Positions 1-64,000 of a stretch of DNA of 64,000 nt are shown piece by piece; within the stretch, counting starts at the first letter, position 1; the number at the start of each line of letters is the position of its first letter. The stretch lies in assembly GCA_963971425.1 (NCBI GenBank), contig OZ020518.1, positions 31,378,770 to 31,442,769 on the forward strand, written 5' to 3'. Source of the stretch: Bryoerythrophyllum caledonicum (taxonomy: Eukaryota > Streptophyta > Bryopsida > Pottiales > Pottiaceae). Below the pieces are notes generated by a model. It was not told the DNA's origin. It made no database searches and was given only the letters and a program-made list of their open reading frames with translations. Position numbers and translations under genes: made by a program.

Positions 1-68
1 AGTGAAGACTTTAATAACGATACCAGTAATGTATGGTCAGAGTGTTCAGGCAAAAGTTATACACGTGC

Positions 69-2403
69 CTTGGGTAGAATCTGTGCTGCAACTACCCGCT
101 CCACAAATATAATAGCTCGGAAATCATCGGTGTGCTGATATCTCAGCAAAATCTTAATTAAGGACTGGACTTTCGGAGTCACTTTTCCATCTGCTACAGC
201 AGCTCCAAGAATCTCATCCACATGTTCGCCCACTGATACCACTGCATTAACGCATTCACAAAGCCGTCACTTAGGTGCGAGGGTGAAATCGCTAAACCCT
301 TCAAGATAAGGAGTCAAAAATCAACCCGGGGTATTTCGCTCTGGTGTACTTTCAAGATTATTAACTCACCTTGAGAATCAGGAAGCTCCCCTTCTTCAAC
401 ATCCATGGGGTCTTGTACTTTGTCACCCTCGACATCTGCAGATCCCCCATTTCCAACTGCATCTTTGCTGCCCACAGCGCCTTCACGTAAATTGCAGCGC
501 AGAAGACCACAGACCTTTTCCAAGTACTTCTCTTGAAATTTCACATCTAACTGATGATTCTGAATCCTTTCGTCATTACGTAGAGTGGTCAAATAATTCA
601 GCGCGACCTGTCGCAATGGGAAGTTGAAAAATACACCGCATTAGAATGAACTCCGACTACTACCTCCAATAACAAACAGATATAAGACATCCAATAATTT
701 AAGCGAACATGAACAGAAATTTTATATTCCTATTTAATATATTCCTAGGAAAACATGAACAGACCTTGTAAGCACACCATTGACCCAATTCGTCAAGTGC
801 ATAGATTATGGCTCTGAGCTTTTGACCGAGAATAGCTGCGCCGTCGCTCTCTGTTCTCTCAGCAACACCATAGACAAGGCGCAATTCCTCTTTTGCACCA
901 GCGTCTCGAGCGCCCATGAATCTCCATTTGCTGCGCCTGGCGCTTGCATGCGCAGCTTCCTCTACCGTATTTTCCATCTGTTTTATCTCCTCACGCAACG
1001 AGAAAAGCAAAGCCGGTTTGTCATATATGACCATCGTTTCTGACGGCATAGGCACGTACTTCTCCAGCTCTTTCCGATCCTTAATCGTGCAAACTATTGA
1101 ATCCAACTTACTCTCTAAATTCCGAATCTTAATTGCACAGTCTTCCTGATTAGATACCCCTGCACAGGGGGGGGGAGGAAGAAAGATAGAAGTATTTAGT
1201 AGAAGTAAAAAACATATTTATGTTCCCAAAAAAGAATGTGAAAAGTCCCTCCATACCTTTCAGGTTCACGGGTGATGCTGTCATCCCAAAGACACACGGA
1301 CGTTTGGTTTTAGGTGCGATATGGTAGAATTCAGACATCACCAATGAGTAGGGATGCTTCTTCACCGCATGATGGCACTCATCTAAAACGAGTAAATGAA
1401 TTGCCTCCATTCTGACGATACTATGCCTAAGAATGTTCAGAAGAATCTGTGCCGTCATCACAAAAACCTGCAACAAAAAAGCCTTTGATCAGATACAGGA
1501 AAAACCACCACTTTCTTCAATTAAAAAAATGAGGTGGAGAACACATGTGAAAGACAAAGGAAGCCAGGGCAAAAAGAGAAATACATCTTTCGTGTCGAAT
1601 TCTCGCTGCCACCTTCGGGCATCCCAAAAGTCTTGACCCATCTCTCCGCAATAGTGACCAACATTAAAATTCGTGCTGTTGCGAATCACCTCCGCTTGCT
1701 GCAAGATTCATGTACAAAATCACATCATTTTCAACAGCAACCGGATTAACTCGGAAGAAAGACCTAAGCTCAGCAATTCACGATCAGAATTTCACCAAAA
1801 TAACAAATTATTCCGTGAATTTCAGCTCTCAGAGTATACCTGATAAACAAGCGGCACTTTCGGCACAAGAAACACTGCGAGCATCCGCTTCCTCTGCTCC
1901 CGCAGCACCTTGTGCTTCTCCCGCATCAGAAGCACGGCAATCAACGTCTTCCCAGCGCCCGTCTCCAGAAACGCAATCGTGTTCTTCACCTTGGCTTGGG
2001 CCAGCACCTCAAGCTGGTACGTCCTGGCCTTCTCCTCGCCTTCCTTCTCCTCATGCTGCCCGATCAACGCGCCCAGCATGGCCACCTTCTCCAACACCAC
2101 GTCTTTCTCCCCCCGCCCGCCGCGCGCCCTCCCCCACTCGCGATCCCTCGGCGCCCGCTCGTGATCCCGCCTCCTGTGACAGTCCGATTCCCGGTACCGC
2201 CGCCGCTTCTCATCGCCATAATACTCCTCCTCCGACCTCCGCCTCCTCTCGCCGCGCCTCTCCACATCCTCCATCGCCTTCCCCGCCCTCTCCCGCTCCC
2301 GCGACCTCGACCTCGACCTCGACATCCGCCGATCCCTCTCCTCGCGCCCGCGCTTCCGCACCGCGCAATCCCCTCCTCCTCTCCCCCACGCGCGCTCCTC
2401 CAT
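69..2403 (-). CDS. DCL1: DICER-LIKE 1 (DCL1), 5' exons only
   Basis: Dicer-type RNase III that makes microRNAs from hairpin precursors in the nucleus. Six exons can be placed from splice sites: 2403-1840, 1698-1585, 1467-1257, 1159-765, 607-370 and 241-69. Exon 1 gives an Arg/Ser/Glu-rich N-terminus with SRSRSRSRER, then the helicase start with Walker A ETGAGKT. Exon 3 carries the DECH box (LLVLDECHHA). Exons 4-6 carry the conserved KDRKELEKYVPMPSE, GARDAGAK and VVSVGEHVDE blocks known from plant DCL1. Introns join in frame and keep family alignment throughout. The gene continues past base 1, so helicase C, DUF283, PAZ, RNase III and dsRBD domains are outside. The first in-frame ATG is at 2403; the N-terminus is shorter than in Arabidopsis, so an upstream exon is possible. 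The exon 6 donor appears to be GC rather than GT. Identity is confident; exact N-terminus is not. Confidence 0.92.
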
Positions 2404-2706
2404 CTCCCAATTCCGCACGCCTCGTGGTGCGATCCGAGGAGCTCGCTCGCTCTCTCTAGCTCTCGCTCGCTCCGTCTCCCTCTCGCTCACGCCTTCTGTC
2501 GCGCGTTGGCGAGCTCGCGCTCTATCACTCTTCCAAGGAGCTCGCCTCGTCTCGGGGACGGGCCCTCCGACCGGCGGTCGCAGAAAGGCAGGCAGTTGTG
2601 AGTCGGGGCGCTCCCCCGGGCGTCCTCTGGTCGGAAGCTTCCGCAGCTTCTACTCTCAAGGTGAGGAAGACGACGAATAACAAAAGCCTTACTTTTACTT
2701 TCTTCG
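2404..2706 (-). promoter_or_regulatory. DCL1 upstream flank
   Basis: GC-rich stretch directly upstream of the first DCL1 ATG. On the gene strand the reading frame stays open upstream to a GTG at 2490 but has no earlier ATG. It presumably holds the 5' leader and core promoter, but I see no clear TATA box. A TTAA-flanked MITE begins right after it, about 300 bases from the start codon. Confidence 0.35.
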
Positions 2707-2710
2707 TTAA

Positions 2711-2884
2711 CCCCTAAAGGACCAAGTGTTCTCACTTTGACTGCAATTATCTTTTAACCCGCCCGGTAAAAATTCACCAAAAATTTACCACGTTCTCTCA
2801 TATAAGTTTAGAAGAAGATCCTACGGTTACATTCATCTTTGTTGGATTAAAACTTCCTCTAAGATGCCTTGGTTCTTTTGGGGG
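2711..2884. mobile_element. Short TTAA-flanked MITE upstream of DCL1
   Basis: Begins CCCCTAAAGGACCAAGTG directly after TTAA (2707-2710) and ends in the inverted copy CTTGGTTCTTTTGGGGG directly before TTAA (2885-2888). The terminal sequence matches the 943-base element at 3438-4380. A central GATCCTACGGT block is also shared. The TTAA duplication and C-rich tips are what piggyBac-superfamily elements show. No coding capacity, so it is a non-autonomous derivative. Confidence 0.65.
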
Positions 2885-2970
2885 TTAATGATGCCTTGGT
2901 TCTTTTGGGGGTTAATGTTGCCTTGGTTCTTTGGGGGGTTAATGATGCCTTGGTTCTTTGGGGGGTATAT
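2863..2970. repeat. 27-bp minisatellite made from a MITE tip
   Basis: Four head-to-tail 27-base units at 2863-2889, 2890-2916, 2917-2943 and 2944-2970, each containing GCCTTGGTTCTTT followed by a G run and TTAA (the last unit reads TATAT instead). The unit is the right terminal inverted repeat of the adjacent MITE plus its TTAA site, so the tip itself has been amplified. Confidence 0.8.
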
Positions 2971-3433
2971 GAGAAAGGTTATGTGGAAATTCGACACCGG
3001 ATGAAAAGGCTGAGGTTTGGGGGCTGTGATGTAGGCCGGCATCATTTTGAAGGGGGGTCAAGTAGGCCGGCGACGGTGTTCCGGCTCTCCTTTCTTTTCT
3101 TTTTTCGTGTTTCTATTTCTATTTCTTTTGTAGAGTACCATCATAACATTCCATCATAACATTCCACAGAAATTTGGCACTATTGGATGGAAATTAGAAA
3201 TTACAATATCTTTGTATTTGACGAATTTTACTCCGTCAAATGTAGCCCCCTTGATAGAAAGTGTTGGTTTTAGGTCAAGTCATGCTTGTCGGTTGCTTTA
3301 CTTTATGCTTTTCTTTTGGAAACTATTATAAATTTTTATGTTCAGTGTGGGCACAATGTATGATTTAATAAATTTATAAGCTCTTACTTTGGATTAATAT
3401 TTTTACCAACCATGTTGACAATGATCACCCTCT
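2971..3433. other. Intergenic, nothing recognised
   Basis: Contains two AGGCCGGC motifs near 3032 and 3063, then AT-rich sequence. A short open frame on the plus strand here has no recognisable protein features. Confidence 0.5.
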
Positions 3434-3437
3434 TTAA

Positions 3438-4380
3438 CCCCTAAAGGACCAAGTGTCCAAATAGGGCTTTTTGAAAGTTCGGTGAGGTTCCTATGGTGTC
3501 AATCTCCAACATTCTTCTTTGAAATTTTTACTATAGAAAGACATTACCAAGAGCTTAGCGGGAAAACAATTTTTTCCTAAATTGGACATTTAATGAAAAA
3601 ATTATAGGATTTTGAATTTTAAATGGGGAGGGCGGGCACCTCGGGCACCTCCAAAAACTTTTGATAGGACACTCTATTGAAAGTGAGATTTTCAGTACTC
3701 GCAAGTAATATTATTTCCCTTCATGTTGTTAAAAAAAAGTTCTTGTCTTTATTGAAAAATAGCATAGCAACCCAAGTCAAACATTTTCACACATTGTCAC
3801 TCATTGTCGGGCAAGGTACAAAAAAACTTCTTCTTTTCCACATAAAACCTAGAGATCTTCATATTTTTCACTTTTTATTTTTTCCACAACAATACGTAAT
3901 GTAAACCTTCTTATCAACCATTCGGATTATTAATCAAAAACATATTAAGTTCAAAAAAAATTAAAGTGTGAATTAACAAATTTCGAGCCTCCACTCCTTG
4001 CACACTTGTTTTGAATATGCTACACCCCGTCTCTACCTCTAAAAATTGGTGTGTAAGGAGCTAACATCATGCTTAACAAGATGGTAATAGATTTAGACCT
4101 TGTGTAGTGAAATTTTTGACACCAACTCAAGTCAAAGTCTGCTAATCCACTAAACGCAGGGAAGAAAATGAACCATTTGCTTGACTTCAAACACTATAAT
4201 CTTTCAATCCGTGCGGTCAAAGTTTATGAAATTTTGTACATGTATTACTCAATAAGCCTTTATTGAGATCCTACGGTCAGAACTAAAAATCAAAGTTTGT
4301 TTTACCCTCTTTATTCATTGCACTAGAATCCATTTAGTTTGAAGTGTTTTTGATGTAATACTGTCACGGTACCTTAGGGG
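3438..4380 (+). mobile_element. piggyBac-like MITE, full-length copy 1 (943 bp)
   Basis: Flanked by TTAA at 3434-3437 and 4381-4384. Left tip CCCCTAAAGGACCAAGTG, right tip GGTACCTTAGGGG, so the outer bases form an inverted repeat. The interior is AT-rich without long ORFs. It aligns end to end with the inverted copy at 21228-22169 (942 bases) and partly with 23931-25045, 33610-34240 and 2711-2884. TTAA target sites with CCC-starting tips are the piggyBac hallmark. No transposase is present in the window, so the superfamily call rests on ends and target site only. Confidence 0.7.
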
Positions 4381-4384
4381 TTAA

Positions 4385-4774
4385 GTAGTATAGATAGTAG
4401 TACTCTCAGTAAAAATCCTCATCAAAAGTAAAAAGTTATAGTGATATCAAATCATAAAGTACCACTACACTATACATAAAATTTAGTGTAATGGATTTTA
4501 TTCATGGACCTTGTCATTTCACTTGCTATGGATGTTTCAGGGAGTAAGTTTCATTTTTTTGCTTTTCTTGTTTTGGGGGTCTGGAGGTATTTATGGATTT
4601 CAATAACCACGTTTGGAACCTATGTTCCTTAGAGGTCCCACCTTGATTAAAATAGGACCCTCCTCCAACATAAAAACAGGGGCAATCTTTATCCGCTTCC
4701 TCCTCCCTATGGAACCTGTAGCAGTGATTTAGTCCAAACCGATTGTTTACACCAACTCATCATTTTCTACATCT
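4385..4774. other. Intergenic, nothing recognised
   Basis: AT-rich, without coding potential or a repeat that I could match elsewhere in the window. Confidence 0.4.
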
Positions 4775-4906
4775 TCTAAGGTGAGAGTTGCTCCCATACT
4801 ACTAAACCTATGTCTAGTGGACATGGTCTCAGTTGTGGAACAAACAAACACTTTATTTACTCCGTTCTCCATTCAAAGACTGGAATTCTTCTTCGTCTTG
4901 AAAGTT
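4775..4906 (+). mobile_element. LINE 3'-end fragment (tail only)
   Basis: Carries the conserved 3' block of the long LINE at 34241-45001: CCCATACTACTAAACC, then GTGGACATGG, TGTGGAACAAACAAACAC, an imperfect hairpin and a TTCTTC tail. No ORF2 sequence is attached, so it is either a strongly 5'-truncated copy or a SINE that shares the LINE tail. Confidence 0.6.
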
Positions 4907-5570
4907 ATTCTACTTGTATAGCCATTATAAGTACCTACCTTGGTCTTCAATGCAATAGTGGGAGCACAAACTAGAAAAGGGAGAAAAAGTTAGGGGCTAT
5001 CAAAAGCAAGAAATAAGAAATTCATCAAATCACCACTTATGAAGCACTTCCAGGGATACATTAAAAAAATATAGGTTTCTTATTAAGAAAAATCAACTTA
5101 CCATATCCAATAGAATAACATACTTTTAAATATAAATCAACTTCCCCTATCCAATAGAATTTTGACATTTAATTTCATGAATGTTTTATTATATGATTTT
5201 GTGGGCGGCGGTGATGCAGAAAAGCAGTAAAGTCAAATTATATGCCGGGGGGTAAATAGTTGCAGGTTTTGAGTGCAATGGCGCTTTTCGGGCCTTGGAA
5301 TGCTTACCATATCTGCTTTTATCAATCCCAATTTTCCTGCCAATTTCAATGGTTTGCCTGGTGCCTATCATTGCCTCAAGAATCTCGTGTTCAAATCTGA
5401 TGAGTTACTGCAAATAACTTTTTTCGAAATTGATCCTTGGAGAGGCGCAGATTCTGCAGTTGTATGACTTTTAAGGTCAGGTCTTCCTTGACTTAGTAAG
5501 GTGGAATATTTTGGTTCAAGTAAACTAGAATAAAGAGTTACCTACGCTATGGTCAGTTTCGTACATAATT
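4907..5570. other. Intergenic, nothing recognised
   Basis: A 64-codon open frame at 5273-5467 has no recognised features and no matching splice context. A short direct repeat (ATCAACTT..CCAATAGAAT) occurs near 5093 and 5136. Confidence 0.4.
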
Positions 5571-6430
5571 AATTCAAAATGGGGACTTCTCCAAAATTTT
5601 GGAAATTTCAAGAGATTTGGCTAGGCGATACCTATGTAATACCAAGGTGACACCCGTGCAAGATCTAGGTGATACTTGTGCAATACCTATGTGATATCCA
5701 TTGTGTCGAATCAATGTGACCAAAAAAAAATGCTTCGGCACTTGCGTACCGAAACTGACCGTAGCATACGGTAGTTGTAAAGTCACCCAAAATTTGAATA
5801 AGATTACCCTTTGTGTTGGTTAGTTTCATACATAAACTTAACCTTAAGCGATGATGGTGGGAACTCTGACGCTTATTTTTTTTGGTGTATATGGTCATTC
5901 TATAGGGAAATGCGTCGACTTTGGCCACCTATTTCTCTTTGAAAAGTTGCTCTGTTCGCGCCTATGCGTTGCGGTGCTAAGAACAGCAAAAGGTGCGCGA
6001 AAGATTGGCTCCCGATTGTAGGTGCGTGGCAAACCACGGAGTGGATACGGTTCTGGCAAATTCACGCAACACAATGTTATAGTATGCAATCTATGCAACT
6101 TTGACGCTATTTGCAATAGAGTGTGGGTTTGTTGTTGGCGATTTGTGGCCCCTTTTGTCTCCAAAAAGTCTACCTCCCGGCAGTCGCGTGACGTAATTCG
6201 AGTAGAAGAAAGGTCAGATTTGACCGTTTTTGTGGGCCTAAGGTCCAAAACGGGCCTGGACGTTCCTAAAAGGATAATTCAGAGTGGGATAACATCCAAA
6301 AATATCAAAAAAATCGAGATATTTGTCTAGGTGATACCCATGTAATGTCAAGGTAATACCTATGTAATGCTTAGAATACCCATGTAATATCTAGGTGATA
6401 GTCATTCTATCCAAACCAGTGTGATTAGGG
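5571..6430. repeat. Clusters of GGTGATACC-type short repeats
   Basis: Two patches, about 5625-5700 and 6325-6405, are built of degenerate direct copies of the motif CTAGGTGATACC / CCTATGTAATACC. The same motif recurs in the Helitron-like array at 53113-54112. The DNA between the patches has open frames but no recognisable protein. Confidence 0.5.
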
Positions 6431-6814
6431 AAAATAAATAATTGTGCAGAGAGGTGTTGTAACTAACCGATGTGTACGATTTTGTCTTTTGATTTGTAAT
6501 ACCACAATTTTTTGTTTACTCTTCATGGCTAATATATCAATGGAACAACTTGGTGGTGAGTCTTTATTGTGTATTGAATAGTGTGGTGGTTTCTAAATTT
6601 AAATTTGAAATAGTTTTAGCTCCTTTGAGAAGGAAGAAAAGGAGGTCATATTCACTACCCGAGGTTAGGGTCAAATTTGACTTAAATTGATTCAAAAAAG
6701 GCATGATGAGTTATTTGGAAAACTAGTAAGTAAAATGCCAAAATTGTTTTTGGAAATATTTGTGTACAAAATTTGTGGTCATGTGGAACATAAATGGGGA
6801 ATAGAACCTTTAAA
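6431..6814. other. Intergenic, nothing recognised
   Basis: AT-rich sequence without ORFs, repeats or RNA signatures that I can support. Confidence 0.4.
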
Positions 6815-7022
6815 ACGCCTCAACCTTTGGAAGAATGCGCATGAGGTATCCAAATAGTTTCCCCAAGGTCTTGCGTTCAACACCCTTGCCCATCAAAATG
6901 AGCTAAATATAGTAATATATGATTTCTTGTTGAAAATTGTTATTGTTTTTTTCAAAGACGAATAACTTTTTTCCAAATTAATTGATTATTTGGCATAGAG
7001 GTGCCGATGGTGATCCTAGGCT
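6815..7022 (+). mobile_element. SINE-like repeat, copy 1
   Basis: Shares an ordered series of blocks with 52905-53112: CCAAGGTCTTG, a B-box-like GCGTTCAACACCC, AGTAATATATGATTTCTTG, a T-rich centre, TTGATTATTTGGCAT and the small terminal hairpin motif GAGGTGCCGA. The B-box resembles the pol III promoter element GGTTCGANNCC, which suggests a tRNA-derived SINE. No clean poly-A tail or target duplication was found. Confidence 0.45.
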
Positions 7023-7274
7023 ACGGTAGTAGGAATCATGCTCTAGTGTAATTTTGTAGTTCATCACTACATGTCTTTGATGACTATGGCAAGGCTTATA
7101 GTGTTGTTGTGGACAAAAAAGGGTGGATATGGAAAGCATAGGGTGTCATGCTTCAAATGACTTAATCAAATTAATCTACAAATATGGTAATGTTATGAGG
7201 TGGACAAAATTGTTGCCTAATTAGTCAATAAAAACTTACAGATCATATTTCACTGTCTGAAATCCATCACATCA
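7023..7274. other. Intergenic, nothing recognised
   Basis: No ORF, repeat or RNA signature seen. Confidence 0.4.
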
Positions 7275-7570
7275 TGGAGGTGTCTAATATCCATCATATC
7301 TAGGACGTCCTGGATGACGACATCTTCTTGTAAGTGTGACATCTTTTGGTTTTGTCATCTCTCAGACTTTGAGGTGTCTAATTTATCCACCATATCTAGG
7401 ACGTCTTGGATGATGACAACTTCTTGCAAGTGTGACATCTCTTGGATTTGTCATCTCTCGGACTTTGAGGTGTCTAATATCCATCATATCTAGGACGTCT
7501 TGGATGATGACATCTTCTTGCAAGTGTGACATCTCTTGGTTTTGCCATCTTTCGGACTTTGACATCGTGT
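7275..7570. repeat. Tandem repeat, about 96-bp unit, three copies
   Basis: Units start at the recurring block GAGGTGTCTAATATCCATC near 7275, 7372 and 7468. Each continues with ATATCTAGGACGTC, a GATGACGACATCTTCTTG-like block and TTTTGTCATCTCTCAGAC. The open frames across it simply follow the repeat and are not taken as genes. Confidence 0.75.
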
Positions 7571-9540
7571 TGGACTTTGTCGACATCCACCACTAGCAAC
7601 CTTGTCATCCCTCACTTCGTTTTCTCTCAGGTGCATGTCGCCATTCATTTCCCAAAGTACGGTGAGACTAAAAGTTGCAAGAACTATCACAAAAGTTGTC
7701 TGAAGCGAGCCTTCCACCGAGAAGGTCCAATAGAGTTTGAGATGTGGATCATGGATGCATATCATATGGGCCATTGAGATGTAGGCCCTGGATAGGTTTC
7801 ACACCGACCGGTTCATTGTGTACTCAGGGGTAGAAGTCCACTAAGGTTACTTACTTTTGGGCAAAAAACATATACTCCGTAGTATATTTGTTTTGGAGCC
7901 CTTTGTTAAATTGTTGTTGAATGTCAACCGTCCATTAATTAGGTGTGAAGAAATTATGGCCAATAAAATGTTTGATGAACAGAAAATATCTTGAACAAGG
8001 TGCTGATTTTTTGGACTTTGTGTTGTCATAACACATGTTCTTTTAATATTTATAGGTGGCCCAACCCTTTTCCAAAATGAGTCTATTGCATACTGCACAG
8101 ACTGTAAATATACCAAGTATACTATGCAGTATATATATTGAATCAAGGCCCCAAAAACTAGGTTTTGAAGAAAATAATGGATTTTTTTTTTGGAACACTT
8201 TATGTATAAAGGTAGGTTTTTGTATACTAAAGAAGGTTGGATTATAATTTGGAGCAAAAATCAACATTAATTTCTCATTTAGGCTTTTTGAAAAAATAAC
8301 TTATTTTTTACCAATAAAAGTCAAATTAAGTTTTGGATCTAGAATTTTCAATTATAATGTAGGAGCACATTATGGTATGAATGTCTTCCAAAGTTTCAAA
8401 GTATTTTGCTTCTTGAAACTCTCAAAAAAAGTATATTTGTCCGATTGAGATACCTGTGACAAGTATGTAGTAATGAAAGATATACTTCTACTTGCCAAAC
8501 CATGAGCCAAAACTCTAATTTTTTTGGATTCTCATATTGCTATTGAACTATGCAATTACATTCCATCAGGAGAATTCCAAAATTAAACTTACATTGGCAC
8601 TAGGTAGCAAACAAAGGCTCGTGACTTGTCCCTACACCCTTTGTGACAGGTTTTTCATACTAGCTTAGTCGACCAAGACCCTCGGAGGTGAACCACGTAC
8701 ATGACATCTTCTTTGAAGGGTTCCTACTACTACGAGCTTCATATCTTCTTTATTCTCTCCACTTTTCTTTGACTCTTTAGCTCATCCTACCATCGCATCT
8801 TCTTCAACATGGTGTTGTTGTATCAACGTTGCTCTTAGCCTTTGAATCAACGCTCTTGCTTCCGCTCCCTTATCAACGCTCCCGCTTCTACGGAATGTCA
8901 TCGCCCGTGCTCCTTCGGCAACCCAAAGTCACTTGCCTTGTGTACCTCTAGCAAGTACAATTCTTCGTCTCTAGGGTTTGGTTTCACGATTTTCAAAATT
9001 TTCGCCATTTACAATTTGGCGTCTTTTGTTTCGGATGTTGACGGGCGGTTTACACTATGGACCACGGAGATTGACCACAACCCTCTTAAATCTATGATTG
9101 GCCAAGGAAGTCGTCCCAATCCAAGTTTGCATTACACTACCTCGAAAAAATGATATTAACCACGGAATTCGAGGTTACCTTAGTATGCTAATTTTTGCCA
9201 AGTAGATAATGTTTTTTCATCCAACAGGTTTTCCATTGGGTCGAGGCAAAGAAGTCGACTCAACGGAAATCATGGAGGCCGTTGGGCTGAAAATCAGAGA
9301 TTGGCTGAATTTTATTTTTGTTTTTTCTCTAATTTTTCTTTTCCGGATTTTTTCTATGATACTATAGGACTTTGGGACACTATTTTTTTGCCATTCTTTG
9401 AGGCCATTGGAGTGTAAAAAAATTGAATAAAGGTTGTATGTTCTATTTTCCTCCCTCTCTCATTTCTTGTGAATGTACTCTTTTTGCATGTTTTTTGCTG
9501 TTTATTGCCAAAAAAATTCCCTATTTTTCCCTTTAATAAT
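7571..9540. other. Intergenic, nothing recognised
   Basis: About 2 kb of AT-rich DNA. Several open frames of 60-136 codons occur on both strands, but none shows a domain, supportive start context or splice structure. I see no repeat shared with the rest of the window. Confidence 0.4.
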
Positions 9541-10905
9541 GGAGGGATATAGGCAAATGGAGAATTTAGAGATTTGGAAGGACAAACATGGTCGCAAAGC
9601 TTTGAGTGGATAAAATTTGCAACACCATTTTCATTGCCTCCAAGAGATGCACCATCTAGAATTTCTCTTGTGCAATTTGAACATGGGCCGAATTTGTTTG
9701 CTTCACATCATAGTGCAATTCTCCTACTTCTACACCTTTTTGTAGAAGACTTCCTCACAGTGAGAGAGAATCAGAAGAAATTGGCACTGAAATCCCACAT
9801 AGTGAGTCCACAAGAGGAAAGGAGATTTTGGAGGTGAAACAAGAGGAAGGTGCAAGAAAGGTGTCTAATTGTAAGAAAGGTGTCCAAAGAAGAGAGGCCG
9901 TCCACAAAAGGAGAAGATTGTTGGGAAGGAGAATCCGAAGAAGAAAGCAAAAACAACCTTGGTTGAACTTGAAGAATTGGATGAGGAGGACGCATCACCT
10001 AAGAAATAGAAGGAATACAAAATCAAACCTTGATTGCTATAAGAGGCGAGATGGTAGTAAATTTTTGGTCAACATTTGCAAAATGATGTTGAATTTTGAG
10101 GCGAATGTGGTTGGACGTGGATGTATGTGGGCCGAATGATGAGGCCGTACAAGGCCTTGACCGTCAGCCGCTACCATGGAGGCTTTGCGGTTTCCCCGCT
10201 TGCCATCGCCTCGCGCACAAGGGGATTTGAATAATGGTCTCCGGAGAGCAAATAGTTTCCCCCAAGATACTATCCACTCAACCACAAGCTTGTTTGTGTC
10301 CAAGCTCTCTTTGGAGTGTTCCTTGTATTGAAAATCGTCCCAATCTCTTTGTTGGAATTATCATAGAAGTTGCATTTTTACCCCTTTCGAGCTTGTTTTG
10401 GCCATAATTCTCTAATTTTCTTACATGTTCTGTTGGAATGAATCCATGGGTGAAGTTACAAGTTCGAATAGTTGCGGGAATTGGAGGATTCAACTGGACA
10501 TGGCTATCTTGTTAAAAGAAGTACAAAACTATCTTGATTAAACTCCAAAATGACAAGAGGGCGAATGAGATTTTGAAGACGGATAGAAAACAACAGTGTC
10601 ATTAGTTTGAAGAGATGGAACGGTAAATGTGCAAGTGTTCACAACCAAATCCTCGCAAGTGCTATGGAAGGAGACGACCCATTCGGAACAACTTCTTCAC
10701 CACCTACAACTCATGAATCGGCACAAGTCAATCCCTCTACAACACCAAGTACAAAAGAGAAGAAAAAACAAATCAATAGAAAATCGAAGGGCTTCTGTAG
10801 CAAGTGGTAGGAAATTCTACCATTTTGATTTCCACCTTCCAGCAGTCTACTCATTTGTTAAAAAATATGGATTGTAATTTTGCAGCACTTCTAGAAAGGT
10901 GTTAG
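9541..10905 (+). other. Possible decayed accessory gene beside the Harbinger relic
   Basis: Plus-strand open frames (9574-9837, 9828-10139, 10607-10810) are rich in Lys/Arg/Glu and lie next to the minus-strand DDE relic. PIF/Harbinger elements carry a second, Myb/SANT-type gene, so this is a plausible remnant, but no diagnostic Trp pattern is visible. Treat as unassigned. Confidence 0.2.
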
Positions 10906-11480
10906 CTATTCTTCCAAAGAATCAGAACTAGTATCAGAAACACTAAATTTGACTCCTTCCAAATTTCCTTCTCCACCATCCATTGGCGCTAATACTACAA
11001 TATGTGACCCGTCTATTGCGCCTACAATGTATGGAATGCCATGTAGTGCTTCAAACTCTCCAACTAAAACCCTGAAGTGCAATTTACTAGGCATTTGATC
11101 AAATATTTGTTGCAAATGTTGTCTAACGGCTTTACAAAATTCTCTTGTAATTTTTGAGACTATACATTCAGCAACCCCATACAAATCTCCTATAAGCAAT
11201 TTTCCATTGCCAGATCCTAGCCTTGACAACAAAATTGCAATTCTAGTTTCCACATAAACTGAATTTTTGAAAGGTGTATCTTGTTTTTGCAAAAATGGCC
11301 CTAACTTCTCGCACAGGAATTTGAAGTTAGCAAATTTAATCTGCGTTCTTACCTTGAATTGCCCTTCGGTGTATGAACCCAACAACAATCGATCTCTAAA
11401 TCCACTTTGTCTTGCAAAACTTCAAATGCTCCGTGTTCCTTGTCCCAAACTTTTCAGAAAGCATGCTGAAAATTGCCAAT
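10906..11480 (-). pseudogene. PIF/Harbinger (HARBI1-like) transposase fragment
   Basis: DDE nuclease of the PIF/Harbinger superfamily, which cuts and pastes DNA elements. The readable frame matches the family order: FRDRLLLGSYTE, then LCEKLGPFLQKQDT, ETRIAILLSRL, DLYGVAE and finally GIPYIVGAIDGSHIVVLAP, where the Asp of AIDG is the first catalytic residue. After that the frame leaves the family pattern and stops, so the second Asp and the Glu are missing. It is therefore a truncated relic. No terminal inverted repeats were identified around it. The superfamily call is good; the element's borders are unknown. Confidence 0.75.
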
Positions 11481-11879
11481 TTCTCCCACTCTCCTTGTAA
11501 AATCAGTGCTTGCATGCTCGCAATGTCTGAAAGAAGCAAGTGCAAGCACTAATTCAACTCTAGCATCAACACAAGGTCCCTCCTCATCCCCTCCATTGCA
11601 ACCCTAGTTGTTAAAATTTCAAGAAAATAAAAGAAAAGAGAGAAAATAAGAGAGGGAAGGTGGAAACAAGGAGGAAAAAGAAGGAGAGGGTGAGCAAGGT
11701 AAACTCCAAACTTGCCCTTTTTAGATATATATTAAAAAAATCAGTCCATATTTGTCCCGGTCCAAATCCACTTTACACTATGAGAAGTGACCAAGACACT
11801 CGAAAAATGATTTTTTATTCTTTCATGGTCACACCTCTAGACCAAGAGCCGTGACCATGAAAATAAATGATTATCTTGG
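11481..11879. other. Intergenic, nothing recognised
   Basis: Purine-rich stretch (11630-11700) with GAGAAAATAAGAGAG-type sequence; no gene supported. Confidence 0.4.
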
Positions 11880-11985
11880 GTCAATCCTTGTGGTCCATAG
11901 TGAAAATTGGACATGGACTTAGTGGTGGAACAAACAAACACTTTATTCACGCCGCCCGCCGCCCTTGAAGACCACTATTCTTCTT
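11880..11985 (+). mobile_element. LINE 3'-end fragment (tail only)
   Basis: Degenerate copy of the same 3' block as at 4775: GGACATGGACTTAGTGGTGG, AACAAACAAACACTTTATTC, a GC-rich stem region and a TTCTTC-type tail. No coding part is attached. Confidence 0.5.
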
Positions 11986-13181
11986 TCTCTTCCATAGTGT
12001 AAACCGCCTCTGAATATCGCTATTGCAAGTGAAGGAGGTGCTAAAGAATTTTTTACTAAGTGGAGAATCATTGTAAACACATGTGATAAAAATATTCATC
12101 AAGAGTGAAAACTTATAGCATTTACAAGTTATTCATTGTGCTTAATACTAAATACCAACTTTAGTGTAGTAAGTTTGCAAAAGACCAAATGTGTAGGATT
12201 GCTAGGGTTCTTCGGAATTGTTGGTGAAGGGATTTTAGAGAGACTTGCTGAGAGCCTTTGTGGAGGTTTTGATATAATGAAATTTGAGTAAACCCTAAAG
12301 AGAGTATGGGGTCATGGCTGAATGTTTTGTTGTGCAAAATTCTAGGTATCAGAAGATGATCAAGTAGAGGAAGTCGTTAGGGTGATGTATGGATTTGAGA
12401 GAACACTAAACCTGAGGTAGATCTGGTGGAATCGGTTAACCCTAATTCAGTTGAACCATCTCAAGGGGCTGAAATTCAAGTCCTTGAATGGTGAAATCAC
12501 CAAAAGCCCCTGAAGAATACTAAAACTGTGATTAGGAAAAACTGAAGTTGAAACAATCAACAAAGTGAACAAATTCTACTTTGAATAATATCTAGTTAGA
12601 CACGTTTATGTTGCCAAGGCCCACTTTTTGCTGTATTTGTCAGTGAGGAGCGACAGGGTTACTATCCTTTCATTTCTTGTATCATTTAGACTAGGAACAT
12701 GACATCATTCCCAAGTCTCATACCTTTCTTTAAAACCATGGCGTAATTGTTGGTGCAACGATGTCCAAGTAACAAGAGCTTGCCTTGAAAAAATACTGGG
12801 TTTCAAACTATAACTAAATTGAGTCTTTAAGCGAAAGCTATTATTTTCAATCCTCTTATCGTGTACGCACTTCATATTCTATTTGAGAAACTGATTAAAA
12901 AGCCAGAAATACGAAGAAAAAGGAGCATTGATATCTACATAAACAGACTCGGAAACAATCAATAACATATGTGCTATACAAGCTTTGATATTCCAAATGA
13001 ACAGTAATCACATCAGTCCAGGTCAAATATGGGAGTTACCTGTAATCTCTATCAATAATCACTGACCTACATACGAACACATCTTAAAACTCCAAGTAGC
13101 ACATTACAACCTTTCAATTTCAACACACCAGACTGCATCTCAGAAGCCAAAAGAGTCGGAGGAAGATGATACAATGATTAT
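11986..13181. other. Intergenic plus 3' flank of the ML gene
   Basis: No gene seen. Sequence just right of about 12980 is probably the 3' UTR of the minus-strand ML gene; a polyadenylation site cannot be fixed. Confidence 0.4.
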
Positions 13182-14859
13182 CTAGGTGTGTGCCACGGGT
13201 GCCTGCTTTGCAGCTATTTTCTTGTGAAGCTCAATAGGGTTGAAGCTCTCAAGTGTCTCAGCCACGCTCGCACTCCAGATGATGCTAAAGTTGATGTTAG
13301 CACACGCCAACTGCTCGCCTTCCTCACCTATAAACTGAAGCTTGATTCTGTAGCTTCCCTGTAGAAAAGGAAGATAAAAAGTCGTAATGTAAGTAATCCA
13401 ACATTCTCATACAAATTCCTTTTAATAAGACCATTACAAGAACATAATAGCAAACAGCATGACAGAGGTAAAGCTGCAACCTTAACTTTTCGAAATAATA
13501 GTAAAGGGTTTAAAAGATTAATATGGATATAAAAGCAAAATGCAGCGAGAGATTACAAATTAAATTTGTTTTGTAAAACGTAAAGCAATTGCTTACCGGA
13601 GGTGTGATGCCGGGAAGGGCTTCTGTATTCTTCAAAACAAACTCTCCAGGAGCAATAGGGCACCCTGCTCTTTCGCAGATGTCAGTTCTCTCCGTGTGTA
13701 CAGTAACGCCGTGAAACGACACACTGACAATCACGCTTCCCCCAGTGATTTCCTTTGCTGCAGGTAGGTTTCATGCACAATCAGGCAAAAAGATAATGCA
13801 ATTCGTAAAACCCCTACTGTAAGGGCAAGGAAAATGAATAGGCAAAATCAACGTCACAGAAACGCTTCATTTCAAGGTTAACCACAACAAACATAATGCA
13901 TCCGTGCTGCAATAACATGAAATCACTCACCCGTGTAAGCAGGTACCATGAAAGTCATCTCCTCTCCGCTGATAACGGGGTCAGGGTTAATTGTCACGTT
14001 TTTCACCAAGATATCATAGTTGGCATGTTTATCTGCACAGCACATTACCAATTTTGCCATTAGCATAATAGCCAATACAAATAACATGTTCACCCTCACA
14101 GTAGAATCCCAGCATATTCAGATCCAGCACCTCAGGTATTTTCACAGTGAAGATAACAAACTTACTGAAAGAAGAAGAAAACCATCTTAACACCACCCCT
14201 CAAGACTATTGAAAAGCTGAACTCAAAACTGAAGTATGAAGTTATGTAAAACCTTTGTTTTAAAGCTTCTCAAAACGTACATAAAACTATAGTTTTTCAA
14301 TTTAGTACTCTAATCTTGACAAAAAGAAAAACATGATGTTTAATCCCAAAAATGAAATAGAAACGTAGCAATTACACTCGTTTACGTGCTCGTCAACTTG
14401 ACAGCTCACACAGCAACAACAGAATTCACCTGACTTAAACCTACTATTTGATCAAGACCAATGCAGCCAACCAAAGCAGTGCTAATGACATCCTCCCTTG
14501 TCACAAACCAACACAAAACCGATTCCCCACACAAAGCAACTAACGAAAGACACATCTACAAACACCGTTCCGCATCAAAACAACCACCCAAAAGGACAGA
14601 AACGCAAAACCCTCCGATCTAAACCACTTCTTCCACAAACCATCATATCTCCCGATGAGCGAGACGCAGAACCCCACCTCACAAAGCTCTGAGGATCTCA
14701 CCACAGCAAGCTCGAGAGAGAAAACCCTAGCCAATGGATTTGCCGCAACTTACCACAGACGTGCCATTCGCTAGGTTTAGGAGCAGCGCTGGCGAGCACC
14801 GCGAGCGACGCGACCAGCAAGAGCACCGCGGCGGCGCACGAGTTCACGAATTGCGCCAT
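13182..14859 (-). CDS. ML-domain (MD-2/NPC2-like) secreted lipid-binding protein
   Basis: Secretory lipid-binding protein of the plant ML family, related to NPC2 and to phosphatidylglycerol/phosphatidylinositol transfer proteins. Four exons: 14859-14754, 14032-13931, 13757-13597 and 13358-13182, all with GT-AG introns, giving 181 residues. A signal peptide is clear (hydrophobic AAAVLLLVASLAVL followed by ASAA). The mature part has the family Cys pattern: HVCD, a TDICERAGCP segment and LACANINFSI. Other hallmarks are ISGEEMTFMVPA, ALPGITPPGSYRIK and the Gly-rich strand ITGGSVIVSVSF. Compared with typical members (about 150-160 residues) it has a longer, unrelated C-terminal tail. It is likely in the endomembrane lumen or outside the cell. 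Substrate cannot be told from sequence. Confidence 0.88.
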
Positions 14860-15779
14860 CTTCTTCTCCTTCTCGATCCAGATCGCTCGAATATACTGAA
14901 TCCTCCTTCGCCCTCTCTCTCTCCTTCCTCAACGCTCACGCAACCCACAGCAGCGGCGGTGCCGCACTCACTAAGTCGGTCACTAATCGGTAAGTCAGTC
15001 ACTTATCAGATTCTACACGAGTTTATCTCGGATGTTCCTAGATTTCATAATTTTGATGGGAGGATTTCATAGTCAGGTTTGCTTTTGGGTGATATGACGC
15101 TTTTGGGTATTTACTGTATCCAGTTCTTCATTATCTACGAGTACGGGCATAAATGACGGATTTTCGTAGATTTGAGAGGTTTCTGGTATGTGACGGTTTA
15201 TGGTGTTCGGTGATCGGGGTTAAGGGCGCGATTAGTGACTGGTGAGTTACTGATTGGGGGCGGAAAAGTGCTTTTTGCGCTTTGAGTGGTGGGCAAGGAG
15301 GGCGCGTGGGAAAAGGGGTCTGGTTGGGAGTGGACACTTGGAGGTGAATTGAGGTGTTGATGTGGGGGGATTTCATTGGCCGTCCTCTCTTACTTTTTGG
15401 ATCATGAAGGTTACTTTTTCATGTGTGGTACACTCTAACCTCCTTCATTTCATCTTTTGTAATATCGCGAAATCCTAAATGAAATGCATATGCTTATTAA
15501 TCACGATGATAAGTTGGGTTATGTATATTCTTGCTTTGATATAAACTCCAAAAGCCCCATAGTCTTGAGGTTCACTTTTGCAAATCTTGCACATGTTCAC
15601 TCAATTGCAATTTTCTACTTTCAATTCTTGTGTTCAATTAGTTGCAATCTTATGAAGATGTAACAGGATAGGTGTTTTATGAAAATATTACTTTTGATGT
15701 TCCGTTGGGACTACAAAACAAAACTAATGCAATTTTATTTAATTTTTTAGGAGGGCATGTAGCTTCAAAACTTTTGCTA
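14860..15779. other. ML gene upstream flank and intergenic DNA
   Basis: Region upstream of the ML start codon. CT-rich sequence at 14905-14935 is on the plus strand, so it reads as GA-rich on the gene strand. No firm promoter element. The rest is AT-rich and unassigned. Confidence 0.3.
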
Positions 15780-15965
15780 TACTTCTCTATTACATGTGAT
15801 AATTTTTAAACGAGCAAATAATATGATTTTCTTCAATGCTACCAAAACGAATAACCTTTTTGGTGATGCTTTCATTCCTTCTCTACCTTTAGAAATTGGT
15901 CTTCAAGGAACTAACATCATGTGCACTAATTTAGTGGTATAATGTGAAGAATCGACTCTACCACC
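15780..15965 (+). mobile_element. Fragment of the TTAA MITE family
   Basis: Short internal piece resembling the 943-base MITE: CTCTACCTTTAGAAATTGGT followed by AAGGAACTAACATCATG, matching the block near 4032-4070. Both tips are absent. Confidence 0.4.
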
Positions 15966-16033
15966 TGAATTAATAAATAAACCTAGGATCGAGCCATCCA
16001 CTATACAAATACGATGTATACACCATCAAAATA

Positions 16034-16808
16034 ATAATATTGGTACAATGGAACAACTTGTCATACTTACCTCGGTATCAAATAACCTCAACGTATGCCG
16101 ATTATATACAAAAACAGCTCCACCTACACCTCCCCAAACCCCGGTGAACCGCAACAAAAAATGGTCCCAACTTAAGTATGCAAACACAACACAAGTTCAC
16201 CACATTGCACCACCCCCTCCGTACATATTATGACCATACCCCCTTAAAATTTGAACCCACACATAGTTATTACACAAACGGATCCTTCAAAGAACCAATA
16301 GAAGCAAGCCCCGGACATCGGCATAAGGAATAAAGCCGGATATGCCATATATAACTCCACCAAAGAAATAAAAATATCCAAAAGACTACATGGACTTCAA
16401 AATATCCTTAGAGCAAAAATGATGGCCCTCCATAAAATCCTCCAAATCATCACTACACAATATGCTAATGAACCTGCACACATCTTTATAGATTGTATCT
16501 ATTAAACACACAAATAACACACCCAACCTTCTACAATAGCTATCCCGACCAAGCCATACTATCATCTATGGTCCAAATGCTAAGAAACCGCACACAAATT
16601 ACAACCCTCCATTAAGTTAAAGCACGTATCAATGTAGAAGGAAACAAACAAGCGGATAAAATAGCTAAGGAAGGACTAGATAAATCCCATAGAAATGCCA
16701 AACACCCGCATAAAAACATGCCCACCCTACCCCATACTACTTTCAAAGAGAAAGTTGGCCTTTTATGGAAGAAGCCCCGGACAAAGGCCCCATGAGATTT
16801 TAGACAAA
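16034..16808 (+). pseudogene. LINE RNase H-region fragment
   Basis: Decayed copy of the RNase H part of the 34-45 kb LINE. In sequence: NRNKKWSQLKY, HSYYTNGSFKEP (catalytic Asp of TDGS changed to Asn), GLQNILRAK, then LLNTQITHPTFYNS and NVEGNKQADKIAKEG. There are several frameshifts and stops. The copy ends abruptly at the codons for KYLKKQ (about 16808), exactly where a minus-strand LINE tail begins, so it was interrupted by a later insertion. Confidence 0.75.
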
Positions 16809-16976
16809 TATCTCAAAAAACAAAAGAAGAAGAAGAAGAACACCAGACCCCTATGGGTTGGCGTGAATATAATGTCCGTTCGACCTACCCTTGATGATAT
16901 GCCCACAGGACATAACAACAGTGGTATAGGACTACTAACCCCTCTCAGGGTGGACACTGTATAATAGAAACCAAGA
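16809..16976 (-). mobile_element. LINE 3' end inserted into another LINE copy
   Basis: The minus strand shows the conserved LINE 3' block ending in a hairpin and then (TTC)n, seen on the plus strand as GAAGAAGAAGAAGAAC at about 16817-16833. Only some 165 bases of the 3' end are present. It truncates the plus-strand RNase H fragment to its left, giving a nested order of events. Confidence 0.65.
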
Positions 16977-17209
16977 ACCAATACACTATAAAGTGATTGT
17001 TTGGGGTATATTTTGTTGTATAAAAGTAGAAGGTTGGTTTCGTTGGTCGTCACATTGTTGACATTGTCAGGTTGTTTGGAAAATACATGGTTGTGATGTA
17101 GCAGTGGTCCGGGTTTGGTTCCCGTTGTTCTCGTTTGAGCATCGTTACGATCATCCGACGCTATCGAGCTAGAGGGGCAGGAAATTCCAACAACTTGGGC
17201 CCCTATATT

Positions 17210-17241
17210 AACATGCAATTAAGCAATTATGCACTTGGCCA
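17210..17241 (+). repeat. Left terminal inverted repeat
   Basis: Starts AACATGCAATTAAGC and matches the reverse complement of 31956-31987 at 31 of 32 positions. It is followed by the subterminal motif GTGCACTTGGG, which also recurs inside the right end as GTGCACTTGG. Confidence 0.85.
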
Positions 17242-17781
17242 TATAAAAGTGCACTTGGGTACAACGGCGGCCATTGCGAACAAAAGTGGCCAAATTGCAA
17301 AAAATTAAAAAAAATCAAAGAAAAAAAAAGATTTCCAAAGAAAAAAAATTGAGCTTCTACAACAATATTACGTACAATCATGGTTGTTAATATTGGAAGC
17401 AATTTTTTGGCATTTTCAACTAATTTGTGGTGGCCCCTCGTTAATACTAGATAAATCTGTATTTAATATAGTTTCACAATATTTCAAAGATAGATTTGAA
17501 GGATTGTAGTACACAAACAGGCGTAATCACAGAAAAACATACTTTATGCAAGGGTTGGCAGTTGATTAAAAGATATTCTACGTAGTATATAATGCATACA
17601 ATGGTGGAAACTAAATATAGATTCTTCTACAAATGGACTTAGCACCAATAGTAAAATTACCTTTACTCTATAGGATTAATGGCATAACGTCTTACATCAC
17701 CCTTAGAATATACTATTCTTACACATACACTATATATCTATTAATATACACAACTAGTATACTCTCATAAAGGCACACTAT

Positions 17782-20700
17782 CTACTCCACAGAATTTAGG
17801 GCTGCTTGCAAACTGTCATCATCGATAGCTTCGGTTTGCATTGCAATATATTGTAGTATGTGAGCCTTTGCCGATTGAAGAATGCGAATCCTGCTTTCAA
17901 CCTGCACTCCAAATACATTGCGCTTTCTGCACCCGCTAGCTCCGGACATGGTTCTTTCAGGTGTGTCTACCCATGAAAAAATGCATGCATCTTTCTCTAC
18001 TCAACTATGGCTCTCTCCAGATGGCTCCCAGAATGAATCCATGCAATTTGCATACCGTTGTGCAGAAGACCCATGTCCATCAGCAACCCCCCTTTGGATG
18101 ATGGGCCAATACCAACAAACCTTAATCTTAAGTCTCCATCGGTTTTTTCCTTCCTCAATCACTTTTCCCACATAGAATGGTACACCGCCTTCTATCTCTG
18201 CTCGATCAACACTCAAGGCTATAAACTGTCCACAACGGATATCAGATTGTGGATTAAATGGTGGAAATGGGTCGTGATTACCTTCATACATTGTTCCTTC
18301 TTCGGCGCGTTGCTCAACATAGTTACGTTCTGTTTGATGTGCCCTACGTTCTGTTTGATGTGCCCTACGCACTGCTTGATTTGAGGGTCTTCCTCTACGA
18401 GGACCAAAGTATCCTCGAGACTCGGCATTTGGAAGCATGGCCACTACCTGCTCTACGACATTTACCTCGCGATTTTCTTCACTTCCACCATCCATTACAT
18501 CCAAAGATGCACTCCCTCTAGGTCCGGTGTTGGAGAACTCTGAAGGCCAAAACGGTGAGGTACGATGCTCATTGCTACGATCTTTGTGTGGAAATTGAAC
18601 TAAGTAGAGTTTCAATCTTTCAGCCTTTACTTTTGCCTCACGATTCTTGTCCTCATGCTGCAACCTTTGAATGCACTTTTGTTTATATGCAATGAAGTCA
18701 TCCAACGCCTTCAACTCCCGTTCGTCCGCTGCAAATACTTCCGCAAACGATGGTCGTTCATCCCTATTTGGCAACGACCTCAAAGTTTTCGTCCCTGCCT
18801 CAGGTCCCCATGGATCCTTGCAATAATGTTTGTGTTGTACTCGAACCTCACGAGTCCCTTCTCGATTGTCCACATAGAATTGCATGTAGTGCGGAAATGT
18901 TATGCCCACCAATGAATCTTGACTTCTCAGTAAGTGAGGAGTTATGAACAATTTCCAATCCCATACATTCTCTAGTAGCCGGGCGCTAACAAATGCCTCC
19001 GTAGGAGATGTTCCTCGTTCTATAAGACCAATCATTTCCTTCAAGGAGTCCACGTCCGACCTCTTCAACGTATTTGATATACAACTGAAACGTTAATCAA
19101 TATCTTTGTGTGTATGGCCCACTATAAGAAAAGATAGTTCCACCTCCTGAAAAAATCCCAATCCCACCAATGTAGCACATAGAGCAAACATATAAATGTT
19201 TTTGTTCTCACGCGTGCAGTTGTCGGCCTGAATTCGCAGTGTTGGTGGCAAAAAGCCCCTCCTCCGCAGTACATCTCCAATCACGTACAACAATGTACAC
19301 ACAACTTGATTGCTATCGTGTTTGTGGTGAGCCCCAAACCACAGGTCGCAATATAAACCAATCCCATGTACAAGAGCACCACACAAATGGATCTTCACAA
19401 ACCGGTGTTCAATGTTCTTCACAGTCTGACGCATCCTCGGTACCATGGTCGTGTTCTGGTCCATGCCATCCACTATGATGCACATGTACAACTCAGGGCT
19501 AATATAATACGACCTCTTGAATATCCAATAATGCCTACATTCTTCCATCTGGTTGCGCAGATGCAACATAAACAACTCCTTTATCTTTATCCTTGCATCC
19601 GCATTGGTGGTTCCCTCCATGGCACATTTATACTCCCAACAATGATAACACTTTGAGAATCTCGAGAATGGAGGTACCTGAACGTGGGGATACTTGATGC
19701 GCCACATCCTCCGGAACGAACTCATAGAAATGATTTCTCCATTACAAATTCTCTTGACCTCCTCGTTCACGTAATTGAATACATCAAATTTGGCTGTATT
19801 CATAGGAAGGAGAATGAGAGGCACCACTTCATTGTCACTCTTACGGCGAATACAACGATGAGGTTGAGGACAACCAGCTTCATCAACAAACGATTTAAAG
19901 TAAGCCTCTGCTGCTGACATTCTAGTACTCTCTCTTATCGGATCTGAAAGCGTATTGCCGTGAATCGATGTCACTCTTCCATATATTAGACAGTCCTTCT
20001 TCAATTGCTTAAAGCGCCTCTGTGAATATCCAACCCCAAGAGCGTAGCAAGCATTGCAAACTTCTTTCCCATCTAACTTTGTTACAAACTTGTCTCGACG
20101 AGTTCCTTCCGTCCTTGTGTGAAAAGAAACCAGCATCTGTCTCATCCACGTACTTCGAACTGAAAAATCAGTAGCCCATGCATTATATCGCATGTCCAAT
20201 AGATACCTTGCTGGAACGTCCCTCAAACAATTGCGTTTGCATCCTCCTTGTGCCATTGCAATTTGCACGCTTCTAAGCGATACCTTAGATGCACCTTAGA
20301 TGGTGCAACTTCTGTCAATGATGGCTCCCTTGAATCTCTCCTTCTCCTATTTTGCATAGAATAGGGACGACGTGTTGGTCTAACATAAGCAAATCCATCT
20401 ACATGGGGCAAATCTTGGATATTGGACGGAGTAGATTGGGAAAATGGCGAATTTTCATCTATGGCGTTTGAAGCATGACTATTGCGTGGAGACCTCTGGG
20501 TGGATCCTGGTGTGTTGATGAACTCAGGAAAATCAAATTCTGGGGCCATCACTTGTATAGGCGCTATCTGTGATCCAATGTTACCATGGACACCTGTGAT
20601 ATCGGGTTCTACAGCCACTACACGTAGCAAAGACCGATGCCAACGAATGATCAAGCCCACACACATGCCAAGGCATTCTCCTACAATCTCTCCAGTCCAA

Positions 20701-21044
20701 TGCAATGCATCATCTACCCTAGTGATACGCACCGCCACCTCGAATGGGAACAACTTCGACCCATTCAACTCCATGCCACTTTTCAATGCATGCTCCCTAG
20801 TTGCTAAGCCCACCACATCTCTTCTCTCAGAAAGCAATTCTACTACCGTTTCTAATTCAGATGTCATAATATCAACAGATCTCTGTTGAATTTGCCTTGC
20901 ACGTGCTGCTCGTACTAATCGGGCCCTCACAGAACTATTGGAAAGCATATTATCCCTTTGGATGTGTGGCCGTATCGAAGGAGTCTGAATCGTACGGCTC
21001 TCCATTAACACTATTCTGTATGTAAGAACATTATCGCTGCACAT
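17782..21044 (-). pseudogene. DUF7869-like transposase of the 14.8-kb element
   Basis: Large transposase-like protein, about 1,090 codons if read through its defects. N-terminal part (21044-20223) is variable, with a predicted DNA-contact Arg-rich patch (RRPYSMQNRRRRDSRE). A frameshift between 20268 and 20223 leads into the conserved core: Cys-rich GGCKRNCL and GKEVCNACYALG, then VDGMDQNTT, HLCGALVHG, LRIQADNCTRENKN and FLIVGHTHKDID, the series typical of DUF7869 proteins. The three spaced Asp residues suggest a DDE/D-type catalytic triad. A TAA at 19093-19095 replaces one codon within an otherwise continuous frame, and a TGA at 18001-18003 does the same near the C-terminus; the frame then runs to TAG at 17782. 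A C-terminal coiled region (ELKALDDFIAYKQK..) and an AT-hook-like RRGRPSN lie in between. Family call is from motif memory, not a search. Confidence 0.75.
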
Positions 21045-21227
21045 TAGTCAAAATACATGTACCAATTGTTAACCTTTAAAGCACCATTCATCTGATAAAA
21101 GATATATTTCTAAACACATATTTACTGTTCAAAATATGATGATGGTATTGGACCTTTTGATAAAACACCTTTGAAATGATAAAATTAAGAATTTGTAGAA
21201 CATGAACTCTATATACAGAGTCCTTAA

Positions 21228-22169
21228 CCCTGAAGGTATAATGATATTTTTACACCAAAAACACTTCAGAACTGTTGGATTCTAGTGCAATGGAAAAATG
21301 GGAAACGAAATTTTTTATTTCTATTTTTGACCGTAGGATCTCAATTAAGACTTATTTGAGCATTATGTAAAAAAAAATTCACAAACTTTCACCGCACGGA
21401 TTGAAAGATTATAGTGTTTGAAGTCAACCATATGGTTCATTTTCTTCTTTGCGTGCAGTGGATTAGCAGGCTTTGACTTCCCTTGGTGTCAAATTTTGCA
21501 CTACACAAGGTCTAAACCCATTACCATCTTGTTAAGCATGCTGTTAGTTCCTTGTACACCATTTTTTAGTGGTAGAGGACGCGTGTAGAATATTCCAAAC
21601 AATTGTGCAAAGAGTAGAAGTTCGGAATTTGTTAATTCACATTGTAATTTTTTGTGAACTTAATATGTTTTAGATTCGTAATCCAAATGGTCAATAAGAA
21701 GGTTTACACCACATATTGTTGTGAAAAAAATAAAAAGTGTAAAATAAAAAGATATCCAGGTTTTATTTGGGAAACAAGAAGTTTTTTTGCTACCTTGTCC
21801 AACACTGACTAAGAATGTGTGAAAATGTTTGATTTTGATTGGTATGCTATTTTTCACTAAAGACAAGAACTTATTTTGACAACATCAAGGGAAATAATAT
21901 TACTTTCGAGTACAAAAAATCTCACAATCAACAGAGTGTCGTAGCAAAAGTTTTTTGAGGTGCCCGACTTGCCCGCTCTCCCCATTTGACATTGAAAACC
22001 CTAAAACTTTTTGATCAAATGTCTAATTTAGGTAAAAATTGTTTTCCCACTAAGGTTTTGGTAATGCCTTTCTATAGTAAAATTTTCAAAGAGGAATGTT
22101 GGAAATTGACACCATAGAAACCTGACCGAACGTTCAACAAGCCAATTTTTGACACTTGATCCATTGTAG
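21228..22169 (-). mobile_element. piggyBac-like MITE, full-length copy 2 (942 bp, inverted)
   Basis: Flanked by TTAA at 21224-21227 and 22170-22173. It aligns along its whole length with the reverse complement of 3438-4380, including AACACTTCAGAACTGTTGGA, CCGCACGGATTGAAAGATTA and GTTTACACCACATATTGTTG-type blocks. The two copies differ by a single base in length. It lies about 180 bases upstream of the transposase start and is nested in the 14.8-kb element. Confidence 0.7.
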
Positions 22170-22173
22170 TTAA

Positions 22174-23191
22174 ATATGCTACACCTCTTTTGCATTCATA
22201 AACAATGGTGTATAATGAAACTAATCATTCTTCACATGATGATAGTGAACCTAAATCATGTGTGATGCAACCTTTTGAATCCAAGTGAACTGAAACAAAG
22301 GGAATCCACTGAACCTATGGAAGAAAATGAACCATGTTGTCTACTTGCTATTACTGACACCATTGGAACTTGTTACAATCGCTAATAAAAGAAAGGGTTT
22401 GTACATCCACATAAAGGTTATTCTACGAACAACATAGTACAAAAGATCAATCAAGAATCAATCTTAAACTTGTATAAAAATAAGTGTTTGCCTCAAGATA
22501 CGTTGCAGGTGTTAGCCGTATACGTAGTGATGCTTGATGGCGTTCAACATTTTATCACCATTCCGTCGTTGTTGTTGGACACATTTTTCAACCCTTCCCA
22601 CTTTACCTACAACACATGCATAAAGTTTATATGGTAAACTATGTGATAAAAAACCCTATATGTATCTCCGTATTACATATAGCCCAAAATTTTAATATAA
22701 TATATTATAAAATTTAACACAAGGAGAAACAAAGCAAAAGGTTCAAAGTTCTTAAAGTCAAATTTTGACTATTAAACTTGTGGCACAAAGGTTCCAACAT
22801 GGATATAAGGTTTCTTTGCAAAGCCTAGAGGTCTCTTCTCTTCCCACTTTCTACGGTGAGTTCTCTTGCAATCAAAACCTCATTCATGTGCATTTTTTCT
22901 TCATTCACTGATTTCTATCAGATTTGTGTGTACTGCATAGATTGGAGGAGGAATTTCGCACATCAAGGAGATTTTTACTTGGTAAGCATCTGACTTCGTT
23001 TCAATGCTGAATACAAGGATACAATAGCGTAAGTTCATCTGATATAGTATTTGAGCACACACATGAGGACACCAACTTTGATATGTTCAAAATCGCAAAT
23101 TCCACAAAAGTTGAATGATTACAGATTATAGATGTCAACAACTCGTGAGTGCAACCTACGTACTACAAAAGTAATGAAACCAAAACCACAC
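22174..23191. other. Interior of the 14.8-kb element, non-coding
   Basis: No ORF with coding character. It may hold regulatory sequence for the left-arm transposase, but nothing specific is visible. Confidence 0.35.
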
Positions 23192-23271
23192 TGAACTGAA
23201 ATCAAGTAGTATGAACTGAAATCAAGTAGTATGAACTGAAATCAAGTAGTATGAACTGAAATCAAGTAGTA
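23192..23271. repeat. 20-bp minisatellite A, four exact units
   Basis: Unit TGAACTGAAATCAAGTAGTA repeated four times without interruption. It sits 30 bases before a second, unrelated minisatellite with the same 20-base period. Confidence 0.95.
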
Positions 23272-23300
23272 ATCGCTCGTAGTATGGCACTAGCACTACC

Positions 23301-23400
23301 TGAAACCCTAGCCGCCAAAACCAAACCCTAGCCGCCACTACCAAACCCTAGCCGCCACTACCAAACCCTAGCCGCCACTACCAAACCCTAGCCGCCTAAA
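23301..23400. repeat. 20-bp minisatellite B with telo-box units
   Basis: Five units of CCAAACCCTAGCCGCCACTA, with small changes in the first and last. Each unit contains AAACCCTA, the plant telo-box seen in promoters of translation and ribosomal genes. Confidence 0.95.
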
Positions 23401-23730
23401 CAGAATCTCGTGGAGTACGCGGGACGCCTCATGAAGTAACTGTAGACTAGAGGTGTGCGCGCGCACACCCCCTACTGCTGGTGCTCCTCCATCCACCATA
23501 TCCGTGCAAGTTCGAAAGTGCGCTGTAAGAGGAGATCAAAAAGTTGATGAATACATGGGCAGTGGAGCGCAACGAGAAGGAGAAGCACGAATTCGAGAGA
23601 AGGTTAGGAAACTTGGTTTATGTGTTCAATTAAGTGACGCTTACGGTTTCGCGTAGGCCACGCTGCGTGGTGTGGCGAAGGCAGGCCACGCTTGCACCGC
23701 GCAATCCTCGGCGCGGCCAGGCATCCACCG
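23401..23730. other. GC-rich stretch before the assembly gap
   Basis: Base composition differs from the AT-rich surroundings. An open frame at 23453-23656 lacks recognisable features. GGCCACGCT occurs twice (about 23656 and 23687). The sequence is cut off by the gap. Confidence 0.3.
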
Positions 23731-23930
23731 NNNNNNNNNNNNNNNNNNNNNNNNNNNNNNNNNNNNNNNNNNNNNNNNNNNNNNNNNNNNNNNNNNNNNN
23801 NNNNNNNNNNNNNNNNNNNNNNNNNNNNNNNNNNNNNNNNNNNNNNNNNNNNNNNNNNNNNNNNNNNNNNNNNNNNNNNNNNNNNNNNNNNNNNNNNNNN
23901 NNNNNNNNNNNNNNNNNNNNNNNNNNNNNN
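23731..23930. other. Assembly gap (200 N)
   Basis: Exactly 200 unknown bases; the round number suggests a placeholder of unknown true size. It lies next to minisatellite and MITE sequence, which are likely to have broken the assembly. Confidence 0.99.
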
Positions 23931-25045
23931 TACCCAAAGTACCATAAATGGTGTAGAGAATATCTCAACAATAACTCGTTAAAAATGCCTGTTTTAGTGC
24001 AATTAGCTTGGATGAAAAAATAAAGTTTTTTTTGTAGTTTTAACCGTAGGATCTTAATAACTACTTATTAATTAATATACTCCAAAAAATTCATAAAGTT
24101 TGACCGCACGGATTGAAAGATTATAATGTTTGAAGCTGAGAACAAGCTCATTTTCATCCCTGCGTTTTCTGGATCAGCTGACTTTGACGTGAATTGGTGT
24201 CCAATATTTGCATTATAAAGGGTCTCAAATAATTACCATAATGTTAAACATGATGTTAGTTTGCTATTCACCAATTTTTAGAGGAAGACAAGAAGTGTAG
24301 CATATTCAAAAAAATTGTGCAATGAGTGGAGGTTCAAAAATTATCAATTCACGTTATATTTTTTTGTGAACTCGATATTGTTTTAAATGAGAATCCAAAT
24401 GGTCAATAAGAAGGTTTACATCACATAATGCCGTAGGAAAAATCAAAAGTAAATCATATGAAGATCTCAAAGTTTTATGTGGAAAGGTAGAAGTGTTTTT
24501 GGTACCTTGGCCGAAAATGTGTGACAATGTGTGAAAATAATTGACTTGGATTAATATGTTATTTCACCAAAGAACTAACAACATGCTTAGACGATGGTAT
24601 TGGATTTCAATCTTCTGTTGTGAAAAAGTATTTAGAGGTAGATAAGGGGTGTAGCATATTCAAAGAAATTGTGCAATGAGTGGAGGTTCAAAAATTATCA
24701 ATTCACGTTATATTTTTTTGGGAACTCGATATTGTTTTAAATGAGAATCCAAATGGTCAATAAGAAGGTTTACATCACATAATGCCGTAGGAAAAATCAA
24801 AAGTGAATCATACGAATATGTCAAAGTTTTATGTGGAAAGGTAGAAGAGTTTTTGGTACCTTGGCCGAAAATGTGTGATAATATGAGAAAATAATTGACT
24901 TGGATTAATATGCTATTTCACCAAAGAACTAACAACATGCTTAACACGATGGTATTGGATTTAGATCTTCTGTGGTGCAAAAGTTTTTAGAGGTAGATAA
25001 GGGATGTAGCATGTTTAAAAAAGTTGTGCAATGAGTGGAGGTTCA
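23931..25045 (-). mobile_element. piggyBac-like MITE, copy 3, internally duplicated
   Basis: Same family and orientation as 21228-22169: TTAACCGTAGGATCTTAATA, CCGCACGGATTGAAAGATTA, then the GAGTGGAGGTTCAAAAATTA and GGTCAATAAGAAGGTTTACA blocks. A segment of about 330 bases is duplicated in tandem (about 24290-24620 and 24650-24950, with the start of a third at 24990). The left tip would fall in the assembly gap; the right tip is lost. Confidence 0.6.
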
Positions 25046-25115
25046 AAAATTATTATTCCATATTAATAGTGACTATGGGTTTGTAATAATATATAGGTTT
25101 TTTGAGTGTTGCGTT

Positions 25116-25496
25116 ATGGCACCACCAAATATTGAGAGAATCTGGGAAAGCCACGGTTGGTGGATCGCGGAAGTGGATGAGTCGAATGCCTTCTTGTGGG
25201 TGATGGATTATCCCTTTGAGCTGGGAAAGCGTACATCGGCATTGAGGAAGAGTTTTGGCAAAATCCAGGCAATCACTCTTCGACGTGATGATATGGTATA
25301 CGTTACTTGCACAGTGGGTCCAGGTCAATCGGAGGTGAAGACTTCACTTTCGAAGAAGTTGCTTCTTGCACCTATCCCTTTGAATCTTCTTCAAAATCCA
25401 GGTCAGGTGAAATTCCTCAAATCATTGCAGACGTTTTGGTTGAACATCTCTCTTGCGATACGTACTGCTAGACACAACAACGTTGTCCTGATGTAA
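25116..25496 (+). CDS. Hypothetical 126-residue protein in the giant element
   Basis: Starts at an ATG followed by APPNIERIWES. The frame has balanced composition, several Trp residues (SHGWWIAEVD, AFLWVMDYP) and a plausible globular part up to LLQNPG. A GT at the Gln-Val junction near 25403 could be a splice donor, after which the frame looks less coding. I do not recognise a domain. Its neighbour at 25713 may be a further exon or a second gene of the same element. Confidence 0.35.
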   Translation: MAPPNIERIWESHGWWIAEVDESNAFLWVMDYPFELGKRTSALRKSFGKIQAITLRRDDMVYVTCTVGPGQSEVKTSLSKKLLLAPIPLNLLQNPGQVKFLKSLQTFWLNISLAIRTARHNNVVLM

Positions 25497-25712
25497 ATAT
25501 TTTCAGTGTATAAAATATTTACTTGTTTACCTTTTTGAAAAGATCTTTGATTAGGAGGACGAAACTTATTGGTGACGCTTCCAGTAGCTTCAAGGTGACG
25601 CTTATTGCTCGTGGAATTAATTAAAAGGCGAAAGCCGTAAACATTATTCACCAATTCGAAGTATTCCTTTACGTTCTTAGAGTTTGTGTTTGGATTTGAA
25701 GTTCGAACTAAT
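25497..25712. other. Spacer between two small ORFs
   Basis: AT-rich and without a frame on the plus strand. It could be an intron, but no convincing branch or acceptor was chosen. Confidence 0.3.
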
Positions 25713-26171
25713 ATGTCGAACTGGAGGGTTTTTATGGAGTCACAAGATCTAGAGTCTGAACCGGAGGTAGATTTACAGCTTTCCTTGTCTCAGTTGCCAA
25801 TTCAACCATCCTAGCCGGCGGTTTCTTCACCATTGCCATTTCACCCGCAAGATGAAGTTGGATCTTCTCGTCCGCTAAAGCAGCCTCGTGTTGAGCAGCG
25901 TTGGCATGGTAATCTCCAAAAGGACGCGCGTGTTTTAGTAATCTTACTTCAAACTTGATGTGTTGAACCGGGCACCCGTGAAGTGACATTTGAAGGCAGT
26001 TTCGAGGGCCTGAACGAAGACCATTATTTCTGTATACCTAGGCCAATCGAACTAAGCACTGGCCACCATCGTTGGTTAGAAGGGCAAGTGAATCCTTTGA
26101 CAAAGACTCAACGTGCAGATTACATCGCAAGTACTATCAAGCGCATCCTCAAGTTCTTGCAGATGGAGTAG
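25713..26171 (+). pseudogene. Broken 152-codon ORF in the giant element
   Basis: One continuous frame from ATG (MSNWRVFMESQDLE) to TAG, interrupted only by TAG after QLPIQPS and TGA after VLLQT-type residues. The remaining sequence has coding character: an acidic, low-complexity N-terminal half and a C-terminal half with FEGLNEDHYFCIPRPIEL and TIKRILKFLQME. The TGA has the form expected from a methylated CGA. No family recognised. Confidence 0.35.
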
Positions 26172-27870
26172 CACTGTTCTTTGACTTTAGTTTTTACCTC
26201 TACTTGTTTTTTTATTGAAGCTTTGTACTAAATTTTTGTGTTTTGTGTTTCATTTGAATGTTAGAAGTTAAAAGATGGTAGATAGAGGGTAGTTTACCTC
26301 CTAGTTAGAACTCTAAAGGTTTGTTGACCTTTAAAGATAAGTAGATACTTATCTTTTGAGTTTTCCTAGAGCCAATGGGTGTTTTGAGGCCCATGTGATA
26401 TGCACATGGGCTGATCTTATCCACCTTGGGGGTCTAGAGGATAGGTAGGCATCTTCTCTCTCCCTCTTAGTTCGGTTTTGGGGGAAAAAGGAGTTAGTGT
26501 GCTTTGAGAGAAAAAGGTGTGTGTGTGTAGAGAGCCGAGAGTTTGATGGGCGAGAACTCTGGATGTAAGCAATTTTTTTGAATGAAATTTTGAGGGTTTC
26601 TTTCTCTTTAAGATGCGCTTCCAGAGAGATTATTTTCGCTTGATTTGGAGTTGTGGAAAAAAAGTTACAAGCGTGTGAGTGGAGGAGGGTCTGCTGCCAC
26701 CCAACGAAGAGGAGCAGAGATTCGGGCGGCCACCAAAGTTTGTAGTTTTTGCATCTTTCTTTGAAAATTTCAGGAGTTATAGAACTTTTGTTTAGCTTTG
26801 CATAAACTTATCATTCAAGTTGATTAGAGTTGAATTGCAAAAGTTATGAAGGTTTGAAATTGTGAAGACCCGAGGCCATTTATTGAGAGGGCAGAGGTTT
26901 CAACAAGCCATAACTTTTGGACAGTAGTTTAGAATGGTTTGAGATTTGAAAGGTGTGTGCACCATTGTTATAGCTCTCCAAAAAGCTATTACAATTAAGA
27001 TTTGGAGTTTTGAAGAAGAAGTTATGAGCGATTGAATTTCTAGAAGGGCGGAACTTTGAACTCACATAACTTTCGGACAGTAGTTTAGAATGATTTGAAA
27101 TTTGGAGGAGTGTTAGTTATTTGTGTTAGCTTTCCAGAAAGTTATTAAACTTAGTAGTTGGAGTTTTGAGTCATCTGTGGCACTTGTTTGAAGGTTACAG
27201 CCTTGATGGAATTTTTTCCATTGTGTTTTTGAACACTTCTTTTGAGTTTCTTAGTGTTTTTGAACACTTGAAGACTTGAAGACTTGAAGATAAGAAGACA
27301 TGAAGACTCGTGTGTTGTGGCTTGTGGCTTGTTATTCCTAGCCGGATTTGGAGGCTCGTTGTCTTTTTTTTTGTTATTCCCAGCCGGATTTGGAGGCTAG
27401 TTCTTTTCAATTCTGCTTCGTAAATTTTGTTGCGGCGAAGTGGGGTTGATCACCCACACGGTCGTATTTATGTTGTTCCCACCGGTGAGGCGCGATTGCT
27501 GGTCACCGTGGGTTTGAATTTTAGGAGCCAATCTTTCGGACGGTTTCAGCTTGTGGTCTGGCCGTCCCGTTTGACCCGTCCGAGGCCGTGGGTTCTTATC
27601 ACCTTACCTTTACCCTTAACCCGTTTAGAGCCACCACAGGATAGGCCAACGGGGAGCTGATTGAAGAGTCGAAGAGATGAAGATATGAAGATTTGAAGAA
27701 TTGATGACACGACTGGACTCTCCTGCCATCTATTCCGGTTGCAGCCAGATTCCCCGTGAATTCTCAAAGCGCTCTCCTCTCTACACGACAACGTCTTAGC
27801 CTGTTTAGCGTTATCACCGGAGATGGTGCTGAAGGCTAAGAGGATTATGGAGGAACATATTAGATATGAG
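26172..27870 (+). repeat. Leader region of the right-arm gene, with LTR-like character
   Basis: No protein frame. It holds GA- and TTGAAGA-type short repeats (GAAGACTTGAAGACTTGAAG near 27270), a pair of related blocks containing CATAACTTTNGGACAGTAGT near 26908 and 27066, and a duplicated GTTATTCCNAGCCGGATTTG block near 27328 and 27375. A GGTCACCGTGGG motif at about 27501 resembles Ty3-type primer-binding surroundings, so a solo LTR starting near TGTTAGAAG at 26259 is possible. Otherwise this is the 5' leader and promoter of the gene at 27871. Confidence 0.3.
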
Positions 27871-30800
27871 GCATTTCGGGAGAAGGACCATCACGTGCGA
27901 CAACTCAAGCCCCACCAGCGGAACCAGAAGAAACAGAAGCTTATCGAATTCTTGCTGAGTCGTTGCAACTGGATTGGCGACCACTGGAGGGGGGGAGGGG
28001 AAGTGGAGGCCAACATCCCACCACAACTTCTGAGGTACAGACATTACCGAATCCTCCATTAACGAGTAGACGTCCTACGAAGAGGCTACGGCATGTTGAC
28101 AATGATGTAGCTTCTGGTTCAAGAGAAAGCCCATCAAGTTTGGATCCAAGTGGGAGGAGGTTGATTGGGAGAAGTGCAAGATCGGGTGGCAGGATTCCTA
28201 GGTCGGGGCTCAGGACGTCTGATGGTCATCGTAGGGCCCCTACATCTACACCGGGAGATTTAGCTGATTTGTCAGCCATGGCGCCGAAGGTAGAAGATTT
28301 TCACAACCTTCTAGACAATATACCAGAGGATTTTGAAGACAATGCGGAGATACCCCAGGATCTTCCAACTTCAATGTATTTAATAGCATCAGTGCCTACA
28401 ACAGAGGAGATTGCGAAAGGATCAGTGTGGGGGAATTTTGTGTTTAAGACACACATAGACCGCACTATCTGTGTGAAGAACCCGGAAACAAACCACCGAG
28501 TTTTATCACAGAAGAGGGTCAGAGAAGTATTTAATCGCTTAAAAGACCCAGAATCTGCGAGTCGGGTGAGTAGATTGGTACTTCGACCGATCAGATACAT
28601 CGTGCATACTACCACCGATGATGGTGTCATTGAGAAGGAGGAGCTGCCATTTCCGTTGGTAGGAACCGCACGAGAGTTTGAGCGCATGTCCATTGCACAC
28701 GGGAGTTCTTCTGCACAGGGTGCGATGGGATCCCAGTATTCTTGGCTTTAAGATCATATCATTTGGGAACCGGTGGATGGGCAACACATAGTAGCAACTT
28801 GTAAGTTTGCACAGCAGCAGTGGAGAGATGGTACTATGCCTTTAAATGAGTACCTGGACACGTTCGAGCGGCGGGAGGCCTCTTTTGTGGTGTATGATGA
28901 TCGTTGCTTTTACATTGAGAAATCTGCACGGATCAACGTGGCGGAGTTCCAGAGACAGTCATATTCTACCATGGAGGAGGATTTGAGGAAGATCCGTCAG
29001 ATTTGGGATCTATATGGGAGGCGTGATAGGACACTACGTGCGGACGATGCACGTAGAGCAATTGCTTTGGTGAGTGCGGCAAGTGCAGTGCATAAGTTGC
29101 CCAAGAGGGATGGAGTTGTCACGGTGAAGAGGTTGGCCAAAAATATGGAGGACCTGACCTATCGTGCATGGAATTCGAGCAATGACTGCTTCGAAGCTAT
29201 CATTTAAGTATGTAAGGACTACGAAGACGGCATTTTCTTTTACACCAAGGAGGAAGAGGATAAGTGGAAGGACATGGCGAGGAAGAAAGAGCTGGATCCA
29301 AATGTAGATGTACGACCAACAAGAAAGGAGATGACGCAGAATTGGTCGAGGCCGTTAGGGAGGGTTCCGAATCCATATTATCTTCGGTTGGCAAAGTCTG
29401 CTGCAGCGAAGCGGTGGGGGAGGATGGAGTAAGACCACGTCAAGCATATTACTTTGACGGTGTAAAAGACAAGAATCCACATCCTCGTACGATTGCCGGT
29501 GTGGTTGACCGATATCAGAGACGAGAAGTTGTGATGAATTCCATCCGTTGGTTGATGGTGGAGAACAAGGAAAGTACACCTGATTCCATGGAGGATTTCT
29601 TTTGTAACCGTGTAGGGAAGTATTTTCCTATGAGTAACGCACAACTCGATACGTTTGGGAAGCTTTTGAATGCTGCCACGAAAAAAGCTTGGACTGCTCC
29701 TATGCGGGGGAAGGTGTCTAAACTAGAAGACATAGGCTACCTCATCCCCCCTTCCATCAGGTTTCATTATGGTGACATTGCAACAGGGGGGCGTAGATAC
29801 ATTGGACTGTCCGTGGATGTGGGAGGACTGGCTACTACTAATTGGGAATGGCAGATGGAAGTCAAGAGGCTAGGCCAGAGCGACACAAAGAATCTTTTTC
29901 CGGTTCGGTGTAGAAGAGGGTTATTCCGCACCGACTACATAGAATTGGGGAAACCATGTTTGTGGGTGATTGATTGTCGACGTGGCGGTGAGAGGCATGG
30001 AGATGGTCATTGGAGAGACGCCCAGTTATCTGCAGCTTTTGCACAGCTGACATTATGGATGGCAAATATTGAACGATGGAACGCCATCTTCTTATTACCG
30101 ACGGCCGCGTATGCCAACGAAGAGTTTTTCACGAAGGTGAAGCTTCCAGAGGGATGTACTATGCGACGTGGATGTTGGGCATTTGATCCGAACTCGGTTA
30201 ATCCCTATGCTCTCGATTTTACAGAGAATGGGCGTCTGGAGCAAGTAGTACAACCGATTGGCGATGTTGTGATTTGTATGCAGCACCCTGTGGGTACATC
30301 TCCTGGCCCGAACTATGTTTTTGGAGACGTTCCACTTCCTCTTGTTTTCTTGGATCACTGGAGTGAGGCACGCCAACCCTCTGAAGTTGATTCACTTGAG
30401 AGATCTCCATCAGAGCTGACAAGACTAGTGGGCTCATACTTGCACCGTGGTTGGGGTTTAGTGGCGTGTAACATATCTACGGCCATTCCCACGATCCTTG
30501 AAGGAGATTTGCAGGGATCTGAGGTTTTCATTATTGACGATTGTATAGACAGAGTTTCATTTCTGTACAATGAGTTGTCCGACAATTTCCAAGGACAATT
30601 GTTGATCAGGACTGGTGGAACAAGTATTGGTTGCAACATCGTACCTAAGACTGAAGAGGCGGTTGGTGGAGTGAGGAATGAAGACGACAATGAGGATGGA
30701 GGTGGTTTACATGAGAGATTGCCACGTTCAGGTACCACTGAAGATTTCTCATCTTGCAGTGGTTCAGACACCGATGAAGATGGAGTGAACTACTCTCCTC

Positions 30801-31389
30801 TAGAAGAGAGGATTCCATCAACGCAGCGGGCGGTGGGAGATACTACAGGGGAGACGTCTGCAACACCTATAGAGAAGATGCAAGATACCGGTGTAGTGGA
30901 TGTTGGTTTGGCGGCAGGGGTAGGAGGGAGGCGTACATTTGATGGTCCTAGGCTGGAGATGGAGGAAGAAGAATTGGATTCATTGGAATTTTTTCGGTGT
31001 AGAGGAGGATTCCACAACCTTCGATGCCTTTTCAATCAGAGCCTGTATCGGAGACACAAGAGACGTTCGGAGGTACTCAGAGTGATACCAGACCAGGTTT
31101 GCCTTCCATTCCAAGATCTAGCGTATCCGAGGACATCATTGCAATTCAGGGGGCCTTCTCGATAGAGCGAGAGATGTCCTTCAATCGAGAGGATGGCTTT
31201 TTCTACAATGATGATAGGGTAAGGCATACGCAGGAGGGTGTTCCTGGCAATTACCGATATGTTGAGTGTGCGTCCATTGGCATCGAAGGTGTGGGAGATC
31301 GTCCAGTGCAGGACCATGAACTGTCCGCTATGGTAGGTAGCGCCATTGGACACGTGGAGGGAGTCGTTCCGCCAGAAGATGAGCTCTGA
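27871..31389 (+). pseudogene. Large unrecognised protein of the giant element's right arm
   Basis: About 1,170 codons when read through its defects. The frame opens near 27871, has in-frame TAA codons at 28749-28751 and 29205-29207, shifts frame in a G-rich run near 29420 and probably again near 30990, and ends at TGA 31387-31389. Order of segments: basic disordered N-terminus (RRLIGRSARSGGRIP), a conserved-looking globular part (LLDNIPEDFEDNAEIPQDLP to YDDRCFYIEKSARIN), YYFDGVKDKNPHPRTIAGVV, then LSVDVGGLATTNWEWQMEVK, LWVIDCRRGGERHG and ELTRLVGSYLHRGWGLV.. GSEVFIIDDCIDRV, and an acidic tail. The last part resembles the C-terminal half of beta-class DNA methyltransferases (helix, Gly-rich loop, strand ending in acidic residues), but the catalytic DPPY-type motif is not clear. 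Start and function are uncertain; that it was a real gene is likely. Confidence 0.6.
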
Positions 31390-31955
31390 GCCGTGGAGCT
31401 ATATACTATAGTAGAGCATGCACGCAGTTTAGGTGACAAGTACATTAATATATTGCAGTTTGAGATGTGACTATCGTTCGGTGGGTGGTATATATTTATA
31501 TATTGAGTGGTCCATATGATATGTTTGATTTTAGAATTCCTCGGCAATAGTGTGGAATTGCTTGATTATGTATGTTTTTGCATTATAAAATACAGTGAGG
31601 TACTTTACATTGTCTTAGGAAATTGCATATATATTTTTGTATCTCTTACACATTGTATTTGTAGTGCACTACTCTAAAATCCTATAATAACTCGTAACAC
31701 ATTTATAATCTCTTTGGGCACATGATCATAATTTTGTAGCAGGATTTGCAAACTAGATTAGGTATCATATATTTTCTAAAAAAAGGTAGCGAATGTAAAA
31801 AATATATTATTGATATGAACATGAAGATGCCAATGTATGACATAGCAAACACCCAAAAAAATTGACAAAAAACATACTAAACTTTTGCCAAATTTTGATT
31901 TTTTAAAAAGTTATGAGCAAATAACTTGCGGCTCTCTACCAGCAACCAGTGCACT
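31390..31955. other. Right subterminal region of the giant element
   Basis: AT-rich, non-coding. It contains the motif GTGCACTTGG just inside the terminal repeat, matching the left end. Confidence 0.45.
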
Positions 31956-31987
31956 TGGCTAAGTGCATAATTGCTTAATTGCATGTT
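31956..31987 (-). repeat. Right terminal inverted repeat
   Basis: Ends in GCATGTT and is the inverted counterpart of 17210-17241 with one mismatch. It is followed immediately by TATT (31988-31991), equal to the four bases before the left repeat. Confidence 0.85.
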
Positions 31988-32054
31988 TATTGTGACAAGG
32001 TTACTATTATAAATAAAGGTGGTTATATTTCACTACTTTTTTGAATAGTTGGAT

Positions 32055-32486
32055 TTATGGTGGTTGTACGCCTGTTGGTAGTGGCTCTCCGCTTTCTATT
32101 TTTCTTTTGTGTAATATTATGGACATGGCATGGTGTGTAGCAATTGTGTTTATTTCTCTAAATGTATTTTTTATAAGTTTCTTTGGTATTTTGAGTTTGG
32201 TTTTTAGGATTTTCATAGGAGGGATGTATGTAGATGCTCTGGCACCTGCTATAATTACTATTAGTGGTTCAACTATCCAACCTTTGTTGATAATATCGTT
32301 GATGAGAGGTTGGTATTTTTCTATCTTTCTCTCAATGGTATCTGGTGAGAATCTGTCATTACAGTATGTGAATTCTATAAATTGTACCTTTAAATTGATG
32401 TTGGGAGATGTAGGGGGGTTTAATTGGTAGGATAGTCCTTTTATGCATAGTAGGTCTGGTTTTAGTCGTGCATTACATTGGCTCAA
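32055..32486 (-). pseudogene. LINE C-terminal nuclease domain, truncated copy
   Basis: Readable 143-codon frame of the LINE's last domain: CNARLKPDLLC, QFIEFTYCNDRF, KIEKYQPLINDI, GWIVEPLIVIIAGARAST and HHAMSIILHKRKIE. The PD, E-x-T and K..KY residues of the PD-(D/E)XK-type nuclease are all kept, and the frame is open. The copy begins right at the zinc-binding part and has no upstream RNase H. It lies head to head with the plus-strand copy that starts at about 32490. Confidence 0.75.
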
Positions 32487-33604
32487 AAAACAAAACTAAT
32501 TAATAACCTTGATTTAATCTCAGAAAGTTTTCCTAACATAGACAAATGGACCGGTAACAACAACATTGATAATGAACTCTCTACAAACTTTTGGAAAAAT
32601 CCCACAATCACAGATTCACAAAAGACATGCGTTATCAAATTTTGTATCGCATAAAACATGGGAAATGCTAACAAACAACTCTTCTTTGGAACAAAACAAT
32701 TTCCATCCACAACACGCCCAATACGCACCTCTACAGACCCGGATACATGGCTACATGTACTCCTCAAATGTCAAAATCATTACAAACACTCTGTCAAAAG
32801 GCACAATAAAGCGGTATGGAAAATCCAAAAACTAATTTTATCCTCAAATAAATAGCGGTGCTTTATACTCATGAATGCCGGAACCTTCAAGAATAACCCA
32901 TGAGAAAATGCGGTCTCTGTATGGCTACTTCCATGCACATGTGGAACCCAAAGATGTCATTGTAATGCCAGATTTAAGCCAGACATACTATGCGTCAAAG
33001 GGCTACCGTATAAAGACCCTCCACTAGACCACATATATACTAACCTTACTACCCAATTTATTGAATTCAAACATTGGAATGATAGATTTTTCCCCTGAAG
33101 CAATAAAAAACAAAATGAATAAATACCAACCACTTATTAATGACATTGCAACCCTTGGATGGGAAGTTGACCCTCTCATTGTCATTACGGTTGGAGCTAG
33201 AGCTACTACCTTTATCCCTTCTATGAAAGTCTTGAAGACACATTCAATATCCCCATGAATCCAATTGAAAAAACATTCACAAAAATCAACACCATCGCTA
33301 TCCAACATGCAATGTCTATACTTCTACACAAATGAAAACTCAAAAATAACCAACCTCTCCCAAAATTATATGATACCCCTTAGAAATCTTCTTAAAACAC
33401 ACACTTATCCTTACAATTTAACTCTTGGAATTGAGCCTTGTGGCTATGGTTGGTCCTCGATTACATAGTGTCTACCCTTGAGAAGGGGACTAGTTCCATA
33501 CTGCTAAACCTATGTCCGGTGGACATGGATTTGGTGGTGGAATGAATAGACACTTTATTCACTCCGGTCCTCCTTCGGGGACCGGAGTTCTTCTTCTTAG
33601 ACTT
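32487..33604 (+). pseudogene. LINE 3' third (post-RNase H to tail), decayed copy
   Basis: Begins inside the linker (SESFPNIDKWTGNNNIDNEL), continues through STDPDTWLHVLLKCQNH, CNARFKPDILCVKG, the nuclease core KNKMNKYQPLINDIATLGW and the 3' UTR, ending at the hairpin and TTCTTCTT tail near 33592-33604. Several stops and frameshifts are present, and E-x-T-Y of the nuclease is changed to EFKHW. It is a separate insertion from the minus-strand copy beside it. Confidence 0.7.
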
Positions 33605-34240
33605 TGTATACTACTAAAGTTTGACTCCAAGTGAAATCATAATCTATTGATCCTCTTAAAGCAAACAAAGAAAAGTCTATTTTCTTCACTTCAAAGACTA
33701 TAATCTTCCAATTTATATGGTTAGATTTTATGAAATTTTTAGAGCACGTAATTTTTTAAGCATGTACTTTCTTGATTGAATTGGAAGGAATATGCACTAG
33801 TTTAAGAACATGCCCATGTTAGTTCAAAAAGAAATAGTGAAAGATTTTTGGGGTTGAAATTAGTTTCTAATCATATTACCTTTTTAATTGGACATGTAAT
33901 GATGGAGTATTTGAATTAGAGACGTTGATAATAAAGAGTTTTTGGATTACAAAATTAGAATCCTTCATGGGATGAATCTTTCATTTTTATATCATAATTT
34001 AAAAAGTTACTTCACTATCCCTTTTAATCCCTAGAGAACAACTTGTTCCTACGGAGGACAAATTGATTTTGGGAAAGTTCCTAAAGATCCATTTTTAAAG
34101 ATAACTTCTTGAAATTTGTACTGTTAATAGAAATACGGGTTATCTTTGCGGGAATTTTGTTTGTTTTTTTTTGCACTTCCATGGAAAAAGTTATAGTGCT
34201 TCAATCATAAAAAGCTTGATTCTTTCAGTAGTTGGGTTGG
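33605..34240. mobile_element. Rearranged TTAA-MITE remains
   Basis: Two degenerate parts of the 943-base family. About 33610-33760 resembles the right half (CTTCAAAGACTATAATCTTC, then ATGAAATTTTTAGAGC), and about 34027-34180 resembles the left tip (TTTTAATCCCTAGAG, GGGAAAGTTCC, TTGAAATTTGTACTG). The LINE tail at 34241 cuts into the second part. Confidence 0.4.
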
Positions 34241-34400
34241 AAGAAGAAGAAGAAGAACGCCGGTCTCCGTAGGGGCCGGCGTGAGTAGAGTGTCTGTTCG
34301 TTCCACCACTAAGACCATGTCCACCGGACAAGGAACTAGTAGTATGGAACTACTCCCCCCTTTCGAGGGTAGACACTATGTAACAAGTAACTAAAACACA
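34241..34400 (-). ncRNA. Conserved LINE 3' hairpin and (TTC)n tail
   Basis: On the minus strand the element ends ACGCCGGCCCCTACGGAGAC then CGGCG and TTCTTCTTCTTC; the GC stem is visible as GCCGGTCTCC..GGGGCCGGCG on the plus strand. An upstream block GTCCGGTGGACATGG can form a second small stem. Five copies in the window keep this arrangement even where base pairs differ (33592, 16817, 4885, 11960), which is expected of a 3' structure recognised by the element's own RT. Confidence 0.6.
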
Positions 34401-34477
34401 AAAATAACAATCGGAAGTAAGGAGTGATCAAGATGAGAGAGAGAGAGAGAGAGGGGGGGGGAAGGGTTGTTACTCAA

Positions 34478-36200
34478 TTAATAAGGGGTTTTGAAGTTTG
34501 AGGGGTGAGTATGGATAATTTTAAGGGGGGTCGTTGTGTTGGGGAGAGGTTGGTTGTTTTCAATTTTACGTTTATGTAGTAAAATGGACATGGCGTATTG
34601 GATGGCGATGGTGTTAATGTTTTTAAAGGTGGTTTTAATTATTTCGATGGGTATTTTGAAGGTATCTTCTAGATTTTTTATAGATGGGATGAAGGTGGTG
34701 GCCCGAGCGCCAGATGTGATTATAATAAGGGGGTCCACATTCCATCCAAGGTTCATGATGTCGTCAATAAGGGGTTGGTATTTATCTAATTTGTTTTGGA
34801 TTGTTTCCGGGGAAAATCTATCGTTACAATATGTGAATTCAATGAATTGAATAGTGTAGTCTTGGTTTATGTGATCGGGTGGTGGGTCATTATATGATAA
34901 TCCTCTAACACATAGTATGTCCGGTTTGAGCCTAGCATTGCAATGACATCTTTGATTTTCACATGAACATGGGAATAGCCAGGGGGGGACCGTATTTTCG
35001 TGTGGGTTGTTGTTGAAGGTTCCGGCATTCATTAGGATAAAACATCTCGATTTGTTGTAGGAGGTGATTAGCTTTCGAATTTCCCATACCGCTTTATTAT
35101 GTCTTTTAACGATTAAGGAGTGTATGTGGTGATTTTGGCATTTGAGTAGGACATGAAGCCACGTGTCGGGGTCCGTTGAGGGGCACATGGGGCATGTTAT
35201 GGATGGGAATCTTTCTATTCCATAGAAGAGTTGTTTGCAAGCGTTTCCCATATACCGGCCGGTACAGAATTTGATGAGGCATGTTTTTTGTGAGTCGGAG
35301 ATGCTAGGATTTTTCCAAAATTTTGTAGAGAGTTCATTATCTATGTTATTGTTATTAGTCCATTTTTCAATGTTAGGGATATTTTCTGTTATTGTGTCGA
35401 GATTGTTGTAGAGGCCTTGTTTTTGGAGGTATTCGTCCAGAAATCTAATTGGGCCTTTGTCGGGGGTATCTTCTCTGGAAGGCCAGTCTTCTCTTTGGAA
35501 GTAGTATGGGGTAGCATGAGCATGTTTGTGTAGGTCTTTGGCCGTTTTGTGTGCTTTCTCTCGACCTTCTTTTGCTAATTTATCTGCTTGTTCATTGCCA
35601 TCAATATTGGCATGGGCTCTCACTTTGTGGAAGGTTGTGGTGTGCATTCGATTCTGTAACATTTGAATTATTGACATTAATATTGTTTGGTTGGGGTGGC
35701 TATTGTGAAGGGTAGGGTGTATTATTTGAGTATTTAGTAGGTAAAGTGCATTTATGCAATCAGTAAATATATGAGCGGGTTCATTATTGTATTTTGTTGT
35801 GATGATTTGTAAAGTTTTGTGAATGGCCATAAGTCTTGCTCTTAGGATATTTTGTAGTCCATGGAGTCTTTTGGCTAGTTTAATTTCTTTGGTAGGATTG
35901 TATATGCCATATCCAGCTTTTTGTCTTCGCCAATTCCCCGGGTTAATTTGTTCTGGTGGCTTAAAGGATCCATCAGTATAATAGCTATGTGCGGGATTAA
36001 ATTTTGGTGTCGAATGAGTTGGATAGTTAGGAAGGGGGGGGCGGTGTAAACAGGATGTGTTGTTAATGTAGTTTAGTTTGGACCATTTTTTACTTCGGTT
36101 AACGGATGTTTGTATGGGTGTAGGTGGGACCAGTCTTGTGTATAATCTGTGTATGTTTAAGTTTTGTGTTATGGAGGTGAGTTCGGCAATTCGTTCTATG
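34478..36200 (-). pseudogene. LINE ORF2 C-terminus: RNase H, knuckle, PD-(D/E)XK nuclease
   Basis: RNase H begins with HSYYTDGSF (first Asp), continues RARLMAIHKTL where the usual Glu is Arg, then AHIFTDCINALYLL (Asp) and VRAHANIDGNEQADKLAKEG (final Asp). A 450-codon open frame (35830-34478) holds the rest. A CPMCPSTDPDTWLHVLLKC segment follows, like the zinc knuckle of LINEs, then CSCENQRCHCNARLKPDILC, IQFIEFTYCNDRFSPETI, NKLDKYQPLIDDIMNLGW and IITSGARATTF. The PD..E-x-T..K..KY..GW spacing matches restriction-like endonucleases of R2-type elements. The missing Glu of RNase H is also absent from the copy at 16034, so it may be a property of the family. Confidence 0.75.
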
Positions 36201-36259
36201 GTGCTGAGGGTTTGATTTTGATGGTGGACGCATATTATTTGTAATGTAGATGGTTCAAT

Positions 36260-37780
36260 TCAGGGTTTTTTTAACTCGGGTGGAGTAGTAGGTTCTTCGT
36301 ATGATATTGAATCTGCTTCAAATAATGCAAGTATGTGAGAATCTGAAAATGGGTTTAAGTGTTGGTCACTGTTTTGGTACCAGTTGTGGTTTGGTGCTAT
36401 GATGATTGTATTTGTGTTGTTTGGGTCTTGTTTGGCGGCAAGTCGGGCCCAATGTATTGCTTGTTCCATTTCCTTCTCATTGTGGGGGTGGGCTATACCA
36501 TTACCTATCCATTTGTAATCAAAGGTTTTTCCTAATGACCCGAATATTTTGTCTCGTTCAAAAGGGGAGTAGAATTTTTTTTAGTTTGGTAGAACATGTG
36601 ACCGGGGAAGAAAAGTATGATTGTTCAATGTTAAAGGTGGAGATTAGCAAGTCTAAAATAGGTGTGGGTATCGTGTATTGCGCATTTTTGAGAGGGTCAT
36701 TTTTTGGGATTCGGTATTTATATCTTTGGTGTAGCCAAATTAGTTCGGTTTCAAAGGGTTGGGTTGGTGGTTCTATGTTTGTAGGAGATTGTAGTTTTGT
36801 GTTGTATTGATTCCATAACCATTGGAGTCGAGTGGTCGGAATAGAGTGCAGATGTCGTCCATTTTCTTCATATAAGTGTGCTTGACTATTATTTATTTTA
36901 ATTGTGTTTGAGGATGTAAGGATATCATTTTCGGGGTTACATTTTGTTGTATAAATGTTTAAGAGTGGGATAAATATGGGTGGAGTTACGGATCTGGGGT
37001 CTGAGAACTGTTCTTGAGGGTGGTGAGCTAGGATGATTTCCGAGTAAGTTTTGTTTTGAATTTTTTGGTAGTATTGTTTTAATTTTTCGGTGTTATGTGT
37101 GGAGGTATTGGTGTCGTGTCGTGGAAAGAGGTCTCTTTGAGGAAGCCATTTGTTGTATGTATTATTATTGTGTTGCCATTGGCATAAATATTTTGTGTAG
37201 TTATTTTGTATATTATTTGTGTCTGTGTGTTGGATATGTTTGTGGTGTGTGATGTTGTTAATGGGGTATGTGGTAGGATTTTTGGAAATGTATATTGGAG
37301 GACGGGGATGTTGTGTGTGTGGAGGATTAGGGGGATTGACTTGTGTATGGATGTTTCTTGGGGTAATGTTATTGTTGATGGTAGTGAATGCGTCTTGAAG
37401 TGTATAAGAGTGTGCGTGTGTGTTGCAAGGGTTATGACATGTAGTGGGGCATGTTGATTGGCAAAAAAGTTGTATAGCAATATTTAGGGCACTTTTTAAA
37501 AGTTTGGATGGGGTGAAGTGGTAGTTTTTGAAGTCTTCATTATTCATGATGTGCCGTTAGGTAAAGTGATTTGTTTTAGTTCAAAAATATTTTTTGAGAG
37601 GAGTTTTTGTAGAAGATTTTGAGAGAGTTGGGCATTTAGTGTGTTGTGATTTGGTGTTTCTTGGCGCCATATTATTTCTAGTGGTGTAGGGTCAATGAGG
37701 AAGTTTGGGAACGTACTTTTAAGGTGGACTTTAGCTATGTGTTTTAGTAAGAAGAGTGTTCGTGTGATTGGTGATCTCAT
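36260..37780 (-). pseudogene. LINE ORF2 linker between RT and RNase H
   Basis: About 500 codons in three pieces (37780-37544, 37547-36558, 36469-36260). Rich in Asn, Thr, Pro and His, with few conserved features; one segment (EQAIHWARLAAKQDPNNTNT followed by IIIAPNHNWYQN) looks globular. The first two pieces overlap by ATGA, the stop of one and the ATG of the next. No domain recognised. Dualen elements are described as carrying extra domains in this general area, but nothing here proves one. Confidence 0.5.
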
Positions 37781-37894
37781 ACAATTACTTTTTTTGATTC
37801 TGGGTATATTTTTGCCTCCACCATATTGGGCGAGGACATAATGAGTTAATCCATTATATATTTTTCCAAGTCTTCCTTTGTCATTTAGAGCATT

Positions 37895-38915
37895 TTATAA
37901 TTGTTCACCTATACATCGGAGATATGCATTTTTGAGGGAGAACGCTTCAAGCCCAAATAGATTATGTGGAAGTTGGATTATCGCATTTGACATACATTTT
38001 GGTAGTCCGCATATGGTTTTTTGTACGGTTATTATCTTCTGGTCAAGTTTTTTGATAGCTGGCATAGAGTATGGCACACTGTAGAAGCTGTATGCTATAC
38101 CTGGGCGTATTACTGTATCAATCATTTTTATTTTTTGTTTCATGGTGGCCAGACATGTTGTTAGTTCTTTGCATTGTTTGATGAGTTATGTGGTTGTAGT
38201 ATGAATTTGGATTTTCCATTTTAGTGAGGGAACAAGGTTTGTACCTAGGTATATGTAGGGTTCATTTTGGTGTAATATAGGGATTGGTTGGTTGCGGTAA
38301 TTGATGTTAGAAGCTTGCATTAGGGCTTTGAAAGTGGTTGGGTTTATTTTGGATTTGTTAGGGCATCCGGTAGCGGCACATTTTGGGACTCCTACGTCCA
38401 TACCGGTCCATTTGCAGTATCTATTAATTTTATTGAGTTGTATTTGAATAGATTTAATTTCGCTAGTTATGACTGCGAGGTTGTCAGCATATGCTGCAGA
38501 GTTTATGGTGGTTTGTGATGTACCAAAGGTGTATCCATTATTACCTCGCTCCAGCCATCTTAGTAGTGGTTCTAAGAATATAATAAATAAGTATGGGCTA
38601 AGGGTATTTCCTTGTATAGTTCCTCTTTGAATGGGTATTGGTTTTGTTTTTCCGAAGTGTTCTCCAATATAGTAAGTGGATGATTGGGAGTAGATGTTTC
38701 CAATAAGTGTAGTTGCATCTTTTGGGAAGCCAAGATCCGTCATTATTGCTAATAGTCTAGTATGGTCGATCGAGCCAAAGGCATTTTTGAAATCGACGTA
38801 TAATATGATATATCTTGATTTGTAAAGCGCGCGTCTTTTAGTGCGGCTATTATAGTTTGTATTTGTCGGGCGGTACTTCTTTCTGCTCTAAAGCCTTCTT
38901 GGCTATCATGTAGGA
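37895..38915 (-). pseudogene. LINE reverse transcriptase
   Basis: Copies element RNA into DNA at the nicked target. Readable order: SQEGFRAERSTARQIQTIIA, a frameshift near 38830, YIILYVDFKNAFGSIDHTRL (first catalytic Asp), PIQRGTIQGNTLSPYLF, then AAYADNLAVI. The last box should be YADD; the second Asp is Asn (GAC to AAC). Thumb segments follow (YIYLGTNLVPSLKWKI; IDTVIRPGIAYSFYS). In-frame stops occur at 38186 and 37895 and just upstream at 38917. The upstream finger motifs NKAPGPDRIPNSIL and LLYKKGDPSTLSNHRPIALA are in the preceding ORF (40275-38917). Confidence 0.8.
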
Positions 38916-38916
38916 T

Positions 38917-40593
38917 TTAAAATTTTTCACCGTATGAGGATAAGATGTAGGTAAGTGTACTAGTGAAGAGTTTATATATTGTCTTGGCTAATGCAATTGG
39001 TCTATGGTTGGATAATGTAGACGGGTCTCCTTTCTTGTATAGTAAAATTGTTGCGCTTGATTTCCATGAAGCCGGTATTTGTTTTTGTTTGTAACAGTGG
39101 GAAAAGAAAATGAATAGGAGTTTGTGAAATCTTGGAGGCATGTTTTTGAGTATTGAATTTGGTATGCGATCTGGGCCTGGGGCTTTGTTGTTACCCAGGT
39201 TTTGAAGGCATGTGTCATATGTGGCTCTGTTAAAGTACGTATGTAGTGGATTTTCTGGTTCGCCTCCTTTGTCTAAGGTAAATCCATCAAAGCCATGCCA
39301 TGGGTATTGGCGTACAGCACATGTACAATCAATTGAATGTTGTGGTTGGTAATTGCATGTTGGTACTGTGGGTCTATTGTTTTTTGTTTGTTGATTGAAT
39401 ATTTCATTTGCGATGTCTTCGGGGCTAGTTAAAATATTATTATATTGATCTATGATACAATCTAGTGGTGGGGATTCTAGGTTCTTAAAGACTTTTCTGT
39501 AAATTTTCTTAGGGCTAATTTCATATAATTGTCTATATTTTGAGATGGCTTTTTTAATGTTATCTTTAGTGTATTTTGTGGTTATTTTCCGGGCTTGTAT
39601 ATTGGCATTTTTTGCAATTAGCGCAATATCTTTTATCCATGTATCATGGGGTATATCCGGGGGCGGTGGAGTCGGGATTTGGGTATGGTGTAGAGTTAGT
39701 AGTTCATTGCATATGGGGTGGTTACGCCATTGGAGATTATTTTTTACAATTCTTATAGTTTTCCGTATAATATGATATGTAGTAAGATGTTGTTTCCAAG
39801 TTTTAGAGAACTTGCGGGGTAAATAGCCTCCTTGTTGAGATGTTCTGTTTGTTGTGTGGGGTATTGGGTTGGCTCTACAAGTTTGTTCTAGTGTGTTGGA
39901 GATTTTTTTGATGAGTATATCTAGGGTTTGACACGCTTCTTGCCATTGTGTTTGTGATAGTTGGTTGTTGTTTTCAAGTCTATTTATGAGGGAGTCTGTT
40001 TGCGTGGATTTTTCTTCAAAAAAATTTGTGGAGAATTGTGTATCGGTTTTTATGTAAGTGAGGTTTAAGTTTTCGGTGAAGTGGCGCCATTGGTAGTCTA
40101 TGGTTTGAGGAGGGGTGTTATGATTCCCATTTTGGCGTCCTATTAATGCTATGTCTCTATTGAAGTCTCCGCATAGTATATATGTGTGATTGGGGTTATT
40201 ATTTATTTGAGATGTGATGGTGTTTTGTATGTCATTGATCAAGCTAGTATCTTCGGGATGGAATGGCATATACATGTGAAGAACTAACCATGGTTGTAGT
40301 GGATAATTAGTGATTTTTATTATTTCGAGTTAAGGAGATATGTTCATTGGGGTGGGGATTTTTTTGATGTTGCCCGGGAAAGCATATTTTTTATGTATTA
40401 GTGTAAGGAGGCCACTTCGGCCCGGTGTGTATGGTCTTCGTTGTTGAATGCATCTTGTAAGTGCATGTGTATTGTTGAAAATGAGTTTATAGTCTTGGAA
40501 TAGCTTTTGAATATATTTTGTGGATATTGTGGCGGATAATTTTGTTTCTTGTATAGCTATAATGGCTGGCGGTGTGTTTGTGTGTGTGACCAA
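38917..40593 (-). pseudogene. LINE APE-type endonuclease and RT N-terminus
   Basis: AP-like endonuclease that nicks target DNA. Visible motifs: PAIIAIQETKLS (metal-binding Glu), YTPGRSGLLTLIH, and YILCGDFNRDIAL (GDFN). An in-frame TAA at 40330 splits the domain. After GDFN the sequence goes TYIKTDTQFSTNFF and then to a linker; the expected final SDH motif is not seen, so a short internal deletion near 40000 is likely. The downstream part carries the RT fingers. The frame is otherwise open for 452 codons. Confidence 0.75.
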
Positions 40594-41244
40594 AGTTTGT
40601 AAGCTAGGAAGGGCAGTGTTTAGAGAGGAGGCATTCCATGTGGTTATATATGTGTTTTCTTGATTTGAGTTGTTGTTTTGGTTTTGAGTTGTTGTTTTGG
40701 AGAAGGTATGAGATTGTTGGGAAGGTATGGGAATTTTTGTTTTATAGTATCTTGTGATGGTGGTATATGATGATTGTGTAGAAAATCATATAGTTCTTTA
40801 TGTATTGACGTATTATTTTTTATAATATTTTGGTTATTTTCAATGAATGATATATAAGGATGTGTTAATATGGGTGTTAATATGTCTTTCGGGGGGGTTT
40901 TGTAGGTTAGCAAGGGAGTTTAGTAATGTATTAGTCCATTGAGTTATGTTTGGGCTTTGTGGGTTTAGTAGGAGGTTACATTTGTCTATGTGTGGGTGTA
41001 TTGTAGTTACTATGGCGTATAGGATGTGTGTTGAGGGGTGTTCATTTTGTTGTTGTATATATTGGATAATGTGTGGATGTGTATTGGTATATAATTGGTA
41101 CAGTGTATGTGTTGATTTTAGTATAGGTGCAAATGCTTGGGCAATATGTCTGTATTCCGGTTGTAATTTTATTGTGTTTGGTATGAAGTATAGTTTGGCA
41201 TTCTTTTTGTGTTGGGTTGGGTGTCTTTTTAGTATGTTTGGCAT
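40594..41244 (-). pseudogene. LINE segment between 2A motif and endonuclease
   Basis: Starts at MPNILKRHPTQHKKN directly after the 2A-like motif and runs 134 codons to a stop at 40840; a second frame (40913-40644) overlaps. Helical-looking, Ile/Asn/His-rich, no recognised domain. It would be the N-terminus of the enzyme-bearing product if the 2A skip worked. Confidence 0.45.
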
Positions 41245-41271
41245 AGGTCCTGGGTTGGTTTCTATGTCTCC
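41245..41271 (-). other. 2A-like ribosome-skipping motif GDIETNPGP
   Basis: Nine codons that read GDIETNPGP, a perfect match to the 2A consensus (G/H)D(V/I)ExNPGP. Upstream residues YELLIIL give the hydrophobic helix that 2A needs. A TGA (41272-41274) now stands directly before the Gly; one C-to-T change from CGA would explain it. 2A sequences are known from APE-type LINEs of trypanosomes and several animals, where they separate the lead peptide from the enzyme part. The sequence match is certain; activity is not testable here. Confidence 0.8.
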
Positions 41272-41832
41272 TCATAGTATTATTAGTAGTTCATAATGTG
41301 GCGATTTGTTATTATGTTTGACAGTTATATGTTTTTTTGTTTGTCTAGTATACTTTTTTGTTTTGTTTTTGATTTTTTCTTTGTTTTGAAAGGTGTAAGT
41401 GTTATGTTTTCTTTCTTTTGAGTGGGTTTCCCTTGAACTATTTCTCTTTGGTTTATGGTTTTGTTTTGGTGTTTTGTTTTGTATGTTGTTTTTGTTAATT
41501 GGTTTGGTGTTTGCTTGTATATCTTGGTTTGAGTTAGTCTTAATGTGTGGGTATTGGTTTGTATTTTTGCATCTTTTTTCGTATGTGGTGTATGTTGTGT
41601 TCATGTTTGTGTGTGTATGTGTTTTGAAGGTAGGATTTTTTCTTATGTATGTATAAGTATTTGTATGTATGTTTTGAGAGTTTGTAGTTGTATGTATTTT
41701 GGTAGTTGTATTGGTATATGTACTTGAATATGTATATATGTATTCCTCTTTGTATAGAGTAATGTATTTGTATTGAATATGAAGTTTAATACAATGTTTA
41801 TACGCCCCATGTACGGGTGTATGATTGTGCAC
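41272..41832 (-). pseudogene. LINE lead segment upstream of the 2A motif
   Basis: Open 186-codon frame very rich in Thr, Asn, Lys, Tyr and His, for example NRNSSR-like and KERKHNTYTFQNKEKIKNKT. No ATG starts it (the first start-like codon is GTG at 41832), so it was probably part of a longer ORF2. Low complexity argues for caution, but its frame leads exactly into the 2A motif. Confidence 0.4.
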
Positions 41833-41939
41833 TACTACGCATAGTGTATTAGTATAGTATCCATAATCTATACTAGACTTTTGTGTATGTATTTGGTATA
41901 GTGTATGGTCAATGGTAATTACTTTGTAGTCCTTGAAGT

Positions 41940-43561
41940 CTACAAGTTTGGCGGCTTGTCTTCAATCATGGGTGTTGCCATACTCCCCGTGATGGCTTGC
42001 ATTGAAGCAAGTGCGGCGCTCATTGCTTGTTGGATGCTCATCATTTGGGTCTTCAATTCTTCATGTTTTTGATCGGCATACTCTCGTGTCTCTTTCCTCA
42101 TCCTTTTGTTGCTTTCCTCCATAGCCGACTCAACAATCTCCAACACATCTTGCTTGGTGATGTTGGGGGAGGATTCTTGTATCTTGAAGGTCTCCACCGT
42201 GTTGACCATGGCGGCGTTTACGTCATCAAACCCGAATGTCTTCACTTGTGCTTCGGAGGGGGGTTCCGTTCCTTCTAGACTCCTCCGGTGTGGTGCAAAC
42301 TCTACAAGGTACCTCCCACGGTAAAAGTTTTGTTTACAAATTGCTTGTAAACAATTGGGTTAGTACAATGAACGTTAGCACTACCATTGTGCCTAGTTCC
42401 ACATTCTTTATGGAACCAAATAGATCTAGTGTTAGTATCACCAATGATTTTGCGGATGGCATCACTTGTATCACAAACACTCATAGGAATGGGTAGAGGA
42501 GAGAGGGTTAGAGTTAAGGCATCCTTTTTAGCCTTAGTTTCTTGTGAAAACTTCCCTCCGGTGATGTGTTTAGCTTGCATGACTTCGTGGTGTGTGGTGA
42601 CTTGATGTAATTGGATCTTCTTTGCTTCTTGAGGTGTGGTAGTCATGATGAACGCATGGGTGTCATTGATGCCCTTTTGGACAGCGGTAATCTCGAACCC
42701 TTGCCCCCTTCGAAAGCTATTCAAGAAGGCGTCCTTGAAGAGGTTGTTGGCCGAAATGCCCTTCAAGTTTTCACTCTTCACCTTGACAGAGAGGTTAGAA
42801 TGCCTAGCAATATTTTGGTAACTCTTACAAACCTTTCCAATGACGTTGTGACCATCTAGCTTAAGAATGAAGAGTCTAAGCCCCTTAAGCATCATGATAC
42901 CATCAATTTCGGATTTTAGCAAGTGTAGTTTAATTATCCCTGCCCATACACCTTTCTTTCCCGCATTTTTGACACTCGAGCATTGAATAGAGATAGGGTC
43001 GATGAGATCATTTCCAAGTTCTATACCCATTATTTCTAGTCTTTTTGTAACCATTATCTTGATTTCATCATGCATGATTTGGGAGGAAGGGGGTTCAAAG
43101 TATTTTGCGATATGAAAATCGAGAGCCAAACTTGTGGAGGTGTTGATATTGATATCGAAGGGGAGTTGGGTGATGTTGTAGTGTTGCCCCTCCACTCCAT
43201 TTCTTGTGCTTGGATATAGGAGTTGCAGGATGTGAGGGAAAGCCACCTTTGCCATGCTTGCCTCGTCCGCTTCTTCTACCTTCAATCCTCTTGTTATCAT
43301 GTCTTCGGCGGTTTCTCCACTATAGAGCTCTTGAAGTCCTTCTTCAATTGCAAGAGCCTCCATAGTGAGATACCCCAACCAAAACTTAAAATTCGCACTT
43401 ACCGGTTGGGTTATGTGCGGTGGATTTTCTTCTATCATGACGTTCTTCATCTTCTTGCTTGTGGTAGGGGTTCCACTGGTTTGTCTTGGTATCCTCTCAA
43501 TCAACATTGTGTCATCGTCCATCTTTTCATTGAAATTGAGGAGTCTTTTTATGCTGCCCAT
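41940..43561 (-). pseudogene. LINE ORF1 protein
   Basis: Probable RNA-binding/assembly protein of the LINE. ATG at 43561 (MGSIKRLLNFNEKMDDD), 419 codons to a stop at 42302. A frameshift near 42320 would extend it through RGRYLVEFAPHRRSLEGTE into FGFDDVNAAMVNTVETFKIQ, ending at 41940, about 540 codons in total. The C-terminal part is a strong coiled-coil candidate (EESNKRMRKETREYADQKHE). A CTRHNG/CTNP Cys-His cluster lies near the frameshift. I do not recognise the central domain (LRLFILKLDGHNVIGKVCKS). Position and strand tie it to ORF2. Confidence 0.6.
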
Positions 43562-45001
43562 GAACCTTAATGCACTACTTTTGGCTTGTAGGTAGGTTAC
43601 TATGTGGAGGAGGAAGGTCGCTATAGGAGGGGGGAAGGTCTCAGGACTTGTGAAGGGGATCGCTGGGTTTGTGAGGGAGGTAGGATTGCAGGGGAAGTTC
43701 CTAAGGGAGGTCGTAGGGGGGAGGGAGAGTCTCTGGGGGGTTGTAAAAGGGGAAGTGGGGTCGTAAATGAGTAGGTCGTGGGTTAGGGGGGGGCAACAGA
43801 GAGGTCGCAGGGAAAACCGTTGGGAGCTAGGTCGCAGTATTTCTAGGTTGCAATGTCCTAGTACTACAGTCTGAGAGCAGGTCGCAGGGAGTGCCTTCCG
43901 GGCCGCGAGGTTTTCTTGTATGCGGGGCGGGGGCGGAGGGTTTGCTTGTCTGCGGGGCGGGGGCGGAGGATTTGCTTGTCTGCGGGGTGGGGGCGGAAGG
44001 TTTGCCTATCTGCGGAGCAGAGAGTTAGATAGGCTGTAGGGCGGGGGGTTTGTTTGGCTTCGGAGCGGGGGATGTATTTGTCTGCAGGGTGGGGGGTGTT
44101 CTTGCTAGTAGGGAGGGGGGTTTACATGATCTCGGGACGGGGGTTTCGTATGGTTTCTGGGCTGGGGGTTCTCTTTGTTGCTGGCAGGGGGTTTGGCAGG
44201 GTGTTTGTGTGGATGTCTACTGAGGGTGAGTACTGGGAGGAGGAAGCTGCGGGGTTTATGGGGTGGGGAGTGTTCTCTTATTTCTTGACAATGGGTTTTT
44301 TTAGGAGGGGAGTGTGTGTGCGTTCTGAGGGAGGGGGGTGTGTGGCTGTGTCTTGGTGAGGGGGTGTATATGGGGCTGTAGAGGTGGATCTTTGGGGAGG
44401 GGATATAGTCTACGTATTTGAGGAGGGGGATGTGAGGATTCCGTGAGGATGGGGAGGGGGAGGAGCTGTAGATAGTATAGTTTTGGTTCTGGGAGGGTCG
44501 GGAGAGGGAAAGGCTGTTAGCTGAGTTGAAGAGGAGCTGCGAGGGGGAGGGTCTGTGGGTTTTGTGTTTTGTGCGTTGGGAGGGACGGGATGGGAGATAG
44601 TGCTGGGGTGGATTCTGGGTGGTTCTGGGGAGGGGAAAGATATGCGGTAGGATCTGGAGGGACTGGAAGGAGGGGGATTTGTGGGAGGGGGAATGTTTGT
44701 GATCAGGGTGTGGTGTGTCTCGGGTGGTCGGAGGGGGAGTTGTCCTGGAGTTGTAGTTTGATAGGTTCGACGGGGGTAGAGGGGGGGAAGGACTGTGGGT
44801 GGGTTCATGTATGTTTGGGGGAGGTAATGAGGAGGAGGAGCTGCGGGTTCGGTGAATGGGGTGAGAGGAGAGGAGGGGGAGGGGGGAGGAGGGAGGGAGG
44901 GGAGAGATGCAATGGAGAGAGAAGGGAAGGTGGGGGCGATGGGAGGGAGGGGGTACGTGTTGCGAGTGGAGGGGGGCTGGGAAGAGATGAAATGAAAACA
45001 A
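43562..45001 (-). repeat. C-rich (plus strand G-rich) 5' region of the LINE
   Basis: Extreme strand asymmetry: long runs of GGGG and GGAGG on the plus strand over 1.4 kb. A 30-base unit TGCGGGGCGGGGGCGGAGGG repeats about three times at 43919-44010, and a GGTCGCAGG motif recurs at 43765-43890. A Pro/Ser-rich open frame (44105-45001) covers half of it but has no ATG and simply mirrors the composition. Probably the 5' UTR/promoter of the LINE. Confidence 0.5.
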
Positions 45002-45588
45002 GGGTTTAGACGATCTAACTTATCTGTTTTGTCTTCGTTTCGACGAAGGTAGGATGTGCTCCTTCCAGCTCTGCTGCGTTGGTGTGTACTGCTTGTCTCT
45101 GTGATGTTTGTTGCTGCTTTGGATGTACTCTTCGCCTCTGTAGTGTTTGTTTCTGCTCTGATGCGACTAAGGGCAGCTCTATCACGTAATATACTCTCTT
45201 GTGTTATGAAGGTTGTTGCTGCTCCGTTACCTCTAGAAGAACAGTTTCTGCTACTACACTTGTTACTTTTGATAAAACATACGAGTATGTGTTCACGGCT
45301 GAATATTACATAAATGAAAACTAAGTCTACTAACGAAAATTTGCAATAAATGAAGGAGTAAGGAATAGCCTGTGATAGCGATTTGAAGCTGCATTGCAGC
45401 AGTGTTGGATGGTGCCTTCGCTCTATCTTGAAACTTGAGATCCTAGGTTGGGGAAGGGGAGACTTGTTGGAGAGGTTTCCAGATCTGATCCCTATACTTC
45501 CAGATCAGGGATGATTCGTTTTCTACGTGCTCTAAGGGATTGCAGATCTAACCCCAACACTAAGTTCCCCGCTTCAAAGCATACTTTG
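45002..45588. other. Unassigned DNA between LINE and Tc1 element
   Basis: Mixed composition; a short plus-strand frame at 45056-45313 with Leu/Val-rich sequence is not supported as a gene. It contains two AGATCTGATCC-type words near 45480 and 45545. Confidence 0.35.
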
Positions 45589-45590
45589 TA

Positions 45591-45978
45591 CAGTCAGGTA
45601 CCACCCGATAACGAATTTTCTCAGGAAGACTGTTCGCTGTGCAGGAAACCTGTGATTCGAATCGCTTGAACTGTCGATCTGTTTGAGCTTTTGGCTTTCT
45701 TTCAATTGGAGGAAGTTTGTGCTTTGCATGGCTTCTCATCACCACAACTCCCTCATCCTACCGAGACAATTTTTCACTCCCATGATTTGTGAAAGTGAAC
45801 TGTTTCAAAACAAATGCACACAAACATGTCGTTTGTGCACATGGAAATTGCACCACCATGGGGCACATTAAAATTAGCCAATTTGCTACAAATCCTCTTT
45901 ACACATGGCACCATCATAATCATGCATCAAATGCAACATTCATTGCACACTTGATCCACCAACCGAGATTGTATGAAC
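45591..45978 (+). repeat. Left long TIR of the Tc1-type element
   Basis: Inverted counterpart of 47707-48094 over the same length of 388 bases, beginning right after the TA target site. Confidence 0.9.
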
Positions 45979-46053
45979 TAGATCACATTAAGAAAATCCA
46001 AACTATGCAACACATCAACACAAACCGTGTTCATGATGCATATACTTACATAA

Positions 46054-47066
46054 TCACCATCTAGTGTTGCCACCTTTCGCTTCTATAACAGCTTTCAAGC
46101 GGTCAGGCATATTTGAAATAAGGCGAAAGAGCTCATCTTCAGACACTTCATTCCATAGTGTTGTAACTGTCTGAACCATCTCCTGACTACTTCTTGGTCT
46201 AGTGTAGTGACGTAACTTATCCTTCACAATTCTCCACACATTCTCAATAGGATTCAAGTCCGGCAAATTGGGAGGCCAAGCAAATTTTTTTTATCCCGTG
46301 TGCCTCTCTCCAACTAGTGGCAACTTTTCCTCGATGAACAGGAGCTTCGTCTTCCATAAGCGTTATCCGTTCTCGTATATCATGCATGAAATACAAGCCA
46401 CTCAACGTTCCTTCATACACGGTCCTTACAAAATGCTCCGATGAGCGCTCCCCTTGTGGCAAGATGACCAAAGGACTCTTGAAAAACCCAGAGAAGGCAC
46501 CCCAAACCATAACCGAGGTGCGACCAGATTTGAAAGTTGGTGCCAAACATGTAGAAATAAATTTCTCGTTGACTTTCCTCCAAACTCTAATTTGGCGATA
46601 ATATTTACCAACTTCAAAGCTAGATTCATCTGTCCAGATCACGTGTTTCCACTCATCAACAGACCAATGTTTATATTGGTGCGCAAAAGCAAGGCGTTTC
46701 TCTCTATGTCTAGCATTGAGAAATGCTTTTTTACGAGCTATACGGTTGGCATAACCAATACTACGGATATACCTTCGGATTGTGTTCCGGTGAACACCAA
46801 ATATTGACCCAAGTTGCCCTAAAGTTTGACGACGATCACTAGAGATGTAACGAGCTAACAATCGAACGTCTCGGTTTGTCAACTTACGTGTGATTATCAT
46901 CGATTTCTTCCTCACATGTGCCCGTATCTTTCCATTTCTTCAAAACTGTAGAGACAGTTGAAGGAGAAACCTCGAAAGAGTTTGCTACATCCTTGTTTCG
47001 CATCCCTCCTTCACGCATCCGGACCATGAGAATCCTATCTTTTGTGCTCAACACCCTCCTCTTCAT
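46054..47066 (-). pseudogene. Tc1-type DD34E transposase, two frameshifts
   Basis: First ATG of the frame at 47066 (MKRRVLSTKDRIL). N-terminal helix-turn-helix: MRNKDVANSFEVSPSTVSTV. A frameshift near 46905 leads to the second HTH (TLGQLGSIFGVHRNTIRRYI) and the catalytic core: VIWTDESSFEVG (first Asp), TLMEDEAPVHRG (second Asp). A one-base indel in an A8 run near 46292 shifts frame again to reach LPDLNPIENVW, whose Glu is the third residue. About 34 residues lie between the second Asp and this Glu. Ends at a stop at 46054, leaving some 340 residues. With two indels the protein is not made; the ends could still respond to a transposase from elsewhere. Confidence 0.88.
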
Positions 47067-47706
47067 TCTCACAAAACAGTAACTAGACACTCACCGAAAC
47101 TCACGTCTGGATCTGACGTCTGAAACTAAGAATACATTGAAACTAAGAATACAGTCATAGACTCTTGGATTTCATGAAAACTAAGGAAACACTCATGGAA
47201 ACTGTGATCTCACTTCCAGATCTCATAGAGAATTATCGATCAACACAATTATGAGTCATCGGCAAAAGCTCACCACCTCACTTCTCCACCTCATAGATAG
47301 ACTCTTATCACTCATCGAAACTCTGACAATCTTGCTTCGGCATAGACAGTCATCAAAACTAAATAGAGCAATCATCGAATACTTCAAATCCGACTTCTGG
47401 ATTGCATGGTGTGACTCTCCTATAAGTACTGAGATGGAAAGCTACATTGCCGAACTCAAGAGCTTGTAGATGTAAAAATGCCAATGCGTATGTTCTGTAG
47501 TCTCATAAATGAGACGCCATTCCCTTTGAGTGTGTCAGTTTATATTGTGATTTTTTTTGGAATTCAAAATGTTGGATTAGTATAGAGGTGAATCTAGAAG
47601 AATATAGCCTCCACTTCAAATGATTGAATATCGATGCATGAGTTAATAGTTGACGGTTGACGGTTGTGTAAGCATTGAGTTTTGTGGCAATGTAATTTTT
47701 TTATGT

Positions 47707-48094
47707 GTTCATACAATCTCGGTTGGTGGATCAAGTGTGCAATGAATGTTGCATTTGATGCATGATTATGATGGTGCCATGTGTAAAGAGGATTTGTAGC
47801 AAAGTGGCTAATTTTAATGTGCCCCATGGTGGTGCAATTTCCATGTGCACAAACGACATGTTTGTGTGCATTTGTTTTGAAACAGTTCACTTTCACAAAT
47901 CATGGGAGTGAAAAATTGTCTTGGTAGGATGAGGGAGTTGTGGTAATGAGAGGCCATGCAAAGCACAAACTTCCTCCAATTGAAAGAAAGCCAAAAGCTC
48001 AAACAAATCGACAGTTCAAGCGATTCGAATCACAGGTTTCCTGCACAGCGAACAGTCTTCCTGAGAAAATTCGTTATCGGGTGGTACCCGACTG
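47707..48094 (-). repeat. Right long TIR of the Tc1-type element
   Basis: Inverted copy of 45591-45978, ending at the TA at 48095-48096. Differences include single bases near the tip (CAGTC[A/G]GG) and within the CTCATCACC/CTCATTACC block. Confidence 0.9.
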
Positions 48095-48096
48095 TA

Positions 48097-49556
48097 CAGA
48101 TCTGCACCTGCTTAGAACATCTTTCAACTCCTTTCCTCAGATATGGTGTTGAGCCATCCAACACGTCAACTTTGCATCGCAAATCTCACCAAACTACCAC
48201 CGATCTGCACACTACGAGGGCTCTCAATAGGGCCAATCAACTACTATCGCACGCAGTTTGCAGCTCATAGGCTAGGTCCCCCACCTCCCCTCACCAGGAA
48301 ATACGGAGCTCACTCACTGGTCCTTTCCATTCCCACCCGGTATTGGGTCTGAGTTGGGTTGGATACTATAGAGATGAATAGTGTTGCTGTTGAGTTGACA
48401 ATTGCACTTTTCTGTGGCTACCTTCATTGTTTTCACCTAAAAACTCATACAAATCAAAGATTTGGTTTTTTTCTATTTTAAAAATATGACATAATATTTC
48501 TATTCACTGTTTGGATTTTAGATCCAACAAACATTTCTCTATTTAAAAAATAAAGTTGCTTTCCTACGTGAAGAGCTACTTTCTATACCCCTAGTCATTG
48601 TAGGTCCATTTTTCTTACTGTGTAACACCTCCATTGCTTGGGGATTTTTAGCATGCAATGACTTGACACAAGGTAGAACACAAATCCATTGAGTTTATGT
48701 ACAATGTACAACTGTGTAATGGAAAAACATGCCATCATCTTGGATCAAAGTATGCTAAACCAGTTCAGGCACAGTTGGAAAAAAAAAACAATTTTGCACT
48801 CTTCAAATGCATTTATCTTTCAATTTGTATGATCAAAACTTACGAAAACTTTAGGGTGTCTTCTCATAGTAGTTATCTTGAAGATCCAACGGTTGAAAAT
48901 ATTAAAAAGGCATCTAAATAAGTCTAATATTATCTCATCTAATAATATCTCATCTCAAAGTGACAGTTTAGGGGTGGTAATGGTTAACGGACTACGGCCA
49001 TTGTTTACCTTGGTGGACTCTCCCTTGCTATAAATAGGGACGTCAATTCGCCCTGGGCTTGGTCTGTCATGATTTTGGTATATGAGTCATCCTCATTTTG
49101 AACATCCAATCCATGGAACTTAGCCTTCAGGACTATTTCAATTTGTAGCAAGTCTACTTTAGCATGTACACCATGCATGTTGTTATTATTTTCAAGCCAA
49201 GTGACTTGCTCATATGACCCAAGTTACAGACATAAGACCATAGAATAGAGGTGACATGCAGCCTCTGACATATGACCATAGACATTTAGAATATCGGTGA
49301 CATGCAGCCTCACAAAGAATACAAGGGAGACAACAAAACCAATATTTGCAGTTGTGATTGAAATTAATCTACTGACCTCAACGAGCAGTATTTGCAGTAC
49401 AAAATCTGTACTGCAATCATCTCTAAGAATGGTTTCATTACCTACTTCATGACCATGAAATGGAAAAGCGATTACGGCTAACATTTGCATGCAATGAGAA
49501 GAACGGTGCCAATTGTATATTGACAGCATTAGTGGCCACTCTTGACCTGACTAAGT
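48097..49556. other. Intergenic, nothing recognised
   Basis: No gene supported. An open frame at 48697-48921 has no recognised features. Two copies of AATATCTCATCT occur near 48925-48955. Confidence 0.4.
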
Positions 49557-49692
49557 CTAAGGTAAGGGTCTCTTGATCTGACCCTGTTTCTTAAACCGTC
49601 CTCTAACTCAGAGTACCTACAGTGTACCTACAGTGTACATGTCAGGGGGACGGTTTAAGAAACAGGGTCGGATCAAGAGACCCTTACCTTAG
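49557..49692. repeat. 136-bp near-perfect palindrome (foldback MITE or hairpin RNA)
   Basis: Two 45-base arms, 49557-49601 and 49648-49692, are inverted copies with a single mismatch, starting CTAAGGTAAGGGTCTCTTGA. The loop is 46 bases and holds a short direct repeat, CTACAGTGTAC twice. It would fold into a long hairpin if transcribed. No coding content. It lies 590 bases beyond the stop codon of the E2 gene. Confidence 0.9.
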
Positions 49693-50282
49693 TAGGTACT
49701 AAATCCTTATCGTCGCTGTTTCGCTGTACGGCAGAATGGTAGACTCATCAGCAACAAGAAAGTACATCAATTCATAGGGACGGTAACAAATATGGCAGAT
49801 GTGAGTAACCATAGAAAACAATAAAATGGAGGGCTGAACGTTATTTTAATACCAATTTATAGGGCCCTAAATTCACCTCAAAAAAACACACAAAATGAGC
49901 ATCAGATAAAAGGATATGCCAAGTCCTTTCATAGTACATATGCCAGTCCCGGCACAGGCATGAAAGCTGCAATGGCAGGGCAGTGGTGCACCTCTGATCT
50001 CCACGGAACTTAAAAAGCAAAAGATGCTACACAGTGCACCAAACAGTTTTAACACTTATCTAACTACATTATGCCTCAGCACACATTCAGGACCCTACGA
50101 GTATGTTGCAACATAGACTATGGCTCAATGACAGAAACACCTCCAAGACTCATCGCCATAACCCCTAGAGCAGTGTACGAGTCGCCTACCTTGTATCCCA
50201 CCCAGTTGAAGCATAAATGCAGAATATTTTTACATACCCACACTACGCCAAACCCCACCACTGTTGCCGCAACTCTTCGACC
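49693..50282 (-). other. 3' flank of the E2 gene
   Basis: Downstream of the UBC stop codon on the minus strand; probably the 3' UTR in its right part. No other feature seen. Confidence 0.4.
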
Positions 50283-52326
<2,044 letters not shown>

Positions 52327-52904
52327 GAGGCGCAAACCCTAGGAGCACAAACGGGCCTGATCCACGCACGAGAGTGAAACCCTAGTGAGAGAATTGAGGG
52401 CGGAAACAGGCGGCAAAAGCAACGGTGCCCCTCTCCCTGCGAGAGACCAACGGTGGCAGCGGGGGCGCGAGGGAGGGAGGGAGCGAGCGAGCGAGCGAAG
52501 GTGGAAGAGCCTGGGGAGGTGGCTGCAGCTGTAAGGTGAAGCAGCGACGCGGGCCAACTCGCGCACACCAGCGAGACCGCGTCCACCACCACCTCCAGCA
52601 CCACCACGAGACCGGACCCGGCGATGGAAGGAAATCGGGCGTCGAATGAAAGCAACAGTGGCGACTCGCCACCAGCGCCACGCCACCCTCGGGCTTCCGT
52701 TCACACGGCTGCCGCTGCACCCAACACTTTCGGGTTGCTCTCTAAGAAAGAAGATGAAATCTCTCCTTATAAAAAAAGAGGAAGGGCTACCCGTAGGTGA
52801 ATCCGTAGGTAATTAGAAAAATGCTTGCCAAATTAAGTGGGAAAATATTTAATGAAATTTACGAAACTAGAAAAACTGTATATTTACAGATTGGAAGACA
52901 TCAA
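52327..52904 (-). promoter_or_regulatory. E2 gene upstream region
   Basis: GC-rich leader region next to the start codon, with two AAACCCTA telo-box words on the plus strand (about 52335 and 52377) and a GA-rich run (GAGGGAGGGAGCGAGCGAGC near 52470). Telo-boxes near the start are common in plant housekeeping genes. Transcription start not determined. Confidence 0.4.
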
Positions 52905-53112
52905 AGGGGAGTGGGGTTTGGAAAAGCCTCCCTTCAAGGTTGTGCATGCATGGAGGCTTTGATTTAGAATCCCAAGGTCTTGGATTCAAACCCCACCGTT
53001 ACTAAATACAGTAATATGTAATTTCTTGCCGAAAATTAATTTATTTTTATTTTGGATGTAGAATGGCCTTTTCTCACATTGATTAATATTCGGCATGGAG
53101 GTGCCGAACTAG
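52905..53112 (+). mobile_element. SINE-like repeat, copy 2
   Basis: Same ordered blocks as 6815-7022: CCCAAGGTCTTGGATTCAAA (B-box-like), CAGTAATATGTAATTTCTTG, CCGAAAATT, a T-rich centre, TTGATTAATATTCGGCATGG and AGGTGCCGAA. The terminal CGGCATGGAGGTGCCG can form a small hairpin. Confidence 0.5.
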
Positions 53113-54112
53113 AGGTTCAAATACGAAATACCCAGTGGTAGAATCCGGTGATACCCGTCAACATGTGGCAATCACTTTTATTGTTTTCACTTTTATTTTT
53201 GTAATATTAATTAACTTATATCTAAACTAACATCACATATACAAGACTACTCCTTATTGTAATCTCACAGTACGCGTTGGAGACAACACGTTCGTATACT
53301 AGTCCACTCAATATTATGATAATAATCTACTACTATATAGAGGAAGGCCAATACCTGGTGGTAGAAACCGGGGATACCTAGGTGATACCTTTTTCTTTAG
53401 AGTGCCGGCATGTGGCATTTACTTTAATACTTTTTGCTTTACATACCTAGGCAACGGGGTATCTATAGTAAATAACAAGCATAAGTTTACTTTATTAGAG
53501 ATTGTTTTTGGTCCGTTGGAGACAACGAGAGTCTACTAGTAATAAAATAAATGTGTTACGGGTGTCATGTAATGTCTAGGTGATACCCGCCGTAGGAGGC
53601 CACGATACATAGCATTTATTTTATTATATTACCTTTTACTTGAATTATTACAATTTTAGTTAACTTACATAAATTTAAGTCAACCCGTTGGGAACAACAA
53701 GCCAATATACTATTCTATCTATCTAATAAAAGTGCTCAAGAATACCATGAATACCTTGAAGATACCTGCTACTTAACTGGAAGATAATTGATAGATATTT
53801 ATGAGGAAGAAGACGTGGACTTAACTTGGGACGAGGACTTTACTTTTACTTTTATAATTTTAATTACCTTATCAAAAACTTACATTCCCCATTGGAGACA
53901 ATGGACCTATATACTACTCTATGCTTTCTATATAATAAATGGCCTAGGCCAATAAACGGGCCGATACCTTGGCATCTCTAAATGCGCCACGTGGCAATAT
54001 CCGGGTCACTTTTACTTTAAATATGTACGAAATCCGGATATCTAAACAATGGACATATGTTTACTTTATTGAAGATTTTCATTGGTCCGTTGGGGACAAC
54101 GAGGATATTGCC
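53113..54112 (+). repeat. Tandem array of Helitron-like 3' ends
   Basis: Five units of about 175-240 bases. Each ends in a short hairpin with the form CGTTGGAGACAAC followed 10-14 bases later by TACTAGT or a decayed version: at 53275, 53514, 53686, 53891 and 54088. Units also share GGTGATACC, CACGTGGCA/CATGTGGCA and ACTTTTACTTT. A subterminal hairpin followed by CTAG(T) is the 3' signature of Helitrons, and units restart with TCTA..TATA-type sequence. The array abuts a Helitron helicase relic. Confidence 0.6.
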
Positions 54113-54114
54113 AC

Positions 54115-54407
54115 GTGGATGAAACCTTGAAAAGCCAAAACCCGGAACTATAAAAAGATAGTGGATCTCTGTTGTCTCCAACGAGGCAAGGATAGTCTTT
54201 GGTTAGATGAACGCACGTAAATGCAAAAAATAATCAAAATGTGCTGTATATATACCTATTATACTTTACATAATATACTTATTATATATTCATTTTACTC
54301 AATATATTTGATACACCCATTATTTATTTCATATACTCGTAATTTATTTTAGATGCCTGCTATATGCCCTGGTATTCCGGGTTTTGGCTTTTCAAGGTTT
54401 CACCCAC
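54115..54407. repeat. Inverted repeat pair, 33-bp arms
   Basis: Arms 54115-54147 and 54375-54407 begin GTGGATGAAACCTTG and are inverted copies with one mismatch. They enclose about 227 bases of AT-rich DNA. This could be a small foldback element in the Helitron-like array. Confidence 0.75.
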
Positions 54408-54479
54408 ATTTTTTTATGTACAAGCTAGTCTAGAGACCTGTCGACCTCAACGGAGGGAAGAATATTCTCCATCCCTTTG

Positions 54480-55620
54480 TGTCGCAAAACTTGTCAATTG
54501 GAGTCATTGGTAAAGCAAATTGCGATTATCGAAGCGCCTTGTTTGTAAACATTGCGCATCATTTTATCATCTCCTTCCAAAAACAGAGTAACGTTTATGG
54601 GAGCCGTTGTACGCAAAAATGCAACATACAATTGTCTATGCGAGAAAAAATCTTTGGTTAAGTAGATATCAACTTTTGAAAGTGTTTATCCTTGTGATTT
54701 GTTGATATTCATGGTACACGCGATACAGATTGGTAATCGCTTGCAATGTTTTTAAAAGGAAGTCGACGCTCTCAATAACCAAAAGAATCCTTGGTATAAA
54801 TGCTAAGTACAATGTAAAATCACCTGTAAGGACTTCCGCCTCAAACACTTGGGCTGAGCAGCGGAGGACGATGGATCTTGTGCCATTGCATTGTGTGTTT
54901 GATGGATCTAAGTTGCATAGAAGCATCACTAGTATACCAACCTTTAGCAAAAGCTTACGTACTTGCAGTCCATTGACTTCCAATGTTTTTAAGAACTCGG
55001 TTGAAATCACGTTGGTGCCATCGTCATCTTCCACCTTGACGGTGCTTAAGAAAATTTGACATGCCCCAGATGCTGCGACATTTTCTAGCGGCAAGCCCTT
55101 TGGAAACACCTATACAAAATTGCCACACATCACAAAAGTGATTCTTGTAGAGGACATATGTTGCTTGGTTATGTTGCGGAGCGTACGCTAGACAACTTCA
55201 GAAGCAAGCTTGTTGACTATTTGCTCTTTATTCCAGAGAATAAGTTTTGTGCGTTGCATCAGTTCTGCCAAGTCACTTTATTTGCAAATGTTGCACAGAG
55301 AAGTTGGGTCCAACTCAATTGAAATTTTAAATGTTGAATGAGTGGTCCGGCCTTTGTACAAGAACAATGCAACAATTCCAAACAAAGCAACTGCCAACAC
55401 AATTTGATTTTGCGCACCTATGGATTTCATAATCAATTTTTCCAAGTCGTCTTCTTAAACCACATGGTCCATCAACAAAATAAAATCTTGTCGAGAATGT
55501 CAAGCGAGCATAATTCTATGACTATCTCATAAACGCCTTGCTGCTTGTTATTCGAGGTTTCAGTTTCTTGATGGCCCTCTTTCCTCAATTGTGCGGTATT
55601 AATGTTGAACTGCTTCAAAA
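54480..55620 (-). pseudogene. Helitron (RepHel) PIF1-like helicase relic
   Basis: C-terminal helicase part of a Helitron transposase. In minus-strand order: FYFVDGPCGLRRR (a ruined Walker A), KGRTTHSTFKISIELDPTS, LCNICK, ELMQRTKLILWNKEQ (ruined DEXX box), then after an internal deletion TEFLKTLEVNGL, LKVGILVMLLCNLDPSNTQC, NGTRSIVLRCSAQVFEAE, and in a shifted frame CTMNINKSQG and FSHRQLYVAFLR. The last motifs are the helicase V/VI region. Multiple stops and frameshifts. No Rep HUH part was found. Family call is strong. Confidence 0.82.
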
Positions 55621-56711
55621 AGGACTTATCACTTCCAGTTTGATACGACTACATCAAATTAGCGTGGTTTGACAATGGAGAGGGAGTCTATAAAGACCAG
55701 GCATGGATGGGAAGAGTGGTTCTCAACATTAGGTTGTAATAATATTTTTTTTGAAGCTTAATGAGAGAGGCTTGTCTCCTGCGCAACATCTTGCCAATGA
55801 AATTATGGAATATTATGAGTTGTGGCTCTACGCATTATGGCACCTTCTGTTGGATTAACCAAAAGGGATATCAATCGTGGAACATCTGTAGGATTCAAAT
55901 CTTGATAGGATTGCCCATTGCAACTCTGGTCGCCATGTGAAATAGGAAGGAAAGTCCTCGTAAGGCGTCTCCTCACTACACTAAAGTTTATATTTAGTGT
56001 ATGGGCACAAATAGTGTACTTACATTAATACATTATTTGAGAATAAGTTCATAATTAGTGTTAGATGATAATGTCATTAATGATACCCTCAATCAACCGC
56101 CTACCGGCTGTCGTGCCTAGATTCTCCTCCTTGACTTTTTCTCATTTCCAACCCTCCCACTCTCTATACTCCCAATCTCCCAACTCACTCTTGCATTTTC
56201 TCCCAACTCTTGCTTGCATTCTCTCCGTCACGGAATATAGCGATCAACGATCGCACGACATCGCGTAGTGTTAGCATAGATTAAAAAATTCTAATGTACG
56301 TTTGTTAGTGATGTAGGTCTGCCACTCCACATCCGTCCAACACATGTATTTCATTTGTTAGGATTTTGCGTATATGCGTATTGCAGCGCATACACGCTTG
56401 ACTTAATATCTTTGTTAAGTCAAGCTTTGTGAGTGTGTTTATAGAGTAATTAGTGAGTTTCCTTTGTTTGTAAGCGATAGGTTATCATTAATATTGGCTC
56501 CGCATTCTCTAGTTCCGCTCACACTCGTCGATTCCCCTTTTGTGGAGTGCGAGACACTTGGCTACTCCTGCAATTCACAAAATTCTCACTTGACAAAGAC
56601 CCTCCCGCATATCCGTCTTTAGTTATCAAATTTGAGATCAGGTGGGTAATAATTTTTGTAGGTACTTAGATTGATGGCGTATAGCACAATTAGACAATGG
56701 CAATGCAACAA
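55621..56711. other. Intergenic, nothing recognised
   Basis: No gene supported; an open frame at 56065-56268 has no domain. The sequence near 56370-56420 contains a partial inverted repeat around GTCAAGC. Confidence 0.35.
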
Positions 56712-56945
56712 ACGGTTGTCGCGCACAAATACATTGTGCAAAGATAACATCGTGTCAACAGGTGGGAGCGTATAGTTGGAGACAAACTCGGAGAAAAGGT
56801 GACTAAACTATCACCATTGCCTCCGTAAACAACAAAAATAACAGTTCACAAAGAAACTATCAACCACTTAGCAACCTAGGCTCGGAAAAAAAAAAAGTAC
56901 CTAGACCACAACATTTAGTAATTGGTCTACAAGGACCCCTTTACT
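56712..56945 (+). repeat. Direct repeat, copy 1 (234 bp)
   Basis: Aligns with 57302-57533 throughout: TGACTAAACTATCACC, TTGCCTCCGTAAACAACAAA, AAGAAACTATCAACCACT, an A-run and GGTAATTGGTCTAC-type ending. The spacing between copies is 356 bases. Confidence 0.85.
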
Positions 56946-57301
56946 AATTAAAAAGTATAAAACACTTGTAACCTATACAATACTCAAGTCCATGTTACTC
57001 TTGAAGAGTTGAAGCACGATCATGATAAAGTTGTGATATCCAACACCCTCACTTCATCACGTAAGGGGACTCAACTTGAGAAAGATGAGTTTCCCTCAAA
57101 CACACGTGGAGCTCATTTGGGCTCCAAGTCCCAAATGAGGTGTCAAAGACACCACCATTGACCTAGTCATCACACGACATAAATCCTAATCCTAATCACT
57201 CATTAGGGCTAAGTTGTACGCCTTCCGGTACCTCCACAACTCCCTAGGTGATTTCTAACCGGAAAACCACCTACACAAACACCTCCATGCGCCGATCCTG
57301 A
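56946..57301. other. Spacer between direct repeats
   Basis: Contains CTCATTTGGGCTCCAAGTCC followed by CAAATGAGG, a short imperfect palindrome, and three AATCCT-type words near 57180. No ORF. Confidence 0.4.
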
Positions 57302-57533
57302 CAACTGTCGTGCACAAACACATCGTGCAAGGATAACATTGTGCCAACAAGTGAGAGCGCATAATTAGAGACAAATTTGGAGCAATGGTGACTAAACTAT
57401 CACCGTTGCCTCCGTAAACAACAAAAACAATAGTTCACCAAGAAACTATCAACCACTCAATAATCTAGGCTAGGAAAAAAAAAAATACCCCGACCACAAC
57501 ATTTGGTAATTGGTCTACATGAACCCTTTTACT
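57302..57533 (+). repeat. Direct repeat, copy 2 (232 bp)
   Basis: Second copy of 56712-56945. It lies just downstream of the 3' side of the minus-strand Ty3 element, so the pair may be part of that element's non-coding end or LTR. Confidence 0.85.
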
Positions 57534-57746
57534 CGCCCCCTTCGCCCCTGCTAAAGCCCCTTTCACACTAGCAAACCACACAATTAACGTAAATTGGAGG
57601 AACCCCTTAAGTCTAGAGAAATGAAGTCGAGCCATAGAAAGGACACTAATAGACTGTATAGATAAATGATAGGCCGGGTGCAATGGAAGCCCCATCTTTA
57701 ATCGCCTCCAACACTTTCACTGGCTAGACCTTGTCTACGTAGACTC

Positions 57747-58262
57747 TCAATGTACTAACCACTGTGGACACGACCATTGACCTACCGGGACCTCTAAAAG
57801 AGCTAGAGTTAGACATTTTAAATGCCACCCCGTAGAACACAAGTCACAAATGACCATTGTCGCTGCTCGTTTGGCACTACCACACAACCGACATCGCAAT
57901 CCAACAAAGATGTGAGAAAAGCCAGGGTGTACCGTGCCATCTATGTGTGGCAAATGACAAGGCGTGCAATTGCATGTGTAGTCCTTCCACACCTTACCAT
58001 CACGACCCTCCAACAATAACACTCCTAAGTTCTTCACCTCACGAACTTGCAAGATCATATGTCCTGCCGTCACATCTAAGGTCGTGGGCGTTGCTTGCTG
58101 CAAATACACATAGTCTCTAGGAATAAAACGCCGCACTTGCGGCCGGAAGCCTCCTCTCCGTATCGTAGCATAGCGCAACGTATCCCAGTATAGAGCTATA
58201 GAGAGGTTCTCTAATGCCATGGACATCACCCACTTGAACAAATCTACTTGTTGCTCACACAC
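57747..58262 (-). pseudogene. Ty3 integrase C-terminus with PHD finger
   Basis: 171-codon open frame. First half is the integrase C-terminal, GPY/F-like part: YATIRRGGFRPQVRRFIPRD followed by YVYLQQ, then a beta-strand-rich stretch (MILQVREVKNLGVLLLEGRD). The end is a PHD finger: CRLCGSAKRAATMVICDLCS, GWHLKCL and GQWSCPQW. Spacing fits Cys4-His-Cys3 except that the final Cys (CPxC) is Trp. PHD fingers read histone tails, so it may once have directed integration, as chromodomains do in chromoviruses. Confidence 0.75.
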
Positions 58263-59276
58263 TTAAGCCCACGTATCTCGATTCTCCATGTTTGCCAATA
58301 GGGTGTCAGCATCGGCTTCAATGAACTTCAGTAACACCGGGTGCCTTCCAAACAATAAGAAGTAAGGAGAAAATGACACCATAGATGCTTGCTTGCTAAA
58401 CCGGTAGCCCATGGCTATCCACAGCAATTGCAAGTCCCAATCTTCATGATGTCCTTTTTTCAAACTGTACTTCTGAAATGCCCTCTTGACAGTTTGCACC
58501 ATGCGCTTTGCCAATCCATTTGCTTCGGGATGATCCATCAAAGTAGTGCGGTGATCAATCATCGCTTGCTCACACAACGTTTAAAATTCACCCAAGTACT
58601 CACGTCCTTGGTCTCTGAGAACTTTTGTTGGAGCTCCAAAGTGATTCAAAAGTTTAAAACATGATCAAGGAAAGAATAAGCGGCTCCTAACTGAACTTGT
58701 CTGGCAAGGCTATTAACTCTATCCATTCAGAGAAATGTTCAATCATCACTAACACATGCTTGTTGTGTAGAGGTATTACGGGTAGTGGATCTACAAAGTC
58801 CAAGCTCCACCTATACCCCATGCCCACAATTGGTAATGGTTGCAATTGTGGCATCGGAGCGTTAAAAGATCACATACCATGCACCGGGCCACCAAAGTCT
58901 AAACTTGTGATTGTATCCCTCGCCACCAATAGTGAAGCTGGAGCAAGCTATAAGTCCTCCGCACTCCAAAGTGCCCAAGGTCTTCATGCGTGTCCTTGAT
59001 GAACTTCACTCTCTCCAATGGAGTTGGCACAACCTTTCGCGTGCCATCTGGCCACACCCTCAAAAGGTGAGTCCTCTCCCACACGAACCGTTTGGCTCGT
59101 TGTGAGACCCGGTCTCTCTCCTTAGCGGACCACGTAGGCACCACTTCTCCATTCTTCAGAAACTGCATCACGTTCGTGTCTTCAAAGATGTCTTTGGCGC
59201 CCCCAAATTCGTCATCCTCATCTTCATCTATTGTGGCCATAGTAGCTACTCCGGTGTCATCTCCACACATTGACAA
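58263..59276 (-). pseudogene. Ty3 integrase: HHCC and catalytic core remains
   Basis: The N-terminal zinc-binding part is seen as DTHEDLGHFGVRRTYSLLQL, HYWWRGI and then CMVC after an in-frame stop (59276-58899 and on). The core is mostly frameshifted; the last catalytic Glu is in DHPEANGLAKRMVQTVKRAF (58577-58263). The segment PYFLLFGRHPVL is the usual end of the core. Confidence 0.75.
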
Positions 59277-59683
59277 CCTGGCAACAGATCGGCCTCATCC
59301 TCACCATCCCACCTAGCGCCCGTAGCATCCGCTTGGTTTTGAATTGGTATGCGACTAAGGCCGTCGGCATCTATATTCACAAATACCGCTCTGTGCACCA
59401 CCTTGAAGTCGTACTCCATCAACATCAAGGCCTGCCGCAATAGTTTCACTGTTAGTTTGTCAGACTCCCTCAACCACTTTAAAGGTTGATGATCTATAAC
59501 CAACAAAAACTCATTACCATAAAGGTAACACCAAAAATGAACAATTGCCCATATCGCGGCCAAACATTCCCCTTTGTACAAGCTATACTGAGTATTCGCG
59601 TTGTTGTTGGACGGAATGGCGTACACGATCACGAATTCCTTTCCGTTGTCATCCATTTGCATCAACACCAAGCCAATTTCCAA
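59246..59683 (-). pseudogene. Ty3 RNase H domain
   Basis: Open frame with NTQYSLYKGECLAAIWAIVH, LVIDHQPLKWLRESDKLTVK, LMEYDFKVVHRA and DADGLSRIP, the usual order of the Ty3 RNase H. The catalytic Glu (GECLA) and Asp (IDHQP) are kept. The junction to RT is frameshifted. Confidence 0.8.
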
Positions 59684-59789
59684 CGCACTCTAGTCTGTAT
59701 GTAGCTGGTATGTCGTTCCTGCTATCTGCCTTCAAAGTATAGGTGCGGATGCCAAACGGTCTTTCAACTCTTGAAAGGCTGCCTCTTGC

Positions 59790-60262
59790 TCATCTCCCCA
59801 GATCCAAGATTGATAAATTCCTTGTCAACATTGCCAATGGCTTGGCAATAGCACTAAAAGTCTTCACAAACTTTCTGTAGTAGTTACACAACCTCAAGAA
59901 TGCACGTAGCCTACAAACATCCCTCGGTTTAGGAATAAACATCACTACTTCAATTTTGCTAGCTACCACATCCAATCCACTTGGATATATCATGTGGCCT
60001 AAGTACTCGATGCGGTCAAAATAGAATTTGCACTTACTAGGGTGCAACTTCAAATCGTGGAGCCTCAATCTAGCAAACACTTCCATCAAGTGTAGCCTAT
60101 GCTGCCTTTGATTCTTGCTAAAGACAACGATGTTGTCAATGTAGCATCTCACAAAATCTAAGCCCGAGAATATTTGGTCCATAACCCTCTTGAATTCGGC
60201 AGACGCATTCTTCAATCCAAATGGTAAGAACTTCCATTGGAACAACTGGTCCTTTCCATCTG
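59790..60262 (-). pseudogene. Ty3 reverse transcriptase, 5' truncated
   Basis: Contains DQLFQWKFLPFGLKNASAEF, RCYIDNIVVFS, KCKFYFDRIEYLGHMI and LRLCNYYRKFVKTFS. The catalytic YxDD is YIDN, a G-to-A change in a CpG. Everything before TDGKDQ, including the first catalytic Asp, is missing, because an LTR-like sequence begins at about 60263. Confidence 0.82.
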
Positions 60263-61790
60263 TGAGCCACTGCTTTGGCTCACAACTTAATTTGAGGTGA
60301 AGAAATGCAAAACCTAAAGTTATTAGAAGTATCAAGTGATTGATGTTTAGTTATTTCACAAAGATAGAATTAGTACATTTATTATGTAAGATTTAATATG
60401 TGTTATAGATGGCCCATCCATGATTATGACCGGCCATCTATGTGATTGAAGTGTAGTGGATGGAAGGTAGGAGGCAGTTAGGGTTTGAGGTTGGATTGCA
60501 ACGGTTGGTCTCTCTTCTCATTCCCTCTCTCTCCCCCAAGTGTGTAGGTGTGTGTGAAGTGTGTATGCAAGAAGATAGAAAGGTAGAGTTGGGGCTAGGA
60601 AAAACAAAGTTGCAACTTTGAATCAAGATTGTAGCTAGATTAGGAATAATTTGTAGCTGATATTTTGTACACATAACTAGATAAGATTGAAATTCAAAGT
60701 ACCTAAGGTTCGTATGGTTTGGACCACAACCTAAGGAGTGACAAGCGATCAAACAGTAGGGGGTCCGCAGTTGTCACTGTGTTCAAGCATCAACTTTCAA
60801 GAGCAAGATCACAAGGTTCTTTGCAAATCAAGACTTGAGATTTGAAGGATACAAACACTGTCAAGATGGCTTTCTATAGACACCAAGAACAAGGGTTTTA
60901 GCAATGCGGCAAAGGAGATACAACAGCCAAGGCTTCAGGAGGTCTATCGTCAACCCATAACCAAAGCATCAGTTTTAGAAGGCAAGATCTCAGAGTTCGT
61001 GGTGAATAAGGCTTTGAGATTTGGAGGAAGGAAGCTTTGTGGAGTTAGATTCCAAGTGACACTAAAACCAATGTGTTTTGTGATAAAATAAAGAGGATAT
61101 AACCCTCAAGACACCAAGGATTCTATTGCCAAGACGTTTAAAAGCGCCAACTTTGAGTGCCAAGATCTTCTGGACTAAAGCAATTTTGGAGGCGAGTTTC
61201 GAAGGGCTGAAGCACCTTGGAGTCTTCTATCTAACAAGCCCAAGTTCACTATATTCCAACTAAGGAGAAAGCATTGGCGGTTGTTCAAGCATCAAGGGGT
61301 CAGCGCTCATGTCTAGAATCTCGTGGTTACATTGAAATTGGGTCAATTGTATTCCTTTTTATATATTCTTATAAAAGTGATTGTCTTGTTTGATGTATAA
61401 TTGTATGATGAGTGCTGAACTTCTTGATAAATTAAGTCCATTGCTTGGAGGTGTCTTAGGGTTCCAACTCTCAACCGGCCCACTTCTATAGTTTTTTCCC
61501 CCTCACCGATGGAATTGCTCATAGAAATTGGTGCGTCCGCTAGGAGAGAGTCATCTAACTTGTTGTACAAGTTTTATGATTTCTTTTTGAAGGATATTTG
61601 AAGCTACGCATTTGGAAGCGGCGTTGGAGCTCGTGGAGGAGTTGCCGTGTTTAATTTATTTGTTTTGTTTTCATATTTTTAATTGTTTCGTGGATTGGGC
61701 GTTTTTTGGATGTTGTTGCCCTTGTGAGTAGCCTACAAACATTGCGTTCAAGGGCGCAAAGAGGTTGTTCCACTATAGTTGGGTGGTGAC
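60263..61790 (+). mobile_element. LTR-like insertion within the Ty3 element
   Basis: Non-coding sequence splitting RT from gag. It contains at least three degenerate units of 150-175 bases with the core AGATC..GCAAATCAAG..TTGAGATTTGGAGG (near 60800, 60985 and 61165). At 61526-61550 the word ATTGGTGCGTCCGCTAGGAG resembles the primer-binding surroundings of Ty3/Tat-type elements, so an LTR from about 60401 to 61525 followed by a short leader is plausible. Target duplication not found. Confidence 0.4.
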
Positions 61791-62930
61791 TCTTTTATAT
61801 ATATTGAGTGGTTGAAAACCCGGTGTCAAAACGTCAACACCGGCAACTGCAACACTTTAATACTTATATGCCAAGGTGTGTGCAACGTCTCCATGAGTGA
61901 AAGAAACCGATGGGACCAAAGGCTTAGTAGGAATGGTAGTAGAAGTGGCCGCATCCGTGATGCTGAAAGAAAGTGATAGTCGAGACTGACCAATGTGGTC
62001 CGCAAACGTGCATGGTGTAGACGGCCACTACTACCCGGCATAGTCGAAGAAGGTGCCACCGTCTATGCAATAGTTTGAGCATGAGTGGCAGTTGCTACCA
62101 CCACCTTCCCTGAAGCGCCATACAAATAGCAATATAATGCTGGAGATGAGCCCTGACCCCTCACCGGAGGCCGTGTGTGTGCCACTTGCTCCAAAAGGCC
62201 ATTGCGCTCATTTGCTTCTTCACCTCTGCAAGTTCAGTCTGAAGTGTCTTCACCACATCCGATCCAATAGTTGAAGACCCTGGACGCTTCTTTGCGTAAC
62301 GAGCAAAACAATTCTTGTCATTGTGGTTAGACTTGCCATAGTGAACATGCCACAGTCTTCTTCATTTTGCCTCCAGCCTTCTCGTTAGGCTTGGCCCCCT
62401 CGGTCTTGGGCTTAGCCTTCATTGCACCTACTCCATGCTTCCTAGGACAATTGAAGTCCCCATTGGTGTAACCAGCTTCTTCACAAGTGACAAGCCCAAT
62501 AATGCATAACCTTTTCAAGTTGTACCTCTGCCAAGCTACCGATAGCTGTAGCAAGCTTCTTGAACTTGGGAGCCTCAAACATCGAGGTGTTGAGGCTCGT
62601 CACCTCCTTCACACATGGCCCCCATGCCAAATCGTTCGCCTACAACGGCAACATCCTTGCCCCTAGAGTCTTCACTGAGGGAGCTTTCTTCCATCTAGGG
62701 CTGCTTGGTAGAAGTCAAGAATTGGGCAACCGGACTTTCCTTAAGCGTAGTCACCAACTCCACACGTTGCGCCAATCCTCCTCAACCGGGCGCAACTCTA
62801 CCTCATGTTGCGTGGTCCACCTCTCGTACGTCTGAAGGGCCTACAGCTATAAATGCTAGGGCAAAAACTTGAACGCATACCAGCCATTAAAGAACAACGT
62901 CTAATGGCACTTCTCTTTCATCGAGGTCTA
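61791..62930 (-). pseudogene. Ty3 gag remains with zinc knuckles
   Basis: Minus-strand frames read KLATAIGSLAEVQLEKV, then CEEAGYTNGDFNCPRKHG, a degenerate CCHC knuckle in which the His is Tyr, and GAMKAKPKTEGAKPNEKAGG. A second knuckle-like stretch, HYGKSNHNDKNCFARYAKKR, follows in another frame, and then a coiled segment (LQTELAEVKKQMSAM). Many stops. It lies upstream of the RT on the same strand, as gag should. Confidence 0.5.
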
Positions 62931-64000
62931 GAATTGGAGCTACCAATCAGACAAAGAAATGCCCCCAGCCCTTCCCGCGAACCTGTTTTGCACAACATAA
63001 CGGTGATTGTTGTCTATGTCGTCAAACGTTCCCAAATCTGAAGCCTACGATTGGTATCCAACATCAAAATAGGCTCAAAAGCTTTGTCGGTATCCGACCT
63101 TGGCCCAAGTCTGCGGTGGAAGCACTCTTCCAATGGTCTGGTGAGGGGGAGCGATAATTCCAACTCATGGTACTCACCATAAACACAATTGTCCTGGAAA
63201 ACTATTTACGAGTACGACGGGCAACTTGCACTTAGAAAATCACCAAACTATGTCGTGTAGCGGTCATCACTTCCGACTACCACAAGTCCAATAACAACCC
63301 CCCAACATAGAAAGGTTATGCCGGTCATCACCCCGGCTAAGTGATGACCGGTACCCTATCACAAACTAGTACAACATTAAACGAAGCTAACAAAAACTTG
63401 GCAATACAAGCCCGCAACACGAAAAAGGTACCGCACAAGAATCCAAAAATCAAAACCGGGTCCTCTCCTCCATCAACATAAAAGCAAAAAATAAAAGGGT
63501 CAGAGCCACGGGCACATGCCTACTATGGATGGCCTCAAGTTGCAATACCTGCAAATGAGGAAGGTAGTTTGCGTGAGTAGAGCGATGAGCGGAGAGCCTA
63601 GAGCGATGATTGGAGAGCACATAGCACAAAAAACAGAAAGTTCTATAGAAAAATTTCAAAATATTGTAAAAATATGAAATTAAAAATTACTTATCGTTAA
63701 TTTAAGTCAATATTTCGATGTATGTCCGCGGTTTTAGGGTGCGCCTATGACTTTGAAAATGAATGAATTCTTGCCAAATTATATAATTTGTAATCTTTTA
63801 TATCATAAAACAAATGAAGAAAAGAAGAGAAATTTGTCAATATTTCAAGATGAATAGTATTTAGTGAATAGGTCAAGTATAGCTTGAGCTAAGTGGTGGC
63901 CCTTTTAGTCTCACCACTTTTTCCATTGAATCATATATATTACCTTACAATATAATTGATGGTGGATATAGTTCTAATTTTTGGGGTGTTTAAGTATCAC
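62931..64000. other. Right edge, gag upstream or unassigned
   Basis: Short decayed frames, none convincing. GCCGGTCATCAC occurs near 63311 and a related GTGATGACCGGTAC near 63340, a small inverted pair. The last 300 bases are AT-rich. Confidence 0.3.

Follow-up and report, generated by a model that had tools for sequence, protein, structure and literature searches.

The element at positions 17210–31987 of the window, the 64,000-nucleotide stretch of Bryoerythrophyllum caledonicum DNA analyzed here, is a copy, now damaged, of a family of large cut-and-paste DNA transposons that has been active recently and whose members measure ~12–14 kb. The family most likely represents a giant Sola-1-like element, a reading that we hold with moderate confidence and that sets the family beside Sola by description, not by transposase sequence. 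The features of the window copy are as follows.

17206–17209, no strand: left target-site duplication TATT, read directly, flanking the left terminal inverted repeat (TIR)
17210–17241, plus strand: left TIR, 32 bp, read from the window sequence; its common end form is frequent in the host genome
17782–21047, minus strand: left gene, encoding a DUF7869 protein and putative DDD transposase; 1,077 codons long where the frame is open
21223–22158, no strand: internal repeat region, occurring twice in 14 of 20 other copies (the second time only partially in one)
23731–23930, no strand: assembly gap of 200 N within the element, seen in the sequence
24026–25065, no strand: internal direct repeats with a unit of ~354 bp, related by sequence comparison to 21313–21900
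25116–25483, plus strand: right gene, first part (MAPPN...), broken off by the nested insertion
25484–27782, no strand: nested insertion of 2,299 bp, bounded by a 12-bp duplication (25472–25483 and 27783–27794, 11/12 identical)
27783–31389, plus strand: right gene, remainder, with stops at 28749–28751 and 29205–29207 plus frame breaks
31956–31987, minus strand: right TIR, 32 bp, matching the left TIR at 31/32 positions
31988–31991, no strand: right target-site duplication TATT, flanking the right TIR

The damage to the window copy comprises the nested insertion, the N gap, and in-frame stops and frame breaks in both genes. Specifically, the left gene contains in-frame stops at 18001–18003 and 19093–19095 and a frame break within 20223–20295. 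The nested insertion is missing from all nine other copies read across that point. A preliminary description of this DNA, which reported a 14.8-kb element, placed the ends correctly, but its span includes both the nested insertion and the 200-N gap.

The inverted ends recognized in that description, 17210–17241 and 31956–31987, are indeed 31/32 identical and carry TATT on both sides. The host genome (437 Mb) contains chlorophyll-binding genes, as expected of a photosynthetic organism. A genome-wide count for the common AACAC form of the 30-base end revealed 362 exact matches in each orientation, forward and reverse, compared with 0 for the reversed-pattern control; the pairing of the TIRs is therefore not due to chance. 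Twenty further copies were fetched from the host genome, 14 of which could be traced to a right end, with the remaining six, for which no right end was predicted, standing outside the paired-end count. The right end is paired with the left in 14/14 traced copies at a spacing of 12,063–13,943 bp, and the 4-bp duplication is exact in 12 of these, represented by 12 different words that include gttg, ttac, tctt and, once, TTAA. The two inexact cases are L014, in which three of four bases agree, and L015, in which an exact 4-mer is shifted by one base. Copy L016 sits inside a related DUF7869 gene whose unfilled site was found in 22 distinct loci, and the 4-mer is single in all of them (AGTT in 21, AATT in L020). 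Copy L013 sits inside a repeat, and four alignments to other copies of that repeat span the site gap-free. Both the paired ends and the single-copy 4-mers at unfilled sites thus favor the preliminary description, in which the two ends belong to one element that duplicates four bases of its target.

The middle part of the left protein matches the Pfam domain DUF7869 (PF25273, E 1.3e-33). The 1,077-codon frame is uninterrupted in six of the 20 copies, and these open genes are mutually 96.2–99.4% identical, with third codon positions varying most in 14 of 15 pairs. The domain presents a first aspartate on a putative strand (IIVDGMDQ), a second one on another putative strand (LRIQADN), and a third just after a GHTH motif, a GHTH...D signature common to relatives from Chara, amphioxus, and a clam. 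Residues D509, D512, D591, H627, H629, and D633 are unvarying across 19 chosen relatives; a broader alignment of 58 rows shows exceptions in the triad, with D509 kept in 48/51 lettered rows, D512 in 48/54, D591 in 52/54, and D633 in 52/53. Judged from sequence, this order of aspartates would fit a DDD transposase of the RNase-H fold. Pfam searches found no integrase domain, and for the left protein a search of solved structures in the PDB returned no match, even with a profile query. The earlier proposal that the DUF7869 protein is the transposase is supported as probable.

The two large genes face outward, as originally described, the left one on the minus strand and the right one on the plus strand. 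The right protein measures 1,331 amino acids from the first ATG in the open copy L049. At least the start of its gene is found in 14 of the 20 copies (10 kb fetched for each), nine of which read past 27783, and the right-arm gene occurs alongside the DUF7869 gene in other copies. Both frames were confirmed as open in three of the 20 (L013, L017, and L026; 1,077 and 1,348 codons), and a whole-genome search located a right-gene frame of at least 1,333 codons, stop-free according to the columns of its output, at 24 of 41 scored places. Between copies of the right gene, third codon positions vary most in five of five copies, and seven of the ten relatives found for the protein are 1,205–1,416 amino acids long at 51–72% identity.

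The right protein had been called unrecognized, and it has no match in Pfam. Models of ParB and methyltransferase domains in Pfam and NCBIfam gave no match at E ≤ 1 in any of 16 aligned right proteins; PHROGs returned only unnamed families, each in one or two members, and NCBIfam nothing coherent. Single-member matches to Beta_helix_2 (Pfam) and phrog_35330, each at E ~0.002, were judged to be chance, and no solved structure scored better than E 0.41. A genome-wide search of the host for ParB_N yielded zero matches; the same model was detected in 11 of 14 controls. DPPY and GxG, the motifs typical of methyltransferases, are absent from their expected places. The ParB-like and methyltransferase-like parts tentatively read into this protein were assigned by eye from motifs, and the HMM searches do not support them. 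A comparison with the weakly PCIF1-like stretch of a LINE in the window revealed no similarity.

Outside the host, no relatives on viral contigs were confirmed for four queries (P0006, P0001, A1, and A4). Prokaryote-labelled contigs gave only three weak matches (25–27% identity, on contigs of 4–6 kb), which probably reflect eukaryotic contamination; so few matches speak against Sola, given that Sola is reported from bacteria.

According to the available part of a published survey, Sola is a plant TIR superfamily with a DDD transposase, a 4-bp target-site duplication, and TIRs of 11–1124 bp; its elements are mostly 2–9 kb long, with some above 15 kb, occur in a moss, and have also been reported from bacteria (PMC10741241). 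The B. caledonicum family has a 32-bp TIR, a span of 12.1–13.9 kb, and a 4-bp duplication that is exact in 12/14 copies and seen in two empty-site comparisons. As far as the published account extends here, the 21.5-kb Sola1-1_Ec32 of Ectocarpus has its transposase on one strand and, on the other, a large gene for an accessory protein of 1,104 amino acids with recognized ParB-like and DNA methyltransferase domains (PMC12477816). The moss element shares this giant size and opposite-strand large gene, but its second protein is ~1,330 amino acids long, has no HMM-recognized domain, and shows unusual motifs, the likeness being one of description, not of transposase sequence. Sola2, in the portion of its description drawn on here, combines AT-rich 4-bp duplications (AWWT or similar) and short TIRs with, in one family, an 888-amino-acid transposase, and some of its families carry extra genes, the extra gene being Fanzor1 (PMC3627910). 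The moss family likewise has 4-bp duplications, short TIRs, and an extra gene, whereas its duplicated words (gttg, ttac, tctt) are less restricted. The assignment to Sola therefore rests on the duplication, the inferred DDD chemistry, and the layout, and not on a comparison with Sola transposase sequences.

The superfamilies named in the preliminary description do not duplicate 4 bp: Tc1 duplicates 2 bp and MULEs 7–12 (about 9) bp in the available survey text (PMC10741241). By the figures of the preliminary description, hAT, CACTA, and Harbinger duplicate 8, 3, and 3 bp. PiggyBac shares the 4-bp length, but, as far as its description was available, uses TTAA, compared with 12 different words in the moss family. 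Duplications of 4 bp are also known in Kolobok and Ginger or some of their members, that of Kolobok being TTAA. The earlier view that the element fits no known superfamily had compared hAT, MULE, CACTA, Harbinger, and Tc1 and omitted Sola, and on that point it lacks support. The TIR element with its 4-bp duplication stands; the claim of a new superfamily is weak, given the published Sola, with its 4-bp duplication and DDD transposase.

In the proposed mechanism, the left-gene transposase would bind the 32-bp ends, excise the element, and insert it into target DNA with a 4-bp offset between the joints on the two strands; repair of these staggered joints would leave the duplication observed. The divergently transcribed second gene would provide a conserved protein of ~1,330 amino acids that co-occurs with the transposase in full copies. 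This protein may most plausibly be an accessory DNA-binding factor acting on the element's own DNA in regulation, protection from silencing, or end assembly, and its overall plan may be related to that of the Ectocarpus Sola1-1 protein, which combines ParB with a methyltransferase.

That DUF7869 elements form a superfamily of their own, apart from Sola and likewise with 4-bp duplications and two proteins, is possible, and we entertain it tentatively. The literature searched contained no mention of DUF7869, and the lack of a PDB match, even as a profile, and the GHTH...D signature shared by Chara, amphioxus, and clam relatives would agree with such a separation. Against it, the structural hallmarks tested agree with the available Sola descriptions, and the opposite-strand two-gene layout is already known for a Sola-1 (PMC12477816, in the part available). 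An extension of this idea, which we regard as improbable, would make DUF7869 a distinct eukaryotic superfamily (D, D, GHTH...D) of green algae or plants and animals, whose giant plant form needs the second protein; the latter would descend from a ParB-methyltransferase, would have lost the motifs for methylation, and would now bind the element's own DNA to counter silencing or assemble the ends.

That the second gene rides along as a passenger, or was captured from the host, and plays no part in transposition is also unlikely in our view. Accessory genes are frequent in Ectocarpus giant transposons, as the available text of PMC12477816 states, and the right protein has no detectable known domain, both in line with a passenger; the third-position excess between its copies, the retention of at least its start in 14/20 copies, and the similar length of its relatives argue against one. 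The 200-N gap could hint at an assembly join, or the ends could be two MITE-like sequences facing each other by accident, but the conserved order and paired ends at similar spacing in 14/14 copies, with 12 exact duplications, leave these readings a negligible chance.

For DUF7869, a Pfam domain still without a proper name, these findings point to a specific and probable role, that of the transposase in a recently mobile, high-copy transposon whose ends and duplications are well defined. Should the second protein prove to be an altered ParB-methyltransferase, one could test whether giant transposons bring along an epigenetic or DNA-binding accessory factor of their own.

The element and the other features of the window are as follows.

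17210–17241 and 31956–31987: inverted ends matching at 31 of 32 bases, with TATT beside each
25484–27782: insertion of 2,299 bp nested in the element, flanked by an imperfect 12-bp duplication (11/12) and without obvious inverted ends
34478–45504, minus strand: LINE-like retroelement matching endonuclease, reverse transcriptase, and RNase H
1825–2649, minus strand: fragment with a DEAD-box helicase match (E 4.3e-6) and long overlapping frames on the opposite strand

The near-perfect ends and TATT flanks claimed in the preliminary description are present, and a 200-N assembly gap lies inside the element. Between reverse transcriptase and RNase H, a stretch of the LINE-like element matches PCIF1_WW below threshold (E 6.7e-4; 19.7 bits versus a cut-off of 31.1), probably by chance.

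The element belongs to a large family in the 437-Mb host genome, where the chlorophyll a/b-binding family also has 58 matches, 14 with E <1e-45; the host is therefore photosynthetic. The left-end 101 bp gave 40 matches among 40 scored of 980 candidates, and the right-end 101 bp, for which 40 of 857 candidates were scored, gave 41. In its common form, the 30-base left end has 362 exact matches forward and 362 in reverse, compared with 0 for a reversed control. We sampled 20 of the 39 left-end matches besides the window, leaving out two on short contigs and 17 listed later. Within the 10 kb fetched, the right gene, or at least its start, is found in 14 of 20 copies, extending past window position 27783 in nine of them. 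The right end lies at its predicted place in 14/14 copies with the right gene, giving elements of 12,063–13,943 bp; this count leaves out L010, L012, L018, L020, L021, and L024, whose match ends earlier or is rearranged. A genome search with the element end, proposed earlier as a check, recovers paired ends in other full copies, and the suggestion that the right gene travels with DUF7869 holds for 14 of the 20 (at least its start).

Exact terminal repeats also face inward ~2–6 kb apart, several on host contigs C1 and C2 among the first 100 places listed (for example, C2:3103772/3109759, C2:6412906/6417845, C1:12772680/12774874); these are probably internally deleted non-autonomous copies. Among the matches listed on C1, 22 exact repeats fall in the first 12.8 Mb, two at 12.8–62 Mb, and four up to 65.2 Mb, leaving a long region almost devoid of them.

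Twelve of the 14 copies with both ends examined carry an exact 4-bp target-site duplication (TSD), where one 4-bp match has a chance of ~0.005 from base composition, assuming 60% AT.

Exact TSD words (12 copies): acaa, tctt, tatt, agtt, ttaa, aaca, tatg, gttg, ttac, tgtt, acat, atat

The other two are imperfect in L014 (tcta/tata) and shifted by one base in L015 (gaat). Two insertions in repeated sequence, L016 and L013, provide the empty sites called for in the preliminary description. L016 inserted within a related DUF7869 gene, and the 4-mer is single in 22 distinct loci that span the site, 78.7–81% identical over the joined flanks (AGTT in 21, AATT in L020). At the L013 site, four alignments (three window, one L018; 75–90% identical) are ungapped once one duplication is removed, and the 4-mers of these four sequences differ from TATT.

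The left gene, on the minus strand, contains DUF7869 by Pfam match, as first proposed, and matches 68 proteins. These include relatives of ~1,060 residues with identity up to 86%, and distant ones (30–34%) from Chara braunii, Branchiostoma lanceolatum (two), and Mercenaria mercenaria. Residues invariant in 19 chosen sequences include D509, D512, D591, H627, H629, and D633. A wider 58-sequence alignment is without any wholly invariant column; among rows with a letter, it retains D509 in 48/51, D591 in 52/54, H627 in 53/53, H629 in 46/53, and D633 in 52/53. The motif order, in which DGMDQ lies within a hydrophobic strand, QADN within a second strand, and GHTHEDID behind a third, fits a putative DDD RNase-H transposase; a profile search of the PDB with the left protein gave no match. 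DUF7869 relatives (25–27%) also occur on three short contigs labelled cyanobacterial or Bacteroidetes (L050–L052), likely eukaryotic contamination. The Chara braunii protein CBR_g4107 (P0057), annotated as DUF7869 joined to a glycosyl hydrolase 28 domain, probably reflects a chimeric model that spans a transposon.

The plus-strand right gene matches no Pfam model, in keeping with its initial listing as unrecognised. Residues 450–1070 as query retrieve ten relatives (46–72% identity, 816–1,416 residues), besides five shorter ones. By eye, NHRVLS...LVLRPI...EPVDGQHIVAAC looks similar to a ParB/DGQH-type box. Likewise by eye, LWVIDCRR, followed ~160 residues on by GWGLV...TAI...GS.IIVIDD, looks arranged like a permuted DNA methyltransferase, whose catalytic and SAM motifs would be altered. 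HMM searches of the second protein gave no support for either reading; ParB_N found no match in the whole genome, and the same model detects 11 of 14 controls. We retain the ParB-methyltransferase reading because, in the available text of PMC12477816, the 21.5-kb Ectocarpus element Sola1-1_Ec32 encodes a 1,104-aa ParB-like and N4C/N6A-methyltransferase protein on the strand opposite its transposase. The same text cites similar proteins for green and red algal transposons.

Published Sola traits, as far as the available text of PMC10741241 gives them, comprise a DDD transposase, a 4-bp TSD, terminal repeats of 11–1124 bp, some elements >15 kb, and presence in Physcomitrella. Physcomitrella Sola1 is tabulated in the accessible part of PMC9033089, and that of PMC3627910 describes the 4-bp TSDs of Sola2 as AT-rich. 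On testable features, compared by description, the element agrees with these accounts. It behaves as a giant member of Sola-1 would and, as far as description goes, probably is one; that it belongs to a superfamily separate from Sola is less likely.

The window copy is damaged. Compared with open copies and with P0006, an open relative of 1,063 aa, its left gene is interrupted by two in-frame stops and a single frame break. The nested insertion is absent from all nine copies seen across 25483/27783, so the 25035–25496 frame and those after 27783 form one interrupted gene; the insertion matched only itself among the window and the loci compared with it. A left frame of 1,077 codons is open in 6 of 20 copies, and that of L027 runs for 1,066 codons but has an altered GHTH motif. 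Six right genes were pieced together from stretches that overlap, and one (L026) forms a single 1,348-codon frame, as do those of L013 and L017; because these three also have open left frames, both genes are open in 3 of 20 copies, the right gene of most others being read in part. A genome search with the right-protein relative P0082 (41 of 1,599 candidates scored) found a frame of at least 1,333 codons, without internal stops by the tool's columns, at 24 of 41 places. The six open left genes are 96.2–99.4% identical pairwise, and third codon positions change more than the other two in 14 of 15 pairs, the exception being L013–L017 (30 differences). Compared with copy L049, the right gene has a third-position excess in 5/5 other copies, weak in L023 (13, 16, 22). 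This identity and third-position excess indicate that the family has moved recently and that both proteins are under selection.
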